A DNA stretch of 64,000 bases from Chitinophaga sp. MM2321 (GTDB lineage: Bacteria; Bacteroidota; Bacteroidia; Chitinophagales; Chitinophagaceae). Of this stretch, positions 1 through 64,000 are shown piece by piece. The stretch spans positions 2,790,001-2,854,000 of the forward strand of contig NZ_OZ035533.1 in the NCBI RefSeq assembly GCF_964033635.1, in the 5' to 3' direction. The position numbers and the translations under genes were made by a program. The notes beneath the pieces are model-generated. The model was not told where the DNA came from. It was given only the letters and a program-made list of their open reading frames with translations, and made no database searches. Within the stretch, counting starts at the first letter, position 1; every line of letters starts with the position of its first letter.

Positions 1-800
1 ACCATTTGTGCATCAAAAAACTGCAAGGTACGGATGACATGCTTTTCCCAGTAAGGCCATTCGTGCCCCCCTTCAAATTCTTCATACAGATGAGGAATGT
101 TGTTTTCCTGGAGCTGTTGATGCAACAGCCGGTTATCAGCGATCAATAAATCCGTATTACCGCAATCAAAACGAAAAGGCGGTAACCTGTCCTTGTATTT
201 TAGCATGGTATCCAATACGTTTTCACTGGTCGGATCATTTTGTGTATAGCCTTGCAGGTCCTCTTCTACAAACAGTTTCATTTGTTCCAGCATTGTTATG
301 GAAGAATGCCCGGCCATCGCTTTAAACCGTTCATTATATTTTGCGCCGATGCGCAATGCGCCAAATCCGCCCATTGACAAGCCCGCAATAAAAAATGGGG
401 ATTTTTCTGATACTTGTGGGAAGGATTCAATTAATACTTCCGGCACGTCTGTGGCAATCCATTTTTCAAAATCGAGCTGATGATGTGGAAGATAAGCAGA
501 ACCATCGCCCCAAAGGCCGTCTGATGGCATCGCAATCAGCATTGGCTTTATCTCTTTTCTTTCCATCATTTCTTTGGCCCGCAGGTGTATACCTGCGCAG
601 AAAGCCCAGCTCCAGGCACTTCCATACACCCCATGCAATAAAATACAAACCGGCAGATCTGAAAGATCTGTGATGCCGGGAGGAACAAAAATACAGATAT
701 CACCCCGCCCTTTAAGCGAGGCTGTTTTTACCGTGAGAAACCGAAGATGCTGTTGTTCGAAAGCCGGGTTGGATATTTCTACCGTTCTGAATTTTGACAT
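1..800 (-). CDS. Esterase, alpha/beta hydrolase (PF00756-like), 3' end outside window
   Basis: Read by hand on the minus strand: an ATG at 800 opens a frame that stays open to base 1, so about 266 residues are visible and the stop lies outside the window. The protein resembles the esterase D / tributyrin esterase family: a nucleophile elbow GLSMGGFGALRIG around residue 142, an oxyanion-type segment ILLHGVYGS near residue 55, and a late GGHEW whose His is the likely catalytic histidine. There is no signal peptide, so it should be cytoplasmic. It follows the alcohol dehydrogenase gene by 15 bp on the same strand and is probably cotranscribed. The substrate is unknown; small acyl or sugar esters are typical of this family. 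S-formylglutathione-hydrolase-like activity is a weaker alternative. Confidence 0.85.
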   Translation of the reverse strand, partial: MSKFRTVEISNPAFEQQHLRFLTVKTASLKGRGDICIFVPPGITDLSDLPVCILLHGVYGSAWSWAFCAGIHLRAKEMMERKEIKPMLIAMPSDGLWGDGSAYLPHHQLDFEKWIATDVPEVLIESFPQVSEKSPFFIAGLSMGGFGALRIGAKYNERFKAMAGHSSITMLEQMKLFVEEDLQGYTQNDPTSENVLDTMLKYKDRLPPFRFDCGNTDLLIADNRLLHQQLQENNIPHLYEEFEGGHEWPYWEKHVIRTLQFFDAQM

Positions 801-815
801 ATACTATTGTTGCTA

Positions 816-1931
816 TTAAAAAATGATGACACCTTTTGCATTTCTGCCCTGTAACATATCATCAAAAGCCTGTTTTAAATCCTGGAGTGCATACCGGCGT
901 GTGATCATTTCTTCCAGCAGGAAGCGCCCTTCGTTGTATAATGCAGTAATGGCCGGAAAATCGGTCTGGGGTTTACATTTACCATACAATGGGTTGATAT
1001 ATATTTTATCCCACTCAAAGAGGTTCATATCAAATGGTATTTCCTGTTCTATACCACTTACCTGCACGGCAGTTCCGGCATTGCGTACCATTGCCAGCGG
1101 CGCGGCGCCTAACTGGGGAATAGCAGTGCATTCAAAGGCATAATCAGCTCCACGGTTAGCCGTTAACGCCTTCACCTTAGCAGCGGCCTGTAAAAGCCCC
1201 GTATCAGCCTTATCAGCCAGTATAATATCGGTAGCGCCAAAAGCTGCTGCCATTTCCAGGCGACGGGGATTAATATCAATAGCGATGATCTTTCCGGCAC
1301 CGGCCACTTTTGCCCCCTGGATCACGCTGAGTCCAACGCCACCGGTGCCCAATACCACCACGCTGCTGCCTGGCTTCACTTTGGCCGCATTGATCACAGA
1401 ACCGTAACCGGTCATCACACCGCAACCGATGATACTGGCCGCTTCAAACGACATTTTATCCGAGGCATTTAATACCACGGCAGCGGCTTTTACCAGCGTG
1501 TATTCTGCCAGCGTACCCAGGTTAAAGGAGCGTTCCACAGGTATCCCCTTCAAAGTACTGCCCATCGCATGCGCATGACCGCCATTGGGTCCATGCTGTC
1601 CTCCTGTAACGGGCGAATTATTCTCACAAATATGCTGATTGCCTTCTTCACACTGGAAACAATGTCCGCAAGGCATTGCCCAGTTCAACATTACTTTATC
1701 ACCCACCTGTAACCCCGTTACCTGTGCGCCAGTTTTCACAATAACACCCGCGCCTTCATGCCCGATGATCATGGTTTTGTTCCAGCTCAGCGAGTCGTAA
1801 TCAGTGTGGCATAATCCTGCAGCCTTCACCTGTACCAGCACTTCATCCGGTCCGGGATCAGCTACCTGTATCTCATCGATAAAAAAATCACCCTTGCCAT
1901 TGGTTACTGCGGCTTTACAATTAATCGGCAT
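816..1931 (-). CDS. Zinc-dependent alcohol dehydrogenase (MDR family)
   Basis: This 371-residue medium-chain dehydrogenase oxidises an alcohol to an aldehyde or ketone, or the reverse, with NAD(H). The catalytic zinc ligands are visible as C41 (GLCHTD), H58-E59 (IIGHEG) and C170 (IIGCGVMTG). The structural zinc lobe has all four cysteines, C88, C91, C94 and C102 (CGHCFQCEEGNQHIC). The Rossmann motif GTGGVGLSVIQGAKVAGA follows, with an acidic residue (IDINPRR) that favours NAD over NADP. The length is normal. It lies 25 bp after the secreted esterase and 15 bp before another esterase, so the three may form a short operon at the end of the glycan locus. The real substrate cannot be read from the sequence. 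Confidence 0.93.
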   Translation of the reverse strand: MPINCKAAVTNGKGDFFIDEIQVADPGPDEVLVQVKAAGLCHTDYDSLSWNKTMIIGHEGAGVIVKTGAQVTGLQVGDKVMLNWAMPCGHCFQCEEGNQHICENNSPVTGGQHGPNGGHAHAMGSTLKGIPVERSFNLGTLAEYTLVKAAAVVLNASDKMSFEAASIIGCGVMTGYGSVINAAKVKPGSSVVVLGTGGVGLSVIQGAKVAGAGKIIAIDINPRRLEMAAAFGATDIILADKADTGLLQAAAKVKALTANRGADYAFECTAIPQLGAAPLAMVRNAGTAVQVSGIEQEIPFDMNLFEWDKIYINPLYGKCKPQTDFPAITALYNEGRFLLEEMITRRYALQDLKQAFDDMLQGRNAKGVIIF

Positions 1932-1956
1932 CCTGTTTATTTGATTATTTAGTTAT

Positions 1957-3090
1957 TTATTTACTTTTTCCGAACAAGAATGTAAGTGGCATATAAAGCC
2001 GGTTTGCCCAGGCAAACTCATTGTGTTTATCGGCTGGGAAGTACTCGTATTGCAGCTTTATCGACTTATTCCTTAACAATACCTGGTGCATATGTTCATT
2101 ATCCGGTAAAAAATCTTTATCGAGGTCCTGGCCACCACAATCGAGGTAAATTTTACTGCCATTCAACCGTGCCGTGGAGGTATCCGCCTTGTTTAAAATA
2201 TGGCCGTCATCAAAATAGAAACCACTGGAAAGACAGGCTGCTTTTGAAAATACTTCCGGATACCACCATACCATGTAGAAAGAGATCAGCCCACCCATAG
2301 ATGAACCGATAGCAGCGGTATTGGCTTTATCCTTTTTTGTCCGGTAATGGTTATCAATAAAAGGTTTCAGCTCGGTGGCAATAAATGTTACATAGTTATA
2401 GCCTTCCGGTGTACCTGAATATTCCACCCAACGATCTTTTGTATTGGCCATCCCCACGATGATAAATTCTTCGGTACTGCCGCTCCTGATAAGACTGTCG
2501 GCTACTTCGTCCATATGCCATTCATCGCCGGCGCCACCACCTGTATGATCAAAAATGTTTTGTCCATCGTGTGCATACAGCACCGGATACCTTTTTTGCG
2601 GCGAAGTAAAATAGGATGGCGGAAGCCAAACCACTACATCGCGGGTATTTTTTAATAAAGGGCTGCTGAAATGATGATGATATCTTACTATTCCGGTGAT
2701 ACTTCTCTGGTAAAGATCATTCCAGTTGCTGGGTCTGATCACAACCGTAGTATCCCTCACCAGGTTAAACGAGGTAGCAGCAGGGATTTGCCCGTTGTTG
2801 TTATACAATGCTTCTTTGTAATAAGATCCCCTGGTGATTTTGAAACTTACGGGGGTATTCACCGCGAAATGGTTTTCCTGTGTCCAGGTGCTGTCGTTTA
2901 ATTTAACCATACGCGCACTCCGTGGATAGATCCAGTTACCCCATACCGGTTTGTCGCCAATCACCAGCAAGGTATCCTGCGGAGGTGTTTTTGGCGGTGT
3001 GATCACTTTAATCGTTAAAGTAGCTTGCTGGGCCTGTAGGCCTGTTATGAAAAAAAAGGCGAAACAGGTGAAAACAAATTTATAATTCAT
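1957..3090 (-). CDS. Secreted esterase with N-terminal beta-sandwich (PF00756 family)
   Basis: The frame could open at 3135, but the ATG at 3090 places a clear signal peptide (MNYKFVFTCFAFFFITGLQA, then Q) at the N-terminus, giving 377 residues. After a region of about 100 residues that looks like a starch-binding or CBM20-like beta-sandwich (VWGNW; ITRGSYYKEAL) comes an esterase domain with YAHDGQNIFD and the nucleophile elbow AIGSSMGGLISFY. A final DKHNEFAW gives the probable catalytic His. Domain order resembles feruloyl, acetyl or enterobactin-type esterases of the PF00756 family. Its position at the end of a glycan locus suggests removal of ester decorations from the polysaccharide in the periplasm. 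It is separated from the upstream hexosaminidase-like gene by 212 bp containing two hairpins. Confidence 0.9.
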   Translation of the reverse strand: MNYKFVFTCFAFFFITGLQAQQATLTIKVITPPKTPPQDTLLVIGDKPVWGNWIYPRSARMVKLNDSTWTQENHFAVNTPVSFKITRGSYYKEALYNNNGQIPAATSFNLVRDTTVVIRPSNWNDLYQRSITGIVRYHHHFSSPLLKNTRDVVVWLPPSYFTSPQKRYPVLYAHDGQNIFDHTGGGAGDEWHMDEVADSLIRSGSTEEFIIVGMANTKDRWVEYSGTPEGYNYVTFIATELKPFIDNHYRTKKDKANTAAIGSSMGGLISFYMVWWYPEVFSKAACLSSGFYFDDGHILNKADTSTARLNGSKIYLDCGGQDLDKDFLPDNEHMHQVLLRNKSIKLQYEYFPADKHNEFAWANRLYMPLTFLFGKSK

Positions 3091-3183
3091 AGACGTGGCC
3101 TGATCAATAGTGAAAGGCAATGTCAAATTAAGCACTAAAATGGGATAAGGGGCAGGATAAAATTGGCTTAATTATAGGGTAAA

Positions 3184-3222
3184 TTATCAATCAGGACTTT
3201 TGGGGCCGGTCCTGATTGATAA
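3184..3222 (-). terminator. 14-bp stem hairpin, possible terminator after the GH20 gene
   Basis: Positions 3184-3197 and 3209-3222 are perfect inverted complements of 14 bp around an 11-nt loop. It is about 80 bp downstream of the hexosaminidase stop and upstream of the next gene on the same strand. The flank is T-rich in plus orientation (3223-3234) rather than in minus orientation, so it is not a textbook minus-strand terminator; it may attenuate or stabilise the 3' end. Confidence 0.45.
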
Positions 3223-3242
3223 ATTTATTTTTTTGCAGTAAG

Positions 3243-3293
3243 GTAACAGCTACTACCTAACCTGATAGAACATAGTATGGTAGCAGCTATTAC
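3243..3293 (-). repeat. Imperfect 15-bp inverted repeat just after the GH20 stop
   Basis: The arms 3243-3257 and 3279-3293 match at 13 of 15 positions (GTAACAGCTACTACC against GGTAGCAGCTATTAC) with a 21-nt loop. The repeat begins 10 bp past the stop of the hexosaminidase-like gene. Together with the hairpin at 3184-3222 it may end or stabilise the long upstream transcript. Confidence 0.4.
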
Positions 3294-3302
3294 AAGTTGC
3301 TA

Positions 3303-5612
3303 CTAATACGTTTCCCACTGTAAACTTTCTTGTCTTACAGGTAATTTATTTTTAACGGCATAGGCATTCCTTACCTTACTCACCTCCCCGGCCCATTTCC
3401 CTAAAGGATAATGCAGCTGCCGGTAGATCAGGTAACTCAAATCAATGGTGCGGCCAGGCTGGTGGTCCTTTATATCATCTACAGCCAACAACAAAGTACG
3501 GCCATTAGCTTCTTTCACTAACGGTTGCCAGTCTTTATGCCAAACCGCTGCGAGGGAAGACAGCATTTCATCCCGCTGTGTTTTTATTGCGGCAGCCACA
3601 TTCAATGCGGAGTCGATCATTGCTACAGCAGTTGTTGCATCTCCGATAGCATTTACCGCAGCGGTTTTCAGTAAACCGTTGATCTGTTGTAACTGTAACA
3701 GCATTTCCAGGTTTTGTCTGCATAGTGCTGCTACACTTGTTAATACTTCCAGGTTGTAGGGGTGCCGCACCTGTAGTTCTTTATTGCGTTGCAGCAAATC
3801 CTGCAATTCATTATTCTCTTTCAAAAACTTTGTGGCCAGTTTCAAACGCTGTTCATTCGCTGTATCCCAGTCAAAAGCAGGTTTCAAACTGTTGGCAGCA
3901 GGTACAGGCAGCATGGGCAGAAACTGGTCGAAGGCTGGTTTGGCGGTGTCCAGTATTCCATAGGAATTACCCAGGATTGGTTTTCTTAGTTGAGAAGGGC
4001 CCCAATTCCAGCTCTGATCAAAGAACTCAGCCTGTGTACTCAATAGCCTGTAGATCGTGTCTATATCAACCGCTGAAGTACCGTAAAAGGAATTATAAAA
4101 ACGGGAAGTCAGATCAGCTGCAGTAGCGCCGTGATAGTTCCAACCGGCTGCTGTGCCGGTAGCATACCCCAGCCAGAAGGTTTCCGGATGCAAACCGGCA
4201 TCCGCCCAACCAGCTATTACAACGCCCATAAACGTGGATTGCTTATCATTAATAGCGGTCGTAATTTCTTTCAGCATGGCGCCTACGCGGTTGGAGGATC
4301 TGTCGCTACCATCTTCCATCACGGTGTCTTTTGTATGTGACGGATAGTAATTTGGGAAAATAGGTTCCGCACCCTGCGTAGCCGTGTAAATAAACTGACG
4401 CAACCCTTGTTTTTGATAAAGTGCAGCCACCTCTTTACTGTATACGCCGTTTACCATATGTGCAGGCACCGCGGGAATATCTTCCGGCGCTATCGGAAAT
4501 TCGCCCCAGAACATCACGGTTCTTCCCTGTTCATGTAACCAATCTCCTATCGTTGAAATAAACTTTGCCAACAAACGGCCATTACTGCCCAGTTTTTTTG
4601 CGGCGGCAATTTCATCACCACCCTTGCCGGTGTAATATGCTTCGTCTGTAGAAAACAATACCATTTTGCCGCCTTTGTTAGCGTCCATCAAATCGCCGAA
4701 CATGCCTTTCAACAACTTTTCCGTGCCCGGATTGGTAACGGAGAATTGATAGTTATTATCGGGATACAACCGCAGACCGGCATATTCCGGATGCTTTAAG
4801 ATGAAAGCTACGTGCGCCGGTGCATCCAGGTAAGGTACCACGTCTACATAATGCGCTTTTGCATAATCGGTTAGTTCCTGGTATTCCTCCGCTGATAAAG
4901 CGTAGGGTTCTACCAATGCCGGGGCGCTTTTAAACATAAAGTGACCTTCCAGCTTGATGGCAAACGCATTGATCTTGTAAAAGGCTGCCTGCCGGATGAT
5001 CCGTTTTAAAGCATCCATCTTTTCAAGATGATGTGCATCATCCCAGTATATCATTCTCACATTCAGTTCGGGCCAATCAGTTATTTCACCTTTTGGTAGC
5101 CATACTTTCTCTCCGGATGCATTTATTAATTGTAACAGCGTTTGCACGCCATAGTACAGCCCTTGTGATGCGTTGGCTGTCACCGTAATGCCGGCAGCAT
5201 CCAATGTTAACTGGTAGGCTTGCTTTTCCAGCGAAGTGCGGCTGGTATCAACGGTGGGTTGTATGGGTACCGATCCGGCCTTCACTACCAGCCTGATAAC
5301 GGGTGACGCACTCGCCGCATCGCCGGCAGGCAATGACTTTAAGTGCATCTTCTTTTCACCCAATCCTTCCATCAAACTTTCAAAGGCCGGACGATCTTCC
5401 CCGTTGGCTGTTGCTTCAACATGCCAGTTATCATCCAGTAAAAATGTATCGGCTGAAAACTTCGCCTGTTGCGGCACAGGTAACAAGGAGGCAAGCGCCC
5501 GTTCACCTGCTGTGGGATGATGTGTTGTATTTACATCCCCGCACCCGATTCCTGCCATCATGAGGCAGACAAATAATAACTGTATAAAAAACCGCGTGTG
5601 TATTCGTTCCAT
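3303..5612 (-). CDS. Divergent GH20-like beta-N-acetylhexosaminidase lipoprotein
   Basis: This 769-residue protein begins with a lipoprotein signal peptide ending in AGIGCGD (Cys about residue 24). An N-terminal beta/alpha domain of the GH20b type follows (VPQQAKFSADTFLL to GVQTLLQLI), then a TIM barrel and a helical C-terminal region. The barrel holds VVPYLDAPAHVAF and the paired acidic residues D323-E324 in FSTDEAYYTG, matching the place of the GH20 catalytic Asp-Glu pair, although the usual GGDE context is changed. GH20 enzymes remove terminal GlcNAc or GalNAc, so it fits a locus with amino-sugar catabolism. It lies 25 bp after the GH42-like gene. The divergent active site leaves open a different hexosamine linkage. 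Confidence 0.82.
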   Translation of the reverse strand: MERIHTRFFIQLLFVCLMMAGIGCGDVNTTHHPTAGERALASLLPVPQQAKFSADTFLLDDNWHVEATANGEDRPAFESLMEGLGEKKMHLKSLPAGDAASASPVIRLVVKAGSVPIQPTVDTSRTSLEKQAYQLTLDAAGITVTANASQGLYYGVQTLLQLINASGEKVWLPKGEITDWPELNVRMIYWDDAHHLEKMDALKRIIRQAAFYKINAFAIKLEGHFMFKSAPALVEPYALSAEEYQELTDYAKAHYVDVVPYLDAPAHVAFILKHPEYAGLRLYPDNNYQFSVTNPGTEKLLKGMFGDLMDANKGGKMVLFSTDEAYYTGKGGDEIAAAKKLGSNGRLLAKFISTIGDWLHEQGRTVMFWGEFPIAPEDIPAVPAHMVNGVYSKEVAALYQKQGLRQFIYTATQGAEPIFPNYYPSHTKDTVMEDGSDRSSNRVGAMLKEITTAINDKQSTFMGVVIAGWADAGLHPETFWLGYATGTAAGWNYHGATAADLTSRFYNSFYGTSAVDIDTIYRLLSTQAEFFDQSWNWGPSQLRKPILGNSYGILDTAKPAFDQFLPMLPVPAANSLKPAFDWDTANEQRLKLATKFLKENNELQDLLQRNKELQVRHPYNLEVLTSVAALCRQNLEMLLQLQQINGLLKTAAVNAIGDATTAVAMIDSALNVAAAIKTQRDEMLSSLAAVWHKDWQPLVKEANGRTLLLAVDDIKDHQPGRTIDLSYLIYRQLHYPLGKWAGEVSKVRNAYAVKNKLPVRQESLQWETY

Positions 5613-5637
5613 TTTTTTGATTTTACTTTTTCAACAA

Positions 5638-8600
5638 TTACTGAACTTTTATTTTTGCCTCCGTGACCACGCCGCTGATCACTTCTTTTACTTTCACGGT
5701 CCATTCTCCCCTAACATCATTCAATGCGGTGGTAAAACTGAACACCCCATTATTTCCATCTATATTACAATTACCGGAATAGATATCCATTAATTCTCCC
5801 ACCGGATTATACACTTTTACTACAGCCACCGAGTGTAACAACATTTTGTTATTGCCGGAGCATTGCAACCTGCAACTTACCTGTTCTCCGGGTTTTACCT
5901 CAGCCGGCGCCTGTACCGTAATACCATCCACTTTATCTTTTAACAGACCCAATAATACCGGCACGCCTGGTGTAACGCTTAATGGAAAGCTACTTCCCTC
6001 TCCCAGGTAATGATCATTCCTGATATCATACAGATGAACACGTTCTTTTAAATGTATTACAATATTGGTATCGGTTATACTTTCTTCCGGAAGTAATCCC
6101 AATAATTTCCCCGACCCACTGTTTTCAGCAAAGGAATATTTAGTGATACCACTGGTTGCATTTCCTGTTGATGCCGTAATTTCTATGGAAGAAGTGATAC
6201 CTGCGGCTGTCAGTACCTGTCTTATTTTCGCAAGAGAATTTTCATTATTCTTTTTAAGCTTTTCTTCGGGATATTTATCCAGGTAGTAGTTCAGTAAAAA
6301 AGCCTTTCCATCTCCATAATGATGACTCAGTAATTGGGGTCTTTCTTTTTCCTGGCTCAGGGAACTGGCGCCCTTTACTACTAATTTGTCATCGTAAGCG
6401 GGTGTGATGAGATCTTTCCGGGAATACGCCTGTGGAGCAATACCAAATACATCTGCCAGTGCCTGGTGTTCCCGGTAACGGGTATGTCCGTCCATCACAC
6501 CGGCTAAAGCATCCGTTATTACGGTGCCTCCCTGCCGTACGAATGCGGTTATCTGCTCTGCTTCCTTATCGCTCAATGCTATGCTCATGGGCAATACCAG
6601 TACTTTGTACCCTTTTGTAATGAGGTCATTATTTTCGATGCCGCTATAAGCCATAAAATCAAAACCGATTCCTGCATCATGCAATACTTTCACCCAGCCA
6701 TCCAGGTTATTCCTGAACTGCGCCAGTGTTTTACTGCGCTCCTTTGTAACATGGCCTGTTGAAATTTCGCCATCTGCAATCCATGCACCATGTATGCTGG
6801 GATAGGAATAGTGAATCGCTATTTTATTCTCGTTTTCCGGTTTATAATTGCTGATTAGTCTACCTATACCCCGTTGACGCATTTCATACAAAGCGTCTTT
6901 TAAATAAAGCCCGCTTTTGCATACGGTCAGATCAGGGTTCAATACGGATTGCTGCCAGAAGATGTAGGCGCCGGCAGTTTCGTTGACAAAGATGTGGCGG
7001 TAGAAATCATACAGCACGCCTTTACCCATCGCGCCGTATCCACCCTGTCCTGATACTTTTACATCCGGATTAAAATTGCGGTGGTATTCAAGCTGGTTAC
7101 CGATATCGTATGGATTCATCTGTCCTACATACTTATCTATCTGGCTGTAATCATATCCATTGTGTGCGCCGGAAGCCTGTGTACCGGAAAGTTGTACCAG
7201 TCCGCCGGGATCAAATTCATTTAATGCCTCCTGTACGTATTTGAATTGTCCTGCCCATGTTTTCTCCATAAAAGAGCGGTGGTCAGCCCAGGAAGAAGTG
7301 TTCCCTCTTTGCCGGGCCTCCCGCGAATCATCCGGCACTACGCTATCCCAGGTATTGAAAGCGGTGCCCCATTGCTGGTTAAGCGCCGGCAGCGTGCCAT
7401 ATTGCGCTTTTAGCCAGGTACGCATCGCTTTCAATGTAATGTCTGAAAAGTCAAGGTCCAGGGCATCATCATACCTGGTGATGGAAGGTTCTTCGTAAAT
7501 ATAATAGGCGGAAGGAGAGAACTTTTTCCATTCACTGACCATTCTTTTCAGATCATTTTTTACTGAGTGCAGGTATACCGAATCATTCAATCCATATTTC
7601 CGGACCAGTACCTTTTTATCATGTGTGGCCAGGTACTTCTTTTTCATGGCTTCATAATATTCCAGGTCCGGGCCATTGTCAGGCGACTCCACTCCTTTGA
7701 TCCTGGTTTGCGCCTGCACTTTATAATTGGCGTGTTTACTATTCTCTAATGTATAAGCGGCTAAAGTGGTTACATGTACCTGTTTTAACTGGTTGTCGAT
7801 GGCCGCCCAGGTACCGGGTACGGGATTTGGACCAAAATGATACATGGTTACATCATAATCATCCCATTTCCGGGGATGTAAAAAGAACAGTTCTTTTTCT
7901 TTATGATCTATTTCTTTACCATCCACCTGTAAAACGAGATCAATTTTGCCCAGGGGTGTTAATACATTGCCGGATTGAAAACGGATGCTGACTTTACTTT
8001 TTCCATTCAACGTAACGGGATAATCTTTTTTATCGACCAGGCGGCCGTAATTATCAAACAGGCTGGCCTGCAGCGTACCTGAAACGGCTTGGGCAGCGTG
8101 GAGTGTAGCCGTGGCCGTTACTTCTTCTCCGGTGGGTATTTCCGACCGCTCTGTGTGTATACTGTCTATCACCGCTACCTGGCTGGTGGTAAAAGCAATC
8201 GTATACCAGTCATGTACCGACTGACCGCTCTTCAACTGAAGATTGGCCATGTGTCTTCCACCTGCGAGATATTTGCTGAAGGGCAGTTCCAGTTTTTCCT
8301 GACCTGCGGTTATGAAAAAGGTGGTATCCTGTTCTGTTTTACCAAAGGCGTCTACAACCTGCATGGTTAATGCTTCTTGCGCAGCTACCCCATGCAGTTG
8401 TACAGTAAGGTTATTCGTGTGATGTGTTACATTTTTTATAAAAGTTGCCGGTTCTCTTTTAGCCACCCATACAGCAGCACGCGCTACCAGCGACCACATA
8501 TAGTCCCAATAACCGACCTGGGCACCGGTTTCCCAGGGGTTGTCCATCATGGGTATCAATCCTCTTTCTGCATAAGACATGGCCACTACGCGACCTTTCC

Positions 8601-9828
8601 CATAAGTACCAACCGCCAGTACGGGATTGCCTTTAGCGGTGCGGAGCAAAACATCCTCTTTCTTCCCTTGCGTAGGCACCACGCCCATATGCCCCATAGG
8701 AAAGGCTTCCAGCGCCACGCCCCTGGTAATAAAATGAGGGCTTGCGGTCACCCACTTTGTTGCATCCAGGTAAGGCAGGAACGCTTTCTTATTATGCTCC
8801 ATCCCATTCATTTTTCTAAAGATCCCCGTATCAGTGGGATGAAGCGGAGATACCGGCCATTGACCGGCAGCAGTAGTATGACTGGCTGGATAGATCAGCA
8901 ACAAGCCGGTTCCATTGGCGACTCTTTTCAGGATGGCATTCCGTATTTGCAGCGGATAACTTTCCCAGGGGAAAAGTCCTGGCCAGATGATCAGGTCTAC
9001 CTCCGGCCCATAAAGTAAATCAGCTGCAATATAGTTGAAGACAAGACTATTAGGATGTGTACCATCATCCCCCATTGGATTACGGCGATTATAAAAATCA
9101 CCGAATCCCCAACGGTTTATTCCCGGATTTCTGCCAAGTGTGGTTACTTTATAATCCAGGTCAAGCCGCTCCGACAATTCAATAATACCACGGCCATCAA
9201 AAACAGGTGAAATGGCGTATGTCTTTATCTTCCCTCCTGCCAATGGTACGCCCCAGGGAATATGTTTTGTCTGCACACCGGCAGAATAAGGTACATCCCA
9301 GCGCCCACCTTGTTCCAGCACCGGCTGGTATTCATCCAATGCTATATAATCCAGGTAAAATAAAGCAGGACTGTTACCCTGGATACCGATAGCTTTCACC
9401 TGTTCAAGGTCTATTTTATTTAAAGCAGCAAAGGGTACCTGGATATGATTTACACCGGGTTTCAGTGCATATTTCAAAGCAGCAGTATGATCCAACGAGT
9501 CTTTTACCAGCACATTGATCTCCGTAGCATTTGTAGCCCAGATAAAGAGCAGCAGGGCATTTGCAAAGATATTATCGGAAGCAATAGCGCGATTCCACCG
9601 GGTAGCCTCCAGGTTATTTAAATACACTGTTCCGCCTTTTGCAGGAAAAACTGTTTTTAATGACCAGGCGCCTACTGCCGGAAAATCCGTTGACCTGCTG
9701 ATGACCGTACCATTGGTAGCGGCTATATTTTTCAGGTCGGCAATATTTTCAAAAGATCCGATTATCTGCTGTGCTGCTACGTTTTGCCCGCATAATAAAA
9801 GGAATAAAAAAAGAACAATATTTTTCAT
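5638..9828 (-). CDS. Giant secreted GH42-like multidomain glycoside hydrolase
   Basis: The ATG at 9828 gives a good signal peptide (MKNIVLFLFLLLCGQNVAAQ), so I prefer it to an ATG-less start 8 codons upstream; the product has 1396 residues. In order it shows a jelly-roll-like N-terminal module (to about 170), a class I amidotransferase-like fold near residue 283 (DLIIWPGLFPW), beta-rich modules, a GH42/GHA-type TIM barrel at about 660-1000, a beta-galactosidase-trimerisation-like domain near 1063-1180 (VLVLPMSIALSDKEAEQI), and a C-terminal beta domain. Features of the barrel are YYIYEEPS near residue 779 and WLKAQYGTLPALNQQWGTAF, typical of GH42 beta-galactosidases. It probably cleaves galactosyl or galactosaminyl bonds in the periplasm. 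The stop of the upstream gene is 28 bp away. Confidence 0.78.
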   Translation of the reverse strand: MKNIVLFLFLLLCGQNVAAQQIIGSFENIADLKNIAATNGTVISRSTDFPAVGAWSLKTVFPAKGGTVYLNNLEATRWNRAIASDNIFANALLLFIWATNATEINVLVKDSLDHTAALKYALKPGVNHIQVPFAALNKIDLEQVKAIGIQGNSPALFYLDYIALDEYQPVLEQGGRWDVPYSAGVQTKHIPWGVPLAGGKIKTYAISPVFDGRGIIELSERLDLDYKVTTLGRNPGINRWGFGDFYNRRNPMGDDGTHPNSLVFNYIAADLLYGPEVDLIIWPGLFPWESYPLQIRNAILKRVANGTGLLLIYPASHTTAAGQWPVSPLHPTDTGIFRKMNGMEHNKKAFLPYLDATKWVTASPHFITRGVALEAFPMGHMGVVPTQGKKEDVLLRTAKGNPVLAVGTYGKGRVVAMSYAERGLIPMMDNPWETGAQVGYWDYMWSLVARAAVWVAKREPATFIKNVTHHTNNLTVQLHGVAAQEALTMQVVDAFGKTEQDTTFFITAGQEKLELPFSKYLAGGRHMANLQLKSGQSVHDWYTIAFTTSQVAVIDSIHTERSEIPTGEEVTATATLHAAQAVSGTLQASLFDNYGRLVDKKDYPVTLNGKSKVSIRFQSGNVLTPLGKIDLVLQVDGKEIDHKEKELFFLHPRKWDDYDVTMYHFGPNPVPGTWAAIDNQLKQVHVTTLAAYTLENSKHANYKVQAQTRIKGVESPDNGPDLEYYEAMKKKYLATHDKKVLVRKYGLNDSVYLHSVKNDLKRMVSEWKKFSPSAYYIYEEPSITRYDDALDLDFSDITLKAMRTWLKAQYGTLPALNQQWGTAFNTWDSVVPDDSREARQRGNTSSWADHRSFMEKTWAGQFKYVQEALNEFDPGGLVQLSGTQASGAHNGYDYSQIDKYVGQMNPYDIGNQLEYHRNFNPDVKVSGQGGYGAMGKGVLYDFYRHIFVNETAGAYIFWQQSVLNPDLTVCKSGLYLKDALYEMRQRGIGRLISNYKPENENKIAIHYSYPSIHGAWIADGEISTGHVTKERSKTLAQFRNNLDGWVKVLHDAGIGFDFMAYSGIENNDLITKGYKVLVLPMSIALSDKEAEQITAFVRQGGTVITDALAGVMDGHTRYREHQALADVFGIAPQAYSRKDLITPAYDDKLVVKGASSLSQEKERPQLLSHHYGDGKAFLLNYYLDKYPEEKLKKNNENSLAKIRQVLTAAGITSSIEITASTGNATSGITKYSFAENSGSGKLLGLLPEESITDTNIVIHLKERVHLYDIRNDHYLGEGSSFPLSVTPGVPVLLGLLKDKVDGITVQAPAEVKPGEQVSCRLQCSGNNKMLLHSVAVVKVYNPVGELMDIYSGNCNIDGNNGVFSFTTALNDVRGEWTVKVKEVISGVVTEAKIKVQ

Positions 9829-9856
9829 CAGGATGATATTAGTGGATAGCAATAGA

Positions 9857-12800
9857 TTACCTCGATGTATCTTTCAATGCCCTTATGAGCATTTTGAACC
9901 GTCGTTTTCCCACACCTGCCGACAGCAACTCCTTTTCCAATATTGTGGCGCTGTCATTTTCATTCTTATACCTGGCCATCACCCATTTAAATTCGGGTGA
10001 AGCCGATCCTTCCATAATATTCCAGTTGCTTAATGAGTCCTGTTTCTCTTTCCAGTTTGTTACCAGATCCCTCAGTTCTGTTTCCTTTCCCTGCTTTTTG
10101 AGTACCAGCGCAGAGATATAATTATTGGCCGGATTCGTTGGATGGTTCCAGCTTTCAGGGGAAAGGGAGTAGTTCGTTATCTGTTTATAATAATCATTTT
10201 CGTTATGCTGGTTGTTCAGCTTCCTTTCACAATAAGCTGCGATAAAATCCTGCACACGGTTGTCCGGATCATAAGGCTTACCAGTGCCCAGGCGTTCGGG
10301 CCACTCCCTTGATTTATTTAAATACGTTAAAGCCTGCCGGTATTTCCCTTGTTCTATCATTTTCAAAGCCAGGGAGATATTTGCCAGCTCATAAATTTCG
10401 TGTCCTTCCTGTGCGCCTTCCTGCGGGAGGATCAGCACATTTGCTAATACCTTGAGGCAATCTTCCGGTCGCTCCATGTCCAGCAACGCTTTCGCATAAT
10501 CCATGGCAATTACCGGATTGGTTTTAAACTTACGCCATGCTTTTTCCGATACAGTCAGATGTTGTTCAGAGAGCGATGCGCGTTGCAGGTAATCACCATA
10601 GTAATGCCAGGTCCGCCACTCTTCCGGTGCAAGCGAAACGGCATGCTCCAGGTCTTTTTTTATAGCGGCGCTTTTGGTACTGTCGCGCTGAAACAAGGCG
10701 CTGCGGACGAGATACAACGGCGCGAAATCCGGTGTATCCCCGCACTTTTCAAATAATACTGCAGCCTGATCACGACGCAGATTATTCCAGTAAACCAATC
10801 CGAGGTAATAGTCCGTTTTCCAGGAAGGCAGCGTGTTTGCTGCCCAGGTGAGTACCGGAATACTTTCCAGCCTGAAAGGGAAAACAAATGCCGGCGATAT
10901 CGCCACTGCTTTCCTGAGATAACCCTGGCTTTCATCCGGGCAGCAATCCTTTTTAAGATAAGCCAGCCAGTAATAAACCGTAGGGTAAGCAGGTGATAGT
11001 TCCAACACCCTGATGGCTTCATCCGTCATGCCTTCATTCGCATAAGTAATAGCCAGTTCGAGATAAGTTTCAAACGGCAGCTCGTTGGTGATAACAGATC
11101 TGATAGCGGTTAATTTTTCAGGCACCGGGTGTAAAAAGTATTGTTCGAAACGGGCATACTTATTCAGCGGATCTATTTCCAACAGCACGTTGGCTATACT
11201 ATCCGCCCGTTCCGGAGACGACAATTTCCTGTAAGCGGTGATTAGATATTGGTAAGCCAACAGGTTGTTCCTGTTATAGTCCAGCGCCCGGCCAGCATTA
11301 TCCGCTGCTATATCAAAGTGGTGTTTTTGCATGTTGATGCCTGCCAGCGCCGTATAGGCTGCCGAGCGGTATTCCATGGTCCATGCGGCCATACTGAAAG
11401 CCTCTTCCGCTTCCGTCAGTTTCCCGGTCCGTTGAACCAGGTTGCCGTAAATGAAATTGGCGGCACCATCGTAGGTATTATATTCCAGCACCTTCCGGGC
11501 ATAACTTATTCCCTGTTCATATTGGCCGCTCCGGTAATAATATTCCGCTACGCGGGATAAGGCTTCATTATGCGCAGGTTCTATTGCCAGGCATTCCTTG
11601 TAGTAAGTAAAAGCCTGATCATAGTTACGCATCGCATTTTCATCTTCCGCCATCCGGAAGTAACGTTGTGCAGAATGGTTGTTGTAGTCATTATCCGTTG
11701 TAATAACGGGTCTGTTCACCTCATTTTCCTTTTTATCTGAAGCATACAATAACTTATTCCCGCCTACGCTTACCCGGATCGTTTGTGCACTCCCTGCGGG
11801 CAATGGAATCGTTTTCTCAAATATTTGCAGCGGTTGCAATTGCAGGTATGTCGTATAAATAATGGTTGCGCCATTCCTGACTACAAGGCTATCCTGCATA
11901 TTTTCATTCGGACATACCGCCACCTTTAAACTATCGCCTTGCGGCGTTACATTGAGTGTACCGTGAGCGGTGGCATCTACCATTCCGCCAATCTTTCCAA
12001 CGGGAAACCAATACTCTTTTTTTGTTTCGGCATAGAGGGGCCGAAGGGAAAGCTGTACGAACGGGCTGTGAGCCCCGCTTCGTTCACCCGCCTGGTTTAG
12101 TTTTACGCCCGATTGCGCCTCAATATATTGCCCATCGGCATCTGTTAAAAGATCTTCCCAGATGGCGCCCTCTCTTGCCAGTGACCAGATCCACAGCTTC
12201 TTGCCGGGTGCATCGCTATAGGGCGCCCAGTGCCCGAAGCCCGCTTCTTTATTATGCCAGTACCCACCAAACCAGTTGCGGTAATCACCTACTACGTGGT
12301 AGGATTTACTGTCACCAAAATTATTCTCTTTGTACAAAGATAAATTGCGTCCTGAATTATCTATCGGCCAGGGCGATGCGAGCCCGTCATGCCCGATATG
12401 AAAATTTCCGGGGAAATAGAATTGTAAATCATTGGTTCCTTTGAAAGCCGCGTTTTCCCATGACAAATGCGCATGATGTAAGGGACCAGGATTATACCAC
12501 ATGCCCCGTGTTTCAAAGTAAGCTTTGTCTTTTGCCAGGCGGATATCCATCCGCCATTCCGTACGTGAAGCCAGGTCCAGCCCTCCTACTATGCAGCTCA
12601 CACTTCCATCTTCATTATTTTTGATCAGATAATCTACGGGAGAAGCTGCCCAGGGCGCATGTCCGAGATCAAGTCCAAAATTGTGTTCAATACCACCACT
12701 GGTCCAGGGACCACGGATACCGATGGCCCTGAATTTCATGACATGATTAAGATACACAAACTCGTTGCCTGTGGCTTTTTCAATGGCGCCCATTACTTTC

Positions 12801-13090
12801 CCACCCACCTCCGGCAAAACGGTCACTTCTATAAAATCGTTTTCCAGTTTCACTACTTTCCATTTCTTTTTAACCCCTTTATCGGTATACCCATCAAATA
12901 AAAAATAGGGATAGAAAGGTGCCACCTTTTTATTGATACCCAATACAGGAATAGGATTAGGATCTGAATAAGGATAGGTGGTCATCACCTCCATTTCTTC
13001 CTTTGCTGTAACATGCTGGGCCCTTGCGGTAGTAAGCACTAACAGGAACGGAAGCACGAAAATGATTTTATGGACAGAAGTTGTAAGCAT
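9857..13090 (-). CDS. Exported DUF5107 / mutarotase-fold protein with TPR repeats
   Basis: A 1077-residue protein with a signal peptide (to about residue 25, TTARAQ). Residues about 30-330 match the DUF5107 pattern, a galactose-mutarotase-like beta-sandwich (VLPEVGGKVMGAIEKATG; GGIEHNFGLDLGHAP). From about residue 465 to 1000 there are many degenerate tetratricopeptide repeats, for example AFTYYKECLAIEPAHNEAL and AADNAGRALDYNRNNLLA. DUF5107-TPR proteins recur in Bacteroidota glycan loci; I infer a carbohydrate-binding or hydrolytic role for the sandwich and a scaffold role for the TPRs. It sits 89 bp after the aldolase gene and just upstream of the GH42-like gene in the same operon. No catalytic residues can be assigned with confidence. 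Confidence 0.85.
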   Translation of the reverse strand: MLTTSVHKIIFVLPFLLVLTTARAQHVTAKEEMEVMTTYPYSDPNPIPVLGINKKVAPFYPYFLFDGYTDKGVKKKWKVVKLENDFIEVTVLPEVGGKVMGAIEKATGNEFVYLNHVMKFRAIGIRGPWTSGGIEHNFGLDLGHAPWAASPVDYLIKNNEDGSVSCIVGGLDLASRTEWRMDIRLAKDKAYFETRGMWYNPGPLHHAHLSWENAAFKGTNDLQFYFPGNFHIGHDGLASPWPIDNSGRNLSLYKENNFGDSKSYHVVGDYRNWFGGYWHNKEAGFGHWAPYSDAPGKKLWIWSLAREGAIWEDLLTDADGQYIEAQSGVKLNQAGERSGAHSPFVQLSLRPLYAETKKEYWFPVGKIGGMVDATAHGTLNVTPQGDSLKVAVCPNENMQDSLVVRNGATIIYTTYLQLQPLQIFEKTIPLPAGSAQTIRVSVGGNKLLYASDKKENEVNRPVITTDNDYNNHSAQRYFRMAEDENAMRNYDQAFTYYKECLAIEPAHNEALSRVAEYYYRSGQYEQGISYARKVLEYNTYDGAANFIYGNLVQRTGKLTEAEEAFSMAAWTMEYRSAAYTALAGINMQKHHFDIAADNAGRALDYNRNNLLAYQYLITAYRKLSSPERADSIANVLLEIDPLNKYARFEQYFLHPVPEKLTAIRSVITNELPFETYLELAITYANEGMTDEAIRVLELSPAYPTVYYWLAYLKKDCCPDESQGYLRKAVAISPAFVFPFRLESIPVLTWAANTLPSWKTDYYLGLVYWNNLRRDQAAVLFEKCGDTPDFAPLYLVRSALFQRDSTKSAAIKKDLEHAVSLAPEEWRTWHYYGDYLQRASLSEQHLTVSEKAWRKFKTNPVIAMDYAKALLDMERPEDCLKVLANVLILPQEGAQEGHEIYELANISLALKMIEQGKYRQALTYLNKSREWPERLGTGKPYDPDNRVQDFIAAYCERKLNNQHNENDYYKQITNYSLSPESWNHPTNPANNYISALVLKKQGKETELRDLVTNWKEKQDSLSNWNIMEGSASPEFKWVMARYKNENDSATILEKELLSAGVGKRRFKMLIRALKDTSR

Positions 13091-13179
13091 GATAAATAAT
13101 TACGGATTACAGAGATGATGAACGCGGAGATTTGCCGGGAAGATGGTGAAAGGAAGATCACCTGAAAAACAGGTATGGA

Positions 13180-14001
13180 TTAATTGTTCTGCATAACCAG
13201 CAGTTTCTCCTTTACAAGAAGCGTAACACTTTCAGTGGCTTGCGGGAAAACTTTTCTCAGGTCTATTTCCTGCGTATCACGAAGAATAGTCTGTAATGTT
13301 TTCATAAAAATATTCTTGATTTCAGTAGCCAGGTTTACTTTGCAGATACCCAGTGAAATAGCCTTCCGCAACTGTACTTCGGGAACACCGGAACTACCGT
13401 GCAGCACCAGCACCGCATCAATATGCGCATGGATATCTGCCAGCAGATCAAACTGTAATGCCGGTTCTTCTTTATAAAATCCGTGAGAAGTACCGATAGC
13501 TACCGCCAACGCATCTACGCCGGTTTCCTCTACGAACGTTTTGGCTTCCGCTACCTGTGTAAAACCAGTATGTGTTACCGACTGACCTAACTTTGCGACA
13601 TAGCCCAGTTCCGCTTCCACATTGGCATGATAAGACGCCGCGCGTTTTACCACTTCTTTGGTTATCCTGATATTTTCTTCAAATGGCAATTCACTCCCAT
13701 CAATCATCACAGAATCAAATCCTGCATCCAGGCAAGCCTGTACAATTTCTACGGAGCCGCCATGATCCAGGTGCAGCCAGCCTTCCACGCCATATTCTTC
13801 CAGGCCGGATCTTACTGCATTCACAGCCGTGCCCAGTCCCATGTAATCTATTGAGCTGCTGGTTAGTTGCAGGATCAAAGGTTGTCCAAGTTCTCTTGCT
13901 GCTTTGAGTTCACCGTGGAGTGTTTCCAGGTTATAAAAATTGGTAGCCAGTATGCCTGTATTACGCGAAGTAAGCCACTGCATTTTTTCTTTCAACTTCA
14001 T
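13180..14001 (-). CDS. Class II tagatose/fructose-1,6-bisphosphate aldolase (GatY/KbaY-like)
   Basis: This 273-residue cytoplasmic aldolase would split tagatose 1,6-bisphosphate (or the fructose epimer) into dihydroxyacetone phosphate and glyceraldehyde 3-phosphate. The three zinc-binding histidines of class II aldolases are present: H80 (HLDHGG, with D79 as the general base), H173 (IGTSHGFY) and H201 (VLHGSSGVP). VEAELG near residue 131 and KVNLATEI are also family signatures. I chose the ATG at 14001, 5 bp past the kinase stop; a TTG at 14010 would overlap it by 4 bp. The adjacency to PfkB kinase and AgaS-like isomerase points to tagatose rather than fructose bisphosphate, which is inference. 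Confidence 0.92.
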   Translation of the reverse strand: MKLKEKMQWLTSRNTGILATNFYNLETLHGELKAARELGQPLILQLTSSSIDYMGLGTAVNAVRSGLEEYGVEGWLHLDHGGSVEIVQACLDAGFDSVMIDGSELPFEENIRITKEVVKRAASYHANVEAELGYVAKLGQSVTHTGFTQVAEAKTFVEETGVDALAVAIGTSHGFYKEEPALQFDLLADIHAHIDAVLVLHGSSGVPEVQLRKAISLGICKVNLATEIKNIFMKTLQTILRDTQEIDLRKVFPQATESVTLLVKEKLLVMQNN

Positions 14002-14006
14002 ATTTT

Positions 14007-14951
14007 TCAAATTTTTACATTCAACATCCTGTTTGCTTTTTCCCGGTAAGATGGAAAATCAGCAAACGCACCTGTTCCGCCGGCAGCGGTAGTGCTGATA
14101 GCACCTGCCAGGTTACCGGCCAAAAGATTATCGTATAGTGGTTTACCTTGCAGATGACTGTTGATAAATCCTGCGTTGAAGCTATCGCCAGCCCCGATGG
14201 CATCTACAAAGTGATCATGCAGATAAGGCGCGGCATGCAGGCTTTCTCCTTTATGATAGGCCGTTGCGCCGGAAATACCTCTTTTCACAATAATGGTATT
14301 GGCAAAAGCATCCAATACCTGGAAAGCACCATCTAATTGCTCTGTATGGGTTAATGCCAGAATCTCCGCTTCATTCGGCATAAAAAAATCGACGTAAGGC
14401 AAACATTCCTGGTAAGGAAAATGCCATTCATTCGCAGGGTCCCATTGTATATCAAGAGAAGTAGATAATCCTTTATCCCGGGCTGTTTTGAACAGCCGCA
14501 CTATATCTTTTTGCAATCCTTTTTGCAGAAAATAAGACGACAGATGCAGATGCGAAAAGTCAGGAAACCTGTCGAAAGGAATGTTATCCACCACCAGGTG
14601 TTCCATAGCCCCGCAATGCGTAACATTTGCACGATCCTGTAAGTAGTTTAATACCACTGTTACACCCGTCTGGTATTTTTCTGAAGAGCTGATCAAACTG
14701 GTATCCACCTGCTTCCTGTGCAGTTCAGACAAGATAAAATCACCAAAGAGATCTTTCCCAACCATACCGCAAAAGGAGGTGACTGTTCCCAATGAGGAAA
14801 GATTGGCGGCAAAAATGGCGGAAGAACTCCCCAGTGCCAACGTCATCTTATCTGCCAGGATCTCCTGCCCGATGACAGGAAATGAGCTGATCTCATTGAA
14901 CAGTATATCGACATTCAGTTCTCCGGTTACCAGTACCTTTTTATTGTTCAT
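14007..14951 (-). CDS. PfkB/ribokinase-family sugar kinase
   Basis: A 314-residue cytoplasmic kinase of the PfkB fold. The N-terminal substrate-binding signature is visible as GELNVDILFNEISSFP and GSSSAIFAANLSSLG, and the C-terminal ATP/anion-hole motif as DAIGAGDSFNAGF with the catalytic base D256. By context it could phosphorylate tagatose 6-phosphate before the aldolase step, or phosphorylate the incoming sugar itself; sequence alone does not decide. It starts with ATG at 14951, 58 bp after the SIS isomerase stop, and is followed 5 bp later by the aldolase, so the two are surely cotranscribed. Only one sugar kinase is seen in this locus, while the canonical route needs two phosphorylations. 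Confidence 0.92.
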   Translation of the reverse strand: MNNKKVLVTGELNVDILFNEISSFPVIGQEILADKMTLALGSSSAIFAANLSSLGTVTSFCGMVGKDLFGDFILSELHRKQVDTSLISSSEKYQTGVTVVLNYLQDRANVTHCGAMEHLVVDNIPFDRFPDFSHLHLSSYFLQKGLQKDIVRLFKTARDKGLSTSLDIQWDPANEWHFPYQECLPYVDFFMPNEAEILALTHTEQLDGAFQVLDAFANTIIVKRGISGATAYHKGESLHAAPYLHDHFVDAIGAGDSFNAGFINSHLQGKPLYDNLLAGNLAGAISTTAAGGTGAFADFPSYREKANRMLNVKI

Positions 14952-15009
14952 ATAATGCAGAAAATGCGTGTATTGAAATATAAACTGTTATTCATTTTAC
15001 AGGCCGCCC

Positions 15010-16176
15010 TCATGAAGGCACCAGGCCGGTATAGATCGTCACACCCTGTACCACGCGGCTGATAGACCCTGACACAGAAGGCGTATCAGGACGCAAGCCC
15101 AGGGATAGGGAGCGGTAAAACCCAAGCAGCTGCCCGATGAGCACTGTACCAATAAATGCAAGGTCATTGGGCGCATCCGCTGGTGTTGAAAATGTTATTT
15201 CCAGCACTGATTTCTTCAGATCGCTCAACTGTCTGTTGTAACTGAGTGTAGGAATTTTCCGGGTATCTGCTTCTATCGACAGGCACAGATCCCTTTCATA
15301 CTGGAATACATATTCATCTTTTGAAAACAGGTACACGATCAGTGAATCTTCATTGATCACCGCCCTGGGCCCATGTCTGAACCCCAGGAATGAATCGTGT
15401 TTACAAATAACTTTCCCATCTGTGAGTTCCTGTAATTTCAGGTGGCATTCCCTTGCAATACCCAACATTTCTCCTGAGCCTAAAAAGATAACTCTCCGGT
15501 AAGGTTTTTCCGCCACGGCTTTTATTTGCGGAAGATATTTTTCCAGCAATTCGTTGCCCTCTGTTATCAATACGTCCAGCGCGGGTTTAAGCGATGCTAT
15601 GATATCACTCTTTATAACCAGGATGGCCGCTAATAACATACCAGTAAAACTGCTTGTCATGGCCAGTCCCTTATCATTCGCACTTTCAGGCAGGATAAGG
15701 TGATAGGTATTGGGGAAGCGACTTTGCACCAGTGCACCTGCCTTATTACAAGTGATGATAAAATGAAAAACGGTATTGCAATATGTATTGGCCTGTTCAA
15801 CTACCGCCAGGCTCTCAGGACTATTTCCTGACCGGGCAAAAGAAAACAGCAACGTTGGTATCTCTTTTATAAAATGCAGGTGAGGATGCGTGATAATATC
15901 TGTGGTGGCAATGGCATGTGTCATTCTTTTTGTATTCGCCTGAACAATGCCGGCGATGGCTTCTCCTATAAAAGCGGAGGAGCCTGCACCCGTTAAAATG
16001 ATCCTTGCATCCGCATTTGAAAGTATGGGTGACAAAAAATCGCGGATAGCATCTTTTTGCGAAAGAATGAGATCATAGATCTCCTGCCATAACGCTGGTT
16101 GTCCTTCTATTTCCATAGCCGTATTCAAGCCGCCTTTTTCCTTAATTTCTCCTTGTTCAAAATGCAGATATGACAT
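15010..16176 (-). CDS. agaS: SIS-domain sugar-phosphate isomerase/deaminase (AgaS-like)
   Basis: This 388-residue protein has two SIS domains. The first is marked by ILTGAGSSAFIGEAIAG near residue 59 and FARSGNSPESLAVV; the second by FLGSGEMLGIARECHLK. The segment HDSFLGFRHGPRAVI around residue 266 is the feature that most resembles AgaS, which converts galactosamine 6-phosphate to tagatose 6-phosphate with release of ammonia. GlmS-type SIS proteins would carry an additional glutaminase domain, which is absent. It begins 7 bp after the permease stop. Combined with the kinase and aldolase downstream, it gives a short route from galactosamine phosphate to triose phosphates. The symbol is given by family resemblance only; other ketose/aldose isomerase activities are possible. 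Confidence 0.85.
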   Translation of the reverse strand: MSYLHFEQGEIKEKGGLNTAMEIEGQPALWQEIYDLILSQKDAIRDFLSPILSNADARIILTGAGSSAFIGEAIAGIVQANTKRMTHAIATTDIITHPHLHFIKEIPTLLFSFARSGNSPESLAVVEQANTYCNTVFHFIITCNKAGALVQSRFPNTYHLILPESANDKGLAMTSSFTGMLLAAILVIKSDIIASLKPALDVLITEGNELLEKYLPQIKAVAEKPYRRVIFLGSGEMLGIARECHLKLQELTDGKVICKHDSFLGFRHGPRAVINEDSLIVYLFSKDEYVFQYERDLCLSIEADTRKIPTLSYNRQLSDLKKSVLEITFSTPADAPNDLAFIGTVLIGQLLGFYRSLSLGLRPDTPSVSGSISRVVQGVTIYTGLVPS

Positions 16177-16183
16177 ATACTAA

Positions 16184-17125
16184 CTAGTTCTGGTTTACAT
16201 TATTTAATATATTAGCCGGCTCTTTCTCCACTGTACGTTTCTTCTCCATTTCCGATTCCGCTCTTCCCATCAACAACGCCGACAGCAGGGCCAATACAAT
16301 TCCGATGATGATATAGAGTTGTGGCATTGTCCAATAAATAAACAGGGAGATCACTATCGTCAGCACGGGCGACAAAGCCGTTGTCATCGGTGCCACTATA
16401 ATAGCTTTACCATAACGGAAAGCATAGACGAGACATAAAGCACCAAATGCATTCAGCACTTGTACGCCTGCTGCCAGCCAGGGGCCGCTCAGACCATAAT
16501 TCACCGGTTTTGAAAAGTCAGTCATCCATATAGCTACCGGAATGAGTGCTACGGAACTGAGCATCATGTAGAAAAAAATGCTCTCCGCCTTCATTTGTTC
16601 ATTGGCAAAGCGCATAACGAAACCCTGCGCCCCCCAGGCTATCATGGGAATAATAACGAGTATCAGCCAGGAGTAACCCGAAACAGCGGTATTACCCGAA
16701 GGCATATACGACAAAAGAAAGATGGCCAGTATTGCGATGCCTATACCTATCCAGCCGGTAGTACCTGTAGACTCTTTCAGGAATAATACCGCTAGTAAAA
16801 TGGTAACGATAGGTGTTAAGGATAGAATGGGAAAAACAATATATGCGGGTGCTATCCTTAAAGCAAAAAATAATACCAGTTGCCCTACTGCTCCTAATAA
16901 CCCCGCCAGACAACCGTATATAATAGCATTCCGGTCATAGTCCAGTTTCCACTTGTTAATATAAAGGGCCACAAGAGCTGCGGGTATCATGGTAAGCGCC
17001 CACACCACGTAACCAAGTGTAGCAGGGAAACCATTCTTCTCAGGCAGCTCGATGAGCGCACCCCATACCCCCATAAAAACTACGTGAATAATAACAAAGC
17101 TGATCCAGGTTCTTCCTTTTTGCAT
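16184..17125 (-). CDS. EamA/DMT-superfamily inner-membrane transporter
   Basis: A 313-residue integral membrane protein with about ten hydrophobic segments in two repeats of five, as in EamA/DMT transporters (for example WISFVIIHVVFMGVWGALI near the N-terminus, and FGALCLVYAFRYGKAIIVA and LYIIIGIVLALLSALLMG in the second half). The C-terminus is charged and cytosolic (EMEKKRTVEKEP). It starts 16 bp after the peptidase stop and ends 7 bp before the AgaS-like gene. Placement between them suggests that it brings the released sugar, or a small glycoconjugate, into the cytoplasm; the DMT superfamily includes both sugar and metabolite carriers. The substrate is not determined. Confidence 0.88.
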   Translation of the reverse strand: MQKGRTWISFVIIHVVFMGVWGALIELPEKNGFPATLGYVVWALTMIPAALVALYINKWKLDYDRNAIIYGCLAGLLGAVGQLVLFFALRIAPAYIVFPILSLTPIVTILLAVLFLKESTGTTGWIGIGIAILAIFLLSYMPSGNTAVSGYSWLILVIIPMIAWGAQGFVMRFANEQMKAESIFFYMMLSSVALIPVAIWMTDFSKPVNYGLSGPWLAAGVQVLNAFGALCLVYAFRYGKAIIVAPMTTALSPVLTIVISLFIYWTMPQLYIIIGIVLALLSALLMGRAESEMEKKRTVEKEPANILNNVNQN

Positions 17126-17141
17126 AGCTGCTATTCCTTTT

Positions 17142-19100
17142 TTATCTCTTTAAATATTTATCAAACCATTCCACCATGCGGGAGAGCAGGTCATACCTGT
17201 TGTGCGGTCTCATATCCGGCCGCCAGCCATGCCCTTCTCCTGTATACTGTACAAACATGCTGTCAACACCTTTCTTTTTCAAGGCTATATACATTTCCTC
17301 TGCCTGCGACAAAGGCACTTCATTGTCTGTTTCCCCATGTAATAACAGCGTTGGCGTAACCACCTCCTTCACATCCTTTAATGGAGAACAATTCCATAAC
17401 AAAGAGAAATGATCATAGGCAGATCCGTCAAACTCTGATTCCATTAATGAATGATATAAAGAAGTACCGGAGAAGCTGACCAGGTTACTGATACTGCCAT
17501 CTGCAACAGCCGCTTTGAAACGGGTTGTTTTTGTGATGATCCGGTTGGTCATATAACCACCATAACTTTGCCCGGTAACGCCCAGGCGTGTTGCATCGAT
17601 CCAGCTGTTGCTGCTGATAGCCGCATCTACGCCGGCCATCAGATCTTTATAATCACCCCCTCCCCAATCCGACAACGTGCCGTTGGAAAAATCCTGTCCG
17701 TAGCCACTGCTGCCCCTGGGATTGATGAATAATACGCCGTATCCGTTGGCGGATAATAATTGCATCCGGTCCTCAAATTCGTATCCGAACATATTGTGGG
17801 GACCACCATGGATCACCAGTATCAGCGGATACTGCTGCGAAGGATCAAACAGCGTGGGCTTCATTAACCAGCCTTGTATTTTTTTACCGTCAAAGCTCTC
17901 AAACCAGCTGGTGCTGGCGATTTGCAACAGGCATTTATCTGAAAACGGATCACTGTTAGTGGTTAGTTGTTTGTTTGTTCCGGCCACCTCATCATAAAGA
18001 AATATTTCCGTGAGATGGGTGGTATCTGTGGCTATGTAAGTAAGCAGGTTACCGCTGAGACTATACTCCAATATATGACAGTCTTGCCCCGTCACGGTTG
18101 TTACCACTTCAGTAATGGCATCCACTTTATAAATGGCAGTAGAGCCCCTATCTCCTGCCGTAAAATAAACCTCCTGGTGATGCGGATGCCAGCTGATTTG
18201 CTCCACCCTGCGATCCAGCGACCAGGTGAGGTTTCTGCTGGCAGTACTGCCCACTGCCATGATGTACAGGTGCGTATCTTCCGCAGGGCTATCGTTGGTA
18301 CTCAGTTTACTTTTTGTTGCCAGGAACGCAAGGTGTGTACCATCCGGTGACCAGGCAGGCTGGCAAACGGTTCCAAAATTTTCGGTATGCCTTGTAATAT
18401 TTCCTGTTGCCAGTGTTACACTCCATAAATCGTGTAACTGGTTATCATCCGGATCTTCCGACCGGTTGCTGATGAACCCTATATGTAAACTATCGGGCGA
18501 CCAGCAAATGGAATGTTCATTATATGGGCCAGCTGTTACCTGTTGTGCTAGGCCGTCTTTTGCAGCCACCACCCAGATATGTGTAAGCGTATTATCTGTA
18601 ACGGCGGGTCTTTCCCTGCCGCCTTTTGTTTTATACAATAGCCTGTCAATTACTTTTACAGGGGTTGCTGTGCTGTTGGTAACCGTAGCGGGTGCGCTCA
18701 CATACGCGATCTGTGCACCATCCGGCGACCAGGTAAAGTTTTTGAGGCTCAGGTGCCCCATGAAATAATGAGACGTATATACAGCCGCCAACGGCCTTTT
18801 TTTACCCGTATTCAGGGAGAAGATCCATATATAGCTGTTGCCATTGTGTGCCGCTTCATAGGCAATTTCATTGGCTACAGGCGACCATTGAGGAGACGCC
18901 CCCTCCCATACCTCTTTCGTTTCACCAGATGCCCTTTCAACAACGTGTATGTAATCCCGGTAATCATTATCCTCCATCACCACTTTCGTTGTTACGTACA
19001 CGATATACTTTCCATCTGCAGATAATGCAGCACTGCTTAGTGTTGCTATATCCTGCAGATCTTCCAGTTTTAGTGGGCGTCCGTTTACGGTTCCTTTCAT
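17142..19100 (-). CDS. S9-family (acylaminoacyl-peptidase-like) serine peptidase, no signal peptide
   Basis: Starting at the ATG at 19100 (a TTG at 19121 would overlap the previous gene), the protein has 652 residues. Its first 370 or so form a WD/TolB-like beta-propeller with repeated WSPDG motifs (FTWSPDGAQIAYVS; PAWSPDGTHLAFL). The C-terminal alpha/beta hydrolase holds the catalytic triad: S512 in GQSYGGYMTN, D592 in HGETDNEVP and H624 in GEGHGW. GGPHNMFGYEFEDR is the typical oxyanion region. No signal peptide is seen, so it should act in the cytoplasm on short peptides or acylated amino compounds. A peptidase inside a glycan operon is unusual and hints that the imported ligand may carry amino acids. 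It lies 10 bp after the DUF4832 gene. Confidence 0.93.
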   Translation of the reverse strand: MKGTVNGRPLKLEDLQDIATLSSAALSADGKYIVYVTTKVVMEDNDYRDYIHVVERASGETKEVWEGASPQWSPVANEIAYEAAHNGNSYIWIFSLNTGKKRPLAAVYTSHYFMGHLSLKNFTWSPDGAQIAYVSAPATVTNSTATPVKVIDRLLYKTKGGRERPAVTDNTLTHIWVVAAKDGLAQQVTAGPYNEHSICWSPDSLHIGFISNRSEDPDDNQLHDLWSVTLATGNITRHTENFGTVCQPAWSPDGTHLAFLATKSKLSTNDSPAEDTHLYIMAVGSTASRNLTWSLDRRVEQISWHPHHQEVYFTAGDRGSTAIYKVDAITEVVTTVTGQDCHILEYSLSGNLLTYIATDTTHLTEIFLYDEVAGTNKQLTTNSDPFSDKCLLQIASTSWFESFDGKKIQGWLMKPTLFDPSQQYPLILVIHGGPHNMFGYEFEDRMQLLSANGYGVLFINPRGSSGYGQDFSNGTLSDWGGGDYKDLMAGVDAAISSNSWIDATRLGVTGQSYGGYMTNRIITKTTRFKAAVADGSISNLVSFSGTSLYHSLMESEFDGSAYDHFSLLWNCSPLKDVKEVVTPTLLLHGETDNEVPLSQAEEMYIALKKKGVDSMFVQYTGEGHGWRPDMRPHNRYDLLSRMVEWFDKYLKR

Positions 19101-19110
19101 ATTAACAGTT

Positions 19111-20451
19111 TCAATCTTCAATTTCTATTTGGCCCATCTGATACCAACCTTCCGGTGTTTTACCTGCTATCGCCAGTTGTATGGCAGGTTTTGTCATGTC
19201 ATGGGCTACTATACCAATTTCCAGTTTGTACTTGCCGGCGGTCAGTTCAGCCGGAACCGGAATGATTGTATTCACTTCCGTATTACCGGGCAACCATTTT
19301 TTTACATCTGCATCCGTAGGGATGAAATAACTACTGGTGCTATCTATGGCAGATATCAGGCGGATAACGAGCGGATGCCCGTTGTATAACGGTGCCACAC
19401 CAACGTTTTCCCATAACATGTGCAGTTTGGCACCTGTTTCCTTTTTAACGACAGATGGATAAGAAAATTCTCTTAATACAAAACGGTAGCCTAATTTCTT
19501 TTCAAATGCTTTTACCTTATCATACCATTCAGCAGGAATATCCTGGCCCCCATTATTGACGGAGGTGGCATGCCATTCCAGTGCCTTTGACAAAATATAA
19601 TCAATATCCCAACCACGTTTATGCCATTCATCCATGGTCCAGCAGGTTTCCAGCGCGATGGGGCCATTCTTCCAACTATCATGCGCGTTAGCACCCTCTA
19701 TTGCCTGCGGGTATACCCCTTTCATATGGTTCCATCCAAGGGAATCCATATCTCCCCAGCAATCCGCACGCCACCCTGCGCCTCTTGATGTAGCATAAGC
19801 AAACCCAAAAGGCTGCTTAAAACTGATCAATGCAGCTAAGGGCGTCTTTTTGAAACTCTGGAAATAGGCATCAATTATTTTTTTGGCATTTTCATCGTTT
19901 GGGAAAACAATCTTGCTGGGATCGGGCGCCTCCGGATCGATATGCCATTCGCCCCATTGTCCGATGCTGCCGATATCAACAAAACAAACATCCGGATTAC
20001 CATCATAATGTGCACCCAGGGCCTTGATCAGGTTAATATGCTTTTCTATAAAAACGGGATTATCGTAGTAGGGCGATTTCACCCCTGCTGCTATCACCCA
20101 TTTAGGAAGAACCATATCCTCGTTCTGACACATCACCCTGAAATTGAGTTGTTGTCCGCTTCTTACAGCTTTTGCAATAGCACTGTCGATCACCGAAAAA
20201 TCGATCTCTCCTTCACGCGGCTCCAGTTGCTCCCAGTAATACCGTTGCTGACTTACACCACAAAGCGGGTGTTGCCGGGTTCCCATATTCTCATTAAACA
20301 AGCTACCCGTTGAAGTAAAGCCCCTGCCGGGATTCAACAAAAAGCTGTCTATCTCTACCGGTCTTACTACCACTGTTTCCGTGCGGGAAGTACAAGCTGC
20401 AAATAAACCCAACAAACAAATGACCAGATATTTTCTTCCTACTGACAGCAT
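19111..20451 (-). CDS. DUF4832-type lipoprotein with TIM-barrel-like N-terminus
   Basis: From the ATG at 20451 the 446-residue protein starts with a lipoprotein signal (YLVICLLGLFAACTSRTE). The first part, LLNPGRGFTSTGSLF, then RYYWEQLEPREGEIDF and FRVMCQNEDMVLPKWV, resembles the DUF4874/DUF4832 group and the GH42/GH5-like barrel fold. VCFVDIGSIGQWGEWHID near residue 160 has a conserved acidic/Trp cluster that may mark an active site. The end (KLEIGIVAHDMTKPAIQLAI) is a beta-sandwich. Such proteins recur in Bacteroidota glycan loci, and I infer a glycosidase or glycan-binding role in the periplasm. It sits 14 bp after the DUF4091 gene and 10 bp before the peptidase. The function is not established. 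Confidence 0.8.
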   Translation of the reverse strand: MLSVGRKYLVICLLGLFAACTSRTETVVVRPVEIDSFLLNPGRGFTSTGSLFNENMGTRQHPLCGVSQQRYYWEQLEPREGEIDFSVIDSAIAKAVRSGQQLNFRVMCQNEDMVLPKWVIAAGVKSPYYDNPVFIEKHINLIKALGAHYDGNPDVCFVDIGSIGQWGEWHIDPEAPDPSKIVFPNDENAKKIIDAYFQSFKKTPLAALISFKQPFGFAYATSRGAGWRADCWGDMDSLGWNHMKGVYPQAIEGANAHDSWKNGPIALETCWTMDEWHKRGWDIDYILSKALEWHATSVNNGGQDIPAEWYDKVKAFEKKLGYRFVLREFSYPSVVKKETGAKLHMLWENVGVAPLYNGHPLVIRLISAIDSTSSYFIPTDADVKKWLPGNTEVNTIIPVPAELTAGKYKLEIGIVAHDMTKPAIQLAIAGKTPEGWYQMGQIEIED

Positions 20452-20465
20452 AAACAAACAATTTA

Positions 20466-22373
20466 TTAATGGCTTTTACGAGCCGACTGACTGATTAGTT
20501 CTCCTAACCTGATACGGGCATTATCCCACTTTTCAGGATCATAGCTCCATACATCCAGGTTACCTATAGCGTTATTTCCAAAAGGTAGATCAATGATACT
20601 GTTGACAACCGCATTTACACGGTTATCATTCTTATCCAGGCCCGCCAGTAACCGCATATATTCATATTCCTGCACACCATTCCGCATGGTTTTTAACCTT
20701 ACAGACGGACAAGGACCGCTAACATTGGGAACAATACCGCCGCTGTACATCAACAACGCATTCCCATTTAGTATTTTTGGTACATACGCTTTTGCGTTGC
20801 CACCGTCATTGCCGCTTTTCCATGTTTCAGGATCATACCAACCTGCTTTCCAGCCGGCACCCATGCCCCAGCTGATCCAGGAACGCGCTTTATATTTCCA
20901 CACGCTCCAGCTGATAGCCCTGTCATTTACCAGGGGCAGGTCCGTAAAGGTGGAGCTGCCCACCCAACTATTTATCTTGCTTTCATAGATCATAGGACCG
21001 TACAACCATTGGTTAATACCCATCTTGTTGTACTTGTCCATATTCTCCTGGTTGAAGTCAATGGTATGCACCGCCCATGCACTGATGGCATGTTCTATTA
21101 CCTGCATGGCGCTATCGTTGTAAGAACCGTCTACCCTGAATTTCGCTTCGGGGTATTCCTTTTTAAACAAGGCACCGTAATAAGCCATCCTATCCCACGC
21201 TTCAGGGAAATAAGATTCATCCAATCCGTTCAGGTAAACAGTTACATCGGTTGTTTTAAGATTGATCAACGGCTGCAAGTGTTCCCTTACTTTACGTACG
21301 ACCGTAGTATATTCAGCCCTGTTAGCACTATTCCTTTCCACATCTGGCTTACCTATATCCGGCCAGCCGCGTGTATCGTGCTTTCCATATACATCAAAAG
21401 GTAAAAGGAATGTTTCTACCGGCGTTCCGTAACCTGGGCCATATTCATAACCGTATGCTTTCGTAAATGCTTTACCGGTCAGGTATTTGCTCATGCGACT
21501 ATCAAATGCGGTCCAGTCGACCGTAAAACCGGTGCCGTTCTTTTTCATAACAGGCTTGTAAGTAGGGTCCATGATACAAACACGGTTCCGCTTCATTAAC
21601 TGGTAAATTTCCAGTTCATCCTGCTCACTCATATGGCTTACAAAGCCTTCATGTTGCAGACTTGCCTTAAAACGGTTTTCAGCTGGTATGGCAAAATCCC
21701 ATACGTTCAACTCAACAGGAACAGACTTTGTTATATTATTGATGGTCACTGTTATGGCCGTTGTATATTTCCCGTCTATCACCTTTTCCTTTTCAAATGG
21801 AATATACTGGTCTACCCATATGATCATGGATTGCTGGTCATCGATCCTGTTATTGAAATCCGGCAGCTGCAAAGGATAGAGCCATCCGTTTTTCACGGGA
21901 ACCGTACCTTGCTGGATGTATTTAAAAGGTATCAAAGCATCGGGGTACCATCCCTTGCCCAGGGTTGCTCTTGGATAACCGGTACTTGTTGTACTTACCT
22001 TTACCGCCCATTCCAGGAATAATTCAGGAGGTGCTTCCAGTTGCTTACCCTTATTTTTAAAAGGCAACATGGCAACACTAATTCCCTTTAAAGGTGTGGC
22101 GGTATGATTGGTTACCACCAGTTGAAAAGAAACATACTCTCCCCTGGCACTCTTCAGGGAAGCGGTTTTCCCATCGTATATCCAGTTGCGTTGCAACAGT
22201 TCAGTGGCAGACTGGCCTTTATTATATTCCTTGTCGAAAATGTGGTTCGTGGAAGGATCAATCCGCACGGATGAAGGTAAAATACCAACGCTCCATTGCG
22301 GAATACTGTCATTGGCCATTACCATATTTATGGTAAAAAAGAACGACAATAAGCATACAAAATATTTTACCAT
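20466..22373 (-). CDS. Secreted DUF4091-domain protein (putative glycoside hydrolase)
   Basis: The ATG at 22373 gives a signal peptide (MVKYFVCLLSFFFTINMVMA), leaving a 635-residue product. After an N-terminal beta-sandwich (SLKSARGEYVSFQLVV; PVELNVWDFAIP) comes a TIM-barrel-like core with LNGLDESYFPEAWDR, whose Asp-Glu pair is a candidate catalytic site. The C-terminal DUF4091 signature is SWSVWKYKARSWISWGMG followed by PSVRLKTMRNGVQEYEYM, at about residues 464-590. DUF4091 proteins appear in glycan loci as predicted hydrolases of amino-sugar or galactosyl polymers. The gene lies 40 bp after a propeller gene and 14 bp before the DUF4832 gene. The catalytic assignment is inference. Confidence 0.83.
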   Translation of the reverse strand: MVKYFVCLLSFFFTINMVMANDSIPQWSVGILPSSVRIDPSTNHIFDKEYNKGQSATELLQRNWIYDGKTASLKSARGEYVSFQLVVTNHTATPLKGISVAMLPFKNKGKQLEAPPELFLEWAVKVSTTSTGYPRATLGKGWYPDALIPFKYIQQGTVPVKNGWLYPLQLPDFNNRIDDQQSMIIWVDQYIPFEKEKVIDGKYTTAITVTINNITKSVPVELNVWDFAIPAENRFKASLQHEGFVSHMSEQDELEIYQLMKRNRVCIMDPTYKPVMKKNGTGFTVDWTAFDSRMSKYLTGKAFTKAYGYEYGPGYGTPVETFLLPFDVYGKHDTRGWPDIGKPDVERNSANRAEYTTVVRKVREHLQPLINLKTTDVTVYLNGLDESYFPEAWDRMAYYGALFKKEYPEAKFRVDGSYNDSAMQVIEHAISAWAVHTIDFNQENMDKYNKMGINQWLYGPMIYESKINSWVGSSTFTDLPLVNDRAISWSVWKYKARSWISWGMGAGWKAGWYDPETWKSGNDGGNAKAYVPKILNGNALLMYSGGIVPNVSGPCPSVRLKTMRNGVQEYEYMRLLAGLDKNDNRVNAVVNSIIDLPFGNNAIGNLDVWSYDPEKWDNARIRLGELISQSARKSH

Positions 22374-22413
22374 AGCAAGCAATCTATCTTACGGTTCGTT
22401 TATAATCGGGTTA

Positions 22414-23625
22414 TCAGTTATCCACCGGGAAAACCAGTAACTGGCTCAATGCTTCATCTTCTCCCATCACTACATATTTTCCATCTTCGGAAGTAGTGAT
22501 GGTGCCCAGCTGAAAGCCGCGCCACTCAATGCCCTGTTCTATTCCCGGCGCTTTTAAAATAAACTGTGGATTGCCCATGTCTGTATAGCCCACTCCTGCC
22601 GGATCATAGGAAAATAAATGCGCGTATCCCGGCGCTGCGCCGGCAATGCCATATAATTTTCCATCAGCGGCAAAGGACAATCCTCTCAGGCGGTTCATCA
22701 TGATGGGCTTACCAAGGTTCTTTACTTTGCCGGTAGCAGGGTCCAGGGAAAACAGCTGTCCGTCTCCGGCATTACCGCCATACAACATTCCATCTGCCGA
22801 TTTTGTCCAGGATTCCACCCGGCCAAGTACGTGTCTGCCCCATACTTCAGGCAGGTCGGATAAAACGCGGAAACTTTCGTCTGCCGGATTAAAACAAAAA
22901 ACTTTATTAATTGGTTGGCTTCCGTACACCATTCCTTTAGCATCCACTATAAGGGAGCTGCATAAAAAATCTTCCGGCTTTTTATGAAATTCATTCGTCA
23001 GCGTTTCCAACGCTTCTTTTGTTGGTACAGTATTGTTGTAGGTTTTGGTCTTTCCTGCTTTCAGGTCATAACTAAAGAAAATACCGGATGGATAGGTGAT
23101 GCCATACAACATACCGGTATGATCATTGCCGCATAAGGCAAATACCCCTTCTCCGGTTACAGGTACGCCAAGATCAGTTACGTTGATGTTTCCTTCCGCA
23201 CTGACGTTTACCTGTATAAGATGTCCGCTGCCATTGGTACCATCGCTGTTTTGTTGTGCCATCGTACCGGCATACAACTGGTTCGACCCTGTTTTGAAAA
23301 AGCCCGACCGGATGCTGCGTTGTCCTTTTATCACCGTTGAAATATCTTTCATTTGCACCATCTCCCGTTTACTGAGTGAGGCCACAAAAATGTAAGGGTC
23401 CAGTTTTTCGCCGGCAGCGGTTCCGCCGATGATATGATCACCTGTAACGGTCAGCGATGCGACGGCATTTCTATAAACCGGCATTCTTTTCAACGTGGTA
23501 TTTGACAATGATATTTCAATACCAAATCCTGCTGTGGGTTTATAAAAAGTGTATTGAGAAAAAACATCGGATGTTGTAAAAAGCAATGCTGTTACCGCCA
23601 TCGTCTTTATGAGAACCTGCTTCAT
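22414..23625 (-). CDS. Secreted beta-propeller-like protein B
   Basis: A 403-residue exported protein (signal peptide ending TSDVFSQ). The rest is a series of short beta blades with a repeated signature such as GMLYGITYPSGIFFSYDL, MVYGSQPINKVFCFNP, MLYGGNAGDGQLFSLDP and KLYGIAGAAPGYAHLFSYDP. This is a Kelch/SMP-30-like propeller pattern. Its ATG overlaps the stop of the upstream propeller gene by 4 bp (ATGA), so the two are translationally coupled. The blade motif YGI-YP-FFSY is shared with that neighbour, suggesting duplication. I see no catalytic signature; glycan binding or a lyase-like role on the propeller face are both possible. I do not recognise a named family. Confidence 0.8.
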   Translation of the reverse strand: MKQVLIKTMAVTALLFTTSDVFSQYTFYKPTAGFGIEISLSNTTLKRMPVYRNAVASLTVTGDHIIGGTAAGEKLDPYIFVASLSKREMVQMKDISTVIKGQRSIRSGFFKTGSNQLYAGTMAQQNSDGTNGSGHLIQVNVSAEGNINVTDLGVPVTGEGVFALCGNDHTGMLYGITYPSGIFFSYDLKAGKTKTYNNTVPTKEALETLTNEFHKKPEDFLCSSLIVDAKGMVYGSQPINKVFCFNPADESFRVLSDLPEVWGRHVLGRVESWTKSADGMLYGGNAGDGQLFSLDPATGKVKNLGKPIMMNRLRGLSFAADGKLYGIAGAAPGYAHLFSYDPAGVGYTDMGNPQFILKAPGIEQGIEWRGFQLGTITTSEDGKYVVMGEDEALSQLLVFPVDN

Positions 23626-24851
23626 TTGCTGACTTTTTTGGTGGGGTTAAACTTTATCAGAAAGGGAGATGAACGGTCATGACCGGGTATATCCTTTCTG
23701 CCTGCGAAGTACAGGTTTCCGTTCTTATCCCTGGTATCCGAGCCGGTTGCTTCACTGAGCACATCTACCGGATATTCATACAGGATGGTATGCTTTTTTG
23801 TTGCAGGATCAAATTCTATCAACACCGTTTTATCCTTCACCACATAATTACCGTGCCCACCAACAATATAATAGAGCTTTCCATTGTCTCCAATATTCAG
23901 ATTCGGTACGTAAGGACCCCATGGATCTATATCACTGTTGATATCAGCAACACCGCCCAGGTCTACCACTTTCCCTATTCCTTCTTTCTCCGGATAAAAG
24001 GCAACGATCTTTGCACCGTAAGTGATCAGGTAGATCACCTTGTTCTTCGGGTCTTTGGCGTAGGCGGTAATACCTGTAATTATTTTACCACCTGGCGTAC
24101 CTTCAAATGCAGGAAGGGATGCTGCTGCAAATAATAAACTGTCTTTATCTTTCTGATATTTTACTAACCGCTGGCGCCAGTCTACATAATAACAATTCCC
24201 CCACCAGTCGATAAATAATACCCTGGGGACATGGGCGCTGCCCAGCCGGCCAAGGTCTTTTACCTCATTCGCAGCGGGATTGTATACCAGGAAATGTACC
24301 TGCGGATAAGAGATACCGTATATCTTTCCTGATTGCGGATCAATATCAATATCCTTGATGCTTTCGTATGGCAAACCGATACCAAGATTGACAAGCGTTT
24401 TCGTTTGCGGATGCCATTTCATGAAGTAACCGCCGTTATATCCGGCGGGGTGGTTCATCAGGTATTCTTCGCGGGATTCGCCGCCGTCAGTAGAAAAGTA
24501 CATGTAACCGTCGGCGCCTTCAGTAATTTTGGAGTGGATCTTACCCTGCCACTGAAAAGGACGCAGGTGTGCAAGATCCGCTATCAGACCATTGTTGGTC
24601 ATTTTACCGGTAGCCACATCGTAATCAAACAAAGCAACTTTATCAATATGGTTGGTCACCCCTGCTACCACTTTATTGTACTTACTGCTATATCCAATGT
24701 CATCCCAGGTAGAGTGACCTTCCGGGAAACCAGTGTAATCAATAAACGTAATATTAGCATCGGTTATCTTCCCCTGAGCCAGCGCAGCTACTGTTATTAA
24801 ACAGCAGCTGGCCAGACAGACAGGAAAAAGTTTAAGAAAATTGATTCCCAT
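23622..24851 (-). CDS. Secreted beta-propeller-like protein A
   Basis: A 409-residue exported protein; the signal peptide runs to about residue 26 (CCLITVAALAQ). Blade-like repeats include KIYGISYPQVHFLVYNPA, NCYYVDWRQRLVKYQ, KVIYLITYGAKIVAFYPE and KLYYIVGGHGNYVV. An N-terminal segment FPEGHSTWDDIGYSSKY and DGYMYFSTDGGESREEY stand out as conserved-looking, His- and acid-rich loops. It follows SusD by 64 bp, the place where SusE/SusF surface glycan-binding proteins usually sit, and is coupled to the second propeller gene. I infer that the pair bind, or possibly cleave, the locus glycan at or under the outer membrane. No family name could be assigned. Confidence 0.8.
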   Translation of the reverse strand: MGINFLKLFPVCLASCCLITVAALAQGKITDANITFIDYTGFPEGHSTWDDIGYSSKYNKVVAGVTNHIDKVALFDYDVATGKMTNNGLIADLAHLRPFQWQGKIHSKITEGADGYMYFSTDGGESREEYLMNHPAGYNGGYFMKWHPQTKTLVNLGIGLPYESIKDIDIDPQSGKIYGISYPQVHFLVYNPAANEVKDLGRLGSAHVPRVLFIDWWGNCYYVDWRQRLVKYQKDKDSLLFAAASLPAFEGTPGGKIITGITAYAKDPKNKVIYLITYGAKIVAFYPEKEGIGKVVDLGGVADINSDIDPWGPYVPNLNIGDNGKLYYIVGGHGNYVVKDKTVLIEFDPATKKHTILYEYPVDVLSEATGSDTRDKNGNLYFAGRKDIPGHDRSSPFLIKFNPTKKVSK

Positions 24852-24915
24852 ATAGTTTTTTTTCTGATAAAGATGTTCACCGTCACACGCTACTATTCAG
24901 CGATGCATTGTCTTA

Positions 24916-26397
24916 TTAATAACCGTCATTTTGTTTAATAACGGCCGCACCACTGGTAGACACAACGATGGCCGGGATGGGATACAGTAATTGAAATTTC
25001 TGAATTGGTTTTGAAATACCTACTGATGATGAACCTGCGCCCTGTGATACTTTGGCGTTCATCACTTCCATACCGCGGTCTGTTCTGAGCAAATCAAACC
25101 AACGGTGTCCTTCAAAAGGAGACTCCAGTCTTTCTTCGTTGTAAACAGCTGCTTTGAATGTGGTATAATTGAGGCCGCTCAAATCTCCTAATCCAGCTCT
25201 TTCCCTTACCAGGTTGATGCATCTGTAGGCTTCATTACCGGGTGCTTTGTCTGCTTCATTCAGAGCTTCTGCATACATCAGCAGAATATCTGCGTAGCGC
25301 AATACATACCAGTCAGCACCGGAATCCTGGTAGCCACCGCCTGTTTCGCGGTCCACATAACCCCTGATATATTTTGCCGCTACAAAGGCACCGTCCTTTG
25401 TATAACCATCGGCAATATTATTTCTGCGTACATCGCCGGTCGTATAGGCGTTGGCGATATCTTCGGTTGGCTGATTAAAACCGTAGGCACCACCGGAAGG
25501 AATCGTAATTCCTTCAGAACCTGTTGGTGCAAAGTGGTTGGGGAAATTTGAACCCAGACCTGACGTTCCGGTTTTAAACTGCACCTGCCAGATCGCTTCT
25601 TTATTACCTTGCTGACCAGCTTTAAACAGATCTGCATATACCGGCAACAAGCTAAATGTCTTTGCATCTACTACTTTCTTAAATTCAGCTACAGCTGCCG
25701 GGTAGTTTTTCTGTGTGAGGTACACAATGCCCAGCAGGCTCTGAGCTGCGCCCAGGGTTGCCTTACCGATAGTGGCATCATCATATGAAGGTGGCAGTGC
25801 GGCCGCGGCCTCTGTCAGGTCCTTTATAATTTGTGTGTACACGTCAGCAACCGGCGTGCGACCAATTTTATAGCTGCCATCAATATCAGTGATGGGTGAT
25901 GTAACCAGCGGCACATCGCCGAACAGGCGAACGAGATTGAAGTAAGCCAATGCCCTCAGTACTTTTGACTCGCTGGCATATTGTTGCTTGAACTGGTCGT
26001 CAATAGCGGAAGCATCAATACGGCTGATGATATTGTTAACCCTGCTGATCAGTATATAACTGTTTTGCCAGAATGCGGTCAGATGCTCATTGTCCGGCAC
26101 TTCCAGGAATTCGTCGATATTCCTTTTCGCGTCGTTTCCGTCGCCACCTGCAGTTAGTTCCGTTGTATTATCAGCTCTAAGGTCTACAAGCAGACAGTAA
26201 TAGCTGTTCCCATGATATACCTGCGAAAAAGCCGAATATGCTCCTACAACCGCCTGGCGAAAATCCGCTTCCGTTTTATAGAAATTATCTTCGCTTACTT
26301 GCGAAACCGGGTTGGATTCAAGAAATTTCTTGCAGGAAGAAAAGCATGAGCCAATCAAGACGATAACCATTATTGCCATCAGGTTCCTGTAACTCAT
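24916..26397 (-). CDS. susD: SusD/RagB-family glycan-binding lipoprotein (locus A)
   Basis: SusD-like lipoproteins sit on the cell surface as the lid of a SusC channel and bind the glycan. The ATG at 26397 gives a signal peptide with a lipobox ending SCKKF; an in-frame ATG at 26442 would lengthen it without benefit. The mature protein starts FLESNPVSQVSEDNFYKTEAD, the usual SusD opening. Helical TPR-like segments follow (YASESKVLRALAYFNLVRLFGD, shortened here to YASESKVLRALAYFNLVR in the core motif), and the C-terminus has the conserved YADILLMYAEALNEA and RAGLGDL. The length of 493 residues is normal. It follows its SusC partner by 45 bp and is the second gene of the long operon. Confidence 0.95.
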   Translation of the reverse strand: MSYRNLMAIMVIVLIGSCFSSCKKFLESNPVSQVSEDNFYKTEADFRQAVVGAYSAFSQVYHGNSYYCLLVDLRADNTTELTAGGDGNDAKRNIDEFLEVPDNEHLTAFWQNSYILISRVNNIISRIDASAIDDQFKQQYASESKVLRALAYFNLVRLFGDVPLVTSPITDIDGSYKIGRTPVADVYTQIIKDLTEAAAALPPSYDDATIGKATLGAAQSLLGIVYLTQKNYPAAVAEFKKVVDAKTFSLLPVYADLFKAGQQGNKEAIWQVQFKTGTSGLGSNFPNHFAPTGSEGITIPSGGAYGFNQPTEDIANAYTTGDVRRNNIADGYTKDGAFVAAKYIRGYVDRETGGGYQDSGADWYVLRYADILLMYAEALNEADKAPGNEAYRCINLVRERAGLGDLSGLNYTTFKAAVYNEERLESPFEGHRWFDLLRTDRGMEVMNAKVSQGAGSSSVGISKPIQKFQLLYPIPAIVVSTSGAAVIKQNDGY

Positions 26398-26442
26398 AAT
26401 TTTTATTTTAAAGATGATCGATGATTGTTTATTGTATCTCAT

Positions 26443-29400
26443 TTAGAAACCGACATTAAGGCCAAAAGCAATGGTACGGGCAACCGGATAGGTGCCGTAA
26501 TCTATTCCGGGTGTGAGTGCAGAAGATATCCAGGGATCGCCTTCTGTTGTATTTACTTCCGGATTGTAACCACTATACCTGGTAAAAGTCCATAGGTTTT
26601 GAACGTTCAGGAACACCCTGGCACTTTTAACGAAAGTACCGGACAACACTTTATTAAACCGGTAGCCGAATGTGACGTTCTTGATCCTTAAGAAAGAAGC
26701 ATCTTCTATCAGCCAGGAAGAAATTGTACGGTTATTGGCAGAGAGACCCGGTTGAAAGGTTTTTCCATCACCGGGTTGCTCAGGTGATTTCCAGTAGTCC
26801 TTAAATTCAGCCCCAACCTGGTAGTAGTTGCTACGTTTCATCAGGTTAATCACATCTGCACCTTGCACGCCTTGCAATAAAATGCCAAGATCAAAATTCC
26901 GGTAAGTAAGACTGTTGTTGATACCGTAGGTAACTTTAGGAATGTTGTTACCGATGATGGTTTTATCCTGGTCATTAATCACACCATCGTTGTTGAGATC
27001 ACGGAACTTTGCATCGCCTGCATAAGTACCCGGAAGATGCGCTGATTTATCAATTTCACTTTGTGTTTGAAAAATGCCATCAAAAATATAACCGTAATAA
27101 CTACCCAGTGTGCTTCCTACCTGGGTAATATGGGTCAGGGAGTTTTCCTGTGCCCGGTTAGCCACAATGATCGGCGTACTGTTCGGCCCCAGGGATTCTA
27201 CGTTATTGCTGTTAAAAGATACGTTGATATTGGTGGTCCAGGTAAATTGCTGCTTGGCAATATTCCTTGTTTCCAGACCTATCTCCAGACCTTTGTTACG
27301 GAGTGCGCCCAGGTTCCTCAGATAGGTTTCAAAACCCGTCATCAGTGGCACCGGTACATTGAGCAGCAGGTTAGAGGTCAGTTTATTGTAGTAATCCACG
27401 GTCAGGTTGATCCTGTTTTCAAACAGTCCCAGATCGAGTCCCAGATCAAACTCCTTCGCTTGTTCCCAGCCCAGGTCCGGATTACCGAGGTTGCTCACGG
27501 CCAGGCCGTTTGCCACATTACCATCGCCTACGCCGAGGATATAGTTATAGGAATTGATCAAACCGATGGCGGCATAATCAGGAATCTGGTTGTTACCAAT
27601 AAGGCCATAACTGGCTCTGATCTTCAATTCGCTCACAGCTTTCAGGGGCCTCATAAATTCTTCCTGACCAATGCGCCAGCCTAATGAAGCGGAAGGAAAT
27701 GCACCCCATTTGTTGTTGGCACCGAACCTGGAGGAACCGTCCCTTCTGAAGGTAGCTGTTACCAGGTATTTCTGATCATAGTTATAGTTAACCCTTCCTA
27801 ACAGTGACAGCAGCGTCCATTGCGATTTTAAAGAACTACCGCCCGTTACGATACCCGCATTCAAAGTAGGTACCAGATCGTTCGGAAAGGAATTGGCATT
27901 CACTGCGGTTGAATTGAAAGTGGATTTCTGTTCTGTCACGCCCGCCAGTACATTCAGGTTGTGCTTACCGAAAGTATTGTTGTAGGTTAACGTATTCTCG
28001 TTGATCCAGCTGACATTGGTAGCAGAATAGGAACGTCCTGCTGACGGGTTTACCGTAATGTAAGAAGGAGAAAACCTGTTGTTGTTGAAAATATTTACAT
28101 CTGTGTTGATACTGGTTTTAAATGTCAGGTTTTTAGCAACATCAACTTCGGCAAAAATACTTCCCACGGTACTAAACTGGTTCATGGTATTCTGTATCCC
28201 TTTTCCAAATGCCAGTGGGTTGTTGTAGTTGATGGCCTGTGTAGTACCGTCATCAAAATGCAGCGTATAGGCGGTAGCGTAGCTGCCATCTGCATTATGT
28301 GTCGGATACAGGGAAGGTGTTGATAACACCGTTGTAGCAATCGCGCCATAATCAGCGATACCGCCTGCGATAGCAATATTATTACTGGTATAGGAAGGCG
28401 CCAGGCGCAGGCCAACACGTACCCTGTTGGATACTTTGGCATCTATATTACTTCTGAAAGCATATTTCTTATAACCGGAGTTAATAATAATACCATCCTG
28501 GTTCTGGTAGTTACCTGAAATATAATATTTAAGATTTTCTGTACCGCCGGAAGAAGACAGCTGGTAGTTTTGCGTAAGTGCTTTTCTGAAAAGCAGGTCG
28601 GACCAGTTGGTGGTAGGCAGTGATCCGGGATTCTTAAATTCTTCTGCGATCTTATAGGCCGGACTGTTCCTGACACTATTAGGATCATTGGCATTACCGC
28701 CTGCGTGTACCCAGTCCATATTCCGCGCATCAATCTGCCGCTGGGAATATTCTTCGTTTGTCATGACAGGTACTTTCTTGGCGATGTCCTGCCAGCCAAC
28801 ACTTGCGCTGAAATTTATCTGCGATTTACCGGCAACACCTTGTTTGGTGGTAATCAGTACTACGCCGTTAGAGCCTCTGGAGCCGTAGATGGCAGTAGCA
28901 GCAGCATCTTTCAGGATGTCTATTGATTGTATATCGCCGGGGTTTATGGCTGCCAGCGGGTTTACCGGCGACTGGTCACCGATATCACCTCCCTGTGCAG
29001 CTGCTGTATTCACGGAATTATCCAGTGGTACACCGTCTACAACATACAAGGGGGAATTACCGGCAGTGATGGAACCGGTACCTCTTATTTTTAAAGAGAT
29101 ACCACCGCCGGGTGCCGCAGATGTTTGTTGCACCTGCACACCGGCCACCTGACCGGTCAGTGCTTCACTGAAAGACAGTACAGCCCTGTCCTGCAATTGT
29201 TTTGCACCAACAGAAACGACCGAGCCGGTAATATCTTTTTTCGTTTGTGTGCCGTAACCCACTACCACTACCGTGTTCAGCGCGGAGCTGCCTTTTTCCA
29301 GTGCGGTATTAATGGTGTGGTTGTTATTCACCTTTACTTCAACCGTACCATATCCTACATAAGAGAACAGGAGGCTGCCGCTGGCAGGTGCGTGGATGGT

Positions 29401-29661
29401 AAAAGCGCCGGCGTTATCTGTAGCAGTACCGGTTTTAGTACCTTTTACCTGTACAGACACGCCAGGTAAAGGAGCATTGGTGCCTGTTTCCGTCACCTGT
29501 CCTTTTACTGTTATAAGGTCGGTGCTTTGGGCAGTTTGCGCGTTAGCCCGGAAATGAAGCGGAATAAGAAACAGGAACAGGCAGCAAAAAAGAACGCCTT
29601 TCGCATTTCTACAGCGTATGCTGGACGATCCCGGACTGTATAGAGATGATGTTTTTCTCAT
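26443..29661 (-). CDS. susC: SusC/RagA-family TonB-dependent glycan transporter (locus A)
   Basis: This outer-membrane TonB-dependent channel imports oligosaccharides together with SusD. I start at the ATG at 29661 (MRKTSSLYSPG), giving a signal peptide with core GVLFCCLFLFLIPLHFRA and 1072 residues. A carboxypeptidase-regulatory-like domain follows (VKGQVTETGTNAPLPGVSVQ), then the TonB box region VVVVGYGTQTKKDITGSV, the plug (IYGSRGSNGVVLITTKQG) and the long beta-barrel ending in GLNVGF with a terminal Phe. There is no STN domain, so this receptor is not wired to an ECF/FecR relay; a divergent DeoR-family regulator is the likelier control. It is the first gene of a same-strand run reaching the left window edge. 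Confidence 0.96.
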   Translation of the reverse strand: MRKTSSLYSPGSSSIRCRNAKGVLFCCLFLFLIPLHFRANAQTAQSTDLITVKGQVTETGTNAPLPGVSVQVKGTKTGTATDNAGAFTIHAPASGSLLFSYVGYGTVEVKVNNNHTINTALEKGSSALNTVVVVGYGTQTKKDITGSVVSVGAKQLQDRAVLSFSEALTGQVAGVQVQQTSAAPGGGISLKIRGTGSITAGNSPLYVVDGVPLDNSVNTAAAQGGDIGDQSPVNPLAAINPGDIQSIDILKDAAATAIYGSRGSNGVVLITTKQGVAGKSQINFSASVGWQDIAKKVPVMTNEEYSQRQIDARNMDWVHAGGNANDPNSVRNSPAYKIAEEFKNPGSLPTTNWSDLLFRKALTQNYQLSSSGGTENLKYYISGNYQNQDGIIINSGYKKYAFRSNIDAKVSNRVRVGLRLAPSYTSNNIAIAGGIADYGAIATTVLSTPSLYPTHNADGSYATAYTLHFDDGTTQAINYNNPLAFGKGIQNTMNQFSTVGSIFAEVDVAKNLTFKTSINTDVNIFNNNRFSPSYITVNPSAGRSYSATNVSWINENTLTYNNTFGKHNLNVLAGVTEQKSTFNSTAVNANSFPNDLVPTLNAGIVTGGSSLKSQWTLLSLLGRVNYNYDQKYLVTATFRRDGSSRFGANNKWGAFPSASLGWRIGQEEFMRPLKAVSELKIRASYGLIGNNQIPDYAAIGLINSYNYILGVGDGNVANGLAVSNLGNPDLGWEQAKEFDLGLDLGLFENRINLTVDYYNKLTSNLLLNVPVPLMTGFETYLRNLGALRNKGLEIGLETRNIAKQQFTWTTNINVSFNSNNVESLGPNSTPIIVANRAQENSLTHITQVGSTLGSYYGYIFDGIFQTQSEIDKSAHLPGTYAGDAKFRDLNNDGVINDQDKTIIGNNIPKVTYGINNSLTYRNFDLGILLQGVQGADVINLMKRSNYYQVGAEFKDYWKSPEQPGDGKTFQPGLSANNRTISSWLIEDASFLRIKNVTFGYRFNKVLSGTFVKSARVFLNVQNLWTFTRYSGYNPEVNTTEGDPWISSALTPGIDYGTYPVARTIAFGLNVGF

Positions 29662-29716
29662 TTGGTTGAACGTTTTTATTACTGACAATATAAATGACAT
29701 CACAAGGAAGTGAATT

Positions 29717-29744
29717 CAAATATAAACAAAATCGCAATAAACAA
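29717..29744 (-). promoter_or_regulatory. Candidate Bacteroidota promoter for the locus A operon
   Basis: On the minus strand 29724-29717 reads TATATTTG, which fits the Bacteroidota -7 consensus TAnnTTTG. A TTG at 29744-29742 could act as the -33 element, although the 17-nt spacer is shorter than the usual 19-21. It is about 55 bp upstream of the chosen susC start. Confidence 0.45.
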
Positions 29745-29751
29745 AAGTATT

Positions 29752-29801
29752 TTCGAAAAGTTTCGTAAAATATTTATTAAAATTCGAAAGGTTTCAAAAG
29801 A
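29752..29801. promoter_or_regulatory. Pair of putative DeoR-family operator boxes upstream of susC
   Basis: Two near-copies, TTCGAAAAGTTTCGTAAAA at 29752-29770 and TTCGAAAGGTTTCAAAAGA at 29783-29801, lie 31 bp apart, close to three helical turns. Each contains an inverted core: CGAAA-AG-TTTCG at 29754-29765 is perfect, and CGAAA-GG-TTTCA at 29785-29796 has one mismatch. They sit just upstream of the candidate susC promoter. DeoR-family proteins often bind clustered TTTC/TTTCG motifs, so the divergent regulator is the obvious candidate binder. Confidence 0.5.
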
Positions 29802-29957
29802 AATAAATAAAAGTAAAATATGTATTATAATGGCAATAACAAGTATATAGCAAGCAACCCGGCTATACAAAGTAGTATCTTTCAAAATAAAAAAGGAGAA
29901 TTGAAATAGAACAGGAAATGAAAGCACGAATTTAATGTTACCGAGTAATTATTTTCA

Positions 29958-29965
29958 TATCTTTG
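29958..29965 (+). promoter_or_regulatory. Candidate -7 box for the DeoR-family regulator
   Basis: TATCTTTG matches the TAnnTTTG consensus about 93 bp upstream of the regulator's ATG. No clear TTG -33 element is found at the right distance, so the assignment is tentative. A GAAACGAAAGCAGAAA cluster at 30008-30023 lies between it and the gene and could serve in autoregulation. Confidence 0.4.
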
Positions 29966-30057
29966 CTTTCTATCGACTTTTCAATGCAAATCAACAATTA
30001 CAACAAAGAAACGAAAGCAGAAATAGCATTGAACTATAAAGCCCTAAGAAACTTCAT

Positions 30058-30837
30058 ATGGATTTGAAAAAAGTAACTTCCACCGTTGAACGCCGTATGT
30101 TGATCCTCGAAAAATTAGATGCTGAAGGACAACTCGATGTAACTTCTTTAAGTAAAGATCTAAGCGTAAGCGAGGTAACCATTCGCAATGACCTGAACTG
30201 GCTGGAGAATAAAAACATGCTGATCAGGGCCCGCGGTGGCGCCATAAAAGCAGAACGCGTAGGCGCTGAATTTTCCCTGTCTGAAAAAAATAAACTTCAT
30301 TACCAGGAAAAACTGCGGATCGGTAAAGCAGCGGCATCCCTCGTAGAAAACGGCGATACCATTATACTCGACTCCGGTACAACGACCCTTGAAATCAATA
30401 ACAACCTTTCCAATATTGAATCATTAACAGTAATCACCAACGCACTCAATATTGCTAACCGGTTAGTAGAACATGAACATGTGAATGTGATCGTTCCCGG
30501 CGGACTATTAAGAAAAAATTCGTTGTCGCTTGTTGGTGCTACTGCGGAAGAAAGCTTTAAAAACTATTTCTGCGATAAACTATTCCTTGCAGTGGACGGC
30601 TTCAGCACCTTACACGGCCTGTCTACCCCCAATGTAGAAGAAGCACATCTAAACAGGGTGATGATCTCTATTGCCAAACAGGTAATTGTAGTAACTGATT
30701 CCAGTAAGTTTTACAAAAGAAGCTTCGCTTTTATTGCGCCGATAACAGATATAGATATTGTCGTAACAGATCCAGGTATTCCGGAAGAAGATAAAAAACG
30801 GCTGGAAACAGCGGGGATTAAGGTGATCATTGTTTAG
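30058..30837 (+). CDS. DeoR-family transcriptional regulator
   Basis: A 259-residue repressor-type protein. Residues about 10-60 form the DeoR winged helix (ILEKLDAEGQLDVTSLSKDL, then SVSEVTIRNDLNWLE and RARGGAI). The rest is a DeoRC sensor domain with EKLRIGKAAASLVENGDTII, LDSGTTTLEI and KLFLAVDGFS; this domain binds phosphorylated sugars in known members such as AgaR, GlpR and FruR. It is transcribed away from the glycan operon across a shared control region, the classic arrangement for a local regulator. I infer that a phosphorylated intermediate of the kinase/AgaS/aldolase branch is the inducer. The gene ends just before a strong bidirectional terminator. Confidence 0.94.
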   Translation: MDLKKVTSTVERRMLILEKLDAEGQLDVTSLSKDLSVSEVTIRNDLNWLENKNMLIRARGGAIKAERVGAEFSLSEKNKLHYQEKLRIGKAAASLVENGDTIILDSGTTTLEINNNLSNIESLTVITNALNIANRLVEHEHVNVIVPGGLLRKNSLSLVGATAEESFKNYFCDKLFLAVDGFSTLHGLSTPNVEEAHLNRVMISIAKQVIVVTDSSKFYKRSFAFIAPITDIDIVVTDPGIPEEDKKRLETAGIKVIIV

Positions 30838-30868
30838 GTCATGGCTCCTGCCCTGTTGATTAAATAAG

Positions 30869-30920
30869 AAAATGGAGAAGGGTTGTTTCAATTAGCATTG
30901 AAACAACCCTTCTCCATTTT
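30869..30920. terminator. Perfect 24-bp bidirectional terminator hairpin
   Basis: 30869-30892 and 30897-30920 are perfectly complementary over 24 bp with a TAGC loop. The arms begin AAAATGGAG and end CTCCATTTT, so there is a U-run on the transcript in both directions. It separates the plus-strand DeoR-family gene (ends 30837) from the convergent minus-strand GMC gene (ends 30932). Confidence 0.92.
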
Positions 30921-30931
30921 ATCTCCAACAT

Positions 30932-32644
30932 TTACAGATTTCCTTTCTTCAATTCACTGACTGCATAATCAGCCGCTCTTGCCGTGAGCGCCATATACGT
31001 AAGAGAAGGATTTTGGGTAGATGTAGAGGTCATGCAGGCGCCATCTGTTACAAATACGTTGCGGCATGTATGCAACTGGTTCCATTCATTGAGCAAGGAA
31101 GTAGCCGGATCTTTTCCCATCCTTACACCGCCCATCTCATGAATATCAAGCCCCGGCGCCATTTCAGACTTCTCTGTCTTTATATTTTTAAAGCCTGCTG
31201 CTGTAAACATTTCTGAGAGCTGCTCGAAATAATCATTCCGCATCTTTTCATCATTATCATCATAGTCTACAGCCACTTTCAGTAATGGAATTCCCCAGGC
31301 ATCTTTCTGTGTTGCATCCAGCGTTACCTTGTTGCTTTCTTTCGGGATGGTTTCGCCCATCATATGAGAACCGACGCGCCAGGGGCCCAGCGTGGATTTC
31401 AGCAGATTCCCTTTCAGGTTTCCGCCTACACCACTCGTATCCTGGGAGGAACTTCTGTAGCCTCCCAAACCGGCAGCATAGCCACGAAGAAAGCCTGTTT
31501 CCTGTTTGAAAACATTCCTAAAACGTGGTATGTATCCGGAAGAAGGTGATCGTCCATCCGTTGTAAATTCTTTCAGCCCATCGTACTCAGCGTTGATACG
31601 CGCACTATAATTGTGAAAAGCCAGGTACTTCCCCATCAGACCATTGTCGTTGCCCAATCCTGTTGGGAAACGGGAAGAGGTGGAATTCAACAATAGCAGG
31701 TTTGTATTCATCGTGCTAGCATTCACAAAAATAACCTTTGCATAAAAGTCAATTTCTTCCTTTGTTTGTGAATCAATTACTTTAACGCCTTTCGCTTTAC
31801 CTAATTGTTCGTCATATATCACTGAATGCACCACGGAAAATGGCCGTAAGGTCATATTCCCTGTTCGTTGCGCCCAGGGCAGTGTGGAAGAATTACTACT
31901 GAAGTAGCCACCAAATGGGCATCCCCGCTGACAAAGGGTGCGGTTCTGACATTTGGCGCGCCCCTGCTCAAAATGAATCGGCTCGGGTTTCGACAAATGC
32001 GCACAGCGTGAACTGATCACATGCCGGTCAGTATATTTTTTCTTTAATGACTTACTAAAATAATCTTCCACCGCGTTCAACGGGTAAGCAGGCAGAAACT
32101 CCCCATCAGGCAAAGACGCAAGCCCGTCTTTATTCCCGGAGATACCGGCAAATTTTTCTACATGACTATACCAGGGAGCCAGGTCTTTATAGCGAATAGG
32201 CCAGTCAACCGCAAAACCATCGCGGGCAGGCCCTTCAAAATCATACTCGCTCCAACGCTGGGTTTGGCGGGCCCACATTAGTGATTTTCCTCCAACCTGG
32301 TAACCTCTTATCCAGTCGAACGGTTTCTCCTGGATATAAGGATGTTCTGCATCCTTCACAAAGAAATGGAGCGCATCTTCCCGGAAAGCATAACACCTGC
32401 TCACAATAGGATTTGCTTCTTTTATTTCTGTCGTCAGTTCACCCCGGTGTTCAAATTCATAGGGGAATTTATTGGTCGTGGGGTAATCAATATTATGTTT
32501 CACATCACGTCCCCGTTCTAATACAAGCGTCTTCAGTCCTTTCTCCGAAAACTCTTTCGCGGCCCAGCCTCCGCTGATACCTGAACCGATCACGATTACA
32601 TCGTAAGTCCGTTCCTTTTCACTTTTAATATTCAAGTTGGCCAT
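30932..32644 (-). CDS. GMC-family FAD dehydrogenase, large subunit (glucoside 3-dehydrogenase-like)
   Basis: A 570-residue GMC oxidoreductase. The FAD dinucleotide-binding motif VIVIGSGISGGWAAKEF is at about residues 16-32; the C-terminal catalytic pair is the His in DIHEMGGVRMG near 503 and the Asn in STQNPSLTYMAL near 545. C232, C238 and C242 (CQNRTLCQRGCPFGG) have the C-x5-C-x3-C spacing known for the 3Fe-4S cluster in the catalytic subunit of bacterial FAD glucose dehydrogenase, which points to an electron-donating dehydrogenase rather than an oxidase. It has no signal peptide; its partner 9 bp upstream has a twin-arginine signal, so the two could be exported together. The substrate is probably a glucoside; the C3 position is an inference from related enzymes. 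Confidence 0.93.
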   Translation of the reverse strand: MANLNIKSEKERTYDVIVIGSGISGGWAAKEFSEKGLKTLVLERGRDVKHNIDYPTTNKFPYEFEHRGELTTEIKEANPIVSRCYAFREDALHFFVKDAEHPYIQEKPFDWIRGYQVGGKSLMWARQTQRWSEYDFEGPARDGFAVDWPIRYKDLAPWYSHVEKFAGISGNKDGLASLPDGEFLPAYPLNAVEDYFSKSLKKKYTDRHVISSRCAHLSKPEPIHFEQGRAKCQNRTLCQRGCPFGGYFSSNSSTLPWAQRTGNMTLRPFSVVHSVIYDEQLGKAKGVKVIDSQTKEEIDFYAKVIFVNASTMNTNLLLLNSTSSRFPTGLGNDNGLMGKYLAFHNYSARINAEYDGLKEFTTDGRSPSSGYIPRFRNVFKQETGFLRGYAAGLGGYRSSSQDTSGVGGNLKGNLLKSTLGPWRVGSHMMGETIPKESNKVTLDATQKDAWGIPLLKVAVDYDDNDEKMRNDYFEQLSEMFTAAGFKNIKTEKSEMAPGLDIHEMGGVRMGKDPATSLLNEWNQLHTCRNVFVTDGACMTSTSTQNPSLTYMALTARAADYAVSELKKGNL

Positions 32645-32653
32645 ATGCGTTTT

Positions 32654-33184
32654 TTATGATGCTTTTACAGGAAAATAACCGTCATAACGGCCAGGTACTA
32701 ATTCATAAACATCCAGGTGGGTCATTACATATTTGGAATTCAAATAGCCCTGGATGGTGCGGTCCTTCATTATCCGGTAAAAAACACCCATTTCTGCAGC
32801 TGCCTGCTGATCCTTTTCTATACCTACCAGCAAGGCTTCCCGGTTTTCACGGGTACTGTTTGTAAAAGAAGTTCCGTATTGTTTTTCAGCGGCTGCCGAC
32901 AACTGTTCCAGTCCCTTCATAAAAGCCTGCTGATCTTTGGTTTCATGGCAGTCATCTACCATCTTCAATACAAAAAGATGGAGGCCCAATTCCCTGGCGC
33001 CGGGTGTATTCGTAGCCGGAAGAATTGTTTCTGCAATTGCCTCCAGTAAAGTTTCCTGCTCCCTGCTGACAACAAGGTGCTTCAAACCGCCGGAAGATTT
33101 GCCCTTCCCGCCAAAACAGGAAGGCAAAATTGCAATGCCTCCCGAAATAATTAACAGGTTTCTGATAGCTGTACGCCTTTGCAT
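32654..33184 (-). CDS. Gluconate 2-dehydrogenase subunit 3 family protein with Tat-like signal
   Basis: From the ATG at 33184 the product is 176 residues. It begins MQRRTAIRNLLIISGGIA followed by ILPSCFGG, which combines a twin-arginine motif (RRTAIR) with a possible lipobox Cys. The rest is helical and fits the gluconate 2-dehydrogenase subunit 3 family (LLEAIAETILPATNTPGARE; FMKGLEQLSAAAEKQYG; GYLNSKYVMTHLDVYELVPG). In FAD sugar dehydrogenases this small gamma subunit acts as a maturation and export partner for the GMC subunit. The GMC gene starts 9 bp downstream. A TTG two codons upstream of the ATG is possible but less likely. A cytochrome c subunit is not found next to them. Confidence 0.9.
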   Translation of the reverse strand: MQRRTAIRNLLIISGGIAILPSCFGGKGKSSGGLKHLVVSREQETLLEAIAETILPATNTPGARELGLHLFVLKMVDDCHETKDQQAFMKGLEQLSAAAEKQYGTSFTNSTRENREALLVGIEKDQQAAAEMGVFYRIMKDRTIQGYLNSKYVMTHLDVYELVPGRYDGYFPVKAS

Positions 33185-33265
33185 ATTCAATTCATTTTCT
33201 TGTATAAAACCGGCGAAACAGGTACGGGTATATTATCCCGTAACCTGTTCGTCGTATCATTTCCG

Positions 33266-34114
33266 TTATTTTATTTTTTCCATCACCTGGTTGTAATATC
33301 CGAGGCTTTGGCCAATTTCCGTCAGGTTATTGCGGGGGTTCGTTTCATATTCAACCGCCAGGATACCTGTAAACTTTTGCTGGTGTAATTCTTTCAACAT
33401 ACCATCTATATTGCAGATGCCCGTTCCCCATATAGTGTCCACTCCTCCTGTGGCAGGCGTTGTAATATCTTTGAAATGCACTTCAAAGATGCGGCCTTCC
33501 AGTTTCTTCAAACATTCAATGGGGTCCATTCCGGAGCGGGTCCAGTGTCCTACATCTGCACAGGCGCCGATATATTTGCTGCTGTTTTCCAAAGCGGCCA
33601 GCAAGGTATCAGGATGCGCGTAATGCGAAGGGCTTGGATGATTATGGATAGCTACCTGTATCTGGTATTCTTCGCAGAGCCGGGAAACCAGTTCCAGATC
33701 ATCAGGATGAGGTTCCGATACAATATTCCGGAGGTCCATGGCTTTTGCGAATGCAAACAACTCCCGCCATCCTTCCGGAGAATCCGGTGTGTATACGCCA
33801 AAGTCGATGAGTTTTACATCCTGCTTTGCAAGATAGTCCAGTACCAGTTTCCGCTTTTCTTCACTCATCCCGGCCTCCATTTTACCTTCTATGCCACCAC
33901 CGATAGGCTGTCCCGGGAAAGCACCCAGGAAGTGGATACCCGCTTCTTTCGCCTTGTCTACTGTTTCAAAAAAGGTAAACTCCCGGAATGACCATGCAAT
34001 AACAGCCAGGTCCCAGGGCGCGCTACCCGCCTTCTTTTGCTCCGGCTGATTACAAGCCGTGTAACCTACTGCAAACAGAATGGCCAGCAGCAATATCGAT
34101 AATTTCTTCATCAT
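33266..34114 (-). CDS. Lipoprotein TIM-barrel sugar isomerase/epimerase-like protein
   Basis: The ATG at 34114 (or 34111) begins a lipoprotein signal with lipobox VGYTAC, giving 282 residues. The remainder is a xylose-isomerase-like/AP-endonuclease-2 barrel: WDLAVIAWSFREFTFFETVD, SEPHPDDLELVSRLCEEYQ (Glu ligand region), AIHNHPSPSHYAHPDT, GACADVGHWTRSG, IFEVHFKDI and ILAVEYET. These Glu, His, Asp and Glu residues fit a divalent metal site. Members exported as lipoproteins beside sugar oxidoreductases include enzymes that eliminate the aglycone from 3-keto-glycosides; that is my preferred role, by analogy. It lies 42 bp after the GH16 gene and 81 bp before the subunit 3 gene. Confidence 0.88.
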   Translation of the reverse strand: MMKKLSILLLAILFAVGYTACNQPEQKKAGSAPWDLAVIAWSFREFTFFETVDKAKEAGIHFLGAFPGQPIGGGIEGKMEAGMSEEKRKLVLDYLAKQDVKLIDFGVYTPDSPEGWRELFAFAKAMDLRNIVSEPHPDDLELVSRLCEEYQIQVAIHNHPSPSHYAHPDTLLAALENSSKYIGACADVGHWTRSGMDPIECLKKLEGRIFEVHFKDITTPATGGVDTIWGTGICNIDGMLKELHQQKFTGILAVEYETNPRNNLTEIGQSLGYYNQVMEKIK

Positions 34115-34156
34115 GCTATTTATTTTTCGTTCTGAAATTTCATTACTCAATATAGG

Positions 34157-35023
34157 TTATTGAAACACTCTTACATAATCCAATATATAAGATTGTGGAA
34201 AGATGGCATCATCGATCTTCCCACCCCATGCACCACCCAGCGCCAGGTTCAGGAGCAGGAAATGCGGTTTCCGGAAAGCGTTCTCTTTACCCACACCAGC
34301 ATTATCAAGTGGAAAAGTATGAAAGCGGTGTTCATCATAATAAAAATCAATCCGGTCATCTTTCCATTCAATGGCATAAATATGAAAACCATCTGTAGGA
34401 GACACCTCACTTTTTGTACCCATCATGGAAGTATGTTTCTTTTTCTGTGGATCTTCATAATGTGCATTCCCGTGAACACGTGCAGAATCGTGTCCTACAA
34501 ATTCCATGATATCGATCTCGCCGCAACGCGGCCATCCGATTACGGGTTCATTATCACCAAGCGTCCAGATGGCGGGCCATACACCCATGCCACGGGGAAG
34601 TTTTGCCCGTACTTCTATTCTGCCGTATGTCCATGATGCTTTTCCCTGCGTAACAATGCAGGCAGACGTATAGGAGGCGCTATCCGGGTGAAACTGCCAC
34701 TCGTTACTTCCCGGCTGGTGAAAGGCATTGGCGAACTTTTCTTTTCTGCCTTCTATGATGAGATGCCCACCGGCAACCCGGGCATTCTCGGTGCGGGCGG
34801 TCGTGTAATACTGCTCCTCGTTATTCCTGACAAAGCCTTCCTGGTAACTCCATTTTGTACTATCCGGCAATCCGTCTCTATCAAATTCATCTGACCATAC
34901 CAATGTTTTAAATTCGCCCGAACCGCCGCCGGAGGCCTGCACTTTCGCAGGCTGGCTACACGAAGAAGCCAGCAGCCCTGCTGTAATGGTTGCCAGGCAA
35001 AGGCCGTTTAATTTCTTTATCAT
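34157..35023 (-). CDS. GH16-family endo-glucanase/laminarinase-like lipoprotein
   Basis: A 288-residue lipoprotein (signal ending LLASSCSQP) consisting of one GH16 jelly-roll. The catalytic motif GEIDIMEFVGHD places the nucleophile at E169, the helper Asp at D171 and the acid/base at E174. The extra Met between D and E is the beta-bulge form found in laminarinase-type GH16 rather than in kappa-carrageenases. Other conserved segments are LVWSDEFDRDGLPD at the N-terminus and FHIYAIEWKDDRIDFYYD. GH16 enzymes of this type cut beta-1,3- or mixed beta-glucans and some galactans. I start at 35023; an ATG at 35041 touches the previous gene's stop codon. Confidence 0.94.
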   Translation of the reverse strand: MIKKLNGLCLATITAGLLASSCSQPAKVQASGGGSGEFKTLVWSDEFDRDGLPDSTKWSYQEGFVRNNEEQYYTTARTENARVAGGHLIIEGRKEKFANAFHQPGSNEWQFHPDSASYTSACIVTQGKASWTYGRIEVRAKLPRGMGVWPAIWTLGDNEPVIGWPRCGEIDIMEFVGHDSARVHGNAHYEDPQKKKHTSMMGTKSEVSPTDGFHIYAIEWKDDRIDFYYDEHRFHTFPLDNAGVGKENAFRKPHFLLLNLALGGAWGGKIDDAIFPQSYILDYVRVFQ

Positions 35024-35040
35024 AAAACCTGTTTTAATCA

Positions 35041-36612
35041 TTACTCAACAATAAGTTCCTTGTCGTACTCAAGTGCCGGGATGTAGCCGGGTAACGCCGT
35101 ATTATCCTGTCTCAAAAGCACTTTGTATTTACCAGGTTCCAGGTTGGCCAGCACCCTTTGATTACCGAATGTGTAAGGTAGCCATTTTCCATTACCTGTA
35201 TGCTGGATATACCAGGTATAAACACTGGTATAATCAGGATTGATCACATCGAGCGTATATTGATGCCCGTTAGTATCCTTTGTGATGGTAAAATACGATT
35301 GTGTATTCACTTTCCAAATTTCATCAGCGATTGTTTGCATTACTTCCGGATAACCTATCAGCAAATATTCCGTTACAGGATAACCCCACCAGGTGAGCGG
35401 CTGTACTGCGGGCATTTTAAAATAACCTCTCTTCACCAGCTTGTTTTTGATGGCGGCAGTTACATGCTTCAGCCAATAAGCCTGACAGGTGGGCGTAAGG
35501 CTATAGTACCAGATGGTTTCATTGACACCCCACGGCGCCCAGGCGCCATCGCCCATTCCCATGATGCCGGGATGTTTGCCCCGGAAACCTATGCCATACC
35601 AGTCCAGGTTAAAGAGTACCGGGACACTCTCTATCGTATCGCCCTGCGGACTGATACCGCCCGACTTGTTCAGTATTCCGGGGAGATACTTACTTAAATT
35701 GAGTTCCGCCATTGGCTGCCCTTCGCAGGGCGAATGCCGGTAGCTGTTGCTGGTAGGGTCCGGGCGCACAGGCGTGGTCAGAAAGTCCAGCAAAAGCCGA
35801 TTGCTGCCATTCACGTACAGCGCCCGGTCTATATCTGCGTTAATGATAGCAAAAGTACCTTTCGATTTCGCATACGCCCTGATCTTCTGAAACAGGTCAT
35901 GCGTTTTTACATAAGCCGTATCATGATTGGTAATCATTTCAAACCAACCCATATGCATAGAATTACAACCCATGTCGATAAAAATAGTGCACATGTAGTA
36001 AAACCACATGCGGGTTTGGATACGATTAATGTCCGGCGGCCAGCATTGTGGCAACCATTCAGGAAATGATGCATTGCGCATCGCTTCCGCATTAAAGTAC
36101 AACGGGCGTTTCGGGCTGTACTTCAGGCCGGCCATATCGGGGTCTGACCGGAAAACATCCAGTACATGATCCGGCACGCGTATCTTGTTTACATCGGTGG
36201 TTATTGCTTCATAAATACCTGCTTCTATAACAGGTAATGGTGTATCATCATTTGAATAAACGAGATGAATATCGCGGATGAACTGCCGGGTTATGCTGAA
36301 TAGTTTGCCTCCCGGCAACAGGTCTGTTTCCGGCATTCCCCATGAACCTGCCACCCTGCTCAGGTAGGATGGTTTAAGGCGCCTGAACATATTGATCTGC
36401 TCACAATATCCGGGCTTGCCTAAACGATTAGTAATGCCTGCTACCATCATAGACCGGGCGAGATAGCGGTCTATCAATGCGTAGTCGTGTTCTCCATCCG
36501 CTGTGATAGCCGGCTGCACAACGGGTAGTTTCATGGCAGCCGGTATACAATCCTGTGCATTCGCCGTATAAAAAAAACAAATCAGCAAAAGTGGCGATAA
36601 TAATCTTAGCAT
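35041..36612 (-). CDS. Secreted protein of unknown family, paralogue 1 (long form)
   Basis: A 523-residue exported protein (signal peptide ending FFYTANAQ). I do not recognise the family. It is clearly homologous to the next-door 423-residue protein over most of that length: DTPLPVIEAGIYEAITTDV here matches NTPLPIIQACIFEVVSTEV there, MWFYYMCTIFIDMGCNSMH matches MWFYFMATEFIQCGVESLH, and LLLDFLTTPVRP matches LLFDFHSSPIRP. This copy has about 100 extra C-terminal residues that look like a beta-sandwich (ITKDTNGHQYTLDVI; LEPGKYKVLLRQD). The common part reads as an alternating beta/alpha barrel with conserved acidic residues. It lies 9 bp after its paralogue and 17 bp before GH16. Confidence 0.85.
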   Translation of the reverse strand: MLRLLSPLLLICFFYTANAQDCIPAAMKLPVVQPAITADGEHDYALIDRYLARSMMVAGITNRLGKPGYCEQINMFRRLKPSYLSRVAGSWGMPETDLLPGGKLFSITRQFIRDIHLVYSNDDTPLPVIEAGIYEAITTDVNKIRVPDHVLDVFRSDPDMAGLKYSPKRPLYFNAEAMRNASFPEWLPQCWPPDINRIQTRMWFYYMCTIFIDMGCNSMHMGWFEMITNHDTAYVKTHDLFQKIRAYAKSKGTFAIINADIDRALYVNGSNRLLLDFLTTPVRPDPTSNSYRHSPCEGQPMAELNLSKYLPGILNKSGGISPQGDTIESVPVLFNLDWYGIGFRGKHPGIMGMGDGAWAPWGVNETIWYYSLTPTCQAYWLKHVTAAIKNKLVKRGYFKMPAVQPLTWWGYPVTEYLLIGYPEVMQTIADEIWKVNTQSYFTITKDTNGHQYTLDVINPDYTSVYTWYIQHTGNGKWLPYTFGNQRVLANLEPGKYKVLLRQDNTALPGYIPALEYDKELIVE

Positions 36613-36621
36613 ATCTTGTAA

Positions 36622-37893
36622 TTAATGGCCACCCTGCCATAACGCTTTAATGGTGCCGGCGAGGTTGTAGTTATATTTTGTAGTACCATTTGCCGCACGG
36701 AAAGTATCCGGCCACTGCTCATCAGAGATCTTGCCACGGGTGAGGCCTTTCAGGCCCGGCACCTGGAGGAAACCGTTTTTGTCCAGTTCCCGTACCCGAT
36801 GATATGCATATCGTAGCCACGACTTCCGGTAAGCCTCATCCTGTAAACCAAACCACGTGATCTCATCCCATCCCCACACCCACCAGCCAATGTCTGGCTC
36901 ATTGGGATGATCACTCACGCCGTTGTTATCAAACTCCACGAGATATGGTAATGAGCTGCAGGTCCAGCCGAAATAGGTAGTACCGCCCTTGCTTCTGCCA
37001 TAGATCACATCTCTTACGTTGGGCATGATAACAACTTCTCCCCCATTCTTTCCTCCACGATGACTTCCTTTCACTTCCAGCGGTCTTATGGGTGAAGAAT
37101 GAAAATCAAACAGGAGTGTATCTGTATCTTTATAAAATTCTCCTTTCGTATGGGCATCACATAAAATCACCCCGCGGTTATATCCTTTGGCAAACGTTCT
37201 TATTTTTCGCAGCAATTCCCACCAGTGCACATGATCCGGATCATTATCATCCATGATCATTACCTGGCCGAAATGAAGTGATTCCACCCCGCATTGAATA
37301 AATTCAGTGGCCATAAAGTAAAACCACATCTGCGTTTCCTGCCTGCTCATATCCGGTATGGAAGCGCCTTTGCGCCAATTATCCACCCCATAACCATTTG
37401 TATAAAGCATCTCCTCATACCTGAAATTTCTTTTGGGCACACCAAAAACAGCGGCCACTTCATCAGACATGGTGACACTACTCACTTCCGTACTCACCAC
37501 TTCAAAAATGCATGCCTGTATAATTGGTAATGGTGTATTATTTTTTTTGTAAGCCTGATGAATATCCTGCACGGTGTTTTTCAACGCCTGAAAAAATCCA
37601 TGATTGATCCGGTTCTCTCCTTCCCAAAGACCGGCTGCCCTGCCAATAAAGCGGGCGCCGATATCGGGCAGCATCCGGATATCTTCCAGATAGCCGGTGG
37701 GGTCATATGCTGTGGGGGGATTGCAGGGTGGATAAAAACAAACACTTTCCTCAGACAACGGTTGCATGGTGATGGCGCGGGACAGGTACCATTCCAGTTG
37801 CTCCCTGTTCATGGTGCCGTGAAAATCAGGCGCCTGCGCCCTGCCTTGTTGTACCAATAAGTATGTAAAAAAATATAAGACCAGTTTTTTCAT
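36622..37893 (-). CDS. Secreted protein of unknown family, paralogue 2 (short form)
   Basis: A 423-residue exported protein (signal peptide ending QQGRAQAP). It shares its core with the neighbouring 523-residue product and probably arose by tandem duplication. Residues conserved in both include an E in ACIFEVVSTEV, ESLHFGQ (SMHMGW in the other), a D in LLFDFHSSPIRP, and [DN]E followed by an aromatic cluster in WGWDEITWF (WGVNETIWYY). Such conserved carboxylates in a barrel-like protein next to SusCD and GH16 suggest a glycosidase or lyase, though no known family is recognised. It follows SusD by 37 bp. A binding role without catalysis is the main alternative. Confidence 0.85.
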   Translation of the reverse strand: MKKLVLYFFTYLLVQQGRAQAPDFHGTMNREQLEWYLSRAITMQPLSEESVCFYPPCNPPTAYDPTGYLEDIRMLPDIGARFIGRAAGLWEGENRINHGFFQALKNTVQDIHQAYKKNNTPLPIIQACIFEVVSTEVSSVTMSDEVAAVFGVPKRNFRYEEMLYTNGYGVDNWRKGASIPDMSRQETQMWFYFMATEFIQCGVESLHFGQVMIMDDNDPDHVHWWELLRKIRTFAKGYNRGVILCDAHTKGEFYKDTDTLLFDFHSSPIRPLEVKGSHRGGKNGGEVVIMPNVRDVIYGRSKGGTTYFGWTCSSLPYLVEFDNNGVSDHPNEPDIGWWVWGWDEITWFGLQDEAYRKSWLRYAYHRVRELDKNGFLQVPGLKGLTRGKISDEQWPDTFRAANGTTKYNYNLAGTIKALWQGGH

Positions 37894-37930
37894 GCTTCTA
37901 ACAACTTAAAAAGTAAAAATTACATCGCGC

Positions 37931-39622
37931 TTAATTATAGCCCGCATTCTGCACCAATGCTGTGTTCCTGTTCATTTCCGATTGCGGAATAGGAAACAGG
38001 TCAAAAGCAGGGCGATAAACACGGCTCTCCAGCTGGAATTTTTCGTACGAGAGAGAAGCATCATTCTTCTTAGTGATCCGCATCCCGTAAATGGTTTTAA
38101 ATACACTTTCCCCGATACCCCATCTTCTCACATCCCAAAAGCGGAAATTTTCAAAGGCCAGTTCAATTCTTCTTTCATGCCGGATACGCGCACGCATCTG
38201 ATCTTTGGAGAGTCCTGCGGGCAGGTCGGGCATGCCTATGCCTACACGGCCACGAATATCGTTGATGGCTTTATACACTGTTTGATCCGGTGCGGCAAGT
38301 ACTTCATTCTGTGCTTCTGCATAGTTCAGCAACGCCTCTCCATAACGCATAAATATCCAGTAATTACTACCTACATGGCCGGGCCATGGCTGCATATCAC
38401 CGTTGGGGTCCAGCATTTTGTTGCCGAGATAATACCCTGTTTGTGTATAAGAATATTTCTGAGGACCGCCATCTGGTCCGTTATAAATACCGTCTATGCC
38501 ACCAACAAAAGTTTCTATACGTGGTTCATCATTCCGTTCTTTCCATATGCTGCCGTTATGGTAAATGGTAAGTCCCAACCTTGGGTCACGATCCTTGTAA
38601 GGATCAAGGCTGTTATACCCCGAAGCAGGGTCGGTGATTGGCAGCCCGTTTTTCATTTCATATGCTTCTACCAGGTTATGGGAAGGCTGATTGTTAGCCC
38701 AGCCCCATTCACGCTGAATCGTGTTCTGTTGCTGCCAGTCGTTCCAGCCGCCGCCATTTGAATTAAAGTTCACGGTGGACTGGAAAATTACCTCATTGGA
38801 AAAGCGGGTATGAAAGAGATTTACATAATTATTATTCAGTGAATAAAGGCCCAGGTCTATCACTGCTTTGGCAGCATCTGCTGCCTTCGTCCATCTGCCT
38901 ACTTCATTACCTTTGTTATGAAGCGGGCTTGCGAGGTAAAGTAATGCGCGGGATTTGAGCATTAAAGCAGCTCCTTTGGTAGCTCTGCCCAAATCGGAAG
39001 AGGTATAAGTTGGCGGAAGGATGTCAGCAGCGAGATTACAGTTTTCCTCAATAAAAGCAACCACTTCTTCAGCAGTATTCCGGGGAACGTTGAAGTCGTC
39101 TGTTACTTCCATTACATAATCGATCACCGGAACGCCACCATAGCGTTTAAACAATTCAAAGTAGCAATAGGCACGGATAAAGTAGGCTTCCCCTTTCATC
39201 CTTTTCAGTTCATCACCCTGCTTGGTAGTTTCCGAAGGCACATTATCAATATTGCGCAGAAAGATGTGTGTTTTCCTGATCAGCGCATATAGTGCTCCCC
39301 ACCTGTCCAGCGGATTGGAGGTAGATGAAAGCGAACCGTTTCTGAATATAACGCTCGCATCGTTCTGCGGATAGGGGCAATAAGCTTCATCGGTTACATT
39401 ACCATAACTGAAACCGTATAGCGGCATCCATTCGTCGTGAAAGAGCCCTTGATAAATGCCCGCCAGAAAGCCATTTGTATTGAGATAAGTAGAGAAAGCA
39501 ACCGATTCTGACATACCACCACTCTCCGCTTTATCAAGGAAAGAACCCTCCTTCCTGCAACCACCAAAAGCGACCAGTATTGCGATGACCAGCACTGATA
39601 ATTTTATATGTTTAATCTTCAT
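37931..39622 (-). CDS. susD: SusD/RagB-family glycan-binding lipoprotein (locus B)
   Basis: A 563-residue SusD-like lipoprotein with the signal LVIAILVAFGGCRKEG (Cys about residue 22) and the mature N-terminus SFLDKAESGGMSESVAFS. Characteristic helical segments are EAYFIRAYCYFELFKRYGGV and YGEALLNYAEAQNEVL, with RHERRIELAFENFRFWDVRRW near the C-terminus (read in parts). It is the surface lid for the preceding SusC channel, whose stop lies 27 bp upstream. Its partner carries an STN domain, so this pair responds through the sigma/FecR relay rather than through the DeoR-family protein. Confidence 0.95.
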   Translation of the reverse strand: MKIKHIKLSVLVIAILVAFGGCRKEGSFLDKAESGGMSESVAFSTYLNTNGFLAGIYQGLFHDEWMPLYGFSYGNVTDEAYCPYPQNDASVIFRNGSLSSTSNPLDRWGALYALIRKTHIFLRNIDNVPSETTKQGDELKRMKGEAYFIRAYCYFELFKRYGGVPVIDYVMEVTDDFNVPRNTAEEVVAFIEENCNLAADILPPTYTSSDLGRATKGAALMLKSRALLYLASPLHNKGNEVGRWTKAADAAKAVIDLGLYSLNNNYVNLFHTRFSNEVIFQSTVNFNSNGGGWNDWQQQNTIQREWGWANNQPSHNLVEAYEMKNGLPITDPASGYNSLDPYKDRDPRLGLTIYHNGSIWKERNDEPRIETFVGGIDGIYNGPDGGPQKYSYTQTGYYLGNKMLDPNGDMQPWPGHVGSNYWIFMRYGEALLNYAEAQNEVLAAPDQTVYKAINDIRGRVGIGMPDLPAGLSKDQMRARIRHERRIELAFENFRFWDVRRWGIGESVFKTIYGMRITKKNDASLSYEKFQLESRVYRPAFDLFPIPQSEMNRNTALVQNAGYN

Positions 39623-39649
39623 GATAATTCTTTTTAGGATAAGCGAAAA

Positions 39650-42600
39650 TTAGAATCCAACAGATGCACCAATATTGATGACCCTTTGTTGCGGATAGAT
39701 GGCGCCCTCACCACTCGGTGCTTCCGGATCAAAGTCACCCCCTATTTTATCCCAGGTATAGAGGTTCATGCCGTTAGCATAGATCCGGAGGGAAGAAATT
39801 CCTCTCCCGTTTTTCAACCACAGTTGTCTGAAGGTGTAGCCGATCTCCATATTCTTCAAACGCATATAGCTGGCATCTTTCAGGAAAAAAGTAGAAGCGT
39901 TGTGGTTGTTGGCATTTGTACCGGAGTGTATAGCAGGATAAGACGCTGTTGCAGCGGTTTCAGGTGTCCAGCGATTGAGGTGCGACTCCAGCACTTTACC
40001 GCCATTCTGAAACTCCCAGGCACCGCGGGCGGAGAACATTACATTGAAATTTCCGGCGCCTTGCAAAAGAAAGCTGAAGTCCAGGTTCTTCCAGTTAACA
40101 CCACCGGAAATACCATAGAACACTTCGGGTACATCACTTCTTCCGATAGGTCCCTGATCGTTCTGATCTATTACACCATCGTTGTTTCTATCCAGGTACC
40201 GGATGTCTCCCGGTATAACCGTACCGAATTGCGGGGGGGCCGCAGCAATTTCCGCTTTGTCGTTAAAAAAGCCCAGGGCGGTGAGGCCATATATCTGGCC
40301 AATGGGATGGCCCGTGCGGTATAAATAATCATAAGCGCGGTTCTCTTCATCCATAAACAGGATTTTGTTGCGCGCATAAGTGAGGTTACCATTAACGAAG
40401 TAAGTGAGATCTTTCTTAACTGTGCGCTGGTGTCTTAACTCCAATTCAAATCCCTTATTTTCTGTTCTGCCCATATTGGCAGGTGGCAGGTTGCCAGTGG
40501 GTACGCCCACCATAGCGGGGATAGTGCCCCTTGTTACCAACATGTCTGATCTTTTCTCCTTAAAAACATCCAATGTCATACCCAGCAAATCACCGAGCAG
40601 CCGTACTTCCAGGCCCAGGTTTGTTTTCTTTGAAGTTTCCCAGGTCACCAGTGAATTAGGCATAGGTCCTTCCTGCACACCGTCTGTATTCGAAGCGGGG
40701 TCACCGAAGTTGTAACCACCACCGGGATTAAATTCACCGATGAATAACCAGCGCCGTCCGGGTAACTGATCATTACCTACTGATCCGTAAGAAGCCCGCA
40801 GCTTCAGAAAATCAACCACGCTGCTGCCCTTCATGAAAGACTCTTCTGATAATACCCACGCAGCGGAATAAGAAGGGAAGAATCCATAACGGTTTCCTTT
40901 AGAGAAATTATCCGTACCATTCAGACCGGCATTAAATTCTGCAAAATATTTATTGCGGAAACCATAGGCAAGTCTGCCTACCAGGCCCTGTGAAACAAAA
41001 GGGATTTGCCCGCTGATCACTCTTTGCTGGCGGTTTGCCAGCAGGAAGCCGGTCACATTGTGCTCTCCTTTTTTTCCGTATAGTCTTTCATAGTTCAGTG
41101 AAAAGTCGAGCCAAGTATCGCGACTCTGATCTGTAGTAGACCATGGTGGTCCCAGTGGTGCGTCTTTGGTATTCTGGTAACGGTAGCTCAGTGGGTCCAT
41201 CAGATCACCGCCTTCATAGAAAGCAAAATATCCGGTCCTGCCTCTTTCTACGTTATTCCTGAAATAGCCGTCGAAGGAAAAATTGCCTTTTACGGAAAGC
41301 CCTTTCGTTATAAAATCCATTTTCCGGGTAGCTGAAATCTTACCTGAAAGTGAAGAGTTAAAGGCTTCCTTGTAACCGGCCTGCTGTACATCCCCGATTG
41401 GGTTACCGCCGCCATAAGTAGAAGAATAGCCATATACACCGGTAGGATATTTAATCGGTGTAGCCAATGGCGGTACCCACATGAGTGCACTGAATAGTTC
41501 GCCGGTAGACCTTCTGGGCCCGTTCTTGTTTTCGATAGCACCAAACAGGTTCATACTGAGAGAGAAGTCCTTATCAAATTCAATATCAATATTGGAACGG
41601 AAGTTATATCGCTTGTATTTGATATTTGGATCATAGTTCGGCATTTTTTCAAGCCTGAACAAACCATCCTGGTCGGTATAGCCTACGTTCACAAAATACT
41701 TTACGAGTGTAGTACCGCCGCTGATATCAAAGTTTGCCTGTGTAAGGTTTGAGCTTTTCATCATTTCCTTTACCCAGTCTACATCAGGATACCGGTAAGG
41801 ATCAGCATGTGTGCGGTATGCTTCCAGCGCCTCCTCAGAGAAAGGAAGCGAAGAGCCGCCCGGGTTATCATTCAGATAGGCCTCGTTGCGAAGTGTGGCG
41901 AAACCGTAGGAATCAGCAAACTTAGGCAACCGTATCGCTGTTTGAACTGCGCGTTGCACTCTTGCGTTCATTCTTGGCTTTCCTAATTTGCCGCGTCTTG
42001 TGGTAATAATGATAACGCCGTTAGCGCCTTTTACGCCATATAACGCAGTAGCAGATGCATCTTTTAAAATGGAGATTGTTTCAATTTCGTTGGCATCCAG
42101 CAGGGAGATAGCATTATATTCTTTCTGGATCCCATCTATGGTTACCAATGGCGCCGTACTATTGAGGGTAGCTCTTCCTCTTAGAAAGAGCGTAGAAGCA
42201 TCTGCACCCGGTTCGCCGGAACGTTGAATAGAGATGAGGCCCGGCATCCTTCCTGCCAGCGCATTTGTAATATTGGCAACAGGGCTCTGCATCAGTTCTT
42301 TGGTGCTAAGCGAAGCAATAGCGCCTGTTTGCGCAATCTTCTTTTGTGTTTGTCCAAAGCCCAACACGACCACTTCATTAAGCCCGGTATTATTTTCTTT
42401 CAGGATAATCTCTATGCCGCTTCTACCGCCAACGGATATACGCTGACTGGTAAACCCTACATAGCTGAATACGAGGAAGGCATCCTGTTTCACACCATCC
42501 AGTGCAAAATGGCCGTTTTCATTGGTAACGGTTCCTTTGCTCGTACCTTCCACACCAACGGATACGCCAATGAGCGGTTTGCCTGTGCTGTCCTTCACGG

Positions 42601-43015
42601 TGCCGCTAATACGAATATCCTGCACCACTTCCGCAGGCGCCACTTCTCCGGGTGTTATGATCACGGTTTTATCAATGATCCTATAGGAAAGCGGTAAGCC
42701 TTTCATACAGGCATCCATCACCTGCTTGATGGTAGCCGCTTCCAGGTTTACGGAAACACGGGCGCCGGCTTTGTTGATATTCTCGTTATTATAAAGAAAT
42801 AAATAATCACCTTGCTGCTTGACCGATGCAAATACCTTTTCCAAAGGTACCTGGTCGAATGATAGTGTAAAATACTTTTCCTGTGAGTAAGCCGCTGCCG
42901 ATAATTGCAGGCAGCCGACAAGTAAGAAGATAGCAGACAATTTCATAACACACATAATTTTGGTGAAGAATAATTGCCAACCATACCTGATTTGATTAGG
43001 TAACGATTGTTTCAT
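39650..43015 (-). CDS. susC: SusC-type TonB-dependent transducer with STN domain (locus B)
   Basis: A 1121-residue outer-membrane receptor. Following the signal peptide (MKLSAIFLLVGCLQLSAAA) residues about 45-120 form an STN secretin/TonB short N-terminal domain (YFTLSFDQVPLEKVFASVKQ; TIKQVMDACMKGLPLSYRI), the part that contacts FecR in the periplasm. A carboxypeptidase-regulatory domain (ISGTVKDSTGKPLIGVSVGV), the plug (LYGVKGANGVIIITTRRGK) and the barrel ending IGASVGF follow. It therefore doubles as transporter and surface sensor for the upstream ECF sigma factor. The gene begins 170 bp after FecR, enough room for its own sigma-dependent promoter. The ATG at 43015 was kept because the long N-terminus is usual in this genus group. 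Confidence 0.96.
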   Translation of the reverse strand: MKQSLPNQIRYGWQLFFTKIMCVMKLSAIFLLVGCLQLSAAAYSQEKYFTLSFDQVPLEKVFASVKQQGDYLFLYNNENINKAGARVSVNLEAATIKQVMDACMKGLPLSYRIIDKTVIITPGEVAPAEVVQDIRISGTVKDSTGKPLIGVSVGVEGTSKGTVTNENGHFALDGVKQDAFLVFSYVGFTSQRISVGGRSGIEIILKENNTGLNEVVVLGFGQTQKKIAQTGAIASLSTKELMQSPVANITNALAGRMPGLISIQRSGEPGADASTLFLRGRATLNSTAPLVTIDGIQKEYNAISLLDANEIETISILKDASATALYGVKGANGVIIITTRRGKLGKPRMNARVQRAVQTAIRLPKFADSYGFATLRNEAYLNDNPGGSSLPFSEEALEAYRTHADPYRYPDVDWVKEMMKSSNLTQANFDISGGTTLVKYFVNVGYTDQDGLFRLEKMPNYDPNIKYKRYNFRSNIDIEFDKDFSLSMNLFGAIENKNGPRRSTGELFSALMWVPPLATPIKYPTGVYGYSSTYGGGNPIGDVQQAGYKEAFNSSLSGKISATRKMDFITKGLSVKGNFSFDGYFRNNVERGRTGYFAFYEGGDLMDPLSYRYQNTKDAPLGPPWSTTDQSRDTWLDFSLNYERLYGKKGEHNVTGFLLANRQQRVISGQIPFVSQGLVGRLAYGFRNKYFAEFNAGLNGTDNFSKGNRYGFFPSYSAAWVLSEESFMKGSSVVDFLKLRASYGSVGNDQLPGRRWLFIGEFNPGGGYNFGDPASNTDGVQEGPMPNSLVTWETSKKTNLGLEVRLLGDLLGMTLDVFKEKRSDMLVTRGTIPAMVGVPTGNLPPANMGRTENKGFELELRHQRTVKKDLTYFVNGNLTYARNKILFMDEENRAYDYLYRTGHPIGQIYGLTALGFFNDKAEIAAAPPQFGTVIPGDIRYLDRNNDGVIDQNDQGPIGRSDVPEVFYGISGGVNWKNLDFSFLLQGAGNFNVMFSARGAWEFQNGGKVLESHLNRWTPETAATASYPAIHSGTNANNHNASTFFLKDASYMRLKNMEIGYTFRQLWLKNGRGISSLRIYANGMNLYTWDKIGGDFDPEAPSGEGAIYPQQRVINIGASVGF

Positions 43016-43130
43016 AAACGAGGAATTTAATAATTAGCCGATGTTAGTATCCAGTAAATATTCGTAAAGGGCATTATCCGTGCAAACGGAAGCCGGTCCA
43101 CTGTTTTTTTGACAAACATGAACTACCCGC

Positions 43131-43146
43131 AGGCACAATTGTGCCT
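43131..43146. promoter_or_regulatory. 16-bp perfect palindrome between fecR and susC
   Basis: AGGCACAATTGTGCCT is a perfect 16-bp palindrome placed 40 bp after the FecR stop and 116 bp before the SusC start. It has no loop and no U-run on the minus strand, so an operator fits better than a terminator. Confidence 0.4.
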
Positions 43147-43185
43147 TGTAAACGCATATTAATTTTTAAAAGAAAACGTTATGAT

Positions 43186-44409
43186 TTATGGAGAAGTAAC
43201 GATAATTCGTCTTCCTTCTATCTCGAAATGGGCGCCGCCGGTAAGTTCCAGCATTTCCAGCACCTTTGATATATTTTCCATCCTTCGCATCCCACCCGTA
43301 AAATGACTTTTCGGTTTTGTTTTCAACTTATATTCTACCGTTATATCATACCAACGTTCCAGCTGCTTCATGATATCTTCCAGGTTGTCGTTATTAAACA
43401 GGAACAGATTGTTTTTCCAGGCAACGGCCCCGTCTACATCCACTCTGGCTATGTCCATCAGCTGCTGCTGTTTGTTAAATACTGCATGAAAACCCGGCCG
43501 GAGGTTATAGGTTGGAGAGCTTGATCCATATTTTAACTGCACCTGGCCTTCCAGCAAAGTAGTGACAATTTCCTTTTCGTTATTATAGGCCATCACATTA
43601 AAATGAGTGCCCAGCACCTCTATCCTCACATCTTCCGCTGTTTCTACAATAAAGCGTTGGTGCACATTACGCGCTACTTCGAAATAGGCTTCCCCTTTCA
43701 GAAAAACAGTCCGTTCACTTCCTGTAAAATGGGTAGGGTACCTGATGGATGACATGGCGTTGAGCCATATACGTGTGCCGTCTGACAACACCACGGAATA
43801 TGTTCCGCCTACCGGTGTGGTGAGCGTATTAAATACCACTTCTCCCGGCTGGGAAAATCCTTTTTCATATACCAGTCTGGCCGAATCATTTTGCAGCCGG
43901 GCGCCATCTCTTTCACCCAGACTGGCCAGGGAATCACCGTCCAGTATTACTTTTTCCCCGTTGCTCAGTATCAGTACTGCCTTGTTACCGCCAGGCTCCA
44001 CATCATTATGATAACGCAAGGCTGTAGGCGTGTATTCGTAATCGTTATCTTGTTTCTCTTTATTAAAAAACAGCATCCCCGAAGCAATAACCAGTGGCAA
44101 GAGAATAGCCGCTGCATATTTCCACCAGCGTGCTTTCCGGATATCGCGGATATTTGTTTCCTGCCCTGTTTTCCTTTCCTGGAAAGCATTCCAGCCCTTT
44201 GCTATATCAATCGCATCCAGCTCATCCAGGTGCTGTTTCATTACATGCTCATCTGTCAGTTGCCTGAAAAGCGCAGCATTGGCTTCATCTTCACCGAGCC
44301 AGGCATTCAATTTCACTTGCTCCTCTTCATCAAGGCCAGTACGGATATATTTCTCAATAATCCCGCTTATCCCTAGAAGGGATTGCATATTATATGGATC
44401 GTTATTCAT
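43186..44409 (-). CDS. FecR-family anti-sigma factor
   Basis: A 407-residue inner-membrane regulator. The cytoplasmic N-terminal part (EKYIRTGLDEEEQVKLNAWL; ANAALFRQLTDEHVMKQHL) binds the sigma factor; one membrane helix (KYAAAILLPLVIASGMLFF) is near residue 90. The periplasmic FecR domain follows (TPVGGTYSVVLSDGTRIWLN; SIRYPTHFTGSERTVFLKGE; VLGTHFNVMAYNNEKE), with a DUF4974-like C-terminal secretin-fold domain (DNLEDIMKQLERWYDITVEY). It should relay a signal from the STN domain of the downstream SusC to the sigma factor encoded 127 bp upstream. The ATG at 44409 is preferred over a TTG eight codons upstream. Confidence 0.95.
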   Translation of the reverse strand: MNNDPYNMQSLLGISGIIEKYIRTGLDEEEQVKLNAWLGEDEANAALFRQLTDEHVMKQHLDELDAIDIAKGWNAFQERKTGQETNIRDIRKARWWKYAAAILLPLVIASGMLFFNKEKQDNDYEYTPTALRYHNDVEPGGNKAVLILSNGEKVILDGDSLASLGERDGARLQNDSARLVYEKGFSQPGEVVFNTLTTPVGGTYSVVLSDGTRIWLNAMSSIRYPTHFTGSERTVFLKGEAYFEVARNVHQRFIVETAEDVRIEVLGTHFNVMAYNNEKEIVTTLLEGQVQLKYGSSSPTYNLRPGFHAVFNKQQQLMDIARVDVDGAVAWKNNLFLFNNDNLEDIMKQLERWYDITVEYKLKTKPKSHFTGGMRRMENISKVLEMLELTGGAHFEIEGRRIIVTSP

Positions 44410-44536
44410 ATCCGGTTCTTGGCATGTTGGCAAAATCGCCTGCTTCTATACTAAAACAACTCAACAGGAAAAAGGTACTAAGTGTACCAGATGTTTTTTA
44501 TCGAAAACATCAAAATACCTCCCCGAAGACAGGTAA

Positions 44537-45073
44537 TTATAATCCAAGCAATAAAAAAAGTGGTAGTAAACGCTCGTTCAAAATACCCCGTAACAGCTTG
44601 TAGCCACGGCTTTTCTGATTCTTAACCGTTTGGAGGGATAACTGCAGTGTATCAGCGATCTCCTGGTTCGACAATTCATCCAGGTAACTCAGCTTGATAA
44701 TTTTCCTGCACTCCGGGGGAAGCTGGCCAATAGCATAATGCAGTTCACCGGTAACTTCCGCTGTAATGATAGCCTGTGTAACATCCGGCTCTGTATATGC
44801 TTTTCTGTGCAATTGCTCAGTCGCATATTTTTGCTGCACCTGGGAATGTTTGAGGTGATTGAGGCAGTCATTGCGCACCATTGTATATAAAAAGGCTTTT
44901 GCTACATTCAGTTCCTGAAATTCCCTGCCTGTTTTCCATATCTTGAAAAAGGCCTCCTGTACCAGGTCTTCCGCGATGGTCATATCACCCGTCATTTTGC
45001 CTGCAAAGAAGCACAGACGGGAATAAAGCAGCTCAAACAGGTAGCTGGTAGCACCCTCTTTGTTATCTGCCAT
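44537..45073 (-). CDS. RNA polymerase ECF sigma-70 factor
   Basis: An extracytoplasmic-function sigma factor of 178 residues from the ATG at 45073 (a TTG at 45109 would add 12 residues). Region 2 is seen in MTIAEDLVQEAFFKIWKTGR and AFLYTMVRNDCLNHLKH; region 4 in LPPECRKIIKLSYLDELS and NQEIADTLQLSLQTVKNQKS. It lacks extra domains. With FecR directly downstream and an STN-type SusC after that, it forms a cell-surface signalling cascade that would turn on locus B when its glycan binds the receptor. The final LLPLFLLLGL is a hydrophobic tail, common in this group in Bacteroidota. Confidence 0.94.
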   Translation of the reverse strand: MADNKEGATSYLFELLYSRLCFFAGKMTGDMTIAEDLVQEAFFKIWKTGREFQELNVAKAFLYTMVRNDCLNHLKHSQVQQKYATEQLHRKAYTEPDVTQAIITAEVTGELHYAIGQLPPECRKIIKLSYLDELSNQEIADTLQLSLQTVKNQKSRGYKLLRGILNERLLPLFLLLGL

Positions 45074-45344
45074 ATGACGTACGAAAGTATATTCCGGAGA
45101 ATTTTCCAAATATCAGCAATTTGTTGGGAGTTAGCGATAATTCATAACGTGGTATAGTCTCTTGGTTGTCCCTGGGGGTTAAAAATATAAAGAATAACGA
45201 CATTTTTACAACTTCCGGTAATTCTTTTTTAGTGCATTGTTCATTGCGCAACACTGCTGTTGCCCTGCTTACTGGTAAAGTATATAATGTGGGATGCTAA
45301 CGGAAGGGATACTATCTGAATACTTTTTTTAATGCTACACTAGC

Positions 45345-46406
45345 CTACATAGGAAACCTCGGACACATAGTTTGTCTTCTCTCACTTTGACGGTTGTTTA
45401 AAAAATCTCTATAAGACAACACCAATTCAAATCCACCACGATGTTGCGCAGCGACGGCCAACTTATCAATATTGACATCGTAACTGATACCAATCATAAA
45501 TCTAGATTGTTGCCATTGAATAACCGGTATAATCGCATCATTCATCCGATACAAAATTCCACCGGTAATCGTTTGCTCTCCCCCTCCTACAAAAAGATCA
45601 CGGCTAAGCATGGCGCCCACCTGCAGTGTGCTGATCTTTACGGGTGTAAACCTTTCAGCAAACTGTTTAAAATAATCTGCATAAAATATAAACCGGTCCG
45701 TTTCGCTGGTGGGAAGAGATAGCCCTGCATTCAAAGCAAATTTTCTGTTCAACACGATTGTATTACTTTCGAAAAAACCCACCTTGGGCTTTGTAATATG
45801 AAATAATCCTGCGCCAATAAAATAATCTATATCCTCTTTGATAACACCATTATAACTTAAGCCGGTAGACAGGTCAAAATAGTTAACACTGGTATTGTTA
45901 AAGACCTGGCTGGTATAAGGCAGCACGCTAAAGCTACCATTACTGCCGGCAACAAACTGATCGTTAAACACCAGTTTGGTGGGATCAAAACGTTGTTGCA
46001 TAGAACCGCCCATAAAGGCCAGCGATAAATAAGAATTACGTTCCCTGCTTAGCGGTAAACTATAATTAATGACGGGCATTATCTGCGTTGTATTGAACTG
46101 GGAAGTACCTGCAACATCCCTGAGCAGCTGAAGACCAATCGTAACGTTATCATCACTTGTAATATTGACAGGAAACTTTACTTCCGTACTTAATCCAAAT
46201 GTTCTATACGGAACAGTAACACTTTGCCACTGGTTCCTGTAGGAGGCTGTTACCCGGATATCTCCCGTAAAAATACCCGCTAATGCAGGATTACGCAAGA
46301 GCGGCTGATCATAAAACTGAGAGAAACCTACGTCCTGTGAAAACACACAGGAAGCAGACAGACAACCTGTCAATAGTAAAAAGAATAGTTTATAATACCG
46401 TCTCAT
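45345..46406 (-). CDS. PorP/SprF-family type IX secretion membrane protein
   Basis: A 353-residue outer-membrane protein with a signal peptide (LSASCVFSQ). The family signature is at the start: VGFSQFYDQPLLRNPALAGIF, read as SQFYDQPLLRNPALAG in the core, followed by VTASYRNQWQSVTVPYRTFG. Regular amphipathic beta-strands continue to the C-terminus. PorP/SprF proteins are type IX secretion accessory components, and the copies encoded next to giant adhesins help secrete or anchor that partner, as SprF does for SprB. It lies 11 bp downstream of the 1802-residue adhesin gene and is surely cotranscribed with it. Confidence 0.93.
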   Translation of the reverse strand: MRRYYKLFFLLLTGCLSASCVFSQDVGFSQFYDQPLLRNPALAGIFTGDIRVTASYRNQWQSVTVPYRTFGLSTEVKFPVNITSDDNVTIGLQLLRDVAGTSQFNTTQIMPVINYSLPLSRERNSYLSLAFMGGSMQQRFDPTKLVFNDQFVAGSNGSFSVLPYTSQVFNNTSVNYFDLSTGLSYNGVIKEDIDYFIGAGLFHITKPKVGFFESNTIVLNRKFALNAGLSLPTSETDRFIFYADYFKQFAERFTPVKISTLQVGAMLSRDLFVGGGEQTITGGILYRMNDAIIPVIQWQQSRFMIGISYDVNIDKLAVAAQHRGGFELVLSYRDFLNNRQSERRQTMCPRFPM

Positions 46407-46417
46407 AAATAAGTTGT

Positions 46418-49400
46418 TTAGAATAATGTAACATTACCCTTAAAGGAATATGGAACACCATTTTCGCAGATAACATCCACTGTATAGACATATACACCGG
46501 TATCTGCCAGTTTCCCATTTACCCTGCCATCCCATCCAAATTCGATACTGTTAGGAGGAAAATTACTTCTTTCAAACATCAGTCTTCCCCAGCGGTTAAA
46601 TACCCTGAATGACTTAACAGAAGCAATCCCCGATGCTCTTACTATTAGTATTCTATTTTCCGGCACATTTCCGTTGGGAGCAAATGCATTGGGAATAAAT
46701 ACCTGTGAATTCTTACAAAATACATTGATACAAACATCATCACTTCCACTGCAACCATAGATGTTCGTAACCTTTACATTATAGCAGATATTATTTTTTA
46801 CCGTTACAAGCGGTGAGGAACATATAGCATCATTACAATCAAGATCCTGCAAAGGCGTCCATGTATAGCTTTGTATCGGTAAGACACCCGGATCAGCCGC
46901 ATTTGTAATTACCGGCGCCAGGTTTAGGCGGGAGCCGGTAGGTAGAATCAGTGTATCTCTCGCAAAGACTACAACAGGTTTTTCTCCAATCTGTATCAAG
47001 GTATCGGTGGTAACGCTGCAACCCGTTTGAGGTGAACTAACCGTTATGGAATAGATGCCTCCATCTTTAACAGCTACGTTGTTAATCCCTGCATTTGGCA
47101 GGTTGACCGGAAACCCTGCTCCTGGTCCTTTCCATAAATAGTTCAATGTTGCATTCCCCGGAATAGAGCTGTAGGCCTGCAATACTAGATCTTGCCCAAC
47201 GCACAGCGGTGTTTTTGTAACGATCACCGGTTTGGAAGGTGACTGATTGATGCGCACATCGAAGTTTGCCGTTTGTGAAATACAATTATTCTGAATAGCA
47301 TATACAACATAGGTGCCGGCATCCGACAAAGCAGCGGATGGAAAGGGAACAACCGCATTGGGGACGGTATCTGCCAATGCGCCGAAAGCAGGGCCTGCCC
47401 AGACATACTCAATATTGCCAGGCTGATTATTACCAGGTGAAAGAGCCGTTAATGTAAACGGTTGCCCACTGCATAACGGAGGATTGTATCCCGCAACCGG
47501 CTTTGCTGGCGGAGTAGGATCTTTCAACACAAATACATCCGGTATCTTTTGCGAAGCACAACCACCATCCGTTTCCACGTAAATACCGGAATAAGTACCT
47601 GCCGTTAGTGGTACGGTAATTTTTCCGGATGCATCTGTATTTGTGGAAAATGTATAGGCTGTTTGAAATTTATTATAATAAACTGTCACTGGCACATTGG
47701 GCAACGCACCATTATTGAGGTCAAGCACATTTAATGTAATGGCGCCCGATGGAATACCGCAGTTGACGGGATCCGTATAGGCTGCACTGATTATTTTAGC
47801 CGTTGGATGAACAATAGCCACTATACCGGATTTGGGGCTTTCACAACCGTAGCTGTTCGTCTGACTGACATTGTATACAAACCGGCCGGCAACATTGGTA
47901 TTTATAACAGGAGCGCCATTTATCAGTACTCCATCTTTATCATACCATTTAACCGTTGTTCCCGGTAATGGATTTATGCTTAACGCCGCAGGTGGCATTC
48001 CCATGCAGAAATCAGCATTGACAGTAACTGGTGCAGGCGTTATCGGTTTAACGACCAGCGTTAAATCATAAGGCACACCCGTACAAGGATTTTGAGCAGG
48101 GTTAACAGGTATTACTCTCACCGTCAGCGATTGACTGACAGTGCCGGTATTCGTAAAAGATAAAGATATAGCAGGATTGGGACCAGATAAAGAACCCGAG
48201 CTTACACCCGCAACATTGGCAGGCAATGATCCAACCACAGCCCATGTATAAGTAGTATTGGCAACTGTGGAAGATGGCCTGAATACCGCCATATCACCGG
48301 AACAAATGGATTGCGTGGCGATGGGAAAAGTCAGTACCGGACTTTCCGTTATCTCCACATCGGTGGTGGTAACATAGCCAGGGCAGGGCGATACAGCCGC
48401 AATGGTATAAGTTACAGTATAAACACCCGGTGTACTCAGACCCGGATTAATTTCGCCTGTTGCTGCATTCACAGATAATCCCTGCCCTGCACTGAAGGTG
48501 CCTCCCGGTGTACCAGATAAGGAAACCGGTTGTGCAGCAGTATTCCCACCGCAATACGGAGATCCCGGATAAGTAATGGTGGCAACCGGGGTACTATTTA
48601 CGGAAACAGTAGTGGTAGTACTATAATTTGCGCATCCGCCTGCACCCGGAATCGTGTATTTTATCGTGTATACACCAGCGGTAGCACCGGAAGGATTGAT
48701 TTCTCCTGTTATGGTGTTGATAGAAAGTCCGGTTACCGGCGTGATTGAATAGCTTCCATTTCCTGTTCCTGTATGTATTACCGGGACCGGCAGATTTGGC
48801 GTGGAGACTGTATTTACGACATTGCACAAACTGGCGGGCTGGTAGGTAATGGAAGCCGATGGCGCTTTACTGACTGTAACATTGGTGTGGGTAATAAAAC
48901 CATCACAGGGTGGAGCAGCTGCAATCGTATAAGTTACAGTATATGTTCCCGGCGTACTGGTACCAGGCGTAATTGTTCCCGTTGCCTGATCTATTATTAA
49001 ACCTGCGGTAGAAGTAAAAGTACCGCCGGAAACTCCGGTAAGATTAACCAAAGTCGCTGCATCTGAAGTACAGATGGCCGGGTAAGCTATACTAGCAGTC
49101 GGTGTGTTGCTCACAGTAACGGTAGCGGTTACACTATAATCCCGGCATCCACCTGAAGCCGGAACAGTGTACCGGATAGTATAAGTACCTGCCGTAGCAC
49201 CGACAGGATCTATTTCTCCGGTTGTGGCATTTATCGGTAATCCGGTTGCCGGACTAATTGAATACCTACCGCCAGGTGTTCCGGTATGTGTTACCGGTAC
49301 CGGCAGGTTGGGCGTAGTGAGTGTACTGGCAGCATTACACAGGCTTGCAGGCTGATAGGCAATGGAAGCCAACGGCGCTTTACTGACCGTAACATTGGTG

Positions 49401-51826
49401 CTGGTAATAAAGCCGCCACAGGGCGGAGCAGCTGCAATCGTATAAGTTACAGTATATGTTCCTGGCGTACTGGTACCAGGCGTAATTGTTCCCGTTGCCT
49501 GATTTATCGTTAACCCTGCGGTGGAAGTAAAAGTACCGCCGGAAACTCCCGTAAGATTAACTAAAGTGGCGGCATCTGAAGTACAAATGTCCCGGTAAGT
49601 TATAGCAGCAGTCGGTGTGCTGCTCACAGTAACGGTAGCGGTTACACTATAATCCGGGCATCCGCCTGAAGCCGGAACAGTGTACCGGATAGTATAAGTA
49701 CCTGCCGTAGCACCGGCAGGATTGATTTCTCCGGTTGTGGCATTTATCGGTAATCCGGTTGCCGGACTAATTGAATAAGTACCGCCGGGTGTTCCGGTAT
49801 GCGTTACCGGTACCGGCAGGTTGGGCGTAGTGAGTGTACTGGCAGCATTACACAAGCTTGCCGGCTGATAGACAATTGAAGCTGATGGCGCTGCGTTCAC
49901 ATGCACGGTTATAGGTACCCTGGGTCCTTCCCCACACCCCGTTACCTGGCTTACATAATAGGTAGCATTGTCGGCGGTGGCGGTTGATGGCGTTGGGGCA
50001 ACGGACGAACCTGTACCACCTGTAGCAGTGGTGTACCATAGCAACCCGCTTCCGGTTGCAGTTAAAGGAACTGCCGGTTGGTGCTGACAGTAAATGATGG
50101 GAGACATTACCACAGGGGCGCCGGCTAAAGGATTAACTGTTACCAATATAGCTGCCCGTGGCCCTTCACAATCGTTAGTAGTCTGACTTACATAATAGGT
50201 GGTATTGCCAATGGTGGCAGTTAATGGTGTTGGCGCAACGGACGAACCAATACCACCTGTAGCACTGGTATACCATAGCAACCCGCTTCCTGTTGCAGTA
50301 AGCGGCGGCGCCACCTGGTTCTGACAAAGTTGCACGGGTGAAGTCACAACGGGTATTGGTGGTAAAGCGTTAACCGTTACAGTAACGGGTACTCTGGGGC
50401 TTTCGCATTTATCTGTTACTGTCTGACTCACATAATAAGTTACAGTGCCTGGTCTATTGGTAGATGGTGTTGGTGCAACAGTTGAACCACTTCCACCCGT
50501 TGCAGTTGTATACCATAACAATCCGGTACCTGTAGCCGTAAGCGGCACCGCAGGTTGTCCCTGACAATAAACGACGCGGGGGCCTGGAACGGGTGGCGGG
50601 GATGTAGGACTTACTACAACCTGTTTTGTTATAACATCGCTTCCACAGGTGGCATTGGAAGCTGTTAAGGTAACCGTATAAGTCTTCGCTACTGTATAGG
50701 TATGACAGGGAGGATTTTTCTCATTCGAAGTGGTACCGTCTCCAAAATCCCATGTAAAATTACTGGCGCTGCTACAGTTATTGTTACCACTGTAACCGTC
50801 TGTTGTAAGATTCGTAAAACAAACAGGCACATTTATACACGGCTTAATGGGATTTACACTAAAATCCGCTTTAGGTTTAGTTCTTATAATAATCTGATTG
50901 AGCGTATAGGTAGTGATAAAACAGCCATTGATTACTTTCAATGTAGCCGTAAAATCAATACTGGGGCAAGATGACGTTGTATATTGATGCGTTAACAAAC
51001 GGACAGTGTTTGTTGGATTCAGCGGGTGTGATAAAGTGTAAAGTGGACTGCCATCCCCAAAATCAACTACATAAATAGTACCGGGTGAGTTCTTGAACCA
51101 GTTACCACCAATCTGAAATTCAACGGAGGCCGGAGCGCATAATCCTGTGGTAGGAGACGTAGTACTAAAACTGGCTAATGGATTCTGACCATTGTAAAAC
51201 TGGTATGCTACACTTTTTGTGCAACCACTAGTAGCGGTAATACTGATAACGATAGAAAAATAACCCTGAGATGCATAATTGTGGCTGATTTGCGCGTTTG
51301 CGGGCCAGTCTGTTTGTGTAAAGGGTGCTGTATTATCTCCCCAATCAATTGTATAGATATTACCAGTACCCGATGTAACAGAACTATTACTGACGATAAG
51401 ATCATAAGTTGCATCACCCGAACAATTGGTAAAAGGAGCATTCTGGGTATTCATGTCCGTTAAGGCAGGTTTAGGCGCCGGCCGGATGATTAAGTCCGTG
51501 CTGCTGACTACCGTACCATCAGGAGTAGTGACCGCTATCTTCCCACTTACAGCCTGGTCGGAAACAGTGGCTCTTATACTTGTAGCACTGGTGACTTCAA
51601 AGCTGGCTGCATCATTATTTCCCAATTTCACCTCTGTAGCTCCCGTGAAATTTGTTCCGGTGATAATAACGGATTCCCCCTGGCAAATGCTGACAGGTGA
51701 AAAAGAGGTGATTGTTGGCGGTTGCGGCTGAGCAGAAGCAAAGCTTCCAAACAACAAAACTGCTATGATATGTAGAATAATTAAATAGCGTTTATCGGGG
51801 CGTAAACAGGTACAGTAAAAATGCAT
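46418..51826 (-). CDS. Giant T9SS-exported repeat adhesin with type B C-terminal domain
   Basis: An 1802-residue surface or secreted protein. In order: signal peptide (IIAVLLFGSFASAQ), an IPT/TIG domain (TSFSPVSICQGESVIITGTN), PKD-like domains (FTWDFGDGTTSNEKNPPCHTY as part), three Ig-like CHU_C-associated repeats with GLLWYTTATGG, three large repeats of two Ig-like domains each, further Ig-like modules, and a type B gliding-motility-associated C-terminal domain (VFIPNAFAPNGNVPENRIL; FRVFNRWGRLMFERSNFP; GKLADTGVYVYTVDVICENG). The C-terminal domain directs export by the type IX system. Many paired cysteines suggest disulfides in the repeats. Its neighbour 11 bp downstream is a PorP/SprF protein. 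Adhesion or gliding is the usual role of such proteins; the ligand is unknown. Confidence 0.92.
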   Translation of the reverse strand: MHFYCTCLRPDKRYLIILHIIAVLLFGSFASAQPQPPTITSFSPVSICQGESVIITGTNFTGATEVKLGNNDAASFEVTSATSIRATVSDQAVSGKIAVTTPDGTVVSSTDLIIRPAPKPALTDMNTQNAPFTNCSGDATYDLIVSNSSVTSGTGNIYTIDWGDNTAPFTQTDWPANAQISHNYASQGYFSIVISITATSGCTKSVAYQFYNGQNPLASFSTTSPTTGLCAPASVEFQIGGNWFKNSPGTIYVVDFGDGSPLYTLSHPLNPTNTVRLLTHQYTTSSCPSIDFTATLKVINGCFITTYTLNQIIIRTKPKADFSVNPIKPCINVPVCFTNLTTDGYSGNNNCSSASNFTWDFGDGTTSNEKNPPCHTYTVAKTYTVTLTASNATCGSDVITKQVVVSPTSPPPVPGPRVVYCQGQPAVPLTATGTGLLWYTTATGGSGSTVAPTPSTNRPGTVTYYVSQTVTDKCESPRVPVTVTVNALPPIPVVTSPVQLCQNQVAPPLTATGSGLLWYTSATGGIGSSVAPTPLTATIGNTTYYVSQTTNDCEGPRAAILVTVNPLAGAPVVMSPIIYCQHQPAVPLTATGSGLLWYTTATGGTGSSVAPTPSTATADNATYYVSQVTGCGEGPRVPITVHVNAAPSASIVYQPASLCNAASTLTTPNLPVPVTHTGTPGGTYSISPATGLPINATTGEINPAGATAGTYTIRYTVPASGGCPDYSVTATVTVSSTPTAAITYRDICTSDAATLVNLTGVSGGTFTSTAGLTINQATGTITPGTSTPGTYTVTYTIAAAPPCGGFITSTNVTVSKAPLASIAYQPASLCNAASTLTTPNLPVPVTHTGTPGGRYSISPATGLPINATTGEIDPVGATAGTYTIRYTVPASGGCRDYSVTATVTVSNTPTASIAYPAICTSDAATLVNLTGVSGGTFTSTAGLIIDQATGTITPGTSTPGTYTVTYTIAAAPPCDGFITHTNVTVSKAPSASITYQPASLCNVVNTVSTPNLPVPVIHTGTGNGSYSITPVTGLSINTITGEINPSGATAGVYTIKYTIPGAGGCANYSTTTTVSVNSTPVATITYPGSPYCGGNTAAQPVSLSGTPGGTFSAGQGLSVNAATGEINPGLSTPGVYTVTYTIAAVSPCPGYVTTTDVEITESPVLTFPIATQSICSGDMAVFRPSSTVANTTYTWAVVGSLPANVAGVSSGSLSGPNPAISLSFTNTGTVSQSLTVRVIPVNPAQNPCTGVPYDLTLVVKPITPAPVTVNADFCMGMPPAALSINPLPGTTVKWYDKDGVLINGAPVINTNVAGRFVYNVSQTNSYGCESPKSGIVAIVHPTAKIISAAYTDPVNCGIPSGAITLNVLDLNNGALPNVPVTVYYNKFQTAYTFSTNTDASGKITVPLTAGTYSGIYVETDGGCASQKIPDVFVLKDPTPPAKPVAGYNPPLCSGQPFTLTALSPGNNQPGNIEYVWAGPAFGALADTVPNAVVPFPSAALSDAGTYVVYAIQNNCISQTANFDVRINQSPSKPVIVTKTPLCVGQDLVLQAYSSIPGNATLNYLWKGPGAGFPVNLPNAGINNVAVKDGGIYSITVSSPQTGCSVTTDTLIQIGEKPVVVFARDTLILPTGSRLNLAPVITNAADPGVLPIQSYTWTPLQDLDCNDAICSSPLVTVKNNICYNVKVTNIYGCSGSDDVCINVFCKNSQVFIPNAFAPNGNVPENRILIVRASGIASVKSFRVFNRWGRLMFERSNFPPNSIEFGWDGRVNGKLADTGVYVYTVDVICENGVPYSFKGNVTLF
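48369..49880 (-). repeat. Three tandem ~510-bp repeats inside the adhesin gene
   Basis: The same landmark (GTAACATTGGTG or its variant GTAACATAGCC on the plus strand) recurs at 49389, 48876 and 48369, giving periods of 513 and 507 bp (171 and 169 codons). The first two protein copies are almost identical (NAASTLTTPNLPVPVTHTG, ATLVNLTGVSGGTFTSTAGL and TPGTSTPGTYTVTYTIAAA occur in both), the third is diverged. Recent duplication or gene conversion explains the identity. Each unit encodes two Ig-like domains. Confidence 0.88.
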
Positions 51827-52064
51827 AGAGATAGCTATTCCATTATGGTAAGCTTAAAAATAACATTTATTATCCTATTGTTTCAAAAAAGTCAAGTCAG
51901 ATGGGTGTTGACAAATAATTCCAAACGTCTGTACAAATTTCCCGTTCTAATTTTATATCTGACTATATAATTTTTTTCTATCCAAAAATCATATTTAATT
52001 ATAATGAAATATCACATCTGTCTTACAAAAATTCTTCCTCAGAAATGATATAAATTCCACAAAC

Positions 52065-52072
52065 TATATTTG
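52065..52072 (+). promoter_or_regulatory. Candidate -7 box upstream of the RibD-like reductase gene
   Basis: TATATTTG matches TAnnTTTG and lies 17 bp before the ATG of the reductase gene. No good TTG -33 motif is found, and the implied leader would be very short, so this is weak. Confidence 0.35.
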
Positions 52073-52088
52073 TAAAAAATACAGACAA

Positions 52089-52643
52089 ATGAGAAAGTTA
52101 AAACTTCAGGTACAAATGAGCATTGAAGGATACATTGCGGGCCCCAATGGGGAAATGGATTGGCTGGTGTGGAATTGGGACGATAAACTTAAAGATTATG
52201 TAACAGCAATAACAGATCCTGTTGATTGTATCGTGCTTGGACGGAAACTTGCACAAGGTTTTATCCCGCATTGGGCTTCTATACCGGAACAAGAAGGCGC
52301 TGATAAAATGAATAGCTCGAAAAAAGTCGTTTTCACCAAAACGCTTGACAAATCAGAATGGGATAATACCGTTTTAGCAAAAGGCGACCTTACTGACGAG
52401 ATCACCAGGCTGAAAAAACAAGATGGTAAAGACATCATCGCTTATGGTGGCGCTACTTTTGTATCGGCTCTCATCCAACAAGGACTAATTGATGAGTATC
52501 ATTTATTCATTAATCCAACTGCCATTGGTAGCGGAATGGCAATCTTCAATAAACTTGACAGCAAACAAAATCTGACGTTAGTAAAGGCTACAACATTCGA
52601 CTGTGGGATTGTTGTGCTTCATTATGAGCCGAAACACGGTTAA
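52089..52643 (+). CDS. Dihydrofolate-reductase-fold protein (RibD C-terminal family)
   Basis: A 184-residue cytoplasmic protein of the RibD_C/DHFR-like family: MRKLKLQVQMSIEGYIAGPN at the start, DPVDCIVLGRKLAQGF, a dinucleotide-binding IIAYGGATFVSALIQQG and the family end IDEYHLFINPTAIGSGMAIF. Such proteins reduce pteridine- or pyrimidine-like substrates with NADPH, but the stand-alone small members are mostly uncharacterised. It is monocistronic, on the plus strand, opposite to the adhesin operon and to the degraded gene that follows. The folate pathway role is not implied by the context. Confidence 0.9.
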   Translation: MRKLKLQVQMSIEGYIAGPNGEMDWLVWNWDDKLKDYVTAITDPVDCIVLGRKLAQGFIPHWASIPEQEGADKMNSSKKVVFTKTLDKSEWDNTVLAKGDLTDEITRLKKQDGKDIIAYGGATFVSALIQQGLIDEYHLFINPTAIGSGMAIFNKLDSKQNLTLVKATTFDCGIVVLHYEPKHG

Positions 52644-52681
52644 TGGATGGGGATGGTGACCCAAGTAAAGTAAGGCGGTAA

Positions 52682-52992
52682 TCATTTTGACAGTTTTTCA
52701 ATGGCTAATTCCAGCGAATCCAGGAAATTGACCTGCCTGCCTTTATTGCTTTCGTAAATGAAATCTTTGATGCTCTTTCCTGGATATTTTGTGAATTCAC
52801 CGATGATGACCAGTTGTACTCAAGAATATTATCTGTAAAAATAAAACAAATCGATTCATAAATTTTGTCCTTTCCCCTTTCAGTATTCGGTACATCATCA
52901 GATATATTTAAAAACATGTCCGCAAAAAATATTTTCATCATATAATCGAGTGCCTCCAATTGTCCGTTTCCGGACGCCGGACGCCCACACAT
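52682..52992 (-). pseudogene. Frameshifted remnant of a small protein gene
   Basis: One minus-strand frame from 52992 reads plausible protein up to about 52820 (FFADMFLNISDDVPNTERG; IYESICFIFTDNILE). From there a different frame reads plausible protein to a TGA at 52684-52682 (VQLVIIGEFTKYPGKSIKD, then FIYESNKGRQVNFLDSLEL and AIEKLSK). A single missing base in the Leu-Glu-Val region near 52819 joins them. The start is uncertain because the upstream frame has no obvious family N-terminus. I do not recognise the family. A sequencing error is the alternative to true decay. Confidence 0.55.
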
Positions 52993-53091
52993 GAACAGCT
53001 ACAGAAAAAGAATCATACATAAATGATATATTTTGTATACTGTTCAGATATGGCAACTTTGTTGTGGAAATGCTTGTATAATATCAAGACC

Positions 53092-53379
53092 ATGAGTCAC
53101 ATTGTCATTCCCATTCCCCCACTCCCCGGTAAGCAAGAGATACAGGTTGAAGTAACGATCAACAATCAGAAGCAACAGCTGCACTACCGGGTGGAGTTGT
53201 TTTATTGGGACGATTGTTCCAACCCCATGGGACACCGGGCAGATTGTATCAGTGAAATGCTGGCGCATCACGATCCTGAGTGGACGGTATATTATATCGG
53301 CGCGCCTACGGATAAATTTGTGCCAATTACATTTGTGAATAAGGAAAGCAGGAAGTTATTGCAGAAAGCTACAGGATAA
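53092..53379 (+). CDS. Small hypothetical protein
   Basis: Using the ATG at 53092 the product is 95 residues (MSHIVIPIPPLPGKQEIQVE). An ATG at 53023 would add 23 residues of poor quality. The protein is predicted soluble, mixed alpha/beta, with two cysteines and charged C-terminus (NKESRKLLQKATG). I see no signal peptide or known domain. It sits between the frameshifted remnant and a DUF1801 gene in a loose, AT-richer area, transcribed alone. Confidence 0.6.
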   Translation: MSHIVIPIPPLPGKQEIQVEVTINNQKQQLHYRVELFYWDDCSNPMGHRADCISEMLAHHDPEWTVYYIGAPTDKFVPITFVNKESRKLLQKATG

Positions 53380-53419
53380 GGGGCATCCATTTTTTGCGAC
53401 AATTCAATAGCATAGGAAA

Positions 53420-53809
53420 CTATAGCAATCGCTCCAAGACGCCTTTGCGCTTAACGATATTTTTATAATCCCACTGAATATTTACAGATTTTTCAAGCCA
53501 GCGTTTTAACTGATCAGTATCTATCTGTTTTACATCCGTGTAGCAGGCCTCAGCAGCCTTGAAGCTTCCCTCAGGTTGCAAACCGTCTTCATCAAAGGAC
53601 TGGCCACTCCAAAACAACAGGCGCACGCTGTCTTTCAATTTGCTATAGCCCACGATCGGGTTCCCATTCAGAAACCAGACCGGGTGCCGGTGCCAGATTT
53701 TATTTTCTGCTTCCGCTATATGTTTATCAATTTCCTTCGCCAGTTTTTGGCAAATAGCCTTATCTGCGGCTGACATCGAATCATTATATGCTTGTATTTC
53801 TTTGTTCAT
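53420..53809 (-). CDS. DUF1801-domain protein
   Basis: A 129-residue cytoplasmic protein resembling the DUF1801/YdhG family: EAENKIWHRHPVWFLNGNPI, VGYSKLKDSVRLLFWSGQSF and a lysine/arginine-rich end (WDYKNIVKRKGVLERLL). The family has an alpha/beta fold found in iron-chaperone-like and stand-alone bacterial proteins; the function is not settled. It begins with ATG at 53809 and is convergent with the hypothetical gene at 53092. No operon partners are seen. Confidence 0.82.
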   Translation of the reverse strand: MNKEIQAYNDSMSAADKAICQKLAKEIDKHIAEAENKIWHRHPVWFLNGNPIVGYSKLKDSVRLLFWSGQSFDEDGLQPEGSFKAAEACYTDVKQIDTDQLKRWLEKSVNIQWDYKNIVKRKGVLERLL

Positions 53810-54032
53810 ATTGCAGGTTTGTGAGTTTAAAACAATAGAATCAAATTAAAAATATCACAAATAAATTATTCGACAAAATGCCGGCACAACTGGTGAAATA
53901 CGCTTGCCGACATATATTAAATCATTTTATTACGTATAAAAAATAGATAGATGTTAAAAAATATGTTTCTTTTATAAATCCGGCTATATGATTTTCGTTG
54001 CTATCAAACTTTTATTTACTTTTGGTCGCGAA

Positions 54033-54383
54033 ATGAGAGTAGTTATATTTTTCACATATTTATGTTTCCTGCTGATAAGCGGGAATAAATATGTTTTTAC
54101 AGGTACCCACCACAACTACAGCCACTACTCTCCGGCTGAGAATATTAATATAGGGCAACAGCTAAAATCTGCAGATACAAATCCGGAAGTCACTATTATA
54201 GAGGTCACTGATGTTGAAGACGAGGATGCAAGTACTTTTCTTGTCAGAAAATATAAATTACAGGACAGGTACTATCTGACAGCGCCCTCCTCCTTTTATC
54301 TCCATAAATGCTTTAAAGCCCCACCTCCACTGGTGGCATATTTGTCTTCTATATATCTTACACAAGGCGTTTTAAAGATCTGA
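54033..54383 (+). CDS. Small exported hypothetical protein
   Basis: From the ATG at 54033 the 116-residue product begins with a typical signal peptide (MRVVIFFTYLCFLLISG). An ATG at 53988 would add 15 residues ahead of it. The mature part is polar, His/Tyr/Asn-rich at first (TGTHHNYSHYSP), then acidic (IIEVTDVEDEDASTFLV), with one Cys (YLHKCFKAPPP). No family is recognised. It lies 171 bp upstream of the RND efflux operon on the same strand but is probably a separate transcript. Confidence 0.6.
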   Translation: MRVVIFFTYLCFLLISGNKYVFTGTHHNYSHYSPAENINIGQQLKSADTNPEVTIIEVTDVEDEDASTFLVRKYKLQDRYYLTAPSSFYLHKCFKAPPPLVAYLSSIYLTQGVLKI

Positions 54384-54489
54384 TCCATCACATACATCAG
54401 TTACCGAAGCTATGACCATGCCAACATGGTGGATGTATATTAATATTGCTTCCTCCTGCACTACAGTCAGGTCTTACCCTGGCGACTGA

Positions 54490-54497
54490 TATTTTTG
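54490..54497 (+). promoter_or_regulatory. Candidate -7 box for the efflux operon
   Basis: TATTTTTG fits TAnnTTTG about 57 bp before the adaptor gene's ATG. A matching -33 TTG is not visible, so confidence is low. Confidence 0.35.
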
Positions 54498-54554
54498 CGC
54501 TCACAAACCATCTCTGCATTATAGCATTCCATCGCTTAATATCCATTTAATATC

Positions 54555-55646
54555 ATGAATAAAATTGTCATGTTCGCGGGCTTGTCTGCCCTGGTGTACT
54601 TAACAGGTTGTGCATCTAAAAAAGAAGAAAAGAAAGAAGCCAGCGAAGCAGCCAAATATACTGTTACCAGTCCTTTAAGCATCGATACTTCCTTTACCAG
54701 GGAATATGTTTCGCAGATAAAATCTGTCAGGAACATTGAGATCAGGGCACAGGAAAAGGGTTACCTGCAAAACATCTACATCGATGAGGGCCAGTTTGTG
54801 AAAGCTGGTCAACTGTTGTTCCGGATCATGCCGAAAGTGTATGAGGCCGAATTGCTGAAAGCGGAAGCGGAAGTCAAAGCGGAAGAGATAGAACTGCAGA
54901 ATACGAAAACCCTGGTCGATAAAAATGTGGTATCAAAAAATGAGCAGGCTATGGCGCAGGCCAAGCTGGATCAGGCAACAGCCGAAATGACGCTGGCTAA
55001 ACTCCACCTGTCATTCACGGAAATCAGGGCACCGTTTGACGGCATCATTGACCGCATTCCGAAGAAGTTGGGAAGTCTTATTGATGAAGGCGAATTACTG
55101 ACCAGCCTGTCAGATAACAGCCAGATGTTCGCATACTTTAATGTTTCTGAGCCGGAGTATCTCGACTATGAAACCAATACAAAAGGCCGCGGAGACAGCA
55201 AAGTAAGCCTGCTTTTAGCCAATAACCAACCACTGGCATATAAGGGAGATGTGGAAACCGTTGAAAGTGAATTCGATAATGCAACCGGAAATATTGCCTT
55301 CCGGGCAAAATTTCCCAATCCTGATAAGCTTTTAAAGAATGGAGAAACGGGCAAGGTCATGATGACCATTCCGCTTAAAAATGCATTAGTCATCCCACAA
55401 AAAGCAACGTACGAAATTCAGGACAAGCTATACGTTTTTGTGGTTGACAACAACCACGTGGTGAGATCCAGGAACATTGCCATCCGCGGTCAAATGCCAG
55501 ACCTGTATGTCATTGAAAGTGGCATTTTGGAAAATGACAAGATCCTGCTGGATGGTGTTCAAAGGGCAAAGGACGATGAAAAGATCAGTTTTGACTACCT
55601 GGCACCCAAGGAAGTTGTTTCCCATTTGCGATTAAAAGCGGAATAG
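54555..55646 (+). CDS. RND efflux periplasmic adaptor (membrane fusion protein)
   Basis: A 363-residue lipoprotein: signal with lipobox LTGC (Cys19) and then a lysine/glutamate-rich linker. The lipoyl-like halves are NIEIRAQEKGYLQNIYIDEG with QFVKAGQLLFRIMP, and later LSFTEIRAPFDGIIDRIPKK. Between them is a helical hairpin rich in Glu, Ala and Lys. A beta-barrel and membrane-proximal domain complete it (GKVMMTIPLKNALVIPQKAT). It bridges the inner-membrane pump and outer-membrane channel encoded directly downstream (25 bp gap to the pump). No local regulator is present. The substrate is unknown. Confidence 0.95.
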   Translation: MNKIVMFAGLSALVYLTGCASKKEEKKEASEAAKYTVTSPLSIDTSFTREYVSQIKSVRNIEIRAQEKGYLQNIYIDEGQFVKAGQLLFRIMPKVYEAELLKAEAEVKAEEIELQNTKTLVDKNVVSKNEQAMAQAKLDQATAEMTLAKLHLSFTEIRAPFDGIIDRIPKKLGSLIDEGELLTSLSDNSQMFAYFNVSEPEYLDYETNTKGRGDSKVSLLLANNQPLAYKGDVETVESEFDNATGNIAFRAKFPNPDKLLKNGETGKVMMTIPLKNALVIPQKATYEIQDKLYVFVVDNNHVVRSRNIAIRGQMPDLYVIESGILENDKILLDGVQRAKDDEKISFDYLAPKEVVSHLRLKAE

Positions 55647-55671
55647 TTCAAATCTCTAAACGAGCCAATCA

Positions 55672-58600
55672 ATGTTTAATAAGTTTATACACAGGCCTGT
55701 CCTGTCTATAGTAATATCGCTCATCATTGTATTTCTGGGGGCGCTGGCCATGACCAATCTGCCAGTTACGCAATTTCCATCTATCTCACCGCCAAAGGTG
55801 AATATCACAGCAGAATATCCCGGGGCAAATGGTGAACTGATGATTAAATCGGTAATCATTCCCCTGGAAAGGGCGATCAATGGCGTTCCGGGAATGAAAT
55901 ACATGGCCTCTGATGCGGGTAATGACGGTGAAGCCTCTATACAGGTCGTATTTAACGTGGGAACCGACCCCAACCAGGCATCGGTCAATATTCAGAACCG
56001 GGTAGCTTCGGTGGTCAATAAACTGCCGCCGCTGGTGGTACGTGAAGGTGTAAAGATCACCCGCGAAGAATCGAACATGCTGATGTACATCAACCTGTAC
56101 AGTAAGGACAGCAAGATGGACCAGAAATTCCTGTTCAATTTCGCGGATATTAACGTTTTGTCGGAACTGAAACGGGTGGATGGTGTTGGTGTTGCCGATA
56201 TTTTAGGTAACCGGGAATATGCCATGCGGATCTGGCTAAAACCAGATCGTATGCTAGCCTATAAGATCTCTGCCGATGAAGTACTGGAAGCTTTGAATGA
56301 ACAAAGCCTGGAAGCTTCCCCCGGTAAAACCGGCGAAAGTTCTGGTAAAAGATCACAGACGTTTGAATATGTACTAAAATATCCCGGAAGGTTCACCACT
56401 AAGGAAGGATACGAAAATATCATTTTAAAATCCAGTCCGAACGGGGAGATCCTTCGCCTGAAAGATGTGGCGAATGTGGAGTTTGGGAGCTCGATGTACG
56501 ATATTTATTCCAACCTGAATAGCAGCCCTTCGGCCGCCATTACGGTGAAGCAATCTTATGGAAGCAATGCCAGCCAGGTGATCAAGGACATTAAGGCAAA
56601 AATGGAGGAGATCAAGAAAACGTCTTTCCCAAAAGGAATGGATTATGAGATTAGCTATGATGTTTCCAAATTCCTGGATGCGTCTATAGAAAAAGTAATT
56701 CATACCCTGATAGAAGCCTTTCTCCTGGTGGGATTGGTGGTATTCCTCTTCCTGGGCGACTGGCGCTCCACCCTGATCCCTGCCATTGCCGTGCCGGTAT
56801 CCCTTATCGGAACATTTGCCTTCATGTTATTCCTGGGCATTACGCTGAACCTCATCACCCTGTTTGCATTGGTGCTGGCGATTGGTATTGTGGTAGATAA
56901 TGCCATTGTGGTGATTGAAGCAGTCCATGCCAAAATGGAAGAAAAGCATCTTTCGCCACTCAAAGCTACACAAGAAGCCATGCATGAGATCAGCGGAGCC
57001 ATTATCGCTATCACGTTTGTAATGGCTGCGGTATTTATTCCGGTGGCATTTATGTCTGGTCCGGTGGGGATATTCTATAGGCAGTTTTCCATTACCATGG
57101 CAACTTCCATTATTCTTTCAGGTTTGGTGGCATTGACCCTCACTCCCGCACTCTGCGCCAGCATGCTGAAGAACACGCATGGAAAACCCAAAAAGAAAAC
57201 AGGACTGGATAAAATACTGGATGTCTTTAATAACGGCTTCAACAAACTAACAGGAGGATACTTGCGGGTACTGGGCGTCATTGTAAACCGGCGGGCGGTC
57301 ACCTTCCTCCTGTTGCTCGCGCTCTGCGCCGGCGCCTATTTCCTGAATAATACCCTTCCTTCAGGCTTTATCCCGAACGAAGACCAGGGTATGTTTTATG
57401 CCATCATTCAAACACCTCCGGGATCATCCCTGGAACGGACCAACCAGGTAGCCGAAAAACTGCAAAAAATTGCCGAAGGTATTGAAGGGGTGCAATCCGT
57501 TTCTTCCCTGGCGGGTTATGAGATTCTGACGGAAGGAACCGGGTCCAATTCAGGAACATGCCTGATTAACCTGAAAAGCTGGGAGGACCGGAAACACGCT
57601 GTCCAGGAAATCATCAATGAACTGGAAGAGAAATCCAAAGGCATCACCGGCGCCAACATCGAATTCTTCCAGCCTCCTGCTGTGCCGGGTTATGGCGCCG
57701 CCGGTGGTTTTGAATTGCGCTTGCTGGATAAAGCAGGATCGGGAGATTACAAAAAAATGGAAACGGTGAGCAATGACTTTGTGAAGGAGCTGAGCAAGCG
57801 CCCGGAACTGTCATCTGTATTCAGTTTTTACAGCGCCAGCTTCCCACAATATATGCTGAGAATTGATAACGATATTGCCCAGCAAAAAGGCGTAAGCATT
57901 GACAATGCTATGAACACGCTTTCCACGCTTGTGGGAAGTAACTACGAAATCAGTTTTATTAAATACGACCATCAGTACAAAGTGATCGTGCAGGCATTGC
58001 CAGAGTACAGGGCATTGCCAGAAGATATCCTGAAACTGTATGTAAAGAATGACCGTGATGAGATGGTACCCTTCTCCGATTTTATGAAAATGGAGAAGGT
58101 ATATGGCCTGTCTGAGATTACCAGGCACAACATGTACAATGCATCGGAAATAAGCGGTTCCACCGGCGCCGGGTATAGTAGTGGCGAGGCTATCAAGGTC
58201 ATTAGCGAAGTGGCGGAGAAAGTCTTGCCAAGAGGATTCGGGATTGACTGGGCAGGTATTTCCAAAGACGAGGTGGCACAGGGTAATCAGGCCATTTATA
58301 TCTTCCTTATCTGTCTTGGTCTGGTATACCTGATCCTGGCTGCGCAGTATGAAAGTTTTATCCTGCCTTTAGCCGTAATTCTTTCATTACCAGCCGGCGT
58401 TTTTGGTGCATTCCTGTTGCTGAAACTATTAGGGTTGGAAAATAATATTTATGCGCAGGTGGCCATGGTGATGCTGATCGGTTTGCTGGGCAAGAATGCC
58501 GTGCTGATCGTGGAGTTTGCGGTGCAGAAACACCGTTCTGGTGCGTCAGTACTGCAAGCCGCCATGGAGGGTTCGAAAGTAAGGTTCCGTCCTATTTTGA

Positions 58601-58839
58601 TGACCTCATTTGCATTTATTGCAGGATTGATCCCATTGGTGATGGCCACTGGTCCGGGTAAAATTGGGAACAGAACAATCGGCACTGCCGCTGCCGGAGG
58701 TATGCTTTTCGGGACCATTTTCGGGGTACTGATCATACCCGGGCTGTACTACATATTCGGCAGCATTGCAGCAAGACATTTACTTGTTAAAGACGAAGAA
58801 GAAAATCCTTTAACTGAAGAAATTGATCATAATGTATAA
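55672..58839 (+). CDS. RND-family hydrophobe/amphiphile efflux pump, inner-membrane subunit
   Basis: A 1055-residue HAE1-type transporter with the standard layout of twelve membrane helices and two large periplasmic loops (FIHRPVLSIVISLIIVFLGA at the start; LIGLLGKNAVLIVEFAVQKH in the second half). The proton-relay region of helix 4 reads GIVVDNAIVVIEAV: D409 matches the first relay aspartate of AcrB, but the second position is Asn410. The partner Lys of helix 10 is present in GLLGKNAV. It exports lipophilic compounds with the adaptor and outer-membrane factor encoded on either side. Its stop overlaps the following gene's ATG region by 8 bp. Confidence 0.96.
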   Translation: MFNKFIHRPVLSIVISLIIVFLGALAMTNLPVTQFPSISPPKVNITAEYPGANGELMIKSVIIPLERAINGVPGMKYMASDAGNDGEASIQVVFNVGTDPNQASVNIQNRVASVVNKLPPLVVREGVKITREESNMLMYINLYSKDSKMDQKFLFNFADINVLSELKRVDGVGVADILGNREYAMRIWLKPDRMLAYKISADEVLEALNEQSLEASPGKTGESSGKRSQTFEYVLKYPGRFTTKEGYENIILKSSPNGEILRLKDVANVEFGSSMYDIYSNLNSSPSAAITVKQSYGSNASQVIKDIKAKMEEIKKTSFPKGMDYEISYDVSKFLDASIEKVIHTLIEAFLLVGLVVFLFLGDWRSTLIPAIAVPVSLIGTFAFMLFLGITLNLITLFALVLAIGIVVDNAIVVIEAVHAKMEEKHLSPLKATQEAMHEISGAIIAITFVMAAVFIPVAFMSGPVGIFYRQFSITMATSIILSGLVALTLTPALCASMLKNTHGKPKKKTGLDKILDVFNNGFNKLTGGYLRVLGVIVNRRAVTFLLLLALCAGAYFLNNTLPSGFIPNEDQGMFYAIIQTPPGSSLERTNQVAEKLQKIAEGIEGVQSVSSLAGYEILTEGTGSNSGTCLINLKSWEDRKHAVQEIINELEEKSKGITGANIEFFQPPAVPGYGAAGGFELRLLDKAGSGDYKKMETVSNDFVKELSKRPELSSVFSFYSASFPQYMLRIDNDIAQQKGVSIDNAMNTLSTLVGSNYEISFIKYDHQYKVIVQALPEYRALPEDILKLYVKNDRDEMVPFSDFMKMEKVYGLSEITRHNMYNASEISGSTGAGYSSGEAIKVISEVAEKVLPRGFGIDWAGISKDEVAQGNQAIYIFLICLGLVYLILAAQYESFILPLAVILSLPAGVFGAFLLLKLLGLENNIYAQVAMVMLIGLLGKNAVLIVEFAVQKHRSGASVLQAAMEGSKVRFRPILMTSFAFIAGLIPLVMATGPGKIGNRTIGTAAAGGMLFGTIFGVLIIPGLYYIFGSIAARHLLVKDEEENPLTEEIDHNV

Positions 58840-60271
58840 ATTATTAAGGACACATAGCGGCATTGGTCTGCTGAGCATTTGCCTGGCTGTGGCCGGCTGC
58901 AAGGTGCCGGCGATGATGTCATCGACTGAAAACAAGGCAGCTCCCGGAACGTACGGCAACAACCCGGATACAACGACGAATATGTCCGTCATCGAGTGGC
59001 GGAACTTCTTTACAGATAGGAACCTGGTGAACCTGATCGATACGGCGCTGAAAAATAACCAGGAGATGCTGATCACCTTACAGGAGGTTGAAATTGCCAG
59101 GAATGATATCCGCTCCCGACATGCGGCATTGCTACCAACGGTGAATGCAAGGGCAGGTATTGGCGTTGAAAAAGTGGGTAGATATACCAGTCAGGGTGCC
59201 GGTGATGCGACTACAGAGATTGCTCCCGGCAAGGAGTTCCCTGATCCGTTGATGGATTATAACGTAGGCGTTTATGCAAACTGGGAAGTGGACATCTGGA
59301 ACAAATTGCACAACGCCAAGAAAGCCGCTGTTACCAGGTATTTATCAACCGTGGAGGGCAAAAACTTTATGGTGACCAACCTGATCGCTGAGGTATCCAA
59401 TTCTTATTACGAATTGCTGGCCCTGGATAATCAGCTGGCGATAGTAAGACAAAACATCGACCTGCAAAAAAATGCCCTTGAGATTGTAAAAGTTCAGAAA
59501 GAAGCCACGAGGGTAACAGAACTGGCTGTTCAGAAATTCCAGGCGGAAGTACTGAATTCCCAAAGCCTGGAGTTTGACATTCTACAAAAAACAAAAGAAA
59601 CAGAGAACAGGATCAACTTCCTGTTGGGACGGTATCCGCAGGAAATTACCCGGGATAAAAGCAGCTTTTTAAATGCCATGCCTCCGGCAGTGAACACCGG
59701 CATACCTTCTCAATTAATGGCCAATCGTCCGGATATTAAAAAAGCGGAACTTGAATTAATGGCAGCGAAGCTGGATGTAAAAGTGGCCAGGGCGGAATTT
59801 TATCCTTCGTTCGGTATTTCTGCCGGATTAGGATTCCAGGCATTCAAGCCCTCCTACCTGGTGAAGTTTCCGGAGTCATTACTTTATTCGCTGGCCGGTG
59901 ATCTTGCGGGACCATTGATTAACCGGAATGCCATCAAAGCTGAATTTTATAATGCCAATGCACGACAATTGCAGGCCATGTATAATTATGAGCGTACTAT
60001 TTTAAATGCTTACTTCGAGGTTTCCTCTCAGCTTTCTAACATCAGTAACCTGGAAAAAAGCTATGATTTGAAGTCTAAACAAGTAGATGCACTGACCAGG
60101 TCGATAGACATTTCCAATGATCTGTTCAAGTCCGCCAGGGCCGATTACCTGGAAGTACTGATGACACAACGCGATGCACTGGAATCTAAACGTGAACTGA
60201 TAGAAACCAAAAAACAAGAGTTGAATGCGGTTGTCAATATTTACAGAAACCTGGGAGGTGGTTGGAAGTAA
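58832..60271 (+). CDS. TolC/NodT-type outer-membrane efflux lipoprotein
   Basis: From the ATG at 58832 the 479-residue product has a lipoprotein signal (LLSICLAVAGCKVPAMM). Two outer-membrane-efflux repeats follow, with long coiled helices (NQEMLITLQEVEIARNDIRS; LAVQKFQAEVLNSQSLEFD) and the conserved IPSQLMANRPDIKKAELEL and FYPSFGISAGLGFQA. The end, QRDALESKRELIETKKQELN with NIYRNLGGGW, is typical of the family. It provides the trimeric outer-membrane channel for the adaptor/pump encoded upstream, and translation is coupled by an 8-bp overlap with the pump gene. A hairpin terminator follows 43 bp later. Confidence 0.95.
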   Translation: MYKLLRTHSGIGLLSICLAVAGCKVPAMMSSTENKAAPGTYGNNPDTTTNMSVIEWRNFFTDRNLVNLIDTALKNNQEMLITLQEVEIARNDIRSRHAALLPTVNARAGIGVEKVGRYTSQGAGDATTEIAPGKEFPDPLMDYNVGVYANWEVDIWNKLHNAKKAAVTRYLSTVEGKNFMVTNLIAEVSNSYYELLALDNQLAIVRQNIDLQKNALEIVKVQKEATRVTELAVQKFQAEVLNSQSLEFDILQKTKETENRINFLLGRYPQEITRDKSSFLNAMPPAVNTGIPSQLMANRPDIKKAELELMAAKLDVKVARAEFYPSFGISAGLGFQAFKPSYLVKFPESLLYSLAGDLAGPLINRNAIKAEFYNANARQLQAMYNYERTILNAYFEVSSQLSNISNLEKSYDLKSKQVDALTRSIDISNDLFKSARADYLEVLMTQRDALESKRELIETKKQELNAVVNIYRNLGGGWK

Positions 60272-60313
60272 TTCAAAATAAGTATTCCATCTCCCGCCTT
60301 TAATAATAAAACC

Positions 60314-60348
60314 AAAGATGCCACTTCAAAACATGAGGTGGCATCTTT
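60314..60348 (+). terminator. Terminator of the efflux operon
   Basis: AAAGATGCCAC (60314-60324) pairs with GTGGCATCTTT (60338-60348) in an 11-bp stem, followed by TTATTT. It is 43 bp past the outer-membrane-factor stop. Confidence 0.85.
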
Positions 60349-60415
60349 TATTTGGATCCCCTAGTAGCTACAAAAGGTATCGGCTTAACTTTTTTTTGAA
60401 AATTCTCAAAAAAAA

Positions 60416-60446
60416 TTGCGTAGTCAAATAACTACACTTATATTTG
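60416..60446 (+). promoter_or_regulatory. Promoter of the SRPBCC-DoxX operon
   Basis: TTG at 60416-60418 and TATATTTG at 60439-60446 are separated by 20 bp, an excellent fit to the Bacteroidota TTG-N19-21-TAnnTTTG consensus. Transcription would begin around 60453, about 24 bp before the ATG at 60477. Confidence 0.65.
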
Positions 60447-60462
60447 TAGTCAAATAGCTACA
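60420..60462. promoter_or_regulatory. Two operator-like inverted repeats flanking the -7 box
   Basis: GTAGTCAAATAACTACA (60420-60436) and TGTAGTCAAATAGCTACA (60445-60462) are near-identical repeats, each with inverted ends (TGTAG...CTACA). One covers the promoter spacer and the other runs from the -7 box to the start region, so a bound protein would block polymerase. The binding regulator is not encoded in the gap or next to the operon. Confidence 0.65.
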
Positions 60463-60476
60463 TATTGAATTTAAGA

Positions 60477-61049
60477 ATGAAACAGATAGCCGAATTCATT
60501 GAGCTAATCCGCAAAATTTGTGAAGACCGATTCACCAAATTAGAAACATTAATGAAAAATATAACCGCAAAAAACATGGACCAAAAAACAAAAATGCATG
60601 CCGGGGACGGCAAACAAGAATTAGTGATTACAAGGGAATTTGATTTGCCATTGGGATTACTTTTTAAAGCGTATACAGACCACAGCATTGTTGCGCAATG
60701 GATGGGTACGAAGGTGCTGAAACTTGAAAATAAAAAGCATGGTGGTTATCAATTTGAAACAACTGATCCTCAGGGAAACGTGGTATTCAGGGCCAATGGA
60801 ACAATCCATGAATTTGTTCCAAACCAGAAAATCATACGGACGTTTGAAATGGATCATACGCCATTTGGTGTTCAGCTTGAGATTTATGAATTTGAACAAC
60901 TTACTGACAACACCAGTAAACTCAATATGCACGTAATATATGAATCCGTTGCGCAAAGAGACCAGTTGCTACAGTTACCCTTTGCTCAGAACCTAAATAT
61001 GGCGCATAACCGGATACAGGAAATATTAAAATTAAACACTTTAAAATAA
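60477..61049 (+). CDS. SRPBCC/AHSA1-family protein with N-terminal helical extension
   Basis: From the ATG at 60477 the product is 190 residues. The C-terminal 145 are an AHSA1-like SRPBCC lipid/ligand-binding fold: ELVITREFDLPLGLLFKAYT, the SIVAQWMGTK segment, GGYQFETTDPQGNVVFRANG, and HEFVPNQKIIRTFEM. The first 40 residues (MKQIAEFIELIRKICEDRF) are helical and not typical of the family; a second ATG at 60552 would remove most of them. AHSA1-like genes in Bacteroidota often follow an ArsR-type repressor, which is missing here. It lies 6 bp before the DoxX-like gene, clearly an operon. The ligand is unknown. Confidence 0.85.
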   Translation: MKQIAEFIELIRKICEDRFTKLETLMKNITAKNMDQKTKMHAGDGKQELVITREFDLPLGLLFKAYTDHSIVAQWMGTKVLKLENKKHGGYQFETTDPQGNVVFRANGTIHEFVPNQKIIRTFEMDHTPFGVQLEIYEFEQLTDNTSKLNMHVIYESVAQRDQLLQLPFAQNLNMAHNRIQEILKLNTLK

Positions 61050-61055
61050 CTAAAA

Positions 61056-61433
61056 ATGGAAAAGAGAAAGCTGATCTGGTATTGGATAATTACTGCCATA
61101 TTATCTTTTTGCCTTCTTTCGGGCGGATTCGCACAAGCAGTGCAGGTAAAAGAGGTGGTGCAGGGTTTCAAACCCCTGGGATATCCTGACTACTTTATTT
61201 CGATTATAGGTGTTTGGAAAGTATTGGGCATAGTTGCGATATTAATCCCGAAATTTCAATTGCTTAAGGAATGGGCGTATGCGGGTTTATTTTTTGTAAT
61301 GAGCGGCGCAGTGATTTCGCATATTGCCGCCGGGGATGTTTCTATACAAATAATTGCCCCCATTTTACTGACCATTTTTATTGTGTTATCGTGGTATTTG
61401 AGACCCCCGGCACGCAAACTCACCATAAATTGA
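61056..61433 (+). CDS. DoxX-like four-helix membrane protein
   Basis: A 125-residue inner-membrane protein with four hydrophobic segments (LIWYWIITAILSFCLLSGG; IIGVWKVLGIVAILIP; WAYAGLFFVMSGAVISHI; IQIIAPILLTIFIVLSWYL). LGYPDYFISIIGVWKVLG is the signature of the DoxX-like family. These proteins are often encoded with SRPBCC genes, and redox or quinone links have been proposed without proof. It starts 6 bp after the SRPBCC gene, under the same operator-flanked promoter, and is followed by a bidirectional hairpin shared with the convergent PorP/SprF gene. Confidence 0.88.
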   Translation: MEKRKLIWYWIITAILSFCLLSGGFAQAVQVKEVVQGFKPLGYPDYFISIIGVWKVLGIVAILIPKFQLLKEWAYAGLFFVMSGAVISHIAAGDVSIQIIAPILLTIFIVLSWYLRPPARKLTIN

Positions 61434-61529
61434 AATAATAGATTTTCACTGTGTTAACACGCTATATAACCTCGAAGTATACACGGCTTATACCAGCCTA
61501 GAACCAGCGCCATCAATAGATGAGAAACC

Positions 61530-61549
61530 GAAGATGCTGCAGCATCTTC
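61530..61549. repeat. 20-bp perfect palindrome
   Basis: GAAGATGCTGCAGCATCTTC is a perfect palindrome in the 218-bp non-coding gap between the DoxX-like gene and the PorP/SprF gene. It has no loop or U-run. Nothing else is recognised in that gap apart from the terminator at 61598-61628. Confidence 0.55.
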
Positions 61550-61597
61550 CGGTGGTGCGTTCACCCCTTCAATGATATTACACATTACCTGTAAAAT

Positions 61598-61628
61598 AGG
61601 AAGGGTTGCCAATGGGGCAACCCTTCCT
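61598..61628. terminator. Bidirectional terminator between DoxX-like and PorP/SprF genes
   Basis: AGGAAGGGTTGCC (61598-61610) pairs perfectly with GGCAACCCTTCCT (61616-61628) around a 5-nt loop, a 13-bp stem. It serves convergent transcripts ending at 61433 (plus) and 61652 (minus). Confidence 0.85.
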
Positions 61629-61651
61629 TTGCTATTATAAAAGTATTTTCC

Positions 61652-62560
61652 TTATTTGAACAGATCAATAGTTACCCCTACTTCGTAGGTACCGTCTACT
61701 GTTGTTCTAACCTTACTGGTCTGGACGGTGTACATACCCTGAATCGCTACTGTCTTCATGATATTCACGCCAATTCCTGTAGTCAGGCTTTTAGACGTGT
61801 GGTACATCACCATAACGTTTGCAACGTTGTTCAGGAATGCTACATTCACACCTGCATCGATGATGTTATCATAACCTCTTACACCACGGTAACAAAGCTT
61901 AGGTTCCACAAAGGAGATCGTTTCATCCACTGCGAACTTATAAGCGGCAGCCGCGAAAAAGATCCCACCTCCATCTACCACTTTATTATCACCGGTGAAA
62001 AGGCTTCTCACGTTGGGCAGTGATGCCTGCAGGGTAAGTTTAGTATCGGTATACGCCATCCCATAATCTGCTTCGAAGTAATCATCCCGGCTGTTGAATG
62101 CACCTATAGAAGGATCCGTTATCTCACCATTCAGGTTTTTATAGTCGATACGCTGAACATTCCAGGCCATTGACAAACCGAAGTGTAACTGATGATCCGG
62201 ATTGCTGAAGGGCAGATGATACGCATAGGTAAGCGCAATACGGGTACGATTGATCAGACCTGCCACATCATTAAAGACGTTGAGTCCTGCTCCTACCCTG
62301 TTCCCCACTGCATAGTCTGCCGTGAAGAATTTAGTAACCGGTGCACCATCAATGCCATTTAACTGGCGGTGATAGGCAGCATTCAGGTGTAATCCTTCTT
62401 CAAAGCCTGCCATAGCAGGATTGACGAGGTACTGGTTCTGAAAGTACTGGGTGCCGGATGGCTCCAGCAATGCCCCTGCATTACTAAGCGACTGTGCTCT
62501 TGCTTCCAGACCTGCTGTCAGAAAAAAGCAGCCCAGTAATAACGTTTGTATGTTTCTCAT
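61652..62560 (-). CDS. PorP/SprF-family type IX secretion membrane protein
   Basis: A 302-residue outer-membrane protein (signal peptide ending AGLEARAQ). The signature YFQNQYLVNPAMAGFEEGLH is near the N-terminus, followed by LNAAYHRQLNGIDGAPVTKF and regular beta-strands to a terminal GVTIDLFK. It lies 8 bp downstream of the second large adhesin gene, the same arrangement as the pair at 45345-51826. It is therefore the probable dedicated secretion or anchoring partner of that adhesin. It is somewhat shorter than the other copy (353 residues) and not closely similar to it. Confidence 0.92.
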   Translation of the reverse strand: MRNIQTLLLGCFFLTAGLEARAQSLSNAGALLEPSGTQYFQNQYLVNPAMAGFEEGLHLNAAYHRQLNGIDGAPVTKFFTADYAVGNRVGAGLNVFNDVAGLINRTRIALTYAYHLPFSNPDHQLHFGLSMAWNVQRIDYKNLNGEITDPSIGAFNSRDDYFEADYGMAYTDTKLTLQASLPNVRSLFTGDNKVVDGGGIFFAAAAYKFAVDETISFVEPKLCYRGVRGYDNIIDAGVNVAFLNNVANVMVMYHTSKSLTTGIGVNIMKTVAIQGMYTVQTSKVRTTVDGTYEVGVTIDLFK

Positions 62561-62568
62561 ATAATTAG

Positions 62569-64000
62569 TTAATACGCATCTCTGATAATAGTGATATACC
62601 CTTTCGCAATTTTGCCACCGGCAGCGGTTAGGATATAATAGTAAGTACCTTCTGCAAGTGGACTACCATTCATTGTGGCATCCCATTCATTATTGTAGTT
62701 TCTGCGACTGTATACCATTTTGCCGGTACGATCATAGATCCTTACTTCATTATTAGGGTAGCTGTCTATATTACGGATCACCCACTTATCATTCTTACCA
62801 TCACCATTTGGTGAAAGGATATTGATTGCATCCACTTTGAAGTCTTCTATTACTTTCACGGTGAAGTTTGCGGTATCGAAACAGTTAGCAGCTGAAGTAA
62901 CGGTTACATTGTAAGTGGTGGTATTCATTGGTCTTGCTTCGAGGATATCGCTCTGCTCTCCGCTGATGTTACCGTCTGCAGCAGCCCAACTGTAGCGGTT
63001 ACCACCCGTTGCTGTAAGATGGATGATATCCCCTTTGGAGATGGTTGCTCCTTTATCTGAGCTGATGCTGATAACTGGTAAGCTATTAGCTGTGACCGTA
63101 AAGCTGCGGCGTAATGAATCCACGCCACCATTGCTGGTACCACCGTCATCTTTTATTGTTACGGTGATGGTTGCCATTCCGGTTGCACCTGCTTTCAGCT
63201 GATAAGTAACAAGACCTGTTGCAGAAACAGCGAGTGCATCAAAATAAGGCTGGTCTGTCATTATTGAGAAGCTGTATGTCTGATCCGTTTCTACAGCTGA
63301 TGCGCCAGTAAGCTGGATAGTTTGCACATCTGTATTCGCACACATTACTGCGCTGGTGATAGCATCCAGTTCAGGCGCCTTGTTTGCAAGGCTGATGATG
63401 ATGGCCACTGATGCTCCGCTGCTGGTATTCAGTCCGTCGCTTACCGTGATGGTCAGGTGGACCGTGGCGTTATCATTACTGTTCAGGATCGCTGCATCTT
63501 TTACGAGGATCTGACCTGTGTTATCAATAGAGAAGGCGCCACCGGAATCATCGCCGGTGATGGTCCAGCCTTGTAAAGTACCGGCCGTTTCCATAGCTGT
63601 TACAGTACCTATCAGTGTACCTACCGGGCTTATTTCCGGCTTATTGAAGGTTTGATTAGCATTGATCACCGGTGCAGTGATATCATACACCAGACTAACC
63701 GTATTTGAAATAGTGTTGGTGTTGGTCACTACATTCTCAGCCTGACCTGCTGGTATGTATACCTGTACGATACCATCTGTTGTTGGCGTGATAGTAGCGG
63801 TGTACGTGATATTATCTGTTGTTTGCAGATTAGCCGCTGTACCATTTGTTATATTCAGGTCAGCAGCCACCATGCCGGATACCGCTTCGCTGAAGACGAT
63901 CTTCACGTCGAATGTTGTATTGATACGGGCCGCTGCTGTAGTAGAGAGCACTACTGATGGAGTGGCTGTATTGACCGATACTCCGGTAGTAGGGGCTACA
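62569..64000 (-). CDS. T9SS-exported adhesin, C-terminal part (5' end outside window)
   Basis: The frame is open through the right edge; reading 64000 to 63952 gives in-frame residues (APTTGVSVNTATPSVVLS), so the true start lies outside and about 477 residues are visible. Visible domains in order: a bacterial Ig-like domain (DVKIVFSEAVSGMVAADLNI), a cadherin-like domain (GGAFSIDNTGQILVKDAAIL; LTITVSDGLNTSSGA), Ig-like modules, a GNRYSWAAADGNISGEQS module, and a type B type IX secretion C-terminal domain (INILSPNGDGKNDKWVIRN; EVRIYDRTGKMVYSRRNYN; PLAEGTYYYILTAAGG). It is exported across the outer membrane and probably attached at the surface or released. A PorP/SprF gene follows 8 bp downstream. 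Confidence 0.9.
   Translation of the reverse strand, partial: VAPTTGVSVNTATPSVVLSTTAAARINTTFDVKIVFSEAVSGMVAADLNITNGTAANLQTTDNITYTATITPTTDGIVQVYIPAGQAENVVTNTNTISNTVSLVYDITAPVINANQTFNKPEISPVGTLIGTVTAMETAGTLQGWTITGDDSGGAFSIDNTGQILVKDAAILNSNDNATVHLTITVSDGLNTSSGASVAIIISLANKAPELDAITSAVMCANTDVQTIQLTGASAVETDQTYSFSIMTDQPYFDALAVSATGLVTYQLKAGATGMATITVTIKDDGGTSNGGVDSLRRSFTVTANSLPVISISSDKGATISKGDIIHLTATGGNRYSWAAADGNISGEQSDILEARPMNTTTYNVTVTSAANCFDTANFTVKVIEDFKVDAINILSPNGDGKNDKWVIRNIDSYPNNEVRIYDRTGKMVYSRRNYNNEWDATMNGSPLAEGTYYYILTAAGGKIAKGYITIIRDAY

Follow-up and report, generated by a model that had tools for sequence, protein, structure and literature searches.

Among the closest described systems is the glycoside operon of Agrobacterium tumefaciens, which encodes the glycoside dehydrogenase GlycDH, the eliminase AtOGE, a probable hydratase, AtHYD, and a Gfo oxidoreductase. 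The principle of oxidation, elimination, hydration and reduction, the joining of dehydrogenase and eliminase in one operon, and the roles of the AtOGE metal-binding and catalytic residues, including the catalytic His134, have all been published (PMC10628242). In the same source the Rhizobium GlycDH was used together with a protein carrying a twin-arginine signal. BT2158 of Bacteroides thetaiotaomicron is a periplasmic glycoside 3-dehydrogenase according to PMC11300592, and the same organism has a 3-keto-O-glycoside lyase according to PMC13273386. A heme c protein accepts the electrons of the FAD glucoside 3-dehydrogenase (PMC9915066).

Operon setting and the dehydrogenase pair

The window is the whole stretch of 64,000 nucleotides analysed here from Chitinophaga sp. 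MM2321, the genome of which is a single contig of 6.78 Mb. A GMC dehydrogenase, a subunit-3-like partner and a TIM-barrel protein had been described as three consecutive genes, and the ORF list and Pfam families bear this out. The listed frames, all on the minus strand, are 30932-32644 (570 aa), 32654-33190 and 33266-34150, with sensible ATG starts at 33184 for the subunit-3 frame and at 34114 for the barrel frame; 34114 is also where the preliminary description had placed its end coordinate. They stand in an operon-like run on the minus strand in the order ECF sigma/FecR, SusC, SusD, two paralogous proteins, GH16, barrel, subunit 3 and GMC (Table 1). The naming of an endo-glucanase next to the trio also agrees with the sequence: the gene has the GH16 family domain and its best solved relative is the laminarinase 3iln (E 3.9e-56). 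The window has a second SusD-like protein, with which the one of this run shares 26% identity. The 423-aa paralogue has 1187 relatives at E <= 1e-3, a few of them named as coming from Hydrogenedentes and Verrucomicrobiae; two contigs carrying the putative nearest relatives of both the barrel and this protein are absent among the best 120 subunit-3 relatives. Elsewhere in the window, a row of class II aldolase, PfkB kinase, SIS protein and EamA transporter genes (13180-17125) and the GH20 and GH42-like genes at 3303-9852 form a separate amino-sugar or tagatose-type locus.

Table 1. Features of the locus, in window coordinates
Feature	Position	Strand	Basis
DeoR-family regulator, convergent with operon end	30058..30837	+	PF00455, PF08220
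GMC-family FAD dehydrogenase, 570 aa	30932..32644	-	PF05199 69.9 bits, PF00732 29.3 bits, both above cut-off
Iron-sulphur type motif C232-x5-C238-x3-C242	31919..31951	-	Motif in GMC sequence
Gluconate 2-dehydrogenase subunit 3-like partner	32654..33184	-	PF13618, 109 bits
TIM-barrel lipoprotein, predicted metal-dependent 3-keto-glycoside eliminase, 282 aa	33266..34114	-	PF01261, 59.8 bits
H157-N-H159, predicted metal ligand and catalytic His (AtOGE H132, H134)	33638..33646	-	Alignment, family rows
GH16, laminarinase-like endo-glucanase	34157..35041	-	PF00722; lipoprotein-type N-terminus by eye
Unnamed protein, no Pfam family, 28% identity to neighbour paralogue	35041..36612	-	
Unnamed glycosidase-like TIM barrel (predicted), 423 aa, no Pfam family	36622..37893	-	
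SusD-like protein	37931..39622	-	ORF; name by eye from sequence
SusC-like TonB-dependent receptor	39650..43015	-	ORF; name by eye from sequence
FecR anti-sigma and ECF sigma factor genes, upstream of SusC	43186..45109	-	Pfam

The GMC protein matches the large subunits of fructose dehydrogenase and FAD glucose dehydrogenase in the PDB (best E 1.8e-32). The cysteine pattern reported earlier at C232, C238 and C242 is indeed there, as the sole C-x5-C-x3-C of a protein with seven cysteines. In the alignment to the solved large subunit of fructose dehydrogenase, it falls on that protein's own C-x5-C-x3-C. The motif occurs in all 15 GMC proteins examined (10 of the source genome, two of Pontibacter and three proteobacterial), with a matching N-P motif in 14/15 and an H-x-M-G motif near the C-terminus in 13/15. 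From the glucose dehydrogenase literature, we take this cysteine set to bind a [3Fe-4S] cluster.

The subunit-3 protein begins with MQRRTAIRN...LPSC, by eye a twin-arginine signal followed by a lipobox, which together with its PF13618 domain agrees with the preliminary description. That description sent all three proteins to the periplasm, which holds for subunit 3 and the barrel from signals seen by eye and not for the GMC protein on its own account; by eye it has no signal peptide, and its export would therefore depend on hitch-hiking with subunit 3. The sequence features of a glucoside 3-dehydrogenase, a C-x5-C-x3-C GMC protein with an adjoining subunit 3 and an export signal (by eye), are all found in this pair. 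Since the solved GMC relatives are fructose and glucose dehydrogenases, oxidation might also take place at positions other than C3. A GMC gene adjoins subunit 3 in 28 of 30 subunit-3 loci, the window included, and the other two end at a contig edge. The source genome has seven PF13618 and ten GMC matches, so the pair alone is not special. With its counterparts in two proteobacterial plasmid loci, L214 and L215, the window GMC protein shares 46 and 48% identity; there the GMC genes stand beside AtOGE-type and hydratase-type genes. The domain scan took in 27 of the window's proteins (the window has 60 ORFs of at least 120 aa), and no cytochrome c family was among them.

The TIM-barrel protein and its active site

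The barrel protein starts with MMKKLSILLLAILFAVGYTAC, by eye a lipoprotein signal, and with its PF01261 domain it is, as first described, a lipoprotein TIM barrel of the isomerase/lyase-like type; its AlphaFold2 model has a pLDDT of 92.7. In the alignment to AtOGE (8BVK), H132, the catalytic H134, D163 and H189 are all matched, and E255 is identical to the AtOGE-type rows at the weak ligand E233, which gives the barrel, by alignment, a complete set of predicted metal ligands. Residues 157, 159, 187, 213 and 255 are identical in 83/83 family rows and 4/4 AtOGE-type rows; position 187 is part of one of the two patterns by which loci were fetched and was to some extent bound to be constant, and the other four lie outside the patterns.

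Overall profile scores do not single out AtOGE as the relative of the barrel. With the single sequence, 8BVK was the sole solved protein found besides three Parabacteroides structures, through one 72-residue match at E 7e-4. With the barrel profile AtOGE is found at E 1.1e-5, and an epimerase-like protein and IolE score higher; in the tree the AtOGE types form a branch apart from the window barrel. The barrel could conceivably be an IolE-like keto-sugar or keto-inositol dehydratase, so that a free sugar or polyol would be oxidised, water eliminated and a different pathway fed. IolE (3cny) reaches 33.4 bits in the profile search, above AtOGE, and likewise has H-x-H at the H-N-H place, and the barrel matches the NCBIfam IolE model at 44.8 bits, far under its cut-off of 290. 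However, the polysaccharide-utilisation setting with GH16 and SusC/SusD and the lipoprotein signal (by eye) argue against a dehydratase of this kind, and no inositol-pathway family was noticed in the 27 scanned window proteins, which makes this reading unlikely. That the barrel is an ordinary sugar isomerase or epimerase, the GMC protein and subunit 3 being an independent sugar dehydrogenase that shares its operon, appears quite improbable: the AtOGE catalytic His and metal set is present in 83/83 rows, whereas the epimerase-like 3wqo has E-N-M at the H-N-H place in the profile alignment, oxidoreductases of three kinds recur as neighbours, and a lipoprotein (signal by eye) would not encounter cytosolic sugar phosphates.

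A role as hydratase of 2-hydroxy-3-keto-glucal, or as lyase and hydratase in one, instead of primary eliminase would have precedents. PMC10628242 gives the Agrobacterium operon two such barrels, one an eliminase and one a probable hydratase, and PMC13273386 has the product hydrated by the same or another lyase. Against this, the barrel-family profile scores AtOGE-type proteins at 32, 30 and 19 bits and hydratase-type proteins at 11.5 and 11 bits, with two others and the third locus barrel unlisted; the L214 protein was assigned to the hydratase type through its match to 8RO4 (E 1.9e-169), the remaining three through their annotation and similar N-termini. H-x-H is missing from all four hydratase-type proteins read, and 8RO4 is absent from the 10 PDB sequences found by the barrel profile at E <= 0.01. 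By its sequence the barrel appears to fit the AtOGE-type lyases better than the hydratase type, and the hydratase role seems very unlikely.

Neighbourhoods of the barrel in relatives

Eighty loci were fetched, and 77 yielded a barrel ORF; neighbours were labelled by local seed searches, not by Pfam on each gene. Within six genes of the barrel lie Gfo/Idh (36 loci), DUF1080 (20), SusC-like proteins (13), GSDH (12, and one of a second GSDH type), ROK (6, the label in L058 being a weak match of 31.7 bits), GMC (4), SIS (4) and subunit 3 (3). Within two genes and on the same strand the counts are 10 for GSDH, 6 for Gfo/Idh and 4 for GMC. An oxidoreductase of one of four seed types (GMC, Gfo/Idh and the two GSDH) occurs within six genes in 50/77 loci and within two genes on the same strand in 20/77, and none of the four is present within six genes in 27/77. 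The barrel branch stands near three unrelated dehydrogenase types in these relatives, namely GMC, Gfo/Idh and sorbosone-dehydrogenase-cytochrome.

The GMC protein is a recurrent partner, not an obligate or general one (4/77, 1/23 and 1/30). The trio as a fixed unit is weakened, because GMC lies within six genes in only those four barrel loci and the sole subunit-3 locus of 30 with a barrel is the window itself. Of the 30 PF01261 genes used from the source genome, which has seven subunit-3 genes, three are no more than 4 kb from a subunit-3 gene. This count is reached in 37 of 20,000 random placements, so the closeness of these families is more than chance.

GMC and barrel occur together again at 1.30 Mb in the source genome, in two Pontibacter, a Cytophagales MAG, a Dyadobacter MAG (subunit 3 is out of view at the contig end) and the same-genus genome G585. 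In the tree these barrels do not form one group: that of the window is placed with G585 and the Dyadobacter MAG, the genome's second copy with the Cytophagales MAG, and Pontibacter apart from both. The G585 locus reads SusC, SusD, GH39, GH5, barrel, ROK, GH78, subunit 3 (55%) and GMC (74%), and the second copy reads SusC, SusD, subunit 3, GMC (81%), barrel (42%), ROK and SIS. In the six-row clade of the window barrel, three members have ROK and SIS and none of the four oxidoreductase types nearby.

ROK kinase and GmhA-like SIS genes were seen beside the barrel family in L027 (11011-12531), L036 (1657-3206), L037 (3573-5134), L042 (3461-5157) and L068 (10871-12411), in the last as a compact unit of three genes. 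They may be a phosphorylating route for the keto product. In the Pedobacter locus L074, the gene directly downstream of the barrel (10859-13546) has sorbosone dehydrogenase, PKD, cytochrome c and CBM6 domains; nine further Pedobacter loci are like it, the domains having been read in L074. The fusion may provide the same lyase with a different sugar oxidase in the periplasm.

About 10-20 kb before the window start (~2770000-2780300), the source genome has an AtOGE-like barrel, subunit 3, GMC, MFS, two PF06439 and Gfo/Idh genes, with an alpha-amylase on the opposite strand. This is a glycoside oxidation locus of the classical type. The genome has 21 matches to PF06439 (3-keto-disaccharide hydrolase) and two 8RO4-type hydratase relatives, and is rich in likely non-hydrolytic glycoside enzymes.

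Proposed pathway and comparison with known systems

Gene order, domains, signals seen by eye and conserved active-site residues are observed, and from them we infer every reaction step and the substrate. The mechanism of the preliminary description would be the best reading, judged by homology, and the locus is, on balance, probably a periplasmic oxidation-elimination unit closing a polysaccharide-utilisation operon. GH16 would cut a beta-glucan, presumably of the laminarin type, and SusC/SusD would take up the fragments. The GMC/subunit-3 pair, exported jointly by the twin-arginine route, would oxidise the glucosyl C3-OH and pass the electrons to a cytochrome or quinone. The barrel would hold a divalent metal on H157, D187, H213 and E255. 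Using H159 as its acid/base, it would take the C2 proton and expel the C1-linked group, giving 2-hydroxy-3-keto-glucal and a shortened chain. Since a beta-1,3-glucan has a free 3-OH only at its non-reducing end, the unit would nibble from that end. Neither a hydratase nor a Gfo/Idh reductase is among the 27 scanned window proteins, and hydration and reduction would take place elsewhere; the two close relatives of the 2-hydroxy-3-keto-glucal hydratase in the genome match that of L214 at E 3.5e-164 and 3.6e-159. The earlier claim that the unit would degrade oligosaccharides by oxidation and beta-elimination instead of hydrolysis is weakened, since in the Pontibacter locus L046 the trio has a GH3 gene directly upstream, and oxidation need not replace hydrolysis.

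A broader and rather doubtful proposal is that lipoprotein barrels of the 3P6L type serve Bacteroidota as a general eliminase in the periplasm and plug into unrelated dehydrogenases, be it GMC with subunit 3, Gfo/Idh or the fusion of sorbosone dehydrogenase, PKD, cytochrome c and CBM6. Here, with the GH16 locus, the barrel would serve an exo-acting, non-hydrolytic shortening of beta-1,3-glucan, and in the barrel's own clade the keto product would pass to the ROK kinase and the GmhA-like SIS isomerase, not to a hydratase and reductase. If the eliminase function is true, a large family whose members mostly go by the label sugar phosphate isomerase/epimerase would be glycoside lyases; one search at E <= 1e-3 gave up to 1498 proteins, not all of them of the barrel's branch. 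Environmental Bacteroidota clusters at present taken to work by hydrolysis alone would have oxidative steps as well, and there would be a testable function for the solved structure 3P6L.

In the Agrobacterium operon a broad-specificity glycoside dehydrogenase stands beside a TIM-barrel eliminase, and the window resembles it in having a predicted pair of this kind, the barrel with the same metal and catalytic residues. The window differs in that its barrel is of a distant branch, the scanned window genes include no hydratase or reductase, and the locus is of the SusC/SusD type with GH16. The proteobacterial plasmid loci L214-L216 (Palleronia, Xanthomonas sacchari and Paracoccus) likewise cluster GMC and subunit 3 with a barrel, which is there AtOGE-type; unlike the window they also contain DUF1080 plus one more barrel, a hydratase-type barrel and Gfo/Idh are present as well in L214 and L215, and L215 has a cytochrome c gene. 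The BDI_1903 protein of Parabacteroides distasonis (PDB 3P6L) is by its entry title a sugar phosphate isomerase/epimerase, unlike the eliminase predicted here. The BT2158 dehydrogenase is of the Gfo/Idh type and goes with a different lyase protein from that of the window. What its system would share with the proposed unit is periplasmic glycoside 3-oxidation in Bacteroidota. Given GMC/twin-arginine/eliminase operons in Agrobacterium and a periplasmic glycoside 3-dehydrogenase in Bacteroides, the chemistry of oxidation and elimination is not new in kind. As far as seen, what is new is an apparently uncharacterised barrel branch as a likely eliminase, and its place in a GH16 SusC/SusD locus with varied dehydrogenase neighbours.
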